In this document: one piece after another, positions 1-64,000 of the stretch
Numbering within the stretch: position 1 is the first letter of the stretch
Layout of the letters: each line of letters begins with the position of its first letter
NCBI GenBank assembly: GCA_030268105.1
Contig: BSDZ01000094.1
Span: forward strand, 5,304,501-5,368,500
Source: Volvox africanus
Taxonomy: Eukaryota > Chlorophyta > Chlorophyceae > Chlamydomonadales > Volvocaceae
Direction of reading: 5' to 3'
DNA length: 64,000 bases
Position numbers and translations under genes: made by a program
The notes under the pieces: model-generated
Told to the model about the DNA's origin: nothing
Seen by the model: only the letters and a program-made list of their open reading frames with translations
Database searches by the model: none

Positions 1-118
1 CCTTGTACACTTTATGCTTGTATTGTGCCATACAAACGTGCCAATATAGCAACTACGTACGGCATCTATTCATTCAGGTCTCCGCATTCTTTCCGTGGTT
101 TGTTTTCTCCCTTCCCAG

Positions 119-3100
119 ACTCACAAGACTGGGTCCACGACCCTGGGTGGTGTCCTCTTTCGCATTGCGGTCGCCTCCAATAAGTCAATCTATACCACGC
201 GGAACTCCCATTACGTGAGCCTCGGGTTCAGGGAAAATGAACAGCTCATGGGCCGGACAGACATGGTCCTTCGGCACGTTCGCTACTCAGAAGCACCGGA
301 TTTCCATGTCGCCACGCGCAACTTCTACGGCAGGGCGCTTGGTACAACCGAGTACGGCTTTCTCACCATTCTACGCCACCCCGTCGACCGGTATGTCCAT
401 CGTCCCCCGCCGTCCCCCGCCCACCCCAGCCCCGACTGTGCCGGCACCCCCGGAACTCTAAAGCGATTCATGCGCTACTCCTAGCTTTTCCCTCCATCAG
501 TCGCGCTCAAGCTCCACCTTCCTAAAGCGTTCCGATCTGTTCAGTCTCAGGCGCATCGGCGCCCTTCCATCGGAAATCTGTTCTCCTTTCATGTGTCCAG
601 ATGGCTTGCGTGGATGGCTTGCGCTTCCACACACATTTACACTTTGGGAACCTTTACATTATTCTCCGTTGATCGAGCAGTGTCGTTTTGAGGACAGCAG
701 AACCTGCGTTGAGGCACTATGAGGCACTGAGGCACTATCCAGTAAGGACGCCTCGACTCATTACCCACCAGCTGCTTACATAGCGTTGACAACCTTACCC
801 AACCTGCCAGCATAACCCTTGCCGCCGCTCGTTCGGTCACTCGTCCTCCAGTCAGTCACTAACGCTGCTGCTGTCTACTCACCTCCGTCACGCCCGAGGG
901 TAGCTACATCAGCGACTTCTATTACTACACGGAGCCTGAAGCACGTAAGGCCCATAGGCGGCTGACACTGCGTCAGTACGCAGCCAAGGGAGAGGGCGCC
1001 AACCGCATGGCGCGCGAGTTCGCGGTCAAAACTTCCGCGGCAGCGCTGGAGTTCGTGGCGGGGGAAATGCATTCGGACGGTGGGTGGTGGTGGGGTGACA
1101 GGGTTTTAGGGTTTCGGAGCGGGTGGCTGGCCCGGGCACACACCGGGCGCCACAAGCTCCAGCGCAGCACAGCAACGCACAGCATTTTCCCACAGTACGG
1201 TTTTATCATTTATTTGGATCCTCCATCGGATACATGTGCAGTTTCATCTCTGTCGTTTCCATTCCCCGATGTCCCCCTCACTGCCCAACTCAGTGGTTTG
1301 AAAAACCCCCGTCCCCACCAGCTCCTTCCTCCAAATAGAACCCCAAAAATCTTGCGGACTTGAGCGCTATCCCTCAGCGCTATCTCCACTCAGCGCGTGC
1401 ATTTCCTTAAGCCCCCAACCAAATCCTGCCTTCTTTTTATCTTCCAGGTCTGTTCCTGATCCTGGAGCTTCTGGACTACGGTTTGGCGCTGCTGGCATCC
1501 CATTGCGGTTGGAGGTTAAGTCAGTTGCTTTACTTGCCAACGAACACCAACATGAGAGGTGCCGCCCGGTGAGGTCACATCTCACATGAGACGCATGATG
1601 GCAGAACACGCAAAACATTTTTTGGCTTAAGCTAATTTTTTTACAAATAAATTATAAATCATGGCCCGAAGGTTAGAGAACAAAAATAATCGAGGATACC
1701 TGTTACGGATTCGTACGGAAGTTGAGCCCTGTTTTTAGTCGTTACTTCCACGTAATTTTGCTTATTAGCTTTCTGATATTTTACTCCCACCCATCTTTCA
1801 TCTATGCTGTCTATGTATATTGTTGAAGGTACGGCAACGTGACGCTGTCTGCTCGTCCGGGGATAGCGCAGCTGTTCACGGAGGATCCCGCCTTGCTAAA
1901 ACACATCGCTGCTATCAACAGCGTCGACGCCATCCTCTACGGTGCTGCATACGGACATCTGCTGGCGACGCTGCAGCTATACAGCCCGGCGGCGGCGGCG
2001 ACGTCGGCGGTCATGACGACGGCGGTGCGCTTGACGGCGGCGCGGAAGCAGCTGGAAGCTGACTGCCGCGCCCTGAACAAGGACGTTGCTGCCGCCACCG
2101 CCGCCGAGAACGTCGAACTGGCTTCCTTTGCGCCGCCGCCGCCGCCGCCGCCGCTAAAGCCGCGTCAGAACATCTCCGTGAATGACCTGCAGGGCTTGTG
2201 CGCATGGTACTCGATGCTCGATAGCCTTTACGAAAGGATGCCTAATTTGGAAACCGGCCGTGTGGATCTCAAAACAATGCTTCCGCCAACTTCTACGACG
2301 TCGCCATCGGGGCCCGTGGGTCACCTGCTGCGCCTCGCGGACGAGTACCTGGCGCCATACGAAGATTCATCTATGCCGTACTATCACAGTCTGATTGCTG
2401 TGCACGTGCGTCATCGGACAAGTGCGGAGGCGGAACTGGTGTACGGAATGTCTAGTGACGATGGCGGCGACAGGCAATTGGCGGTGCTGGCTGCGGCCGT
2501 ACGACTTTGGACGAGCCACCACGCCAAGGAGGGTCTTCACCATCTGGTATTTCTCGTGGATGCTCTAAACGACACCCGACATGAGGATCTCGTACGCCAG
2601 GCGGCAGGGGCAGCACTTAGACAGAGTGGCGGCGGCGATGACGCCACTGCTGACGTGGCGCCGTACACGACATTCTCTCTCCTCCGCTGCGGGACCGCGT
2701 CCAACGCCAACATTAACAATGTTATCTGTGGCGGCGCCGCCTTCCTCGATACCATTTCAAGATCGCGCTGGTTTGCCGTACTGCCAGACCTGACTTACTT
2801 CATGTATGGCACCCGGGGGAGCGTACGTAGCGTCCTATTATCGTACGAAGGAACCCTGCAGGCCGCTGGTGCCATATGCGCACCACTGGTACCATGGCGA
2901 ACGCCGCCACTTGGAGCAGTGTTGATTTGGCCTAGCGGTGGTGCTGCCGCTGGCCGCCGAGACCGCCGCGGTGACGGCAGCGGGACAGACCGCACGGTGT
3001 TTGACATGAACGATGACACTGAGGGCGATGACACTGAGGGGGAGAAGGAAGGGGATGACTTTCAGGCTGATCATGGCGCCGGGGTTTCACTGCTCCAGCA

Positions 3101-3506
3101 GGAGCAGCAGTTGCGGCGCTGGCGGCGGTGGCGACTGAAGGAGGTATCGGATGACGATGGCGTGGGAGTTAAGTTAACAGCCGCCAGTACGGCAACCCCA
3201 GGCTGTATGCGGACTCCATGTAGCCTGGGGAACATCAAGGACTCCCTTCCTTGCGTCATGGTTCGGGCAATGCCGCTGCTGGGCCTTACACAGCCGTACA
3301 CCACCAGCGGCACTGTGCTACCCGCGGGCAGGTCATCGTACAAGGTGCCGTACCGCGGTCCGGACCAGCAGCGGCTGGAGGTCTCAAAGCTGGGGCCACC
3401 ATCGGAGAAGGATCTCCAGCAGTTGGCCGAAAACCCAAATGAGAAGTTCCGGTGCGCGAAATTGCCTCGACCGAAGCTATGGCTAGAGTTGTGCGGTGAC
3501 ATGTGA
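119..3506 (+). CDS. Golgi-type carbohydrate sulfotransferase, 5' partial
   Basis: This protein probably transfers sulfate from PAPS to glycan hydroxyls in the Golgi. The exons are 119-390, 904-1079, 1448-1568 and 1829-3506 (stop TGA). All phases close: the split codons give Arg at 390/904, Gly at 1079/1448 and Arg at 1568/1829. The first exon visible has the 5'-phosphosulfate loop (THKTGSTTL) and then the 3'-phosphate region (TILRHPVDRYISDFYYY, completed across the intron). The next part has the family's FLILELLDYGLALL / CGW / YLP block, as in galactose-3-O-sulfotransferases and relatives. The start codon and any signal anchor lie left of the window. The last exon is very long. After the conserved start it holds an Ala/Pro-rich stretch and an acidic DDTEGDDTEGEKEGDD patch, so roughly 450 C-terminal residues are not explained by the usual domain. 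The acceptor sugar cannot be told from sequence. Sulfated matrix glycoproteins are abundant in volvocine algae, so matrix sulfation is a reasonable guess. Confidence 0.8.
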
Positions 3507-3742
3507 CAGGTGACAGGTGACCAGATAATAATGCGATGAAGGTGACCGATAGGAGGTGGAACAGAGTGAGCGAATAAACACTGTCATGTGTGTTTGGGAG
3601 GTAGTGGTCGGGGAGGCTAGTGGTAGGTAGGTTACAGTAAGAAGAGGGATACGCTTAGCTCTGCAGCCCCCGGGCGCAATATGCTGCGGCTCAGCTTATC
3701 CCCCTCCTAGCTTGCTGTGCTTGCTAGATGGACTTGATTAAT

Positions 3743-3747
3743 TGTAA
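3743..3747 (+). terminator. TGTAA polyadenylation word of the sulfotransferase gene
   Basis: TGTAA is the usual poly(A) signal of chlamydomonadalean algae. This is the first copy noticed downstream of the stop at 3506 and would give a 3' UTR of about 240 bases. Confidence 0.45.
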
Positions 3748-5023
3748 GGAATGAATCGAGATGATAGATGAAAGAAAGTAGAGGGGATGAAATGAAGGAG
3801 AGGACAGGAGAGGAGACACATGACTTGAGCTACCCGGGTTAAACTACTTCGCATTTTCGCACGGGGACATTTTGGAGAGCGTTGATAACTAACTGCTGAT
3901 AGGAGGAAGGGAGGGAGGAAGTTTGTAGGAGGCAAGTCAAGGTGTATGCGCCCAGTCACATACAGCACGAGGATGGTGCTATAAAGAGATTTCTTTGATT
4001 TATTTGTATTATCAGCGCCGCGGTGCGTCCGTTCCTGTTGTGCATCTTGGTCGGTCCAACCTTTGTTAGCCGGTGTAGACGATAGTTTGTGTGTCGAAGA
4101 CAAATTGTGATCGGAGACATACCGGCAGTAACCTTCGAAGTTATCAAATGAACGCCCTAGCTAACAAGAGTCAGTCAAAAGCTTAAAATAAACCGTTTCA
4201 TGTTTTTAACTTTATACCTGCTTCTTTAAATAACTATACTATAACTATACCGGCTTCTTTCCGTAACTACCTTTTCTAGAACCTTCTCTCCCTCCCGTGA
4301 CCAAACCTTTCACCGTCAGATTTAGCTTTTAGGACGCCTCCATCGCACAGAGGTGTATGTAACACCAGTGTAACATATCGCTGCAAGAGTTTGCTGCCTG
4401 CGATCGCCAGCATATAGCGAGCTGTTCCATACTAAACCAAAACGTTGTTTTCGAAGAGACGGGCAAGCCGTTCGGGAAGCCGTTCGAATAGAAATTGTGT
4501 CCCTGTCTTCAATTGCACCTTGCCATCGCGGCTGACAACGCCACCGGGCAATACTTCCCAAAGGTTCCCGCCCGCCGCATCCACCCGCCTGACATCCTGA
4601 ATCAAGGGCTCCATGGCTGCTTTCCAACGACTCCTTGGCGTTGCGAATCAACAACCCACATTTTGATGTCTGTTCTGATGAGGCCACCACACCCTTGGCG
4701 GTCTTCATCATGACAAACACACCATTAAAGGTTCGGATACTTATTTAGGTTTTAGGGTTTATTAGTCATGGAAAAGTTGTTTTAACGTGGATTTTGTCTT
4801 TGAGTTTGACCATGACTTTGGTGGCTTTGACGATCAGACGCTGTGAAACGTTCAAGTTGTGACAACTACTCTATGTTTCAAACTTCCGATGTTGCAGAGC
4901 ATCAAGATTGCGTGCGGTGAGGGTCGCAGTCGAGGAGCAGCGTGATGCTGGGTCCAACGCACGTTGGTCGAGGTCACAGGTACCTTGTCTACTTGAATGT
5001 AAATTTTACGAATAAACCTGGGC

Positions 5024-5075
<52 letters not shown>

Positions 5076-6582
5076 ACCATACTATATATATATATATTGA
5101 CGCCTTAGTTGATTCGGCAGATTCCGCTGGATGCTGGTGGTGGTTGCTGAACCTGGGAAAACCACTGATTTCGGAGAAGTCGGCATGGGAGACTGGATGA
5201 GGGTGCCCCGAAACACCGGGGAAGGTAGGGACTGCCAGGTTAGTGGCCACGGGTGATGTACCCCCCTATCCTACACACATATGCCATACATACATATGCA
5301 TACATATATATGTATGTATGTATACCATACTATATGTATTATGTATTACTATATATATGTTTATTTCGTTGCCACTCCATGACGGGTGCACTGCCTGTTA
5401 TGTGAATGGTGGTTAGAGGCTGGTGGTTTGATCGTTACTTGATTGAAAGTCGGTTGCAGTCATCTCTGTTTCGGCCCTCTCCACACGGTCAGCGCTGACG
5501 TTGTGCTTCCTATTGGACATGTTAGGTGGATAAGCAAGTAAGGGGATGAGGTTGTTGTTATGATAAATTCGTTAATTGCTTTAACCACTATTCAAAAGCT
5601 CTCAAAGCACAGCAGATAGGGTACGGCTTACAAAACGGCCTATTTCACATCCCCTGAGGGAATATGCCTTGTGGCCTTTTACGGCCTTCCTAGACACCCC
5701 GTGAGGCATCATCAAAGCCATGTTTGGCCGTCATAACACGCCTGAACCAATAACTAGTTTTACCGCTCTCGGTTACCAGCTCATCTCCTTGTGTGGCAAC
5801 TTTTCAAAAGTGCATTATTAGCAAGCATCCCTTCAGCAGAGGCGAGAACGGTAGATGTCTGCCTCATCAGCATCCCAACAACCTTATGGCCGAAAATTCA
5901 GGCAGTCACTGACATGACCTTCGAGACATGGCTTTCCCCGCAATCGGCCTTCGGGATCGGCATGTCGTACCATGCTGTACCAAAACACATACGGCATCCC
6001 CCGGCGCACGGTCCTGTAAGAAAATTGCACGTCATCCACGATTTGCACAAAATTGAAAAAACTTCGATCAAAACGCGTGGCTACATTCCCAGTGCCTATT
6101 TACGTTCTTTTGTGCTGCAAACTACATCTGCAGCTTTTTGGGTATGAAACCCACACATCATCATAGTGCTAGTGCTCACATTGTCCAAGTCCTCAAAACC
6201 TCGAAATTGCGAAAACATTTGTCACAAGCCAGCGCTTGCAGGAAGGAAATCGGTGGGAAACCCCTTTCTCCTCCCGACCTCTTCATCAGCGTGAGGTCTC
6301 TTCACGCAGAGCTATGTCTATGTGTCATGTTTTATGCAGAAGGAAGAGCTGACCCGCCGAAACGATTAGTTTCTTCCCCACCCGCCCAATCCCCCCTCCC
6401 TCATTCCCTGCACATCCCCATTCTTTGCGTTTATCTCGTTCTTTGTCACGTTCTATGGCTGAACAGCACTGTCAGGTATCGTCTATTCGTCTGCCCCCCG
6501 GCATGTCCCTTCCCGGACCTCCCTTCTCGCCCCCCTTCATTCGACGTTTCCCCTCCCTCGAGCCATTATGGCATTTGAATTT
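3748..6582. other. Intergenic spacer with simple repeats and a dispersed repeat copy
   Basis: I see no gene here. The ORFs are short, overlap on both strands and show no domain. The stretch holds an (AT)n(GT)n(AT)n microsatellite at about 5020-5095, a 164-bp dispersed repeat at 5097-5260, AT-rich ATGTATGTATG runs at about 5280-5360, and pyrimidine-rich sequence at about 6360-6560. Confidence 0.6.
5097..5260. repeat. Dispersed 164-bp repeat, copy 1
   Basis: It begins TTGACGCCTTAGTTGATTC and ends CACGGGTGATGTA. It matches 27917-28080 over the full 164 bases with only about two substitutions. The left edge abuts an (AT)n/(GT)n tract. The right edge runs into CTACACACAT-like sequence in both copies. 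A short open frame ending in TGA is kept in both copies. Confidence 0.85.
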
Positions 6583-9500
6583 TCAGTTCCAAATCCATTC
6601 CATTCCCCACCAAACCCCTTCCGCCTCCGCCTCCGACCACCTGTCCACGTACTCGTCGTACAAGGCGCCTGAAACCCGCTCCAGAACTACACGCCGCATA
6701 GCCATCAGGCAGCTCAGCACGTGCTTCGCTTCTTCGTGCGACATGCTCGGCAAATACCATTCCGAAACCGCACCGGGGAACATTCCCCGAATCTGGATCT
6801 TGGTCAACGCCTCCTCCGGGGTGGATCCAAGCCGCGAGATATGGTACGGCAGCCGAGGGCGCCTGTCGTATGCATCATCATCATGGTGTTGGGCGGTATA
6901 TTGGCCAGGTCTTCGGAGTTGGGACCCAGAGCCAGACGTGGAAAGTACGGCAGCAACCATTGACGTGTCCGCATGTGCGTTTCGGCTGGGGCCGGGGGAG
7001 GCTCCGGAAGGGGAGGTGGCGGCTGTGTTTTTGTGATGTACTAAGTACTCCTCCAACGCCAGGGCTGACCCGTGGGTCGCGGGCATGGGGCCCTGCCAAC
7101 CCTGCACAAAGTGTGTAACGCCAGAGCTGGTGAAGGAACAATCCAAAAACCGACAATTCACAAAGGACATTGGCAGTAATAAGCTCCCCAAAATAGGTTA
7201 GAGGAAAAGGGTGTATATTTAAACCCTATAAAACCCTAAAACCCTAAAACATGTCAATACAAAAGATAAAGATTTAGAAGGGCAACAAGGTCCAGGTCTT
7301 TGTCCTAGCATGTAAAAGCTCACCAGGTCAAAGAGTCGCTCCATCAGGGTTTCGGAGAGCGGTAGATCCTCTATAGCCGCTCGGACTTCCAGCTGACTAG
7401 GACACGGCCCCAATGCGGCAGCGGCACCGCCGTCACTCCATGGCGCTACTGCTGCCGCCGCCGCATGTGACGACGCCGGTGTACGACGCCGCAGTTCAGC
7501 CAGGTGCCGTTGTGCCGTACGAGTGGCCGGCGTGGCAGCGTCCGTGTCTGCTCGCCGCAAAACGTGCAGCATCGCTTTGAAGTGCGCCAAGCTGTCCGGC
7601 TCCGCAGCCGCGGCGGCAGCGGCGGCGGCGGCAGAGCCAGCGGCCCCGCTGAACGTGGCAGCGGCGGCGTGAAGCGCTGCCATGTGAGCTGGTTTGGGTC
7701 TGAAGCAGCGATCTCTGAGCTCCGAAGCCAACATGAGGGTTTCACCCGTGGTGGGAGGTACAGGGCCCACGTGGCCTAGCGCTTGGAGCGCTTCCACTGC
7801 CGTACCAGTCGGGGTTGCGCACAGCTCATGGTTCTGGAGCAACTGTAAATCGTGCACAGCCAAGACGACATTTAGCAAGCGGTTTGAGTTTACGATACCG
7901 TATACGTGATACCGTATACGTGATCTTTGAGTATCACAATTCACTAGAATGTAGACTGGATTGCATGTACGGCAGATGGCCGAGCGCAAAAGCCATATGG
8001 AGGTCCTTCATTGCGGTCATCGCATCTCCTGATCATGACATGTGTGTCCTGAGCAGCATCGCTACGCAGCAAGACATCCCTTCTCCTACCCCCTCCCCTC
8101 CTCTCACCCCCCCTCTCCCCTCCTCTCATTCCCCCTCCTCTCCGCACCTGCAGGATATTCCTTGCCGCTGCGAGGCGGCTGACGGGGGGGTGGGAGGACA
8201 GGTCCACATCCAGCACTGCGGGCATGCCCCGGGTGCGACCCGGGGCAGCCCTCCTGGAGCGAAGATAACGGATCAGATCCGCCTGACGAGGGTCCAAACT
8301 TGAGTTTCGGAGCCACGGGAGAGGGACCCACGTATGACGAATGATGCGAATACACATGTCATTAAGATGGTACGAAGAGCCCTTAGAATCATTCCCGGAA
8401 TCGGGAGAAGCTCATATCGTGCGGTTACAATTCCGTTGGTCCTCACCGCCCCGCCTTTCATGAGCACTTAAGATGGATCCAACAGATTGAGACGATTTTG
8501 TTTTCTTGGCTCAAATCTACCGACTTCTCCAAATGTCACGGGATCTCTATCTGGTTAACAGAATTTTACAAAATTATTTTATAATATTTCAATGTAATTA
8601 TATATTATATAATGACGACATTGCTGTATTTTCGCGTCTCCTCCCCTCCTCCCCTCCCCTCCTCCCCGCCTCCACACTGCCCCCCTTCGCCGCCACATCT
8701 AAACTCTATTTTTACCTCCACCTTCACACCTACACGGGAAGAGGGCGCAACCGGGCCTCATCGTCCACATCTGCCAGGATGGTCCGCAGACACACTGTCA
8801 TCAGCTGCGCACTGCCGTACGAGTACGGCAGTCGCCCGATGTAGCCCAGCCGGTTGAACAATTCGTTAACCTGAAATGAGATTGGAGGGGATGAAGGGGG
8901 AAGGCGTTAAGCCGAAAATCTAAACATATTGCACTCAGCAGACGGAAGTGAAATCCAAACAATGTGGAGTCATGGTGCTAGATGTTGGTTGTGAGGGGGT
9001 GCAGAAGCGGGTGGGGAGCTGCCCGGGTCTTGCGAACTCGTGGCGGCGGCACTTGTAGTGCTGGTGTGTAGGTGCTGGTGTGAGTGAGTGCGGCTACAGC
9101 GTGTTGCGTTTCCTTCCTTCCCAAGCCCCCCTAATACTACACAAACGCAACCACACACACACACACACACATACACATACACACACACCTGGCTACGAGC
9201 CACAGGTGACAAGTCCGTGTCGAGCGGGTGACTGTGGGGTCGCTCCAGGGCCAGGCGCCGTACCAGCTGCCGCGCGGCGGCATCACTGGCGGGCACGTCG
9301 CCGTCGTACTCCAGGACGCCGTACAGAACGGCAAGGGAGCGGATTGACGGCGGCTGCACCGTCGCCAGCGTGGCGGAGGCGGCCAGGCGCGAGGCACCGA
9401 CAGGAAGTACCACTCCATGACGCTGCAGAGTTATGTTTATAGAAGAGAGAGCACACGTGCGTCAAAATAGGAACTGTCACAAATTGAATGTGCGCCTCAA

Positions 9501-10352
9501 TGTGTGCGCGCGCGCGTGTGTGTGTGTGTGTGTGTGTGTGTCGTAGAGGGGTTTATCATATCATATCTGATGTGGCCGAGGAAGGCGTAGCCTGATCAGG
9601 CAATACAAAGCTGGGCCCAGGTCATGTCTCAAACAAATGACAATAGCCCGGTCCGCGTAAAGCGTACGGAGGCCGGCTATACGGAAAACACACACGAGTG
9701 ATAACACATTGGGATTAAAAAAAGACATGTGACAGATTCTTATTTTACGAGAATCAGAACAAGACTAGCGATTCAAGTACCATTCGAGCGCATTGCGGCT
9801 GCAAAGGGGGGCGGGCGTAACCTGAACGCGCTACATGTCGTACTGGGGTCCCGAAAGAAAAAGAAAAGTCGTGAGCCGGAAGCCTAGCCTGGCGTCCAAC
9901 ACATAGAAGCTGCGGGGCTAGGGAAGGTTTGATAAGGCATGGACCTGAGGGCGGTGTGGGGAGGTATGCGCTTGTGCAAATGGTGGCCGACGCACGCGGG
10001 TGCGAGGAGCCCTCACCTTGGCCAGAACCCGCTGCACAGCTGTTGGCTCGCTTCTGCTGAGCTCGAGTTCGGCGAAGCTAGCGGCATCAACGTTTCGGAG
10101 CTCAGCCTCAACTGTACGTGTGTCCCAGTTTCGAGCGACAGATGGCAAAGTGCCCAGGTGGTTTAGCAGGGTGAGCTGGCTGGAAGAGATGGATGCCGCA
10201 GTGTCTGCTGAAACAGATTTCGATACTGCCACCGAGTAGAAGCTGCAAACTCTCTCTATAAAACCATAGGGATCAGCATGGAAGTTGAATCCATGAGATG
10301 AGCCAGCCAAGCAGCGTAGCCTGGCGGGACTTGCATTTTTCCACGTCCGCAT
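6583..10352 (-). CDS. Uncharacterised protein, possibly organelle-targeted
   Basis: I do not recognise the family. A phase-consistent model has six exons on the minus strand: 10352-10017, 9422-9189, 8870-8736, 8282-8148, 7842-7324 and 7101-6583 (stop). All junctions are phase 0, giving 625 aa. Exons 1, 2 and 5 have strong donors or acceptors; the donor of exon 3 and the acceptor of exon 4 are the weakest. The ATG at 10352 opens MRTWKNASPARLRCLAGSS, which is basic and Ser/Ala-rich, as in an organelle presequence. The rest is mostly helical (for example RSLAVLYGVLEYDGDV and MSHEEAKHVLSCLMAMRRVV) with a poly-Ala run at about 7605-7640. It starts 360 bases downstream of the uS3m stop on the same strand, so a bicistronic origin is unlikely but neighbouring mitochondrial roles are possible. 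The helical, Leu/Ala-rich texture could suit an OPR-like RNA-binding protein, but I see no clear repeat. Confidence 0.5.
7221..7250. repeat. Short interstitial telomere-like repeat
   Basis: About three units of CCCTAAAA/CCCTATAA lie in the last intron of the minus-strand gene. They resemble the algal telomere unit TTTTAGGG. Confidence 0.5.
9150..9190. repeat. (CA)n microsatellite abutting a splice donor
   Basis: The tract reads (GT)n on the coding strand and starts at the donor of exon 2 of the unrecognised gene (exon end 9189), so the first repeat unit serves as the GT donor. A second (TG)n tract lies at about 9508-9541 in the preceding intron. Confidence 0.8.
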
Positions 10353-10711
10353 GCCTCTGTCCGACAATAAGTCACCACTGTTCAGCTGTCATTTCAATTA
10401 TCTAGATAAGTTTTACTTGTCACACCGCAGTGGATCGCAATTAAGACCAAAATAAAGAACTTTTTCGGTGTCCAATTCATACAGGATGTCAGGAAAAGCC
10501 TCGTGCCAGAGCTTTCTAGCAGCCGTTAAAATAGTCATCAAACAAAGACCTTAGCACATAAAACTATATAATAACCACAATCGCTTTCATTTCTGTCAGC
10601 GATTAGCCACAGATGAGCCCCAGACCCAGCCCTATCCAGTCGTCCGTACATCTCCAGTCTCCGTATTCCGTAAAACGTTCGCCCCCAGGACCGACCCCCT
10701 TGGGCCATCTG

Positions 10712-13700
10712 CTAGTTCTCGCTGCCTGATTGCGCTGCTGCAGCATCAACTTTCTCCGCACCCTCCAGTCGGAGCCGCAACACCACCATCCGGCTGCGCC
10801 GCTTACGCGCGTAAACTTCTGGCCTATGCCGTGCCAGCACACGACCCGCCCGGCGGCCCAAAGCCGCCGCTTCCGCTCCAAGCCGCGGCCCAAACTCCTC
10901 AGCGCGGATTTTAGCCAGGCGACGCTGCTTCGCGAGGAACCTATGGCGCCATGCAAAACACATGGAACAGGCATACCTCGGAAAATCGACCTTTGTCAGC
11001 GCGTTTGATAGCGGTACTTGTATTCGTGCTTATACTCGTACAGTGAACAATCTGTCCATAATATTACGAGTAAGAGAGTTAAGTATTTAAATTGGGAAAC
11101 TGAGAATTCCAAAATGGCCAGACAGTGATAGAAAAATGGCCCACCTGCCAGTAGTTGCCATGTACGACAGCCTCTCAGTCACGCTCCGGAACTGCCGTCG
11201 CTCCTCCCTTTTCCGGCGCAAGTAGTGATCCAGCCGGTCGCCGACAGCTGGATTGTAGCCCGGAACGAACAACTCTGAAACCCGGTTCGCAAGTGGCTGC
11301 TCCGCCGCGGATCGTTCCCACCAACCCACGGATGTGAACTTGTACGGCAGGGCCAGACCTGTCGTACGTGCTGTTGCTGCTTTGTACAGCTCATCTAGGC
11401 TCATGGTCGGTGCAGCGCCGGCTGCAGGCCCGGCCTTGTAGTGGGATCCTCCCATGGGCGGGAAGAACACGTCCTTGATGGCTCCGGTCTTGTACCGGAT
11501 CCAAACCTTAACACCTGCGCCGTACAAACCGTTAGGAAACCATTTCGGGGGATTGCGGCTCATCAGCATCTTCAATTTTTCAGGATATTGATCATCATAA
11601 TCATCCATCCAGAGAATCAGGGAATGAGCCTGGCAGTATCTGGACTATTGGAGACTTGACCCATCCAACTCGCAAGAGGCAAACCGGCAGATACCCCCAT
11701 TCGCACTCACTCCTATACCTTTCCTGTGGCTTTCAGTTGTTCAAGAAACACAAAACACATCAACATGTACAATGTACGATAAGGACCCCTCTTCTACGAG
11801 GGATCATGCACTAACTGCCGTGACACATAAATATATCGGGTTCGTGGCCTTGTGGGTCTTATGTCCCCGCCAGACATCTCACCCCCCACCCTCACCTACG
11901 GCCCCGAGTCGGGTATTGGCCGTTGCCATGCCGTAGTCCAGTCGTTCCGAAAGCGGCCTCAGCGACATCTCGCCCCACTCCCACACCTTGGTCGCCGCCA
12001 TATCGGCCTTCAGACCTGCGTCAAGGCATGTGATGTCATGTGGGTAAACCTTCAAGATCATCATCACCACCATTATAATACTGTATGATGATGATGATGA
12101 TGATGATGATAATAATGATGATAATGATGATGATGATAATGATGATGATGATAATGATAATTATGATAATAATAATATTATTATTAACATCAACAACATA
12201 AAACAAAAACAACACTAATAATAATAATAATATTTCCACAACCCCACGCACTCATCGCATCTCCCCCTTCGCCCCTTTTTCCCTGCCCGCCGTACCAAGC
12301 CGTCCGCTGACAGCCACCCGCACGCCCCTCACGATGTTGTCCACCTCCACCGCCGCCAGAAAGAACCTCTCCACTCGGCCCCAGTTGGCGCCTCCCTCGA
12401 GTGCTGCCGCGACATACAAGGCCGCCGCGGAAGCACTCTGGCGATGAAGGCGCCAAAGCGGAATATGAACCCGAGAAGAACGAGGACTAGTCAACCGGGC
12501 TCTTGAAAAGGGTAGCAGAGTTAGAGAATGGTGCAAAGGTGCAGCATATGGCAACCATCATCTACGGGAGATGGATCAAAGCATCAAAGCAAGTACGAAT
12601 CGACGTATAGTACGGGGTACCAACTGCATGGCAGGGTAGCGACACAAAGCCTACATTTGCCCCTATGCAAAATCATACATACAGCACAAATGTAATATAC
12701 CAGGAATAGGATAGCTTATATGTAGATAGGACATTTATATGTATACGTATTTGTACGTATCGTGGGGTGGCAGGAAGGCCTTATGCTCCGATGTGTAGGG
12801 GCCTTATCCCCTCCCTCTCAGGGGACCCCAAGCAGCATTGAGGGCCGGGAGAGTTGCGTCATCCTGAGCCAATACACACACCCCGCCCTCGTGTCCTCGT
12901 GCCGGCGGGCGTGGGAAAAAGGGAACCCACCAGGGGCTGATGGAAAGGAAGACAGAAAAATCCATTCCCTGCCCACCTGGAAAATGTTGGAGAAGACGAA
13001 CGGCCGGAACTGCACGTTCTGCCCCGCCGCCGCACTGAGCGACTGGTGCAGCAGGGAGGACACCTCCGCTGGTCCAAGCGGGAGGCCCAACTGACCAAGG
13101 CCTAGAAGCGGCTGCGGTGTAGACGCCGCCGCGTCCGGTGGCGAAGCTGACGATTGTGCCGCCGCGGCGGCGGCGGCGGCGGCAGCGTCACTCCCATCCG
13201 GCGGCCGCTGTGTTAGCATTTCCGCGAGCTGCCGCTGCTCTGCTGACAGAAGGGTTAGGGGATCTGGATCTGGTTGCCGCCGCCGGAGTCGTGCACCTGT
13301 CGTGCATTCGTACATGTGAGTCCAGAGAGGCGGCCGCGAGGGGGTGCGAAGGGTAAAAACGAAACAGATGGAGCCTTAGTGGGAAGGGATGACCTCGCAG
13401 CATTATGTGACGAGGTGGTGGTGGTGGTAGTGTGGGGGTGTATACGTGTGCGTGTAAACGGAACCGAGTGTTTTCAAGATATGAGTGCAATTGGCACATG
13501 CGTGTATGTGCAGGGGGGGTCGGGTGGGGTCAGGTGGCGGTTCTCCTCTTAAGGATTCTGTTGGAGTTAGTGAGAAAACCCATATCACCTATAAGCGCAT
13601 AAAGTCAAAACCACACCTGCCGATGTAAGAACCCCAATTTGAGAATCCGGATCAGGTTTTGGAGCCAACGGCCGCGCCACGGCTGCTGCGGCCTGGTCAC

Positions 13701-14071
13701 CCTTGCCCTTCGCGCCGGCCTTGGCGCTCATACCCCGCCCCAGGGCCTGTGTTGGAAACGGGTCGATCGCCGAATAGGCAGAATAGAAGGAAGCAAACAC
13801 CATGCAAGTAAATTGTCGGCCACATTACGTCACACTTATAGCTGTGAGAATTGCGCGATTCGCGGTTTCGGCCCAGTTGCTGATCGGATAGGCGATGCCG
13901 TGCACTCACCGAAATCTGAAGTATCTGACTTGCTCCGCCATAGCTAGTAGATGCTTCCCCCGAAGACCGTAAGGTTCCCTGCTGGCAGCTCGCTGCACCG
14001 AGCAGCTGCTGACCGAACCACGTCCCTCCCGATGGAGCCGCAGGTAAGATTTGAACAAGTGCTCGCCGCAT
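10712..14071 (-). CDS. uS3m: Ribosomal protein uS3, nuclear-encoded, mitochondrial
   Basis: This is a small-subunit ribosomal protein lining the mRNA entry site. Seven exons on the minus strand: 14071-13910, 13746-13617, 13296-12977, 12437-12296, 12015-11896, 11514-11145 and 10940-10712. All phases close to 490 aa. The family is shown by the S3 C-terminal domain spread over exons 4-6: NIVRGVRVAVSGRLG, then EMSLRPLSERLDYGMATANT, then AVGVKVWIRYKTG. These match the bacterial pattern of VSGRL, then LR..IDY..A...T, then G(V/I)KVWI. Exon 1 (MRRALVQILPAAPSGG) is a basic presequence. Plastid rps3 is plastid-encoded in this group and the small mitochondrial genomes carry no ribosomal protein genes, hence the mitochondrial call (inference). 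A KH domain is not obvious; exon 3 is instead Gln/Ala-rich with a poly-Ala run. The protein ends in a long Arg/Lys/Ala-rich tail (RRAGRVLARHRPEVYARKRR), much longer than bacterial S3. Confidence 0.8.
12082..12180. repeat. (ATG/ATAATG)n trinucleotide repeat
   Basis: An imperfect ATGATGATAATG array lies in an intron of uS3m, between exons 4 and 5. In the antisense frame it reads as poly-Ile, which is not a gene. Confidence 0.85.
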
Positions 14072-14521
14072 ATCTCTTTGTCAAAACTTAATTTCTAAAA
14101 AAACAGGAATTATAGCGTCCCAAAACGTGGCTGCGACGATGATAACGGAGGTGCATATCCATATCTTGATTTACGAAATCGGCATCATAAACTTCAAGAA
14201 GAGATAAGTGAGAAGTGCGATATGATGGAGTTGCACAGTTGCCTGCCAGGTTGAGTCACAGTTCGGTTGCCGTACGTAAACGGCGACAGGCCGACAGCCA
14301 TCATAATGCATGTAGTTTTGCTACTAGCAAAATCATAGTTGGTATCTGTTATACTGCTGTATTATTACATAAGCGGGAATTTTGAGTAAGTTCGCAAAAA
14401 GAAAGCTCGTTTTATTTACATCCAGGCTGCTGCAATAATCGATTGGCTGCTTTCTTCAGAACTCCATGGCTGAAACTATCGTTTCAACCTGCCAAACTTA
14501 GTAAATACTATTTAGGTGCTG
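14072..14521. promoter_or_regulatory. Divergent promoter region between uS3m and the NEPRO-like gene
   Basis: The two start codons (14071 minus, 14522 plus) lie 450 bases apart with no other coding signal between them, so both promoters should sit here. I see no convincing TATA box. The region is AT-richer than the flanking exons. Confidence 0.45.
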
Positions 14522-19361
<4,840 letters not shown>

Positions 19362-20702
19362 GGAGAGGCGGAAATTTGAACGAAAGGGAGGGACTGGGGG
19401 AGTGGGGGACAGGGTAGGGTAGATGGAAAAACAGATGAGACCGGGCTCATTGCGTCTTAAATGAAAGTGGTGGGAAAGGTATTTTTTTTATGGCAGCCTG
19501 CTTGGCTTGCGGTGAGAACCTTCTCTTATAATGGGGAAAGCTTCTGGAAGAACCTTCACCGACAAAGGGAGAAGGATCGTGTCTGTGGATCAAGCACGTG
19601 AGGCTATGCAAGCTCTGACACCCTGCCATACAAACTTCGGTCCACGACTAAGCTGTCGAACACATAACATTACGACTTTTCGATACGATTATAACCTCAA
19701 TGCTGTGCAGGTTGTGAAGGTCAGTTAAGAAGTACTCATGCTTGGTCATCTACCTAAATGCTGCGACATCCTGCGCATCGACCATGATAGGGTGCGGTAA
19801 GACAGCCAGAGCTGTCACCAGGCGTATGTTGCGTGGGAGTGCTGCGAGACTACGTGATAGCACTCGTGCTGGAATCACAATATAGCTACATGTATCTCCT
19901 GAATACCTCTCGGAACGAGACGCGTACAGTGCGGTGGCCTTTGGATGGCCGTGTTAGGGGACCCCGTGCAACAACCCATAGTGAGCATGCCATGCTTTTC
20001 ATTTCGTTTGACCTTCGTTACATAATCCACGACCATCGGGCAAAGTGATTTCATGTTAGCCAACAGGCTACATACTGAAATTTCTCTGCTGGCAAGATAT
20101 GTTGCCGTGCAAGCAGGTATTACGTAGTTAGCAAGAGTTTAGGATCGGCTGTTTGATAAGGACTTCGGCACCTGTCGGGACCTTATCGTGCGAGCGCTGG
20201 TATAAAGTGGGCGACGGGGGCATCGCCAATATCTCGCACAGACGCAACGATTGATATTTCTTTGTTATCAACTGTAACAAAACGTTTATCCGCAAAATCT
20301 TTAGTGGGCTCTTGCGAAAACTTTGGCAATGCTGTACGAAGGTATGCAGAAGCTTGATTCAACGGCCGTTATGCCACATGAAGAGACATCTAAATATAAC
20401 GACTTTGAGTGCATACTTGAATGATGTGCTGTTGTCATACCTGTCGTTCCTCTGGTTGTCGCCAAGGAACATACTTTGGGCACTTCAAATATGGCTTAAT
20501 TTCCTTGAATAAAGCTTAGGGACCATTTTTAAGGGCTTTAACTGACTACTGGTTTGATCTAAATTTTAGGTCCATTTGTGTTTTCAGACAGGCGTGTGAC
20601 TCCTTCTGAAATTATTCGTTGCAAAGGTAGTCACTACTGCATGTATTAGCTGGAACATATCTTGGGCGTTTAGCGAATTCAACTGCTATTGGGATTGAGA
20701 AG
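19362..20702. other. Spacer between the NEPRO-like gene and SEC1
   Basis: No gene is supported. The stretch should hold the 3' UTR of the NEPRO-like gene and the promoter and 5' UTR of SEC1. A TATAAA word occurs near 20201 but lies 500 bases from the SEC1 ATG. A TGTAA at about 20271 could end the NEPRO-like transcript. Confidence 0.4.
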
Positions 20703-23700
20703 ATGGGTAAGTATTGTAATGTAATCTTTAATATTCTGTGTCAGAGTATTTTGAAACTGCTGGTGAAATAGTGAGATGCAGCTACAGTATTGGTCAGCTG
20801 ACCAGTGTGAGCGAGCCCTGATTATAAAATGCCAGTTTCTCGCCACGGCGTTTCGCTGTGTTTTAACTAAGTATTACTGTGTTGTTTGCGTGCGCATTCA
20901 ATTAGCGTACATCGCACTTTTGACTTTCGCGCCCACGAGCTTTGACTTATGGCTCGGTCATGAATTGCAGAGTCATGCCGGAAAGCAGTCAAGGAACGTA
21001 TCCTGATAGATATGCTAGGAAGCGTGGTGGACAGTGCTGGAAGTGGCTGGAAAGTGCTGATCCTGGACGACTTCACTACGCTCGTACTTTCCTCCACGTT
21101 GCGCATGTCCGATATCCTTGATTGCAATGTCTCTGTCGTCGAGGACCTTGCAAAGAAGCGAGAACCCTTACAGCAGGCCGCTGTGTACTTCATCCAGCCC
21201 AGCCCCCAGAGTATCTCCCGGGTTTTGGAGGATTTTGGGGGCCCGATGGGTACCTCTGGTATCGGGAAGGGTGCAAAGCAGCTGTACCCATCCGTTCACA
21301 TCTTCTTCTCGAACAAGGTCCCAGCGGAAGGTCTCGAAAAGCTGAAGGCAAATCCACGCCTGGTGAAATCCCTCAAAACCCTCAAGGAGTTAAATCTGGA
21401 GTTTCTGACAGTGGACTCCAGGACCATGATCACGGACCATCCAGAGGCGGCTCGCCTGTGAGTTTCGGGACGTGCATTTTTTCCGGGTTGGCTCTTTGAC
21501 CGGGGAGATGGAGCGCCCTTAGATCCGTTGCTGGGAGATCCTTCACCGCTAAGGTTCATCAAAGTAGGGAGGCTGTTCTGCGCGAGGAGGCGGACGTGCA
21601 CTTTGTGGTAGGCTTGGTTCCTGGATGAGGACTAGAGAGTGGCTGTGACCGTACTGCCTTGCCTGTGCATGGGCCAGGAGGGTTTCCGACGGGTGGAGGG
21701 GCAAACTCCAAGTCGGCTGGGGCGATTTGGATCGCATTGGATCTGGGCGCGCAGAAATATAGTATTAGCTGCTGGATGTGTGCTGTTCGCCTTCGCTAGA
21801 AAGCCGAACACACATGGTGATGGCATATGGTGATATGGTGTTGGCATGGGCGCTTTGCATAGCACGAATAGGTGTAGCTGGGACATCTCAATCTTTTGGT
21901 TGTTGCACCTATTGGTGCAATGTCAGTCACCTGCGGTTGATGAGTATAACCCACATGGCAGGTTGCATGTAAAGAATTGGGTTGACAACGTTGACATGGA
22001 AAGGTAAGACACAAAGGTACAGCTAAGGCACAGCTCCCTTCATTTCTTTCGTGTCGTGTCTCTCTCGACAGGCTTCTAGGCGGCGGTGCTGATAGTTCCC
22101 AGTCCGCCATGAAGAAGCAACTCGAAGCCATCGTGTCCCGGTTAGCGACGCTGTTCACGTCATTGAAGGAGTTCCCCGTTGTCAGGTAAGTCTCTGCCCC
22201 GGGGCCACATAGTAAGTCCCTGCCCCGGGCCCCTTCCCCATCGCTTTATCTCTCTATATATAGATATAGATATAGATATAGATATAGATATAGATATAGA
22301 TATAGATATAGATATAGATATAGATATAGATATAGATATATCACCCCAGTAGGCAGTGGGCTTCTCTCATCATGGATGGGCCAGCTGATCCTTTCCCGCC
22401 AGGGGAGAAGCGAAGGGGAAGACCTCATGGGGCAAAACCCGCACGGATGAGGTGGTCACGCCTGCGGAATTGCAGGTACAAAGCGGCGCAGCCGTCGCAG
22501 CCGGGCGACCCCGCGGGCCAAGCTGTGCGCGCGTCGCTCCCGCAGCTACTTGCTCAGCGGTTGTGGGACAGGCTGTCGGGCTTGCAGCGCGCAGGGCAGC
22601 TGCCTAACAAGGTTGGTAAAGGACTCGGTGCTGGACTAGGAATCTTCGGGCGGTGTTGGCGAGGGAACAGCAAAGAGCAGAGAGGAGGGGCCGGCGAGGA
22701 ATTGGGGTTTGCCGGGGCAGGGGGCGTTGTGTGGCCGACGAGGGGCCGACCGCTGGTAAATGTGGGGCTCAACATGTTCCGCGCTATCAGTCCAATTCGT
22801 CGTCGAGACTGTGCGCGGCGTTAGGGGGCTGATGAAATCTCCAGCCAGAGCCCGAAATTGTCGAGTGCGAGATCTGCATTATGCACACTTTAATATGCAT
22901 AAAACCCTTTTGTCGCAGGAGACGTGCGATATGCTCGTGCTGGACCGATCGTACGACCCCGTGGCGCCCTTCATCCATGAGTGGTCGTACGAGGCAATAG
23001 TGTACGACCTCTTACGCATTGAGGGCAACGTTTACAGGTGGGGTCCCGTCCCTTCCGTGTCCGCCGCTACAAGCTCCTGGTGTTTCTGTGAGAAAAGCAG
23101 CGAAAAGAAGGTTGCAACTCGACACCATCAGCAGCAGCAGCAGCAGCAGCGGCATGGCCACATTCGTTCGGTTTACCCAAAATCGGGCCTGAACACTGGC
23201 GAGAGGGCCAGGAAGGCGTTTTACGGATTTGGGGGGAATGGGAAAATGAAAATTTCTACGCCGCGGCACATTGCTTGCCTTATGCACGTCTTCTCTGTTA
23301 CCCAACGCCTAACCCAAATAACCCGACTATGTGAACCGAGTTTGCATGTGCTCCATCCATCCATCCATCCATCCGGGCCCTATTCGCTCGCTTTTTGGGG
23401 CCGCGTTTCACTCCACCCTCTGGGCAGGTACCAGGTGGAGAGCCAGGGCAGCGTCAAGTCGGAGCCAAGAGAAGCGCTACTTGAAGAAAGCGACGATTTG
23501 TGGGTGGAGTTGCGGCACATGTTCATCGCCGACGTTTACACGACGCTACACGACCGCTTCAAGGACTTCCAAAGCAAGAACAAGGCAGTAAAAGCAGTGG
23601 GTAAGGGACTAATGGACTGCTGTCGAAAAAGCTTCTGCTTCTCCTGCTGTTGTTGCTGCATTGTGAAGTCATTAATATATGCGTATGCGGCCGATGCAAG

Positions 23701-26454
23701 GACAGTTCCTCAATACATAAAAAGACGTGTAATTAGAAGACTTCAGGGCTCGTGTCCCTGCTTCATTTGCACTCAGTACTGTGCAACCAATCTCTTTTTG
23801 CGTACAACTACAATCCCCTTTAGTTGCTGCTCGCGCGCTGCCCGCTTCGCTTTCACCAGGTGGGGGCCTTGGCAAGGGCACCGACAGCATGTCGGCCACC
23901 TCCATCCGACAGCTCATCATCGCTCTGCCGCAATATCGGGAGGTGCTCGGTCGCCTGGCCTTGCACATTCAGCTCAGCAGCGAGCTTCGCACCTCCACCA
24001 ATAACCATAATTTAACCGACGTGGGCGAGCTGGAGCAGGACGTCGTGTTGGGGGAGAAAACGTCCAAAGACCTGTTGGCATTTCTCACAGGTAAACAAAG
24101 GTGCAGATCACATCATGGGGGTCGATGAAGCAGGCAGGAAGTGGACTGACATACAGATGTAGAATGCTCTCCTGCCTCATCAACTGACGTAAACGTAAAA
24201 TATTCCAATCTAATCGGTTACTGGACGCCGTGGCCATGCGTACTCCCTGTAAATGGGCCCGTGGCCACGTGATCCGGCCGCAGAGCATCAGTCCAAAATG
24301 GACCCCTCTGTCAAGGTCCGTTTGCTGGCATGCTACCTGGCGACTCATCCAGGCAAATTGGACTACACGAAGCGACAGCAGTGGCAGAAGGTGAACAGTA
24401 TGCCAGTAAAGTAAAGCGATAGAAGGTTATGGGCTGGTCTTTAAGGATGACAAACATAATGCTTGCCGAAAGACCTCACTGCGTGCGGGAAATGCCGCTT
24501 GTGGCCAATAGGCCACAGCAGGTGTCCATCTCAGGACGCCCGTGGTTGGCGTATCGTGCACATTCGCCAACTGCACTTGTCGGGTTGAAGCCAACTTCCC
24601 CCCTCTCGATGACGTGGACGGGAACGGGGCGGGGCAGCGCGCCACAAGCAGCACTTACATGTGCATTCAGCGAAACCCGACATGGTGGCTGGGGCCTGCG
24701 CGTCCGTACGGGGGGCCGCTGCCTCTTGACCTCTCCTCTTCCCGACCTGACTTACCCGGCATTACCCGGCTTCTTGTCTCACTCCCTTTTCCTTCCCCTG
24801 GTGAAAACATCCATCCAGACTGCCGGGCTGACGGGCGAAGACATGGCGGCGCTGTGCGAGGGTCTTAGCAGGCTTGGAGTGCGGGTCACTCGTAAGTGGA
24901 GGGAAGCGCGAAAGAAGAGTGGACTGGAGGGAATGGGTGTTGTGAAGGACAGAGCGGGTCATGATTTCCGTGTAGATGAGGCCACGTGAGTACAGCGTTC
25001 TGATTCGGCTGGAGAACTTTCGATTAAGGACCCAAATACAGCTGGAAGTGCTCACCTTTTGTTCCCCAAAATCAGTCACCTTGTTGAACAGTCGCGCGGG
25101 GAAAGCCGATATCGAACCCAAAGGCGTTTGGACAACCGCTGAGGCGGCCACAATGATCTTTGAAACTGAAGCTGTTGTCAAACCCCACGCTGCCGCGGAA
25201 CCTACACACTCACGCGCTGCAGCCACGCCGTCTGAAGACAGCAAAGGCTTCTTTGGTGGTAAAAAGAAGAACTCTGTCAAGGCCACTCGCAAGAAGCATG
25301 GCGGCGAGGATGAGTTCGCGCTCAACCGCTTCCAACCGCTACTCCACGAAATCGTTGTGGACATGGCGGCAGGGCGGATGAGCGCAGAGGAGTACCCATA
25401 TGTCAGGTGAGGAATATAACCCAAAATCCCTGTGCTTATATACCCTGTGCTTAAACCCCCAAGCATATGCGGTGAGCGTTGGACAGTGACATGTCACTCG
25501 TGTCGAAGCTCCGAAGCTTCGAGACCGGTCCTGGCAGTTGCCCCTCCCCACAGTGCGGTGATTCACACCCTCGGTTTGCTGTGTGCTCTCTTTACTTTCT
25601 TCCTACTGCGTCCTTTGCAGCTTTTCTCTTTATTTCCGTCCGTTGATCTTCCGTAGCACCACATGGTGCTTGTCACCAGTACTGACCGGGTATCTCGCTT
25701 TGCTCCCATTCTCCACGCCACCTCCCCCTGTCGTTTGCCGCACCGCACTCTCAGGCCGCCTTCATCCGAGTCTGGAAGCGAGAATGCCAAGTTGGCGGCG
25801 TCAGCCCGCACGGCGCGTTCGGGTTTGAACTGGGCCCGGCGGAATCAGGACGGGGCAGGTGGCTCGGCAGCGGGGCCCACGGGTCGGAGACTTGTGGTGT
25901 TTATCATCGGGGGCGCCACGAGAGGTGGGAGGAAGATAAAGAAGGAGAAAGAGATAGAGAGAAACAGCAGGGGTCCGGAACAAGTTAAGGACGTACAAGT
26001 TCAGCATTGGGGGACTTTGGCTGTGATCAGAAAAGAAGTGCCAGTTTGCTGCGGTTGGCAGTAGCCACACAGCACCATTCCGCGCTCAAGCTATGCGCAG
26101 GGTTCCCAGCTCGGAATCGGCAATCCGGGAGCCTTCGGTAGTGTTGGGCTAAGCATGGGATTTGCTGGAGCTGCTCAACACTCGGAACGGCTGCCACGTT
26201 TGGGCCTCGTGGGCAGAACTTGCCTCGCCAACCTCTCAGGCTTGCTGCCCGTCGGTCGTGGTTCTCGCGACTCGGTTATAAATGCGGACCGACACATTTC
26301 CCTGTCTGCCTCCCCTGCAGGTGAGATGCGGGTGGCCCACCAGCTCGCGCAGCAGCTAGACCGGGACGTCATCCTAGGCTCCACCAGCGTGGGAGTCCCC
26401 AACACTTTCGTGGACCTGCTGTACAGCATCGCCCCAATGCAAGACAGTTACTAA
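20703..26454 (+). CDS. SEC1: SEC1/KEULE-type SM protein (SNARE regulator)
   Basis: Sec1/Munc18 proteins bind syntaxins and SNARE complexes to drive exocytosis and, in plants, cytokinesis. The twelve exons are 20703-20706, 20971-21457, 22072-22185, 22476-22611, 22919-23037, 23428-23600, 23860-24090, 24284-24390, 24819-24891, 25076-25406, 25755-25924 and 26321-26454. They give 692 aa, close to KEULE. Family signatures in order are: WKVLILDDFTTLVLSS, AVYFIQPSPQSISRVLEDFG, LNLEFLTVDSRTMITDHPE, CDMLVLDRSYDPVAPFIHEW, DLWVELRHMFIADVYTTLHD, LVVFIIGGATRGEMRVAHQL and RDVILGSTSVGVPNTFVD. Exon 1 holds only ATGG before GTAAGT, so the protein starts Met-Glu with Glu split across the intron; this rests on the phase fit. 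An earlier acceptor is possible for exon 11, but the one at 25755 keeps the conserved frame and spacing. The exon 10 region is Ala/Lys-rich, as the linker is in other family members. Confidence 0.9.
22250..22340. repeat. (ATAGAT)n hexanucleotide repeat
   Basis: About 14 units of TATAGA lie in the intron between SEC1 exons 3 and 4. Confidence 0.9.
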
Positions 26455-27916
26455 AGGAGCTGAAACAGGAAAGCTAGGGGCAGGGGGGCCTTCGACAGCG
26501 CCGCCACTGGCACACCTGCATTTGCGATAATCAGCGTGGTAGAGTCAAATACATAAGCCCAGTTACGACGTGGCACGTCTGTGTGGCGTGGTATTCGCCT
26601 GGGTCACTGAATGGTTCCCACTGAGGCCTGCTGGTACATTTGCTGGTGCTAGAGCGAGAGCTCAAGGGATTCGGGGAATTGCCATGAGGTCGGCAGAGAG
26701 AGTATGGCTCAGAAAGGGACGGTCGTGTTTGCAAGAAGGCACTGCATGTTTATTGGGACGTTTATTGAGGTGTAGGGGTTGCAGCAATTGTTGTACATCG
26801 TGATGCTAGTGTTGTGGTAAACAGTGGCGGAGGCGATGGTTGTAGGATAACCCCACATTGGCCAGGGCCGGAGTAACTAGGAGGTAGTTCCTCGGGCTTT
26901 TACCGCCGCCTCTCCTACCAGATCAGACGTGTTGTGAAGCGAGTACTCCACTTCTGGAGCTCTTCCTGGATCCTGAAACTCATAGGTTAGCTTACAGAGG
27001 GTTGTGGTAATTTTGATACAAGAGAGGCGGTGTGCTAAGATAGGCGGAACTTCATGCTCCATTGCAATTCTTTGCAAAAAAACATAATTCCATAGCATCA
27101 TGACCACCCTCACGTTGCCAAACCGTGACGCTTTGCAGTATTAATCGGGAATCACAAAGGAAAAAAAGCCGTCAAGAGAAACGGGCACCTCGAAACAAAA
27201 ATCAAAAGGTCCTGTTCCCCCAAACAGAAAGAACGAGGGAAATAAAAACGATAATTGCATCAACCGCCATCAACTGTCATCAACCGTACAATCTGGTGCA
27301 GATTTCGCAACATAAATCCACTGTTTGTCCACATTACGCAGGGGGGCAAATGTATGGGAAACCCTGCACTGCAGTTTAGGACAATCAGGAGTGCAACATA
27401 CATGCACGTTCACCCGCCGAGGTACATGACCATAAGCCTTCCGCCTGCAGTAACGTCATCACCATTATTGACACGAGGTGCGCACACACATCTGCGAGGC
27501 ACAAACCTCCCACGCATTATTTGTCTACTGCTGCAATTGGTGCTAACCTCCGCCATTCAAGAAGAGCAACGATAAGCAATCACTGACAGCAGCAGCAAAG
27601 CCCGCGTCGTGCAGTCCCGCATCAAGGTTATCTGTCCTCAGGAAGTTAATTCCTTGACGGCATCAAATTCGTTGTCAAATTGCATAGTCTACTGCCGACT
27701 CATGAAATGCTACCAGAACTCCTCTTGTCGTTATGCATTACATACACTTGTGTTCAGGCACGACTGTTATGGCACGACTAATTTACCCCTGGAGTTCCAG
27801 GTTCTACCCCGTCCGAGAGCTGGCCAAAGACCCTAACGTTAAGGGCAGGGTGCCCCCATGTCGATGGACAGTGACGACCCCAATTAAAGTGACCTGCGAG
27901 CTGACCAGTAGCGGAG

Positions 27917-28080
27917 TTGACGCCTTAGTTGATTCGACAGATTCCGCTGGATGCTGGTGGTGGGTGCTGAACCTGGGAAAACCACTGATTTCGGAGAAGT
28001 CGGCATGGGAGACTGGATGAGGGTGCCCCGAAACACCGGGGAAGGTAGGGACTGCCAGGTTAGTGGCCACGGGTGATGTA
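27917..28080. repeat. Dispersed 164-bp repeat, copy 2
   Basis: It matches 5097-5260 end to end with about two substitutions. Here it forms the end of a longer open frame (27733-28020). The upstream 120 bases, including the palindrome CCCTAACGTTAAGGG at about 27831, are absent next to copy 1, so copy 2 may be the more complete element. Confidence 0.85.
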
Positions 28081-28673
28081 CTCCTACACATACACACTCT
28101 CTTTCCTTCTATCCAGCAAACAACTCTTTCCTAGAGGCATTTAAAAGCGACCGAGCAAGAATACTTTCTTGCATTTCGGTCTCCACCCAAAGAGAATAAT
28201 GACTAATCATGCAAATGACTTTTGCATGCTGTTGCACACTGCAATGTCCACGCACGCACACTACTGCCTGGAAATCAGCAATGACGAACATATCAGATAT
28301 ACCGGTCGAAAAGTAGTGAAAGCCAGTGGATAAAAGGTGGCCTAAAAGCCCACGACAAAGTAAAATCCCAAGCAAGCATATAACGTTGCTAGGCCTCAAA
28401 CCGATGGGAGAGAATTCCATACGCACCTCCCTAAGGAGGGCGGCAATGTTGACGCATAATGTAGGTCAAGGTAACGTTAATCCTGCCTGACATCTCAGCA
28501 ACGCATGCAGAAGTTATGCAGGTAGTCTACTTGCTTTCCCTGGTTTAAAAAATTGGGATGTGTCCCGCATGAATAGAATGATTCCCAAGACTCCAATAGG
28601 CCCGCACCGTTACTTCGTTTATTCATTGCGCACCGCCACAATACCTAGTGGCGACTGGCCCTTGTTATTGTTC

Positions 28674-28674
<1 letters not shown>

Positions 28675-28719
<45 letters not shown>

Positions 28720-28735
28720 GTGGTGGTGGTGGCAG
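28675..28735. repeat. (CTG)n(GTG)n trinucleotide tract
   Basis: About 14 CTG units pass directly into GGT/GTG units in intergenic sequence. Confidence 0.9.
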
Positions 28736-29413
28736 TGTTGAAAATAAAAGCGGATAAATAACCTCATTGCACTCCTATGCGCCCAATACCGATGTTATCA
28801 TATGGGAGGGCCGGGCCGGCCACCGTCGGTGGGATTAGGATTGGCTAGGGCTGCAGTCACTGCTGACATTGGAGCCTTCGTAGCGTAGGAGCACCCTCAC
28901 CGCCTGGTTCCGAGTCGTGCGCCACTCTCACTACAGCTCCGTTCCTACATCTGCTCCTCGACATCGCGTCAGGGCCAGTTGGCACCTTCATACACCCTCT
29001 TAGGGGGCGGCTGTCCGGCTGCAAATAATGGCCGGAGACCAAGGCTGAGAGGGTAGCTGTAGTCGCGGAAAGTTCACAGCAGACTGTAACTGACCCATGG
29101 GACAACGACGCCGGCGATGTTGTCGTCCGAAAACATCGAGGGGGCCTAGTGGCATTCCCCCAGCCGCCATCCCCCAGGGAATCGCGGCGGCAGCAGTGGA
29201 TGCCGTTGACTCACGGTTCTTTTGAGCTGTTTGCAGCTGTTTGCGCATGTCTCCGGAAGCAGAAGCAACAGCGGCGGCGGCGGTGGTAAAAGTAGTGCTC
29301 TGGCTCGTGTCCGTTGTAGCTATCCCGTCAATGATTATTGTTATTCAGCGGTCACCGGAGTGGTCGCTTCTCCTCACAGTCCCACAGCCCCTACAGACGC
29401 AGTCACGCCACTG

Positions 29414-32400
29414 TTATGAGCTCTCGCAACCGCAAAGGTGCCAGAACGGTGTATCTGCCGCCAGCAGCATCACTACGTTCAGGCCATCAGCAGCAGCACC
29501 ATTAGAGCCGCTCCCTGCGCCTACGCCGTAGCCTGAGCTGCCGCTACCATCGCAGCCGACGCATTGCATCCGGCGCCTTCGTCGGCCCCGTCGCTGCCAG
29601 TAAACGGCGACGACACCGCACGTCGCCAGTGCCAGCGTGCATGTTACGATGAACGCAATGAGCGACACCGTCCACATGTGTAAACCTCCAGCATGCTCCC
29701 GGCCGGCTCCCGGTTTTTGTCCCTGCTGCAGGTGCTGCCCTCCTTCGGCCCCTGCACCAGCAGGATCCGAGCTATGCGGAGCGGCGGCCAACGTCTCAGG
29801 CCATTTCGGAGCCGGGGGAACCGTTGAAGGCAGCCCCCTGCCACGAGGAGTAGGATAAGGACCAGGAATACTACTACCCTTACCCCTACTACTACTACTA
29901 CTGGGGTACGTTACTGGGAGGGACAGCTGCTCCGAAACCGCTTCTGGAGCAGAGGATAGGTACGGCATAGCGACCAGTGGCAACTGGGAGGTGAGCGTCA
30001 CATTGCGGCCCTCAAGTCCACACCACCAAAAACGATCAAATGAGAGCCTTCGGAGGCCGGTGACCAGGATGCCGTCACTGGCGGTGAAGGTGCTGCTGCC
30101 AGTGGCCGCATTTCGGTACTCAACGGCGGCTTTAGCGATAGCGAAAATTGACTCCGCAGCCAGACTCGCGCCCCTCATCATTCTGTCCAACTGGTCCGCC
30201 AAGCCAGGCTCTGTCGCCGCCGCAGTGGAGTTGTTGACCCAGCTCCAGATCAGCACATCCAGCTCGGGCTGCGGGATCACGAGGGTGACCGAGTCCAGGA
30301 ACACATATGGCAGACCGAACCGACCGACACCACTCAGACCGCTACTACCGCCGCCACCACCGCCGCCACTGACGTCTTTCACAGTGGCAGCGGAACCAGC
30401 ATCCTTAGCAGCACCTGCTTCAGCAACGGGCGGAATGTTTCTGTCTCCGGCGACTGCTGCATGCCGATCGAAGTTCATGGCCCAAAAGCACGACGTGAAG
30501 TTGGAGAGAGCCGGGTCCAGGCCCTGGGCGGACTGCAGCTGAACTGGACCCGCTCGCTGCCTATCCACTTCGACCCGTGGAGCCGGGTAAAGCGGTGCCG
30601 TTGCAGCTCCCCAAGTACCAGGCTGCTGGGGAAGCTGCTGCGGCTGGTACTGCTCTTGCCCTGGTGCCCAAGGGCTTTTGCTTTTATTATTCCTACCGTT
30701 ATCGGTGCCGCTGACAGTGCTGGTGGTGTTTGTGTTTGCGTTTGTGCTGGTGGTGCTGCTGCTTTGCAGCGGCCGAGGAGTCGGGGCATAGCTGTGATCC
30801 GCACCTATCGGTTTCCCGTGTGCGGATTGTGGAGGCGACAATGCATCTGCCCGCGGCATGGGTCCCATAACTTCCCCGGGTGCTGCCGGCAGCGGCATGG
30901 GTTGGTCAGGTAGGATGGGTGGCGGCGGCGGGGGCGGGGGAGGGGGCGAGAGCTGACGCACACATTGGTTTGCGCGAAACGGCGCCAGCCCCATGAATAC
31001 CGCGTTCCGAAACGTGGCGGACCCACCATCGCTGTGGATGCACAGCGCAGGCGAGATGGCCAGGAGGTCGAGCACCGACGCCGAAAAAGGATCTCCCGTG
31101 AATGCGAAGGGCTGGTTGAGCTGCGTATCGACCCCGGGCCGCAGACTGCTGTATGCGTTTGAAAGCACAAGAGACAAGGGCGCTGCGTTAAAAGAAGGTA
31201 AGAATTCAACGAAGCTGAAGGAGCTGGCGCGGGTGGCGGATGCACGCAATGGCCAGGGGTATTTCGGCGGACGCTCCGGAACCAGTGCGCAGAGACCACC
31301 CGCCATGCAGTCGGGCGTGGTATCGACGGCGGTGGTGGGTGTTAGGAGACCGACCCGACCCTCTGACTGGAACCACGACGATGACGACGACGACGACGAC
31401 GAGGAAGTGGAGGTGGAGGAGGAGGAGGAGGAGGAGGAAGTGGAGGAGGAGGAGGAGGAGGAGGAGGAGGAGGAAGTGGAAGAGGAAGAGGAGGAAGAGG
31501 AGGAAGAGGAGGAAGAGGAGGAAGAGGAGGAAGAGGAGGAAGAGGAGGAAGAGGAGGAAGAGGAAGTGGAGGAGGAGGAGGAGGAAGTGGAGGAGGAGGA
31601 GGAAGACGGCGCCTGGACCGAGTCCAACGACTTGGTCGTGTTTGTATAGGAAGCGGCCGCCGCGTACATCCGCACCCGCTCGAGCACCAGTCCGTCTCCG
31701 ATGCTGTTCAAAATATCCGCCTCCAAGTATGGCACCGCGTCCTCAAACTGCAGGTCACAGCGGTAAAAAGGACGCGTTTAAGACACCGGCCACCGAGAGG
31801 AAAACCAGGACGGCGAGATTGCGAGACGGGGTTTCTGGATCCTAGGCCCTTGCATGCAATCTTCATCATTGAACCATTACTCCGTTCTCGACCAGCTTCT
31901 GTTTGAACTCCCCCCCCAAAGAGTAAATCCATCCATCTATTCCGCCCTGGAAGAGAAAGCCAGTCCTCCCGGTAATCCCACCACCTGTCCACAACAACCC
32001 ACAAGCCCCCTAACTATCCCCCCTTCCCCTGGTCGCATCCGGCTGACAGTGAGATAGACGCACTCTTACAAAGTGCGGTGCAATTTAAATACAAGGTTAC
32101 CTTCATCACGACTACCAACCAGAGGTTGGGAGGTACCACTGCACTTTGACGTGCGGAGTGTCCAATAATCAGTGCTTGAGCCAGAAGTGCTGCTGCTCGT
32201 AATATGACAGCAACAGCGTTAGCTATCAGTTTCCGCTTTTCCTCCTTTAGTGAACCGAACAATTCTTACACAGTAGCTTTTCGCCGCCACCAGCAGCAGC
32301 AAGACCCATCATTGCAAATATCATTACGGATTCTATTGCCTTATTTCCGGCCTCTATTTGCGGCCTGGGCGGCTACCTAGTTAACGTTTAAACGTGTTCA

Positions 32401-34162
32401 CCTTCTCTACATGGAGGACGGAGCTTCACCATCGTCGTCCTCCACCATCGCGGTTTGCCATGCTTTACAGCAGCGTCTACAGCGGTATCATGTTTCCTTT
32501 ATTCGTCTTCGCCCCTTCCCCCCTCTGCTCCCCCGCGGACACGAACTCAGTTTCTAAAACCCCAAAAGCTTTCCGCTTCCCCACACAGCCTCCAACACAG
32601 CCTCTAACACAGCTTACCCAGCGCGCATTCCCATACAGCAGGGTCTGCGTGTAGATGCACTGACATGGCTCCAACCGGGGCGGCGGCGGCGCCGTCTGGT
32701 CCTCAGTCCTTGCCCTGTCAAGCCAGTACGCGGCCAGCTCCTCCAGAGGCACCCCCCAGACACTGACATCCTGCAGCAGAAGGAACGCCGGCCCCCGGCG
32801 ACCGAGAAGGCGGCGCGAAAAGTTGAAAGTCCACATGCCCATTCGGAACATACCGTATGGGTATGTACTGGGCTTTCCCACTGTCGGGTTCCGGAGCGTC
32901 AGGTTGCGGAGATGTACGGCACCAACGCTTCTGATGGCCACGAACCCTGCCGAATCGGAGAGGTCGAGCACGGTGGTGCCGCCGGGAGCCCCTGCTATGA
33001 TGATGGTTGAGTAGCTGATGGTCAGCTGGGGTTCCTGCTGGCTGGCTGAGATGGAGGGCCCCGATGGAGGGCTCGGGTATGGATGGGGCGTCGCGGGATG
33101 TGGGTCAGAGGCGATCTGGGTCAGTGGCGGCAGTGCTGCCGCCACCACGGGTGCAGCGGCAGTGACCCCGCTGGACCCGAGCATGATGTCTCGTTCCAGA
33201 AAGACGAAAGTAGACAACGTGTCCATAAAGCCAAACGACATGGTGCGATTTTTCACTAGGCCTTCGAGGGTCTCCATGGCTTGGAGGAGCTCCGAGCCAG
33301 TGGCAGCACAGACTGCGGCGCAGGGAGAGGGCTGCGGCTTTCCGCTGCATACGAGTGTCACGTTAATGATAACTGCAGTGGACGTGGAGTAGCGGTGGAC
33401 GACGAGGGCCGTGGGCGTGACGGTGAAGTTGGGCGAGGGAGAGGCGTCGCAGGCGAAGGCCTGGTGCAGCATGAGGGCTTGACAAGATGGCGTGGAGATG
33501 ACCAGGTCGGAAAGGATTAGCGGAGGAAAAGGATGCTGGTGTAGGAGAGGGCTTTCTGATGGCTGTGGAATAGCTAATGTCAAGTTGAAAGCCGAGAGAG
33601 TGAGGAAGGACGAGAGGGGAAAGGGGTAGGTGGAAGCGGAAAGGAGGGCGCCCGTGATGCACAGGCCACGTAGCTCCAACGTACCGTTGACTGGCAGATT
33701 GAAAATGTCCGAAAGGGACGCGAAATCTATAACTGGACTCTGGGCTATTCTGATGCTGTTATTAATATTCCAGACGCCGAAAGTGCAATTGCTTGCTGCA
33801 TTCTCCCGGAAACTAGTCTGCGGACTGGCGTCCTCGTCCTTTTGACACAGACCTTCGCCGACTAAGGCGACATGGCGGGGCAACACCACGCCAGAGCCCG
33901 ATAGTAACTTTATGTCGCTGTTCACTGTACAGATAACGGATTCGGGCGCTGGTTCTAGTGACGAGCGGCATGTTGGCAGTTGGAGCAGAGAAGCCGGGAA
34001 AACGGGAACATCAACCGGATATTGGGAAGTAGCCAAAGCGGATATAAGGCAAGTCCTTATTATCAGGAAAAACTGGAAAGCCGGCCGAGCTGAAGCGGAT
34101 GCATACCAGTGCACCTGCGAAATATGCGGCATCCGTCCTGAAGAGCTGGTCTCATGTTTCAT
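29414..34162 (-). CDS. Large secreted or type I membrane protein with poly-Ser tract
   Basis: I do not recognise a named family. Two exons on the minus strand, 34162-32618 and 31747-29414, join in phase 0 to 1,292 aa. Near the N-terminus FQFFLIIRTCLISALATS is a signal-peptide-like hydrophobic core; an internal Met (MPHISQ) would place it better. The ectodomain has many NxS/T sites. Two regions resemble each other (SDIKLLSGSGVVLP with LELRGLCITG; ERDIMLGSSGVTAA with VHLRNLTLRNP), which suggests a parallel beta-helix or pectate-lyase-like fold (inference). The second exon opens with a Ser/Thr tract of about 80 residues and also has poly-Pro runs, typical of algal extracellular hydroxyproline-rich proteins. 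Close to the end WTVSLIAFIVTCTLALATC is a transmembrane helix followed by RRGRRRRR as stop-transfer and about 45 cytosolic residues. A cell-surface or matrix role is likely. The C-terminus could be longer if a further intron exists. Confidence 0.6.
31376..31612. repeat. Purine/pyrimidine asymmetric GAGGAA tract inside the coding exon
   Basis: About 235 bases of (GAG/GAA)n on the plus strand encode the Ser/Thr tract of the minus-strand membrane protein. Mirror symmetry makes triplex formation possible. The plus-strand reading as an acidic protein is a shadow. Confidence 0.85.
32280..32520. repeat. Dispersed intron repeat, copy 2
   Basis: It lies in the single intron of the membrane-protein gene. 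The part at 32430-32520 is nearly identical to 16630-16740. The left part (CGCCGCCA, then GCGGCCTGGGCGGCTACCTAGTT) resembles 46660-46750 more loosely, which suggests a three-member family with a longer ancestral unit. Confidence 0.6.
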
Positions 34163-35389
34163 GCAGTGCGTAATGTTGATCAGCTTACACTGTATGTCTA
34201 AACATGTTCACCAAGTTTAGATATTTGGACAGTTGGAAATCGTACTTGGCAAGTTAGGGTCCATGATATAGGGATCTCAAGTGCTCATAGGCCCTTGACA
34301 TTGCTTCGCATCAAGTCTGAAATGATCCTATCGATTGTCATATTTGGAATTTGTGTATAAGCCCGTTAGCGTGCGACTGACTTGTTGGTTGTTACCAGAC
34401 CTCCCTTGTGCCGTTATTTTTCCTGTTGAAAATTTGTCTTGCAATCAATACTTGTCATTGTATGGAATGAAATATTCCATACAATGTATTTCCATTTGAC
34501 GATTCGGACAAATTGCAAAACCTGTCTCTCTGCCATTTCTGCATCCTGACATTCGAAGACAGCCATCCAAAGACAACATTCTTTTGGCCCAAGAAGCGTT
34601 GTTAATCTAAACACGTACCAAGAAAGCAAAGAAGCGATAGTTTCAAGGCACAATCACGTAAGCTGCATACTAGCGGCTGCGATCTTTAACCGCTTCAAGC
34701 CATATGCCTCCATCAGGTCTTCACAGTGGCTCAGCCCCCTGAATCCACATATCGTAACTAGAGTGTTAAAATCTGAAGCTGTACTGGGCCGCAGGCTGCG
34801 CCACATTATTACGTAGCACACGCAGACGATGAATCGGCAAACAGCAGGAAGACATCTGGTCTCAAGCTTCGGTGTTTTCACTTTTCCTACAAGTTCCCGC
34901 AACCATGAACCGCTTACCACGGAAGGCTGCATCATTCCTCCCGCCATCCTGCGCATTCGTTCACAACCACCAATTTTAAATCTAATCCCTTTGCCATGGC
35001 AGCTATAGAAGCTGTCGCCTTCTTCTTTCACCGCACCCCCGCCACGTGCTCCTTGCCATTCTTGCCTTTTTAACGCACGCACGTTGTCGCATTTAAGTAA
35101 TGTACAATGTGCCGATCCCAATCTTCCTGCCATCTCCCTGTTCCTCATCCTGCCCTTCCTGGCCACTTTCCTGGGTTACGACCCAAATCATCGTATGGTG
35201 CTGCTTGCTGTCACGACGTTGACAGAGTTAAGAGAGAGTTGAGAGAAAAAGAGGGCCCGTATCTCCCTAATTCGAGACACATACATAACGTAAAGTAAGG
35301 CTGGGCATTTAAAATGTCAATTAGGGCACAACAATTTCAAGATTTGAAAACACTTTACTTATATCAAACGCAGTTTAAGTTGGATGCCT
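34163..35389. other. Spacer between the membrane-protein and GST genes
   Basis: This stretch should contain the promoter of the minus-strand membrane-protein gene and the 3' UTR of the GST gene. No further gene is supported. An inverted repeat with 13-base arms (CATTGTATGGAAT, 5-base loop) lies at 34456-34486. Confidence 0.45.
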
Positions 35390-37014
35390 CTATTTGCGCA
35401 GCATCCCCTCCAGCCATTCTTCTGCAGCGGGACGCAGCTCCTCCAGTACCCGCGCCACAGCCGGCTGCTCCCAAAGTGCGTCCCGCCAGCGCCGCAGCCG
35501 CAGCCGCCCCTCGTAGCGCAATGGCGGCAGCCCCAGCGCCGGCAGAATGAGCTCCGCATAGAGCAGCAGTGCCGGGTAGGCGCAATCGGCCAGGGTCAGA
35601 TGGGAGTCCGTTAGCGCCAGTGAGGGTCCGGCGGGCAGCAGCCCCTCCAGCTCGGCTAGGCGCGCGTGGAAGGCGGCGGCTGCCTCCTGCTGGCGAGGAA
35701 GCGGGGGCGGGAAAGGAGGAGGAGGTTGAGGAGGAGGAGGTTAAGGAAGATGTCGGTGTCAAGAACGGATGGTTGAGGTCAGGAGGAGGAGGAAGGAGGA
35801 GGAGTGAGGGCGGGATCAGATGGAGGTGGTGCCGGCGGAAAAGCAGCACATGCGCACCTGCACCACATGCTCCGACCGCACGGAAGGAGCCACGTGCGGG
35901 TAGAGGCGCCGCAATGCCGGTTCCAAGTACAAATCGTGGAAGCGGGAGATGAGGCGAGCCTGGGGAGGGAGAAGTGGACCGGGAGTGGGGAAGGATAAGA
36001 GGTTGAAGGCAACTGCGGTGATGGTTTCGGAGCCAAGAAATCCCGTAATGGCTGGCGCTGTAAAGACGACGGAGGACTGGAAGAGGAAGAACGGAAAGAA
36101 GCCGCATGGTGCAACGGTGAAGGCAGGCCTAAGGGTTGCAGTAAGGGGAGAAGGAGAAGGTGATGGGGCAAGGCAAGGTGCTTGAGAAGGGAGGGCTAAT
36201 GAACGGGCCTGGGGTACTGCAGGGGGTGTCTGTCGCATCCCCGCCGGGAATGTTTCCTTGCTCCAAAACCACGCCTGTCTGTACAATAGCATGCGGAAAT
36301 AGTTGCATGACACGACTCCGAAACCCCGTCCATGAGTTGGTGCGTTACGTTCCCTGCGTAGGATTCGCCTTGCCTTGCTCCGCTCTATGGGGTCCGCGGG
36401 CAGAAGCGGTGGCTGCGGAAATTGGTCCTCCAGGTACTCCACGATCACTTCGCTCTCGCAAATCACCTACATCGGAAAGATAAGCTGTATGAATGATAAT
36501 AATAATAATAAAAGAATAAATAATAATGATAATGGATAAGTTCCATGATAAAGTTTGTGTCCACGTGTAAATGCCTGTGTATGTATGTGTGTGTTAAAAT
36601 GACGTATGCATATCATTTGAAGGGCCACAAACAAAGAGTAAAGCTATCGCCGCCAACACCCTCTGCCACAACGCTGCCACTGCTGCTGCCCAACTCCTGC
36701 GCCACCGGCTCCTGCGTCACCACTCTCTCCGCCAAGCTCTTCGCCCATAAACTCTGTATCACGTCCTCCGCCACCACCAACCCATCACCCCTATCGTACT
36801 TCTTCCATACCTCTCGACGGCCATCGTCGAAGGTGACGCAAAGCACGGGAATTTTTCCAAGTGAATTAACCGCCAGAAACTCGGGACTCCGAGTACTTCC
36901 GCAAGGCACTGCCAGCGGCGTCCAAGACAGCCCCTTGGCAAACAGCGCGACCTTCACTTTGGCGCTGAACTCGCTATGTGGGTCATCGTAAAGTTGCAGC
37001 TTCTTCACGCCCAT
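35390..37014 (-). CDS. Glutathione S-transferase
   Basis: This is a cytosolic-type GST that conjugates or reduces substrates with glutathione. Four exons on the minus strand: 37014-36811, 36466-36374, 35959-35858 and 35689-35390. All junctions are phase 0, giving 232 aa, the usual GST length. The thioredoxin-fold half reads LQLYDDPHSEFSAKVKVAL, then FLAVNSLGKIPVL (cis-Pro) and ICESEVIVEYLEDQFP (the E-S glutathione gamma-glutamyl site). The helical half follows with ARLISRFHDLYLEPALRRLY and LTLADCAYPALLLY. The second intron appears to start with GC (AAG then GCAAGG): this is the only choice that gives the family-like junction ERSK-ARLISRF in frame. The ATG at 37014 was chosen because the fold starts four residues later. 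An in-frame upstream start at about 37197 would add a Ser/Asn-rich leader. A Ser-for-Cys/Tyr catalytic residue near SEF is likely; the class (zeta-like or bacterial-like) is not settled. Confidence 0.85.
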
Positions 37015-39291
37015 GTTGTAAGATATGGCCTCAGGTGGTGGACTTTGTGTTGCTGATGGCACCGTATGTGCTGATGCAGTGCCTATATTACAACAGCAAA
37101 CATGTTTTGAGAAACGACGGTTAAAGAAGCTGTTATTATTATTGGGATGGGAGTGCTTATTGCGAATTTGGCGTGCGTATAAGCCTCCGACCGTCATGGT
37201 CTTTTCGCAGCTTTAGGAATGTGTTATCATTTAGAGCGAGCGTACAAATTAGGTAAATTGTAATCCTAGTCTATAATCGTAATACAATTGAGGCATCATG
37301 TTTGAGATAAAAAAAGCAATCGAGATTAGTTTGCTCGTTAGTAATGTTTATGTTCTACTCTTTGGTAAGGTCGCACTACAATGTCCTGCTTACAGTAACA
37401 AATATTGACGATGATCACAGTGGCCCTTGAGGCTCACGGTGGGGGCATTCCTGGACCACTGTCGCGCTTGGCTGGCTGGGATCATTTGTGCACATCATTA
37501 CGCATGAAGGCGAATGCGCCGCTTTGGTGGAGGACTGTTGAGCAAATTAATCGGTTGGGAAAACCAGGTCGACATGATGAGCGACTGCCTGACACAAATG
37601 GCCGTACTGGAACGAGTTACAGATGCGTTTAGGAACCGTACGATACAGTACGGCAGCTGCAACACCGGTGCAGATGTGTATATCTTGGGGCACTTCCCTG
37701 AGACACACGCCTTTCAGTCGTCACTCCATGCTGAGTTGTGACCATAAACTACCAACTGCCAACCGTCATCAGTTTAATAACCGTTATCCCGTTACCCTGC
37801 TGTGCTCGTAGGGTTGCGAGATATGGTTCTTAGGAACCTCTCTCATGACATGAAACTGTTTCAACATCATGGTGGGGACAGACGCCCCGGCAGATACCCT
37901 CACCAGTCAAGTAACGATATCCCAGCTGCCGTACATGCTACCGTACATCCGGGCAACCCAAGAGCCCGTGCGCTCCCACACAATCTTATCCTGTAGCTAG
38001 GTTCGGAGATTTTCCCCCTTCAAACTTCACACACTCAAAGAGAGAGAGACACACACACTAACACTAACACACGACTTCCCTCCTCCCCGTGCTGATTTAG
38101 AAAGCGGAAGGAAGTGGTGATGCGCCGAAGATGCGGTCCCCATTCGGTTCGTTCACCCCTCTACACCGAGACAGGCCTGAAGAAAGTGCCTTACGCACAC
38201 ACACACGCACACACACACACATACATACACACAAACGTGCGCGCGTCAGCCGCATATTCTCTCAAGATTCCCGGGTAAGTACGGATATGTCGCACACAAT
38301 GAGATCGTACACGTGTACGACATTAGACAGATGATAAGCACGTACGAAGCCGTACGTGCAAGGATCTCAACGCGCACACGTACAGGATGTGGTATAAGAA
38401 ACCATTGTAAAGAGAATGTACGGCTATCGTACCATGATTCACATTCGCAAGGTGAAGGCTCTGAAGGCGCTCAGAATATACACCTTATGAATGACAGATA
38501 AGACAGACAGACTGACATGTCGACCAAGAGATACGCACACGGAGCCCATCAGAACACATTAGACATTACCGTGACCTTTCGTCGTCGTCACCGCCGTACG
38601 TAGCGTACAAACTGACCAACGGTAGAGACGAACCCTGTTTCTAAGAACCCATGCTTTCCTTTGCTCACTTTAGTAACCCCGGTGCGGTCGCGCAACCCGG
38701 CGCATTCTCATCCATTTCCCTCCCCCACTTTTACGAAGGAATCCGCCGAATCCCCAACCGACAAGATGCCAACCGAAAAGCCATTTCCGCCTTTTCGTTT
38801 TTGGTTGCTTGGTGAGGCTTGCGTTGACGTCTCCCCTCCGAAACCACCTTCCAACAGCCCAAAAACTGTGGCGCAAAGCACTATTGCAAGCTCCGAAACC
38901 AAAAGTCTCACCACACCCTCTCTCGCAATAATTTTACGACGTGACGACCAAAAGAAAACTCTCCCCTCAACTCCCAAGACGCTCATATTCTACTTATAAC
39001 ATTCTCTCCTCTCCTCTTTGGGGCAAAAGGAAGCACGAGTGCCGGATCGCATAAATTCTGAAACCCCAGCCCGCCTCCTCCTCCTCAACCAATAAGGCCC
39101 CAGAGACGGAAATAACCCGACGATGATTTCTCCCCAACCCGCCCCTCTTTCCCCCATCCTCAAGCCCCAAACCCGTTACTACAACACACCAACTTCACTC
39201 CGAAACCAGCCGCTCAACTCCTGCCAAAACTAATGTGATAACCAACAACAGAAAAACATCAAACCGAAACCGTTAGGACGACCTGCTTCGT
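37015..39291. other. Spacer between the GST and SAGA-like genes
   Basis: No gene is supported. It should hold the GST promoter (right next to 37014) and the SAGA 3' UTR (left of 39292). It contains (CA)n at about 38195-38235 and a C/A/T-rich, G-poor stretch at about 38700-39290. Confidence 0.5.
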
Positions 39292-42200
39292 TCAGGATGA
39301 GCGCCAATCGCCGTAGCTCCGGCGAGTAGGACTCACTCCCCGCGGACCGCCGCCGCCGTCGGACCCGTCCTCTCCGCCAAGCCGCTGCCGCCAGTCGCTC
39401 GGCGGGGGCGGTGATGCCGTACCGGACCTTGAAGAGCTGCGTGACGGCGGCGTCGCAGCGGTACCACCGCCGCCACCGTCACCTCCGGCGCTAGGAGCGC
39501 TGTTGCCGTTGCCAGCTAACGGACGGTCAAAAATGCTTTCATACCTAGTTGGTCCATAAGTACCGCCGGCGCCGCTACTACTGCTACTGCTACGGCCAGT
39601 GGCTGTAGCACCAGGAGGTGAGGTTTCCAACGGGCTCCGAGACCTTCCGGAAGCGGCCCCGGATGATGAGGATGCGGAGGAGGACCGCTGCTGCTGCTGC
39701 ATGTACTTGGCCGCCATTAGGGCCACAAATTCCAGATCGTCCTCCGCCGCCTGCATAGTTTCAGAACCACATATGGATAACGGATAGACAAACAGACAAC
39801 AACAGCTTCGACAGTTAGGACCGTTGGGCAGATTTTATCCAACACTGGGCAGGGCAGATCTATCCAAAGCGGAAAAAAGCTTAACGACGAAAAAAGCTTC
39901 ATCGTACTTTGTCAGTTAACTCCAACACACAAATTCACATCAAACTGTTGAAAAACCTATTTACCATCTTGCTTTACGGAAAGATTAGTCAAAAGGTACG
40001 GAACAAGATATCCTAATTCTGAGGATTCAATCCTAACAGGGCCATTCACGTAGATCCTGCGATTTCTGTTATAGATACAACCGCAATGTCGTACAAGTGT
40101 GTTTACCGTACATACCCGAAGTTCCTCCATTAGTCGATCCTGCGCCGCCTGCGCCCCCAGTCCCCCCCGCTTGATGAGCATCAAACTTTGCCGTACAGCT
40201 CGCAGCGCGTTGCGCCCTGAGGATGTCCTGGTGCTGCAGTGCAGAGCGCGATGGTACGGGCACGCAGAGGGGGGGGGAAGAGAGAAGCAGCGATTGGCAC
40301 AAATATCATAATGCCTTAAGAAGAGGCAAATGGGAAACAACGAAAAGGAACAAATCCTAGAGAGCAATAAGCAACAACAGAAAAACCTAAAGCCTTCCAT
40401 CTTCTCATCTTTCAAATGTAGAAGAGTGCGCGGTGTTCTCAAGCCAAGCGCCCCTGAACGCGTAAATGCACCGCCAACGGGGCAACAGGTTGCAGACCTC
40501 CGTGTCCCGTGCTTACTGTACAATTCTGCAGTACCTGTAATCTTTCACCATGGCCGTCATACGCTGCTCGTACTCTTGTCGTACACGCGACGCCTCAGCG
40601 CCCCCAGACTGTCTTGATGTCGCCGCTTCAGAGGCCTGAGCCCTCAGCTGTGCGACCACTTGGTTGGCGCGGGCGAGCCGTTCCTGGAGCTCCGAAACCT
40701 GAGCCATCCTCACCGCCTCTGACTGCTGCAGCTGCAACTTCAGCTCCGAAATTTCTGCCGTACTGGCGCCTTGCGTGGCGGCCGACGCCTGAATGGATGA
40801 CACACGAACACGCACGTTTGCCAATTAGCTTAGTACCAAGGTATCCAGTTCCAGTACCTGTGTACAAAATTATAAACTAAACTCAATAACAAATAGTAAA
40901 ACAAAATATAAAAAATAAAGAAACAACCAATTAATGTTGTTAAGTAATAACATGATAATAAAAAACATAATAATATATGGAAACAACAAATGGAAAAATG
41001 TGAGCATGATTAAGGGGGAAAAGGGCGGCCCACTCCTCCACTCTGCTGGAACGTCGGGGAAGAGTAATCCCTTTCCGCCCACATACACATACACATACAC
41101 ACACAAACACATATACATACACATACGTATTCACATACACACATACACAAACAGACACATACACAGTACACACACACATATATATATGTATATATATATA
41201 CATATACATACAAACATACCAGCCGTTTCCGTTGTGTATAAACTTACCACATGGTTTTATCCTTTGTCGCTTCGATAATATAAACAAATATTTATTATAC
41301 TCATTTATTTGCATTTCCTCGGTATTTTCTTAGCAGTTATTTTCCTTGTTTGGCTTGCCCCCTTACCAACCCACCTCCTTCATCTCCCGCAGCAGCTTCT
41401 GTCGCTGTGCCTCCGCTGCCTCAGCCTCCCGCTTCCGCGCCATCTGCTCGTCCGTGAGCCGAGTCATCAACTGCTGAGACCGGACTTCGGAGCGCTGTGA
41501 AAGCGGAAGGGGAAGTGGAGAGGAGCAGGACAGCGGGAGGACGGAAGAGAAGTCAAGCGCACAAAATGAAAATGACACTAAGCCATTACTTAATTCTTTC
41601 ATATAGATATGTACTTATATATGTATTGCTCTTTGAAACAGAGCAAGAATTAATTTTTGCATTTTTACAACCATGAAAGCTTTTTGCTCAAGTATTTTTA
41701 CATAATAAATGATCCCATGTTTGCATGCTTTAAAAATCCCTAATATTCACTAGCGTTTGTGGGAGTTCATAAAAGGGAAGGTAGTTGTTGGCCTACTAAT
41801 CTTTAAAAGTATACACATAGTTATTTCAATTATATAATTCAGAATCATTTTCACATCTCTATCTAGTCCTAAATTAATAATTCCTGGGGAGAGCAACTAT
41901 ACCGATATCGGATTATGATGTGGAAAAACAATTTATCATTTATACATGAGAGGCAACAAGCGAAGAACACAGAGCACAGGGTGCAGCCTGTCCACAGGAT
42001 GACGAAATTGCATAAAATTTGAACTCATGACAGCACAAACATGGCACAGCACGACATACGGAGTAGCACATCACGTATATCGCGCCACATCATCCCTGCC
42101 TTGAGGGCCTCCTGGAGCTGAGCGACCTTTGAGGAGAGCGCCTCCGCCTCCGCCGAACGGCGGCTGCTGTCATCACCCGCTTTCTGACGGTCCTGGAGGT

Positions 42201-45200
42201 GATGAGGGACATGCAAATAAATGAATAAATGAATAAATAAATAAAAATTTTAAAATAATTTCATATATATACACACCCATAGCTCCATACGGACAACCAC
42301 CTCTCACGGCTCCGTACCTCCTTTCCCTCCCCCTAACGACCCACAGCCAAACAAACTTTCCCACAGACAGACAGACAGATACCCACATAGCCAACACTTT
42401 CAAGACTCACCCTTAATAAAATGTTGTATCGCTCCATAAGGCCCGCCAGGTCCGTGTTCAGCTCCGAAATCGTTTCTCGGTACCTGACCACCGCTTCACT
42501 CAACTCGGTAATATCCGCGAGGTAGCCCTCCTCTGCTGAGCTCCAACGCGCGATCTACAGACGGTTACGGACATAAATGAATAAATGCAAAAATATATCA
42601 CAACATATGTTAAATAAAACATGTTTTTATTCATGTAACATACATTGTATGTAACACATATATTGTATGTTTTCTAAATATTTAATAAATTAGATGTTGT
42701 ACAATGATTTTGCATACAAGTTACGACACACATAATATACATACCACATATTGTTTAAATTACGATACTTCATATTTACTGGTGCATTGATGACCCAGTG
42801 TCTTGCGGCACGAGCCGGGACTGAGAGTGTATGTGTATCTAATACTTCGGATCCAGTAAAGCGAAATGCGGAAGTGTCCATCTTGTTCGATTGATTGTTT
42901 GTGCGTGTGTGTGTGTGTGTGTGTTTGCATTATATTAATATAGGGTTTTAGGGTTATAAAATATTATATATTATATACATTATATTTATATACATTTATT
43001 TTATACACTCACACATACTATGTATATATAATGTATTTACTCATTCCATTGGCGGCGCCTCAATACCCTAATATATGATGCGTATATATCGCATATCAAA
43101 CGGTGTGAAACGTGTAATGAGTGAGAGTGAGATGCATTTTAATATATCTGCACTGTCCAGCAATATTGCGCTGGTACTTCGGCGCCTGCCATTGGAATAA
43201 CCCGCTATCTCACGGTTCAGTCATCTACTCGGGATATCCAGAAAATCGTACCGACAGGGTACAACCCTCATTCATTCCTCAGTCACTCGTCCAGCAGCAG
43301 AGCGCCGTATCCTGTCTCACTCTTGGCAGTCAGACAGGGTACGGCTCTCTGACCCGTGAGATAACTATTACATATAAAGTATATATAATAGATATACGAT
43401 ATATACTATATATATATGTGTGTGTGTGTGTTTTAACATGTGTATGCATACTGCCGTGTACAAATATATGTACGAATCCCCACCTGCTCTCCTGTCTCCT
43501 TCTTCGCGTCCTCCAGGTACTTGGACATCGCGGACACCTGCTTCTGGGCGGCCTCGTAATCTGATGACAACGAAGCCAACTGCGCCTGAGCCTTGTCGTA
43601 CGATGACCGTACGGAAGACAAATCCGCCTTCGCGGCGTTGTACTGCTCCATCAGCGAGGACAGCTCCGCATTGAGCTCATCGATAAGGCCCAATCGGGAC
43701 TCAATGGCGGAGAGAGTCGCCACTTGGGCATCACGATCAGCTAACTGTCGGTTCGTTTGCCCATTTGCACGACAATGCAACGAAAGAATTTTATAATACA
43801 ATGCTGGGAAAATAAAAAGTAGATGTTACAAAGTTGCAGATATCCACAAAAATAACATACAATAACAAAAACACAAAATTCAGATAATTATTATCTATAT
43901 TTCTTCTCATGCAGTCACTCCTAAGGGCCCAGGCGGACCCCCACCCTCACCTTCTCCTCCCCCACCCTAACCCCCTCCATTTCCCTTTCTCCCCCTTCTC
44001 TCCCCTCCCAGCCCTCTCCAATTCCACTGGATACCTTCATGTGCACATATGTTTTTATACACATCCCTTTGCCCCCTTTCGGCCCCCCTTCGGCCCCCCT
44101 CGTCCCCAAGTCACCTTCTGTAGGGCGTCTTGGAGCTGGTTCCGGAGCTGGCCCACCTCCTCCTTCGCAGCCGCCAGGGCCTCCTCCTTACGACCCACCT
44201 GTAGAGAGACGGCGGTTTCGAAGGCGAAAGGGTAAAAAGGGCCGTGTGTGTGTGTGTGTGTATGTGTGTGTATACGTGGGTGTTTTAGTGGGGTAATCGC
44301 CTGAGGACAGTTGGGCTTTTACTGGGGGCTTCGGAGCCATGCGTTTCATTCCTAATGCATTCCACGGTCGCAATCGTCCTCCCCTGGAGCTTCTCTCCTC
44401 ACCTGCTCCGATAGCTGTCGCTCCCTCTCCTGCGCCTCCTTCAACGCTGCCTCGCGCTCCGTTAGCTGAGACTGCAACCGCTCAGCATCCGTACGAGAGG
44501 ACCTGCAGTAACCACCAACGAACAAAACCGCAATCAATCACCTAATAACTTCATGTTGGAGATCTCAAGTCCTTAGCTACCGACTCCACTCCGTACAAAG
44601 CCCATTAATCCCTCCCCCTCCCCCTCCCCACCCCACCACCTACTTGAGGATTTCCTCCAACTCCGCCTCCTTGGCCGCTCCAGCTTGCTGTAGAGCTGCG
44701 AGCTGAAGCCGCGCAGAAGATGCCGCCGCCCGCGCCTCCTCCAACTCCCGTACGGCACGGGTCTGCGCCTCCGCAAGGGCAGCGGCCTCCTCCCGCGACG
44801 CTGCCACCTGTACGAGTACGGGAACGGCAAGAGAGGGGAAAAACGCAAAACGTGATCCCCCATCAACCTCCATGTATTCTCGCAAGCAAATACACACCCG
44901 TCTGGATTCTCTCCCCACCCCGTAACTAACCCCCCCCAGGTCCGTGTGTCTTGATAACCACTTCCCAACCGTTTCTACTTGCGTTAACGGTCTTTCGCAA
45001 AAAACTCAAAATACTGTCATTGGATGCTTCCTCCGTTTCATTTTCCAGATTTTCCTCCTGTTACTCGCCTGCTCCCGAAGCTTGGCCTCGGCGACAGTTG
45101 CCTGGAGCCTCAACGCGTCAGCTTCCACCTGGAGCGTTGCTTCCCTGTGGTCAACCGGATGTACGGAATAACAGATTAAAATACGGAAGTGACAGTAAAA

Positions 45201-48200
45201 AATATCACATATCTTACTATATTCACATATCTTTGGCAATTGGCATATACCTCACCTGCTCTCCGCCTCCTCCCGCACCGCCTTGACCTGCCCCGTCAGT
45301 CTCTGCTCCACCTCCCTCGCCGCCTCCGCTGCCGCAGCCCGAGCCTTTTCAGCGGCGGCCTCACGACTCGCCACCTCGTCCTGCCGTCAAAAGGTGACGC
45401 GATAAATGAAATTGAATTAAAAAAGGTTTTTAATTTACAAGTTATGAATAAAATTTGCATAATTAAATTACAAACATGTAATAAGATAACAATAAAATAT
45501 CCAGTGATATAAAAAATTAAAGAATACACATATGTAACATTCAGATGAACTTATGACAAAAACAATGTTTTTAGTAAGGATAATGTAAAAACAAATCCAC
45601 GGACCTGCAGCTCGCGGAGCTCCATTTGCAGGCGCTGCTGTGCCGCTACTGCCGCGTCCAGTGCCGCAGCCCGCTCCCTAAGGACGATGGCACCCTTTTC
45701 CTTCGCTTGTCGCTCAGCTTGAAGAAGACCCTGCAGACCAAGAAAAGGGGGGAGGGGAAGGGGCGGGAACAAAGGTGGGGGGGGATCAGAAATCCAAAAA
45801 TTCGAAATAAATATACCAGAAATCCAATCTGGATCCAGTCTGGTTCTATGATTGCATTTCCACTCCATGCAACAGCGCCAATCACCTCCTGGCCTCGCTG
45901 TAGCTTAACCCGCACCCCAACCCACCCACCCGCAACTCCGACTCCTTCGCCTGAGCCTCCTGCTGCAGCGCCAGCAGCTGTGCCACCAGCTCCCCCTGCC
46001 GCTCCTGGGCAGTAGCCAGAGTGGCGGCCTGATCGCGAGCCAGCTCCTCGTACTTGGCAGTAGCATCCTATGAAAGAAAACATATTCGCAATTACATACA
46101 AAAACATTATGAGGTAATGTTAAAGGGTTTTAGTGGTGGTGATTCATATGAGACGGGGGGGAAGGGGGCCAGGGCGTGTGTGTGTATGTGGTATTCGGAA
46201 GATAGCGCCATGCAGTGCGAGAATGTACGGCAGCGTGCGAGATAATAATTGCATGTGTATACGTGTGTGTATGTGCTTTCCTGGTAGAGGACAGGCGCCC
46301 TCTCCTTCTGGCAGCCATATTCGTAAATTTCACCGAAGTGGCGATAACCCCATCACCATCATTAAACATTAACTAAGGAGCTTCCCCTCCCCTCCCCTCC
46401 CCTCCCCTCCCCTCCTCTCCCCTCCCCTCCCCTCCCCTCCCCTCCCCTCCCCTCCCCTCCCCTCCCCTCCCCTCCCCTCCCCTCCCCTCCCCTCCCCTCC
46501 CCTCCCCTCCCCTCCCCTCCCCTCCCCTCCCCTCCCCTCCCCTCCCCTCCCCTCCCCTCCCCTCCCCTCCCCTCCCCTCCCCTCCCCTCCCCTGGGAGGA
46601 GCACGCGCATGATAGCGGTCAGCTCAGTTTTCGTTTTCTTTTTTCCGCGGTTTTCCTTCGCCGCCAGCAGCGAGGCCGATAGTATACTTTATGATGTCTT
46701 TGATTGAATTTTCTCTACTTTTATTCGCGGCCTTGGCGGCAACCTAGTTTTGTTGGGTCTTCGCGTCGGCAGCAGCTTTGGCCGCGGATGACAGTCAGTC
46801 ATCCTTCACGGTTAGTCCTGGCTTCGTCAGCGATCATTACCAGCGTTTCGATGTTCGTCTCCCTCCCCTCCCCTTACCCGCAACTCCGACTCCTTCGCCT
46901 GAGCCTCCTGCTGCAGCGCCAGCAGCTGTGCCACCAGCTCCCCCTGCCGCTCCTGGGCAGTAGCCAGAGTGGCGGCCTGATCGCGAGCCAGCTGCTTAAA
47001 CTCAGATGCCGTGGTCTGTGTGTTTGTAGCCCAGTATGTATGTATTGAGGGAGGGGGCGAAGGGGAAGGGGGTAACGAAAACGGCGAATCGTACAGCGAT
47101 GGTGGGTCGGTGGGGGCATCACGATCGATTCCTCGATGGCGTGTCTTATCAGTTGTCGTATTTGCGACAAGCGCCCGTCCGAGCACATGGATGAAAAAAG
47201 TGCTGAAGGCTATAGTATGAAAGCTTTTAAGCTTACTTAGGTCCGCACCGTACTAAGCCGTACCGATGAGTGCCGTACCTGCACCTGCGCCAACTGCCCC
47301 TCCAGCTCCCCCTGTCGCTGGGCCGCTTCGCGCCGTAAGGAGTCCAGCTCCGTTTCGAGGGCCTCCCGAGCCCGTTCCGCCCTGGCTTCTGATAGCGAGA
47401 GCCGCTCTGCCAGGTGGGCCTCCCGCTCTGCCAGCTGGGCCTCCCGCTCCGCCGCCTCCCGCAGCTGTCCCTGCAGCCCGCTCAGCTGGTTGGAGTACTC
47501 CTCTGCGGCTTGCAGCTGCTGCTCCTGTGCCCCACAAATAACAATCGATCAGAGGACGCAAATCAAAGCAAATAAAAAAATGGGATTTATGCAACTTATA
47601 AAGTGAATTATCATTTACGAATCTTATTTTTTATTTTTATTTGTATGGAATAGTATATACAAATATCTATCCATTGTATATATACAATGGATAAATATCT
47701 GTATATATACATGTAAATAATAAATAAATAAATAAATATGTGTGTGTGGACTTAGTTGAAAAGCCCAGCAACATGTGTGACTGTAATTTTCCTAATTAAA
47801 CATTTATAACATGTGATAGTATATCTAATTAAGGGAAGACAGCACTTCAAACACACAGAGGCAGACAAACACACAGCCCGCCCTTCCACCCGGTGGACCA
47901 CCTGCTGCTGCGCGATGGCGCTGTTCAGTTGGTCGATGCGACCGCCGTAATCCGTCTGCAAAGTATCCAGCTGCGTGTTCAGCTCCTCAATTTTGTCCTC
48001 GTACAGCTGCAACGTACGACAGCAGTACGACGAGATTAGGGACTCGTCAGGTCCAAAGGCGTATGACAGACATACACTTCCACGAGAATCATGAAGAGTG
48101 GTTGGTGCCCGACCAAACTACAAACCGTCAGCCGACCTTCCCGGTGTTTTTTGACTGAAAGCCGTACATATCCGCCGTACATCCCTCCCCCTCTTGGAAG

Positions 48201-48581
48201 AATGCGTCACCAATCTGCCGATATCTGTTTTAATCGAGTTTTTGTTTTTGTTCTTAAAATCTCTCTGACAATAAAAATGAACTCTAATGTAATTGTCCCT
48301 TCTTGCGTCCCCTTTTTCATAATACTCGATTCCCGCTTGCCGTACACGCACTTTAAGGGTGGCTTCGTACTGCTGACTTGTCGCCGTCAGGCTCTCCTCC
48401 AACTCTCCCAACAGCTGTGCCTGCGCCTCGCGAGCCGCATCCAACTCGGCCTCCAGCTCCGAAACCTCCTCCGCCCGCCGTGACTCAGCCCCCTCAAGCG
48501 CCGACTCAAGCTCCAGTACGCGACTGTCATACAACTGTCGTATCATGGAAGTCAACGACACAACCAGTCAGTGGGATGCTC

Positions 48582-48623
<42 letters not shown>

Positions 48624-51600
48624 AGCGATACGTTCAGCAGCGGGGCCCTCCAGAGCTGAGGCTGCCGATCACGTGTGTATGCGGGCGTACGACATGAGAA
48701 ACCGCAATTATGTATAGATAAGCAATTCATTAAGTTACCATAACAGTAGGCTTTCGCAAGTGGATCCGTCGCTTTCATCACCTCAAACCCCCCTTTCCCC
48801 GGCCCTCCCCCCCCGTCCTCCGGGCCCTGTAGGAAAACCCAACCGACACCCCGCCGAGATCCACTCCACGCACCGTCAGTGTGGCTTCGTACTGCTGACT
48901 GGCCGCCACGAAGTTTTCCTGGATCTGATTGAGCACCTCCTGCTGACTGGCGCGAGTGGAAGCCAGCGCCTCCTCAAGTGCTCGTACCTCCTCAGTACGG
49001 CAGCGTTCCGCCGCCTCCAGCTGGCGGGTCAGCTCCGAAACCCGCGAGTCGAAGAGCTGAAGATGTCCACATTGAAAAGAACAGAGAGAATGGGAGGGAG
49101 GAGAGGAGGGGGGGAGGAGGGGGGAAGTGAGTTGTTGTTACGGTGCTGTGTGGGAGTGTGTGTGTGTGTGTGTGTGTGCGTGTATTAATTACTTATACAA
49201 TGTAATTTTTTCTTTTTCTGCATTCATGGTTGTATTGGTGGATTTTGCATAAATATGAAATCCGGGTGAGTGAAACTTGCATGAACTCGCACGGGATGCC
49301 GCGGCTGCAGACGCGGGTTGTGAACAAAGTAAAAGAAAGGAACAAAACAAATTTGCGAGACGAACCAAGTGTCGTACCTCCAGAGTAGCTTCGTACTGCG
49401 TGGAAGCTGCCGAGAAGTTCTCTTCAAGCTGAGTCAACAACGACCGGCTATTCGCATTGATGGCGTTGGCTTCCTGGAGCTCCTTCAGCGTCGCCTCGTA
49501 CATCTTTAAGGAAATCAAACAGTACGACATCCGTACACAGTTATAGTTATCAAGAGGGCACTTCAGGCGTGTCCTCTGCCCTTACAGAGCAACACTGGCC
49601 AAAGCGAAACACATCAACATCAAAATGCCCAGCAAGCGACGTACTTATGCTATTTCCGTTTCCCCCAACCGACCAACCACCCCAACCACACATATAACCA
49701 CCATGAGGTCCACAACCAACACACCTGCTTAGTCTGTTGCAGCTCCACCTGCATTGCATGCGCTGTAGCACTAGCCAGACCCTCCGCTGTCGCCGAGGCG
49801 TCCACTGCAGCATTGGAGCGCGCTAAGGCGTCTGCCAGCTGGGCTCGCAGCGCCTAACCAGGACACGTGTTTTGGGAGCGGAGAGGAAGGGATGGGCCGC
49901 CACTGAGGGGTATACGACATACGACAATCCGTTTGTAAACTGAAAAGCAGGGGAAGTCCTGTACGACGTGTGTTCGTTATGATACGGTACGAAAAAGACG
50001 CATAACAGGTCAAATAGGTCGAGCTAAAATTCGGTTGAAATGTGGTTAAAATCACAAAAAATCATGTTTTTTATTTGCGCTGTTGCACAATGTGTCTGTA
50101 CGACAGGTACGACATGCAGACAGACTGACCGACCTGTAGCTCCTGCTTACGCTCCACGTCCCTGGCCGCCGCCCTCGCCAGCCGCTCCTCCAGGTCAGAG
50201 ACCGCCCTCTCCTTCGCCGCTACCGCCGCCCGCGCCGCCGCCATCTCCGCCGCCGTGATTTCCAGTTGGGAATTCACATTCTGAAGCTGCAGCGCAAGAC
50301 GCTGGACCTCCGTGGGGTCGCCGGCGGCGGCGGCGGCGGCGGCAGCACCACCGCCGCCGCCGCCACGAAATGATGACCGGGTAGCGCCCGGTGGCGCGGC
50401 CTGCTGCGGTGATGTGGATGACGTCGATGCTTTGCTCGTCGATGCTTTGCTCGACAATGATTCCGCGCGGCCCTCCAACTCACCGATTTTTGTGGAAATC
50501 ATCTGGCGTACCTTTTGTAGTTCGTTGGTTCGTACCTGAATCCGTTATAACATCATCCATATCTTAATAGGGATATGCGTCTTTTCAGCTGCTGACCAGT
50601 CTTTAACTTCATTTACGATGACAGACTGACAGACAGACTGACAGACACTGAAACCCAGCATGCACATTCACACACACCTGCACGGAGGGAATAGCCGGTT
50701 TCCCCGTAGCTGCCTTCGTTGCTCCTCCTGTAGCTGCCGTACCAACTCCCGTCGGTGCTGCCGCGGCGCCGCCACCAGCTCCGCCACCAGGCGCTTCCCG
50801 AGGTGGTTGCGGTTGCGGCAGCGGAGGCGACGATGCCGCCTGAGTGGTCTTGCTCAGAAGCCGCAGAGGTGGCAGTTGGGACGAGTCAATCTCCAGCCGC
50901 GTGGTCCGCTCCGGTTGGCTCCAGGGGCATTCCATTAACAGGGCCTTATTGCCAGTGTACGGCAGTAATGTCCGGTTTCCGCCTTTCTCCCACTCCACGC
51001 TTCGTTCCCACCCGTCTCCGCGTACGATCAGGAGCTGCAGAATAGGAAACCCGTGTACGACGGCGCGATAGGGTACGGCACACATGTTGCGAATCAGAAA
51101 TCCTACACGTTTTAGACGGCATTACGGCAACAAGCGAATCAGCGCGGCGAATTTGTACGGACTAGCTCAATGGAGAAATTGGGATGCCTTGCAAAATAGG
51201 GGATGAAATATGCCGTACCAGCCGCGGGACCTATGGGTCCCGCTGACCCCGGTGTGCCGTACCTTTGCTGCCACGTCTGCTTGCAGACTCAGCTCCAATT
51301 CAGCCGTCCATCCACCCGCCTCCGCTCGCTCCAAAACCAGCGCTCGCCCCGGGTCCCACTCGCCCAACTCCCGACAACTGCCAACCAACAGAAGTCGTTG
51401 GGAGACCCATGGGTCTGATGTCAGTGGCACGGCCGGGTACTCCGGAACCACGACACGGCAGCGTGTCGCACCGGCTGAGCTGCCGCCCTTGCGCGATTGC
51501 GACGCCTCTGAGACCTGGCCGTTGTTGGTGCTGCTGGAACTGCCGCCCGCACCATTCATCACCGTTTTTCCTGTTATGTCGTTAGACGTTACGATTGGAA

Positions 51601-52514
51601 GCAAACATCAAAAGTGGACACGCGTTAAGTCGTGACGTTGCGACCAACCGTTACCTGTAACTGCTTGTTCGTTATATTTTTGTACTTTTCCTGCCCTCTA
51701 ACTTGGAGGACTGAAGTACCAATCACATAACGACTTTATTAAAAGTCTACGACTACCTGAATGGACTTGGTACTTAAAGCTACAAACTGCCGCCCCGAAA
51801 CCAGGTAGTTGGTTATCTGGTTCGTTATCTGGTTCGTTGGTGATCAAACATCACTTGCGGAAGGAACTAAAGCATCCCTCTTAGACACAGCCCCCTCCCG
51901 TCATCGAAACCCGGCACTGATTGGCGCTCGGATGACCCCCTCCCAATGCCGGTTTCATTCGCCTGCACATGTCGTACATTCTTCAGAAACCCGGGTTGGG
52001 GGTTTCACGCGCTGCATTTAACAACCGGCCCTTCTAATTGGCTCACTGGTTTCATTATCGCCACCACCGCTACTGCCGATGTCGCCGCTGCCTGTCAATG
52101 CGTCCTTCGTTAAAGCCTCGATACCGCCGCCGCCCAATCCGCTGCGGCCCGCTACTGCCGCCGCCGACACCGCCGCATCCTCATTTGACGAGGCCTGTAG
52201 TGACCGTTCGCCGGCGGTTGACGGTTAATAACCAGATTTGGTTTATACCCGATGATGAGAGGATTCAAAGATAAGTTTGAACGATGGTTCGCGAAGTGCA
52301 AAATATTAACATTAAGATGTCAGGGTTCCAACCGACAACTGACCTTGAAGGTAACGGTGCGAATGGGCGGGCGCATTGGCAATTTCGCACCGCCGCCTAG
52401 CCAGGACGAAGCTGCTGCCATACGCAGGCGGCGTGTACGAGTAGCGGCGGCGCCAGGACCGCCACGCCGTACGGTTGCGCCGCCAGGGAGGCCTGGCTGC
52501 ATCAGTGGTGCCAT
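39292..52514 (-). CDS. SAGA: SAGA1/SAGA2-like pyrenoid protein: CBM20 + long coiled coil + Rubisco-binding motif
   Basis: In Chlamydomonas, SAGA proteins sit at the pyrenoid where Rubisco matrix meets starch, and SAGA1 loss disturbs starch plates and pyrenoid number. I model 26 phase-consistent exons and 1,583 aa (SAGA1 is of similar length): 52514-52344, 52194-52047, 51570-51263, 51034-50678, 50535-50134, 49853-49725, 49503-49378, 49056-48874, 48534-48352, 48006-47902, 47524-47279, 47015-46878, 46067-45930, 45730-45605, 45380-45256, 45144-45069, 44807-44644, 44502-44403, 44198-44115, 43744-43484, 42554-42411, 42192-42100, 41494-41375, 40788-40535, 40227-40116, 39750-39292. Residues 1-35 are a chloroplast transit peptide (RTRRLRMAAASSW). 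Residues 143-237 form a CBM20 with LVGSCRELGEWDP and VEWEKGGNR, the two starch-contact Trp regions. Residues 330-1430 are coiled coil. The Ser/Gly-rich tail has SDWRQRL at 1550-1555, a perfect [DN]W[RK]xx[LIVA] motif, and ends in DWRSS. Exons 12 and 13 are duplicates. Exons 16 and 22 use GC donors. SAGA1 versus SAGA2 orthology is open. Confidence 0.88.
39379..39396 (-). other. Rubisco-binding motif in the SAGA tail
   Basis: The codons encode D-W-R-Q-R-L, which fits the published Rubisco-binding consensus [D/N]W[R/K]XX[L/I/V/A] at every position. It lies in a disordered Ser/Gly/Pro-rich tail, as in other Rubisco-binding pyrenoid proteins. Confidence 0.85.
41080..41215. repeat. (CA)n/(TA)n microsatellite cluster in a SAGA intron
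   Basis: Alternating ACACAT/ACATAC and TATATA runs lie between SAGA exons 23 and 24. Similar short (GT)n tracts occur in other SAGA introns at about 42905-42924, 43418-43432, 44245-44270, 48583-48620 and 49155-49178. Confidence 0.85.
45930..46067 (-). repeat. Duplicated SAGA exon, downstream copy (exon 13)
   Basis: This is a 46-codon phase 0/0 exon identical to exon 12 except for its first residues (DATAKYEEL). The two introns flanking the pair do not look alike, so the identity ends near the exon borders. Confidence 0.9.
46384..46593. repeat. (CTCCC)n pentanucleotide array
   Basis: About 42 units with one shortened unit near 46415. It lies in the intron between the duplicated SAGA exons 12 and 13. 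The strand asymmetry is extreme (all C/T on plus). Confidence 0.95.
46650..46870. repeat. Possible third, diverged copy of the intron repeat
   Basis: CGCCGCCAGCAG, GCGGCCTTGGCGGCAACCTAGTT and a GGTTxxxCxxGCTTxxxCAGCG-like stretch occur in the same order as at 32280-32500, but with many differences. It abuts the donor of SAGA exon 12. Confidence 0.4.
46878..47015 (-). repeat. Duplicated SAGA exon, upstream copy (exon 12)
   Basis: This 46-codon phase 0/0 exon encodes coiled coil (ARDQAATLATAQERQGELV onward). Its last 117 bases are identical to exon 13. Only the first 20 or so bases (TTASEFKQL) differ. Confidence 0.9.
47668..47693. repeat. 26-bp perfect palindrome
   Basis: TATCCATTGTATA followed by its exact complement, in AT-rich intron sequence between SAGA exons 10 and 11. 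Confidence 0.7.
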
Positions 52515-54552
52515 TCCCTCCCAACCGCTGCTGCTGCTGCTCCCACTACATAAGGCCCCCGATCGAAGAGGACATTGAATCGGCCGCACTGCGAGCGAGG
52601 TACGGAAGGGAGGGTTAGGGATGCCAAGGCGCAGGATCGAGATTCGGGATTGATGTGCGTCGTACACGCTCGTTGGCCCGCTTTTCTTGCCACGGACGCA
52701 AGATTCAAATGTGCTCAACACTCAAGCACGTGGCATCCAGTATCCACTCAAGTAAGCTAATTAAATAGGCTTCAACAGGATCAAATATGCGCATATGGCA
52801 GCGCGTCCGTGGAAGCGAACAGAGGGGCAAATGCGTGTCATGGATGGCATCGAGAGACCTCGTGAGGTCCACATGGGGGAGTTCCACACCTGGGCACGGG
52901 GTTGGTGGCAACACATTTGTACACGGATAGAGTGTTTTACGCATCTGAATAAGTAATTGTGTTCAAACTTGTTGGGCGCTTGTCGGCAAGCGTCTCATCC
53001 GCGCAGTACCAACGTCCTCACCGAACATCAGCACGCCGGCCTGCAGCAACGCCGGCCGAGCTGGCAAGACGATGCCACCAGTTGACTGGAAGCGCCCGAG
53101 CGCGATATGGCCTCTTGTTTGGGACCTGCGCGGGAGTTTGAGCACAGCAAGCACAAAGTGGTGCAGCGCAAAAGTATAGAAGAAATCCTGAGATTGAGGA
53201 ACAATATTATATTACATCCGCAAGACTGATTTTGACAGTCTTCAATGAAGGAGAGTGCAAGCGCTTGCCAGCCTTAAACGCAATTTACAATCCTTGACCC
53301 TACCCACACACCTTCTCAATTGCGCGTTCGCCATCAAAGTATTATGGAATAATGGATTTTCCTTTGAATTTAACAAAAATTCGTGAACAGCACGATTCAG
53401 AGTGGATATATACTGATGCCCACAGCCGCCCCAGACGTGTCGCCGCTGTCGGTCTAGCCACTCAGGGAAAGAAATTATTCTCTCAAAATGTATACAAGTA
53501 GCACATACATGGTCATCCGTCGCTAACTTGCTGCATCTACGTCCCAACGCCTAAGTTTTGAGCTAACGTGTCAGGACGCGAGGAGCGTGGATTTCAGCAT
53601 CACACGCCATCGCGGTATCACATGAGCATTCTGAACATTGATCGTTTACTTGACCATACGCCAAAGCTTGCTTGTTTCTCGTCTGCAAGTTGCTCGTCCA
53701 CGGCATTGAAAGAAACAGGATTGGATGACTACACAAGACCACAACAACGAGCCAATCCACATAACCACGAACATTCGCTCATTTATTTCATATTACGGCT
53801 AGTATTTGCAGCATTTGGCCGTCGTTGTTAGGTAGAAGTCATATCAATTCCTGCGAAACCTGCCCGCAAAAACACTCAGGATGCTAGGTATCATTTACAA
53901 AAAGCTATGAAAGACACTTGCTTGCGTAGCGGCCTGCCAGGGTTGCGTCGCGCGCCAAGCAGCATCGCGCCGCCTGGCTCGTCGCGTTCTCATGAGACAT
54001 GGAACTCCCCAAAGCCGTCGACCGGAGCTCAACAACCCAGGGTAGCGGACGTAAGCGTTCGTGCTGGCGGAATGGTACGTTTCTTCGTCGGAAGTTGCAG
54101 AGCCGGAAGGCCATTTTTCCGATCCCCTGCACCACTGACACAGCTACCCACCATCGAGTTGCCGTTGCAAATCTTAAACACTGCATTGCTCCCCCATTAA
54201 ACTTGTAAGGTGGTTACCCTTAGCTTAAGACTCCTCCAACACCCTTTCCAAGATGCGGCGTGAGGATTACTCACTCCCCGATAGTTGCCATATTAGCGAC
54301 GCCTACAGCGAAGAACAATTTGCATTGTGACGGCTGCTTTATAATCTCTAGCTTTAGCAGGCTACTGCCGAGCGGGTACTGCCGTACATCCGTGGGGGGT
54401 TGCCCTGCGCAGCGTCGCTGTTGTCCTCAGGCCAGGTTGCCTAACTAAGCGCTTGTGCTCGTCTTGATTTTGCCTCTCAGTCCGCTCCCTCACCACCGTC
54501 CGTCTCACATCTTATTATCCAAACTCCCTCGCATGTGCAGGACGCCCGACCC
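52515..54552. promoter_or_regulatory. Head-to-head intergenic region of SAGA and SecA genes
   Basis: The two ATGs (52514 minus, 54553 plus) diverge over 2.04 kb, in which I find no supported gene. Promoters and 5' UTRs of both plastid-protein genes must lie here. An upstream non-coding or short first exon of the SecA gene is possible: an acceptor-like TGTGCAG sits at about 54533-54540. Confidence 0.45.
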
Positions 54553-57500
54553 ATGGTGCTGGCGCCACCACCCTCGCAGCGCCCGCCGCCGCTGCGGTTG
54601 CTACAGCAACAGCTTCCCCAGCACAACCCCCATCACCTCTTACAATCCCTACCACATTCTATACCAGCCGGAGCCCAAGCAGTGCCTTACTCGTTCACGT
54701 GCCGTGGCGGCAGTGTCGTATTTCTCGGGCCGCTGCATCACCCGCTGGCGCGACCCACAACGCGCCGGGTGGCTGTAGGAGCCTTGTCGGAAGCTGCCGC
54801 CGCCACCGGCGTCAGCAGTGGTGAATTACAGCAGCAGCAACAACAACAACCGCCAAAGCCGGAGTACAATCTCCCAGCGCATTGGCAGGAACAGATGGCT
54901 CGGGCGCCGCTGGGGAGGAAGCGTGTATTGCAGAGGTACGTGTGTGGTGTTTGGTTTCAGAGAGATGGGGGAGGGGGACGGCGTGAGGGCAATATGGTGC
55001 TGTGCTGTGCTGATGGATCCAGCCATTCAAATTTAAACTTTGAGGTTGTTAGCTCGGAGGGAAAGGGGAGGGGAAGGGAAGGTATTATTGAAGGCATCCT
55101 GGAGCCTGTTGGCCCAACGGCATTGTTAATGAAAGACAGTTGGGAGTTGGTGGTGGTGTCCAGTGGCCAGCAACCGGCTGGCGTGGAGGTGCATCTGCAG
55201 CGGCCCCGGGAGAGGGTAAAAGCTGTCAAAGGAGGGACTAGGGCAGGGGGGGTCGAGGAAGAGGCAGAGGGGAGGGAAGGGGAGGTGGAGAGTGCAGCGG
55301 TTGGGTGGCACAAGAACCTGCACGGGCTGCATGGAGCAGGTTGGAGAGCGGGATGGGGAGGGAAGTTGGTTCTGGAGCAGCTAGGCAACTCATTTCGGGT
55401 CATGGAGGAACCGTCCAGGGGGGCCGGGGTGTGTGGAAGCAACGGAATAACCGCCTTGTGGAGGTTCTGTTTGTCACGGGGCGCGGCCTCTCTATTTCGA
55501 TTCCCGGTTCGCTCTATTTTTTTTATGGGATGAAGAGTGAATGAATGGATGGATGAGTGGACGCGGCGGAATGCCAAAGAAACACATCGATCAGGAAAGG
55601 TCCAAATTCACTCTTCAGGTATTTAATGCATAGTCCATGCGTGATGCAGTACCGTACCCTTGCCACTGCCGTACAGGTACTATGCTGATGTCATCGCTAT
55701 TAATAATTTGGAGCCGGAGATGCGGGCGCTTAGCAATGCACAGCTGAGGGCAAAAACGGGTGAGGGTGGTATGTACGAATATTAGATCTAATAAAGTCGA
55801 TGGGCCTTATGGGCCCTGTCGGTTTTTGTATCTGTTTTGCCTGCAGATGGGGTCTGGTCTGGTCTGGTCTGTTTGTTTTCAAACGTGCGCCTTCGCGGGA
55901 GTGTCTTCCCCCCCGGCCCCTCCCCACACACACATACACACACGTTTAAGTGTGCACATGTGGGCCCCGCCCCGCCCCACACATATACTCGCCCTCCGCC
56001 CCTTCCCGGCCCCGCCCCCACCACACACATACACACACGTTCACTTACCCTCCAGGGGAGTTTAAGCGGCGGCTCGCGGGGGGTCAGTCCCTCCAGAGCC
56101 TCCGCGTGGAGGCCTTCGCTGTCGTACGGGAGGCTTCTCGTCGGGTGCTTGGGATGAGGCACTACGACTGCCAACTGGTAGGAGGCCCGGGGGCCTGTGG
56201 GGGAGGGGTGGGGGCGGGGAGGAAGCGCAGGGCCGGGGAGGAGGGCCTGAGGGAGGGAGTCATATGGCCAGATCAGGAGGGGTCAGAGGAAGACCGAGTG
56301 GCAGTTTGGGATTTCTTGTTAATGTCGTAAGTTGCTGCCGTCGTGTCTTGTCGTGGTTTTTATGGTAATTAGATCGTATTAAATGACCTGGTGTGTGGCG
56401 TGTGCCATCCCTCTCCCTGCTCCTCCTCCCCCACTAACCCCCCTCCCCCCCCTCCCCGGGTGGCAGGTTGGCGGCATGGTCCTGGCTGAGGGCCGGGTAG
56501 CGGAGATGCAGACGGGGGAGGGAAAGACGCTGGTGGCCACCCTCCCAGGATACCTCGGCGCGCTGACGGGGAGGGGGGTGCACGTCGTGACGGTCAACGA
56601 CTACCTGGCGGCGAGAGATGCGGCATGGTGGGTTAGTGCGGACCAGAGAGGGCGGGAGGGAGTGGCGAGTGGCGAGGTGGGGATAGGGAAGGGGAAGGGG
56701 ATCTGGAGGGCACATGAAAAGGCCGTTTGTTGCATCAATTGATTGGTTATTATTTTACGTCGTAATGACTCATAGTGCCTTGTAAAGGGCCTTTGTGACA
56801 GTGTGCTTGTCGGGTGGTGGGGGTGGGGGTGGGATGGAGGTGGTGGAAGGAGCTCCGATTCGTCCATTTCTCAACCTGAACCCCCTCCCTCTTAAACATA
56901 CACACAAAGACACAAATTGATTTCTCCTCCGCGCCGCTGGATGCTTTCTTCATCAGGATGGGGAAGCTGTACCGCTTCCTGGGCCTTACCTGTGCTGCCG
57001 TACAGTCCACCAGCAGCGTCGTGGCTGCCCGCGCGGCCTTCTCTGCGGACGTGACCTACGTGACGGGTCAGGAGCTGGGCTTCTCCTTCCTTCGCGATAA
57101 CACGGCGCTCAGCCCGCAGGATCTGGTGAGCCATCCCAAGGGCGGGGGCCAGAGGGGTGGCGTTTACGAGGTTATAGAATAATGATAATCATATATATAT
57201 ACATATATATAATAAATATTGATTATCATTATTCTATAATCTATATATATAGTATGAATATAGTAATGATAATAATATAATTCGTTTTTTACCTACCACT
57301 GCTGCTACTGCTACTGCCATAACTGCCCTTTTACTTTAAACCCGACAAATTGCTATTTGTCATTGCTGCTCTTGCTGCTGCTATTGCCACCCCTGCCCCC
57401 AACAGACACTCCGCGACGATCGTTTTCACTTCGCCATCGTGGACGAGGTGGACTCCATTCTCATCGACGAGAGCCGTAACCCCATGATCATTTCGGGGAA

Positions 57501-60500
57501 GGGATCCAGCGACACACGTGTCGTACAGCTGGTGGACAAGGTGTGTGTGGGCGGGGAGGGGAAGGGGGGAAGGGAATGGAGTGGTCTACTGTGTTTCACA
57601 GTTTAAAAAGGTTCACACTGTTAGGTTATTGTAACGGGCGGTTGTCGTACTTGCCGTATCCCGTACGCAGGCTGTACGGCGGCTCTGGAGCCAGGTTCAG
57701 TCGGACATTGCCGCGGAGGTTGCGGCCCACGGGCCCCCGGGTTCGTTGTCAGACGCGGACTTGCAGCGGCTTGAGAAGGGGTTGAAGTCCAGGTGGGGAC
57801 CCCGCCCGGGGCCGAGGTGTGATGATGCTGAGACTGATCCGGGGGGGTGAGGGTGGTCATTTTAATTAAGGGTTGCTGATCTTTATGTATGGGTGTTGGG
57901 TAGTTTTATTGTTTATAAAATTCCAGGGGAATTATGGTTACTTAGCAGAGTTGGCTGGGGTTAGTTAGGAAGTCGGTTGGGGTTAGTAGGTTTCAGAGGA
58001 TTAGGGACATTACGATCCTGGATTTATGAGGGGGAGGGGGTGCACATGAAAACGAGCGGGAGAGGTGGACAGAGTGAAGTGCGCGGGAGAGGTGGGTTAA
58101 TTGTGTGTCGGTGTCGGGGGGGGGGGCGGAGAGGGTATGTGAATTTGAAGAGCTCCCCGGGGATTGGGGGATCATATCGGGTCAGGAGGGATGGAGGTGT
58201 CAGTGTGTTTTTACACCCTTTCACCCCACCCCACCCCCGATTTACTCGTCTCGTCTCCCCCCCCTTACACACACACCAACACACACTGCCTCCTCCACAT
58301 CGAATGTCTTCATCATGGCTCTACTTGTAGAGTGACATTCGTAACCGCCACATACACATTGCCGTACAATCCCTGCGGAAGGAGATTTGAGCATCTGGTG
58401 ACCCGCGGCCATATGGCTATTTGGAATGTACGGCTGCAGGTACTACACTGTGGACGAGAAGAGCCGCACACTGTCGTATACCTCGACTGGCACGCATCTC
58501 ATCTTTTTGTACTTGCGTAAGTGTCGTTTTTGACAGCACACGACCCATGGGTCAGCTAACCCAATGAAACGTTTCCCGTCCTCCGATCGTCCCATGGCTG
58601 TCGCGGATCACATAATTACACACACACACACACATATACACATATACAGACATATACAGACAGACAGACAGGCACTCACAGACGCACAGACGCTCATACT
58701 CACACACATATACATAGACATACACAAACATGTGTATGTGGCATTCATGTACGGCCGCCATATCGTCATCACCTCCTCCTCCCTGTTCCCATAGGCATTT
58801 CCCCTTTCGTTATTTTCGTTATTTGGTTGTTTGACCACCAACCCCCCCCCCCCGACTTCATGTTCTTGTCCTTGCTTTCCCTGTGAGATGTGATGTAAGA
58901 GCCGTGTGCCGTGTCGGGTGAATCCGGATCCACCGTGATTATGATGGAACCACTGGATCTAAGTCTTGCATGGGGGGAGGGAGCTAAGCTGTGGGAGTGC
59001 TCCCGCCCTCCCGTCCCTCGGCAATAGCACCACCACCACCACCACCACCACCACCCCACTTCCACGCAGCCTCACCCCCACGCCCCCTCGTGCGCCCCTT
59101 GCAGTGGACGAGGGCGCGCAGTTCGCGGACTCCTATCCAGGAGTGCACAGCTTGTGGGAGGAGGACGTGCCGTGGGGCCGCCTGGCGGTTACGGCGCTGA
59201 CGGTGAGGAATTGGGGCTAGGGAGTGGGGAGGGGGAAGGGGGGGAGGGGGGAGGCGTGGGTGTGTGCAGCAGTACCATTATCATTGTAACACATAATCAG
59301 AGGCTCCATAACGGTGTAGTTAATGGTGATGATGAAAGAGAGAGGCAAAGTGAACCTGACCTAAGAGGGGGGGGAGGGGATACCTCACACGGGAAGAGAA
59401 ACCCACCGTTTATTTAACTTAGGCGAAAGAGGGGGTGCACTCGACAGCTAAGGGCTCTTACCCCGTTGGCCGCCAGGGAAGAGAAGAGAGGTATAGAAAG
59501 AGAGGGGAGAGGCAGAAAGTATCCTCATTACATGATGTTGTAATGTCAACTTTTATGTTTATATATTATTACAGTACAGCATAGCGCAACGCAACACGAG
59601 GCATGAGTGCTTCGCATATATAGGGTTTTAGGGCCTATGTGCTATATTTAACATTACGAGCGTCTGCATGTCGTACGCAGGCGTACGAATTGTACATCAA
59701 CGGCAAGGACTACATCGTACGGGACGGCGAGGCGGTCATTGTGGATCCCTCCACGGGACGGATCCGGCCGCAGACCCGCTGGCAGGGGGGCATCCACCAG
59801 GTGTGTATGGCTGTGTGTGAAAGGGGGGTAGGAGGGGAATGACAATAGGGTACCATAAGAGCGGAGGGGTTTCGCAACGCAAAACCGGTTTTCCAACAGA
59901 GCGATCGTGAAATTTATTATATTTTTTGGTCATTTCGTGTTAATAGAATGGAATATGAAATTCATCTTTTAATGTTCTTCCTCTGGTGGCTCCTGTGCCC
60001 CCGTGTTCGTTGGTTATCCTAACCGCCAACCACCATAACCACCCCGTCGTGTCCCGCCGCCCCCTTTCCTAACGCAGGCAGTTGAGGCGAAGGAGGGCCT
60101 CAGAGTGCAGGCGGAGAACCTGGTCACTGCCACCATCACCTTCCAGCTCTTTTTCAGGCAGTACGAATGGTTGTCCGGCATGACGGTAAGTACGGCAACC
60201 GTACGGACCTTTTACGTGTTTAAGTTTGTTTCCCCAATCTCCCCGGCATTGTGCATCCGTGGCAAAAACCACTATGCCCATCTTTCCCTTTACCAGGGTA
60301 CGGCCCAGCCGGCAGCTGCTGAGCTATTCGAGCTGTACGGCATTAAGGTCGTACCCGTGCCCACCAACCGACCGTCACGCCGTGTGGACCACCCGCCTCG
60401 GCTGTTTTACGACAAGGCGGTTAAGATGCACTGTTTGGCGGCGGAGGTGATGCAGGCGGCGGAGGCGCAGAGGTGCGGCAGGGAGGGTGTGTGTTTGTGT

Positions 60501-63500
60501 GTATGTGTATGTGTCTGTAACCCAAGAGCTTGTGGTATGTGTGTATGCCTGCTGTGTGTATGTCTGTTTTATCTCGGAGAAGGCGAGGGGCCGGGGGCGG
60601 GGAAAGTAGGAAGGGCGGTTCTGAGGTTACGGGCCGTTGTGCTGGAATGCAGTACACCTAACAGCGACTGGGAACAACCGCAATGAGGAGGAAAACGGAT
60701 CATTCCATAACTTGCAATATTGCCGTACTAACTGTATTTGCCGTACATTACCCATCGCGACTGATATATATATATATACCGTACACACTACCTCCGCAGG
60801 CCTGTGCTAATTGGCACCACTAGCGTCCAGGAGAGCGAGCTCGTACTCAACTACCTCATGCAAACGGTATACCCGGCAATAACCGCCGCTACAACACGTC
60901 GCGCTGCTGCCGCCGCGCGTTCAGCGAGTACGGCCGGCAGCTTTGCATCCGCGCTCTCTGCCGCCGTCGCCGCCGCTGGACCTAAGCCTCGAATTACGTT
61001 ACTGAACGCTAAGCCGGAGCTGGTGCGGTTGGAGGCGCAAGTCATTGCTCAAGTCAGTTGGCCGTTAACCGTAATTGACAGTTGGGGTGTCTTTGTACCT
61101 GCCGATTTGTGCCGTATGTAAAATCTCCTGGTACGGCAAACTTGCACATGCACAGACGTAAAGGCTTTAATTGCGTCATTTTAACGTTCATGGCTGTCAT
61201 AATTCTTACGGTTGTATAATTTGAACAACGTTTTTCAGAATTTATTTATAACATATTAAATATTAAATATATACCACGAATATATAATACTGATCTTTAT
61301 ATTTTATTGATGTTCCCCACAGGCAGGCCTGCCAGGAGCCGTTACCATCGCAACCAACATGGCGGGTCGCGGCACGGATATCATCTTGGGGGGCAACCCC
61401 GAGGGCCTTACGAAACTGGCGCTCATGCGGCTGGTGTACCGCCGTCTACTCAAACGTAAGGCCCTCGTGTCTCTAGTTTTATCGTATTTTTTCTTTCGAC
61501 TGAAAACCTCGATAGTTTACGATACCCCACGTCAGGGTAGAAAACGGGACATGATGAACCCCGTGGCAAGGGGGGGCCGCCACCAAAGCCCCGGGGGGAC
61601 ATCGCGTGTCTTTGTGCGTGTTTTTATGCCTGGAAGAGGAGGTTTTGATGTACTGTGCAACGCTACAAATTATGTAATGTACAGTTCATATTTTAATATC
61701 TTCCCGTACTTTCCTTATGCCTCTGTCGTGCTTTGGCGCCTCGTACGACGGTTGGACGAACGCAGAAGAGGAGCGGGAAACGCTGCCGATGCTGCCGCTT
61801 TCTCAGTTGGATCCGTACGACACCGATGACGTTGGAGCACTTTCGCGGCGAGTTTGTAAATTGCGTTCTCGTTTGCGCGCGGGTCTTATTATTGTTTATC
61901 TATTTAATTGCATAAATTAATACTCAACCCCCTACTATTAGAGCCCTTCTTCTGTGCTGTCAGCTCCGTTGGTACGGCTAAGAAATACAAAATGTACTAG
62001 GGTTTTATGTACCGTATGCCGTATCTTTACCCAACCCCCCAGCTCGCCCATCTCAGCCGCAACCTCTTTTAACCAGCTCAATGAAGAAATGGACGTCACG
62101 AGATCTACTTAGGGGTACTTGATTTTTTCCTCGAAAATGTACGACACAGGATATCGTACAGCACGCCGGAAGCACCCCACGCTGGACTTCCCCGGCCCCT
62201 CCACGAAGTTCTATCCACCGCCATTCTCATATCCTTTGCCGCAAAGCACCAGACGGAGGAGGGGGAGCCAGCTCTCTTCGCCTCTGGCGGCGGCGGCAGC
62301 GGCGGCGCGTCACTGAGTTTTGGGGGCAGCATGACGGGATCGTACGGCGGAAGTTTGGACGAGCTTGGCGGTAGCGGCGGCGCGGCGGTTGCGGCAACGG
62401 GTATCAGTTACGGCGAGACAGCGGAGTTGGTTGGCTGGGTGATGGACAGAGCTGAGGTGCTGCGACGGAAGGTGATGTGGTTTGGAGGAGGAGGAAGGTG
62501 ATGCCATTCCGGGTGGATAAGTGTAAAGAAATGAAAGGACGGTGACGATGGAGAGAATCGGAAAAGACATAAAATCTCAATTGAGAAGATGCGAGTACGA
62601 CATCGAAAGGTCCTCTAGGGCCGTACAAGAACGACAAAGACAATAAAGAAGGCCAACCGAAGTTCACTTCTCCTCCCATCGTGTGTTGGGGGATTTAATG
62701 ATCGGATCTTTTATACACATGTATATTGTGTATGTATGTATGTATGAAGGGGTGCGATTATTGTTGAAAGGGGAACCAGCTTTTACAGTAGTGATCGCTA
62801 ACCCTATGTGATCATTGCCGTACTGTTCGTTCGTACAGGTACGTGGTGCGCTTCGGCGTACATACCGTGACCACGCAGGCGGCTTGGAACGACTCAACTA
62901 CACGTTATGTGTCGCCCCCGTGATCGAATCTGTACTGGCGGAGCGGGAGCGGGAGTTGTACGACAAGCAGCTGGCGGCTCTTTCAGCCGCAGCGGCGGCG
63001 GCGGGTGTGGTGCGCGGCGCGCCGGCGGGCCCCGGCAGTAGTTTCACAGACGACGACGAGGCGACGGCGGCGGCGGCGGCAGTGGCGACGGCGGCGGCGG
63101 CGAGCGGGGGCGAGGATGACGGCGAGGAGCCGATGGCACAAGTACGTAAATCATTTTGACAATTTTCCCAGGAAACGTAAAATGGAGGCCTGGGGCGCTT
63201 TCTTGCGCAGTAGTCGTGGTGATCTGATGGCTCTGGATGTTCATCTCCTTCTGTCTGTCTGTTTGTGTAATTAACCACATGCCTATGTTTGTATTTTGTG
63301 CAGTACAAACCGGTTGTGGAAAAGTTGTAACTGTATGACATTCCATATTCTGTTGTTCTGGTTTGTTTGATCTCTTTTAAGTTTTACATTTTGTTCTTGT
63401 CTCTTAGCGTAACCTTTGCCGGCACCGTATTGTCGTACAGTGCTGTAGCGTACGGCCCTGCTCGGTCTTATCTGCTTCAGGGCCACCCTCACCCCTAAGT

Positions 63501-64000
63501 CCCGCAGGTGTGGGCCTTACGTGCTGCGTTGCACTTGTGGTTGTGGTTCGACCAGGTGGGTTTCGGAGCAGGATTCTCAGAGTTCGGTAGACCGTCCCAC
63601 GGGTCAGTGTACGAAAAGTACGGTGTTTCAATTGCCGCAAGCGCAATTTAACGCAAATTAGGACAGAATGAGGGCACATGAGGAACACCGCTCGCACTTT
63701 CTCCACCAGGAACTTGGATTCGTCCACTCGCCTCCACATCAAGCTCTTGTAACAATAACCGACAACCCCAACCGTATTTAGGCAAATTACGTTGGCTACG
63801 TCATCGTCAAACACTCGTCCCCCGCTTTACTCCATTCAAGAGTTGACTTTTGCCCCCTTAACTGTGACGGAGCGCATACTTAGCGGTCATGGTACTTCCT
63901 CCAAACGCCAAAAATCGTGTGTTTCGTTCCTGCCGTACAGGAATGCGCTCGCTACCGTGACGAAGTCCGTACGGCGGGGGGTCTGCTGGTGATTGGAACC
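54553..64000 (+). CDS. SECA2: Plastid SecA preprotein translocase ATPase, SECA2-like, 3' partial
   Basis: SecA ATPases push preproteins through the Sec channel of plastid membranes. Confident exons are 54553-54935, 55677-55759, 56056-56177, 56467-56627, 56957-57125, 57406-57540, 57671-57792, 58440-58516, 59105-59202, 59681-59800, 60078-60185, 60297-60472, 60800-61052, 61323-61455, (62162)-62471, 62839-63141 and 63941 onward. An exon starting near 61766 is likely, but its end does not yet fit the phase of the next. The N-terminus is transit-peptide-like ([12 protein letters not shown]). Motifs in order are: Walker [107 protein letters not shown] and, at the window edge, [13 protein letters not shown] in place of SecA1's EARTP favours SECA2. 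Odd points are an Ala/Arg/Ser insert after [20 protein letters not shown] and Ala/Gly-rich inserts in the later exons. The HESRRID block and C-terminus lie outside the window. Confidence 0.85.
57172..57239. repeat. Perfect inverted repeat with AT-rich loop in a SecA intron
   Basis: Two exactly complementary 20-base arms (57172-57191 and 57220-57239, TTATAGAATAATGATAATCA) flank a 28-base AT loop. This would form a hairpin in RNA or a cruciform in DNA. Confidence 0.85.

Follow-up and report, generated by a model that had tools for sequence, protein, structure and literature searches.

A likely SAGA1 orthologue with duplicated coiled-coil exons in a Volvox-like green alga

SAGA1 of Chlamydomonas reinhardtii (Cre11.g467712) is a protein of ~180 kDa with two Rubisco-binding motifs, for which a single CBM20 domain is implied, versus two in SAGA2 (PMC13167743); in the construct used to assay SAGA1, the single domain had to be duplicated. 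SAGA2 (Cre09.g394621) carries a tandem pair of CBM20 domains together with four motifs, whilst MITH1/SAGA3 (Cre06.g259100), a long coiled-coil protein homologous to SAGA1, has no detectable Rubisco-binding motif (PMC11649565). The core of this motif has been defined as [D/N]W[R/K]XX[L/I/V/A] (PMC8320531).

Here we describe a predicted gene on the minus strand (39292-52514) of a window of 64,000 nucleotides, the whole stretch of DNA analysed, for which our own splice model gives 26 exons and a protein of 1,585 aa (168.9 kDa). Set beside Chlamydomonas SAGA1 by published description, the gene is the probable orthologue of SAGA1 in a Volvox-like green alga (probability about 0.82). The two share a long coiled coil, a Rubisco-binding motif, a size of ~170-180 kDa, a CBM20 placed near the N-terminus in SAGA1 by PMC9614477 but at its C-terminus according to PMC10823261, and a large gene that is rich in introns and contains internal repeats (16.7 kb in Chlamydomonas versus 13.2 kb here). 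An earlier note had proposed a SAGA-type pyrenoid gene at this position, and this proposal is supported by the presence in one gene of a basic N-terminus, CBM20, long coil and Rubisco-binding tail. Further support comes from the partners encoded in this genome: EPYC1 carries the same motif, RbcS has the docking segments, and a separate gene resembling SAGA2 shows two CBM20 matches.

Exon 1 (52344..52514, residues 1-57; all exon and motif coordinates are on the minus strand) supplies the start codon and a basic, Ala/Arg-rich N-terminus, likely a transit peptide, whose composition (8 Arg, 2 Lys and 9 Ala in residues 1-57, with the first acidic residue at number 62) is compatible with targeting to the chloroplast. 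A low-complexity linker occupies exon 2 (52047..52194, residues 58-106) and continues into exon 3 (51263..51570, residues 107-209), which also holds the first part of the CBM20 domain, the Pfam match starting at ~51406; the second part, matched to ~50966, lies in exon 4 (50678..51034, residues 210-328) together with a conserved extension (GNKALLMECPWSQPERTTRLEI..QLPPLRL). The match to PF00686 (residues 162-232, E 5.4e-9) crosses the exon 3/4 junction, so that joining these exons completes the domain, and its 36.2 bits exceed the curated cut-off of 23.3, bearing out the starch-binding domain that had been claimed. It is the single CBM20 stretch found by Pfam search in the whole model, which points to SAGA1 rather than SAGA2. 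Against PDB sequences the best CBM20 match reached only E 0.013, and a protein search with model region 140-640 scored 7,982 candidates, none at E 0.001. A metagenomic protein (P0001) showed 64% identity over 61 aa with exon 4, its similarity beginning at the start of this exon and breaking off at its end.

At the other end of the protein, exon 26 (39292..39750, residues 1434-1585 and the stop) encodes the end of the coil and a Ser/Gly-rich tail. DWRQRL (39379..39396, residues 1552-1557) satisfies the full motif core and is the sole complete motif in the tail; the second motif, DWRSS (39295..39309, residues 1581-1585), stands immediately before the stop at the extreme C-terminus and is incomplete, having no hydrophobic residue at +4. 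The putative Rubisco-binding tail described earlier is borne out by one full motif, compared with two in Chlamydomonas SAGA1, a count said to rest on the Meyer 2020 scoring scheme. In six-frame translation the background was 10 cores in 245,790 codons, the gene's own included, equal to 0.006 per 152 codons. When 5.8 billion proteins were searched with the tail exon, not one of the 6,440 candidates scored reached E 10, and the tail gave 0 matches at E 10 against PDB sequences.

The genome searched for partner genes (141 Mb) encodes an EPYC1 orthologue with five motif cores, one repeat of which shows no difference over 21 residues from PDB 7jfo chain q, an EPYC1/LCI5 peptide, and the RbcS docking segments LPPLTDEQ and DPMQVLREIV were present in all five translated loci (six places found). 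On the same contig as the SAGA1-type gene, a gene at C91:3973-3985 kb has two CBM20 matches, one of 25.3 bits in exons joined by hand and one of 28.6 bits, and terminates in SNWRDAL-stop; judged from its sequence, this gene is the putative SAGA2 counterpart. The QYEATL coil module of exon 7 (49378..49503, residues 506-547) is colinear in this SAGA2-like gene (43% over 44 aa, E 0.001 among 2,418 ORFs), the reversed module query giving 0 matches, but in a whole-genome search the coil module alone matched it only at E 0.43.

These genes bear on the alternative that the window gene is another member of the family, SAGA2 or MITH1/SAGA3, which we regard as improbable. In Chlamydomonas, SAGA1, SAGA2 and SAGA3/MITH1 are homologues of one another; they were compared here by description only, and the window gene resembles SAGA2 in its CBM20, coil and Rubisco-binding motif and shares a coil module with the SAGA2-like gene of its own genome. 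Nevertheless, it has one CBM20 and one or, counting the incomplete copy, two motifs as against the two domains and four motifs of SAGA2, the contig holds a better candidate for SAGA2 at another place, and the presence of DWRQRL sets it apart from MITH1, so that identity with SAGA1 is the reading that we favour.

Less probable still is that the gene encodes a starch protein with CBM20 and coil, such as a PTST2-like starch initiator, with no role in tethering Rubisco and a tail motif arisen by chance. An N-terminal CBM20 followed by coil is also found in Chlamydomonas Cre09.g394510, which differs by its t-SNARE-like domain, and in stretches at 40-53 kb of contig C83 of the genome analysed here. 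No plus-strand motif core was found in C83:31000-60400, and CBM20 plus coil is thus not in itself specific to SAGA. For the same reason, and with no coil match at E 1, the C83 stretches were rejected as a third SAGA gene. Shuffling the whole protein produced a motif core in 2.0% of 4,000 shuffles, a frequency that leaves some room for chance, whilst the last 155 residues did so in only 0.26% of 20,000 shuffles and two [D/N]W[R/K] arose in 0.01% of the tail shuffles. Moreover, the same motif is used in the EPYC1 and the SAGA2-like gene of this genome, and the window coil matches the SAGA2-like gene at E 1 or better, as no C83 ORF does.

The gene model agrees closely with what had been claimed before. 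The minus strand, the ATG at 52514 (the sole ATG in its stop-free upstream frame) and the TGA at 39292 were all confirmed, and 26 exons were recovered by a second splice model supplied with this start and stop. Three of the four intron penalties tried gave 26 exons; the lowest setting gave 32, and that model was dropped as its extra exons were weak or spurious. The second model is not fully independent: its splice weights were assumed values, and part of the training material for its codon table came from stretches of the same gene picked by eye. Curation altered 10 exon edges of the 26-exon model, two taken from the lowest-penalty model and eight set by hand, after which 23 of the 25 donors were GT and two GC, all 25 acceptors were AG, and 21 of 25 introns were in phase 0 (background phase frequency assumed) versus 19 of 25 beforehand, curation having thus added two. 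Exon 25 (40116..40233, residues 1394-1433) has tandem acceptors at 40233 and 40227, giving 1,585 or 1,583 aa respectively, the latter being the length first proposed. The volvocine poly(A) signal is TGTAA, and none was found within 1.6 kb after the stop codon. The model makes it likely that the 26 exons form a predicted single gene; that the CBM20 and coil parts are instead two neighbouring genes, as the start of exon 5 after a low-complexity linker might suggest, is very unlikely, given that there is no sense-strand TGTAA between the start and intron 6 (the first is at 49586), that exon 4 ends in a donor at the point where P0001 diverges, and that the frames continue without a stop across all 26 exons.

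Exon 5 (50134..50535, residues 329-462) holds a linker and the beginning of the coiled coil, and from residue 403 to residue 1472 there are 1,070 residues without proline. Hydrophobic power at a period of 3.5 over residues 401-1395 was 4.95 times the shuffle mean, a value reached by 0 of 500 shuffles; heptad periodicity and the proline-free stretch together substantiate the coiled coil of ~1,100 residues that had been described. Coil is encoded by exon 6 (49725..49853, residues 463-505), by the exon 7 module, and then by two 61-residue modules, exon 8 (48874..49056, residues 548-608) and exon 9 (48352..48534, residues 609-669), which are alike at 31 of 61 residues. Exon 10 (47902..48006, residues 670-704) and exon 11 (47279..47524, residues 705-786) lead to a pair of twins, exon 12 (46878..47015, residues 787-832) and exon 13 (45930..46067, residues 833-878), which agree exactly over their last 116 bases and the GT donor but not in their first 22 bases, nor in either of the flanking introns. 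This identity over 116 bases suggests, from DNA comparison, that gene conversion may have taken place between the two exons. The coil continues through exons 14 (45605..45730, residues 879-920), 15 (45256..45380, residues 921-961), 16 (45069..45144, residues 962-987, with a GC donor), 17 (44644..44807, residues 988-1041), 18 (44403..44502, residues 1042-1075), 19 (44115..44198, residues 1076-1103), 20 (43484..43744, residues 1104-1190) and 21 (42411..42554, residues 1191-1238), then through exon 22 (42100..42192, residues 1239-1269), whose GC donor was set by hand and whose 3' edge is uncertain, exon 23 (41375..41494, residues 1270-1309) and exon 24 (40535..40788, residues 1310-1393), with its 3' edge set by hand.

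Directly downstream on the same strand lies a GST gene, one of four GST_N_3 places in the genome. This agrees with the Chlamydomonas gene numbers (GST, Cre11.g467690; SAGA1, Cre11.g467712), a gene number being only a proxy for position. UPD1 and PETC are also near SAGA1 by Chlamydomonas gene number, but these neighbours are not retained here: 0 of 16 URO-D matches and 0 of 12 Rieske matches fell on this contig, and both genes lie elsewhere in the genome. A literature search found no report of SecA beside SAGA1 in Chlamydomonas.

Taken as SAGA1, the protein would enter the chloroplast by means of its basic N-terminus, and its CBM20 would bind maltooligosaccharide or starch. The coil would form a parallel rod, ~159 nm long if one unbroken helix, that could extend between the starch side and the matrix, where DWRQRL would dock on two RbcS helices in the manner of EPYC1, the protein thereby tethering starch to the pyrenoid Rubisco matrix. 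By the Chlamydomonas precedent it would also recruit MITH1, start pyrenoid tubules and prime the adjacent starch plates (PMC11649565, PMC13167743).

Conservation of SAGA proteins in Volvocales has already been published (PMC13167743), and the gene is therefore useful comparative material rather than a surprise, and of modest novelty; no work joining SAGA1 and Gonium was found in a literature search. SAGA1 initiates pyrenoid tubules and, with SAGA2, positions the starch sheath, and both parts are wanted for engineering pyrenoids into crops. Published work on SAGA1 concerns Chlamydomonas. With a complete gene from a second volvocine genome, accompanied by its own EPYC1, RbcS and SAGA2-like gene, it can be asked what is constrained. 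Here the constrained parts appear to be the CBM20 with the stretch that follows it and one tail motif, whilst the rod changes by exon duplication. Speculatively, and with the odds leaning against it, the SAGA1 rod may be a modular ruler in which phase-0 coil-module exons multiply and conversion keeps them alike, so that volvocine algae would adjust how far the rod reaches between starch and Rubisco matrix through the addition or homogenisation of exons, the CBM20 end and one Rubisco motif at the C-terminus alone being fixed.

The gene at 39292-52514 (minus strand) of the Volvox africanus window, itself C91:5304501-5368500 of a 141 Mb assembly in 126 contigs and with a GC content of ~0.44-0.59 in 4-kb steps, was modelled by dynamic programming on the minus strand with start (52514) and stop (39292) fixed beforehand. 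The model returned 26 exons at intron penalties of 13, 17 and 21, the number that the earlier note had reached from the sequence alone, and 32 at a penalty of 9. Ten exon edges were altered before the predicted protein of 1,585 amino acids (168.9 kDa) was obtained, and choosing the second of the tandem acceptor pair at exon 25 gives the 1,583 amino acids originally proposed. The donors are GT (23 of 25) or GC (2 of 25), all 25 acceptors are AG, 21 of the 25 introns in the edited model are phase 0 and the start codon is the sole ATG in the upstream open frame.

Pfam analysis of the whole protein recovered a single family, CBM20, at residues 162-232 (36.2 bits, cut-off 23.3), as had been predicted. 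An intron after K209 interrupts the domain, and because of this split the gene was missing from the 17 places found by a genome-wide CBM20 scan. Compared with PDB sequences (best E 0.013), the protein has W178 and W224 at the positions of two glucoamylase (1ac0) tryptophans, one in LGDW and one in VEW, that belong to the starch site. One match to the CBM20 region (E 1.3e-20, 6,580 candidates) was P0001, a metagenomic protein of 183 amino acids, which when trimmed by hand shares 64% identity over 61 amino acids with exon 4 (50678..51034, residues 210-328). The likeness extends past the Pfam domain, through ECPWSQPE.T.R.EI...QLPPLRL, and begins after a Q and ends after PPVQ, the start and end of exon 4; that it ends where the exon ends supports, at the level of protein sequence, splicing that would continue beyond exon 4. 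Two separate genes are also argued against by the absence of TGTAA, the volvocine poly(A) signal, from the start to intron 6 in a sense-strand scan. TGTAA is likewise absent within 1.6 kb past the stop, the first one lying at 37621.

The ~1,100-residue coiled coil previously claimed is borne out by residues 403-1472, which are proline-free, and by a hydrophobic periodicity at 3.5 residues over residues 401-1395 of 4.95 times the shuffle mean, reached by none of 500 shuffles. Within it, exons 8 and 9 (183 nt each) share 31 of 61 residues. Exons 12 (46878-47015) and 13 (45930-46067), 138 nt each and phase 0, have every difference confined to their first 22 bases and are identical over the last 116 as well as in the GT donor. 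The introns flanking these twins appear unrelated by eye. Simple tandem duplication should have copied intron sequence too, so it is more probable that two older twins underwent conversion; the identity is possibly an assembly error adjoining a CCCCT array. This array, ~200 bp long, sits between the two exons (about 46385-46593). The Ser/Gly-rich tail carries the predicted Rubisco-binding motif DWRQRL, plus DWRSS at the very end. The motif core, [D/N]W[R/K]XX[L/I/V/A] in an excerpt of PMC8320531, occurred in 0.26% of 20,000 tail shuffles and 2.0% of 4,000 whole-protein shuffles; the KEY1 working motif is given as WRVDI (excerpt of PMC13086578).

A second gene on the same contig (C91:3973000-3984750) matches CBM20 twice, at 25.3 bits (over hand-joined exons) and at 28.6 bits, and has a coil, a C-terminal SNWRDAL-stop and a relaxed motif, KWREAL; its model (25 exons, 2,533 amino acids) is rough, with some introns read through. 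Itself aside, the CBM20 of the window gene is closest to that of this gene (46%). The coil of the second gene matches exon 7 (49378..49503, residues 506-547) at 43% over 44 amino acids (E 0.001, 2,418 ORFs), the reversed query finding nothing at E 1 among the same ORFs, though E was 0.43 when the whole genome was searched. In the excerpted sources SAGA2 has two consecutive CBM20 domains and SAGA1 is treated as having one (PMC13167743), with two motifs and ~180 kDa for SAGA1 and four motifs and ~190 kDa for SAGA2 (PMC10823261). These published counts and sizes point to SAGA1 for the window gene and to SAGA2 for the gene at 3973 kb. The SAGA1 starch domain is placed near the N-terminus in an excerpt of PMC9614477 and near the C-terminus in one of PMC10823261; the window gene has it N-terminally, as in the former and unlike the latter. 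MITH1 is described as without a Rubisco-binding motif in the excerpted PMC11649565, whereas the window gene carries DWRQRL. A run of CBM20-plus-coil ORFs at C83:40400-53300, without a plus-strand motif core, could contain MITH1 or Cre09.g394510 counterparts.

Directly downstream on the same strand lies a GST gene (35390-37160; GST_N_3, 60.3 bits from hand-joined exons), one of only four GST_N_3 matches in the genome among 16 scored candidates. By gene number the Chlamydomonas order is PETC 467689, GST 467690, UPD1 467700 and SAGA1 467712 (excerpt of PMC8448359); a GST of the same kind as Cre11.g467690, near SAGA1 by number, adjoins the window gene. UPD1-type and Rieske matches were absent from C91 and found on other contigs in the genome search, leaving one of the three tested neighbours kept. 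Two Rieske matches (C11:1332313-1332564 and 1515175-1515426), equal 161-amino-acid open frames on the same strand 183 kb apart, are likely a duplicated PETC. Head to head with the window gene is a SecA-like gene (54500-63200, plus strand; SecA_DEAD and SecA P-loop matches), possibly sharing a common promoter region. The window also holds an ORF with a Sec1-family match (22760-24001, plus strand; 83.5 bits) and a 787-amino-acid ORF (29417-31777, minus strand) that includes a long run of serines and matched no Pfam family at E 0.001.

The same genome encodes two partners, an EPYC1 orthologue and RbcS. An EPYC1 query placed four of its 14 matches at C17:1344370-1345044, in an ORF with four LPANW(R/K)QELESLR repeats, five motif cores and a C-terminal ADWRSGL-stop; its VSPTRSVLPANWRQELESLRN is identical over 21 residues to chain q of 7jfo. 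The RbcS segments LPPLTDEQ and DPMQVLREIV both occur in all five distinct translated loci, the second at six places in all, and RbcS joined from exons is unlike the closest PDB chains, 1uw9 and 1gk8 (Chlamydomonas), at 10 of 130 positions by hand count on alignments, so that the alga ranks as a close relative, distinct from C. reinhardtii; genome size and GC suggest one that is Volvox-like. Two oppositely oriented RbcS copies (C13:137255-141144) stand separate from the group at 2033-2050 kb of that contig.

By analogy with Chlamydomonas, the protein would be imported to the stroma, where its CBM20 would sit on starch precursors, such binding having been demonstrated for the CBM20 domains of Chlamydomonas SAGA1 and SAGA2 (excerpt of PMC13167743). 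The coil, if a single unbroken helix, would form a rod of up to ~159 nm, and DWRQRL would dock between two RbcS helices (excerpt of PMC10473226). In the excerpted Chlamydomonas work, SAGA1 forms rings at tubule entry points into the matrix (PMC13370406), initiates tubules together with MITH1 (PMC11649565) and positions the starch sheath together with SAGA2 (PMC13167743).
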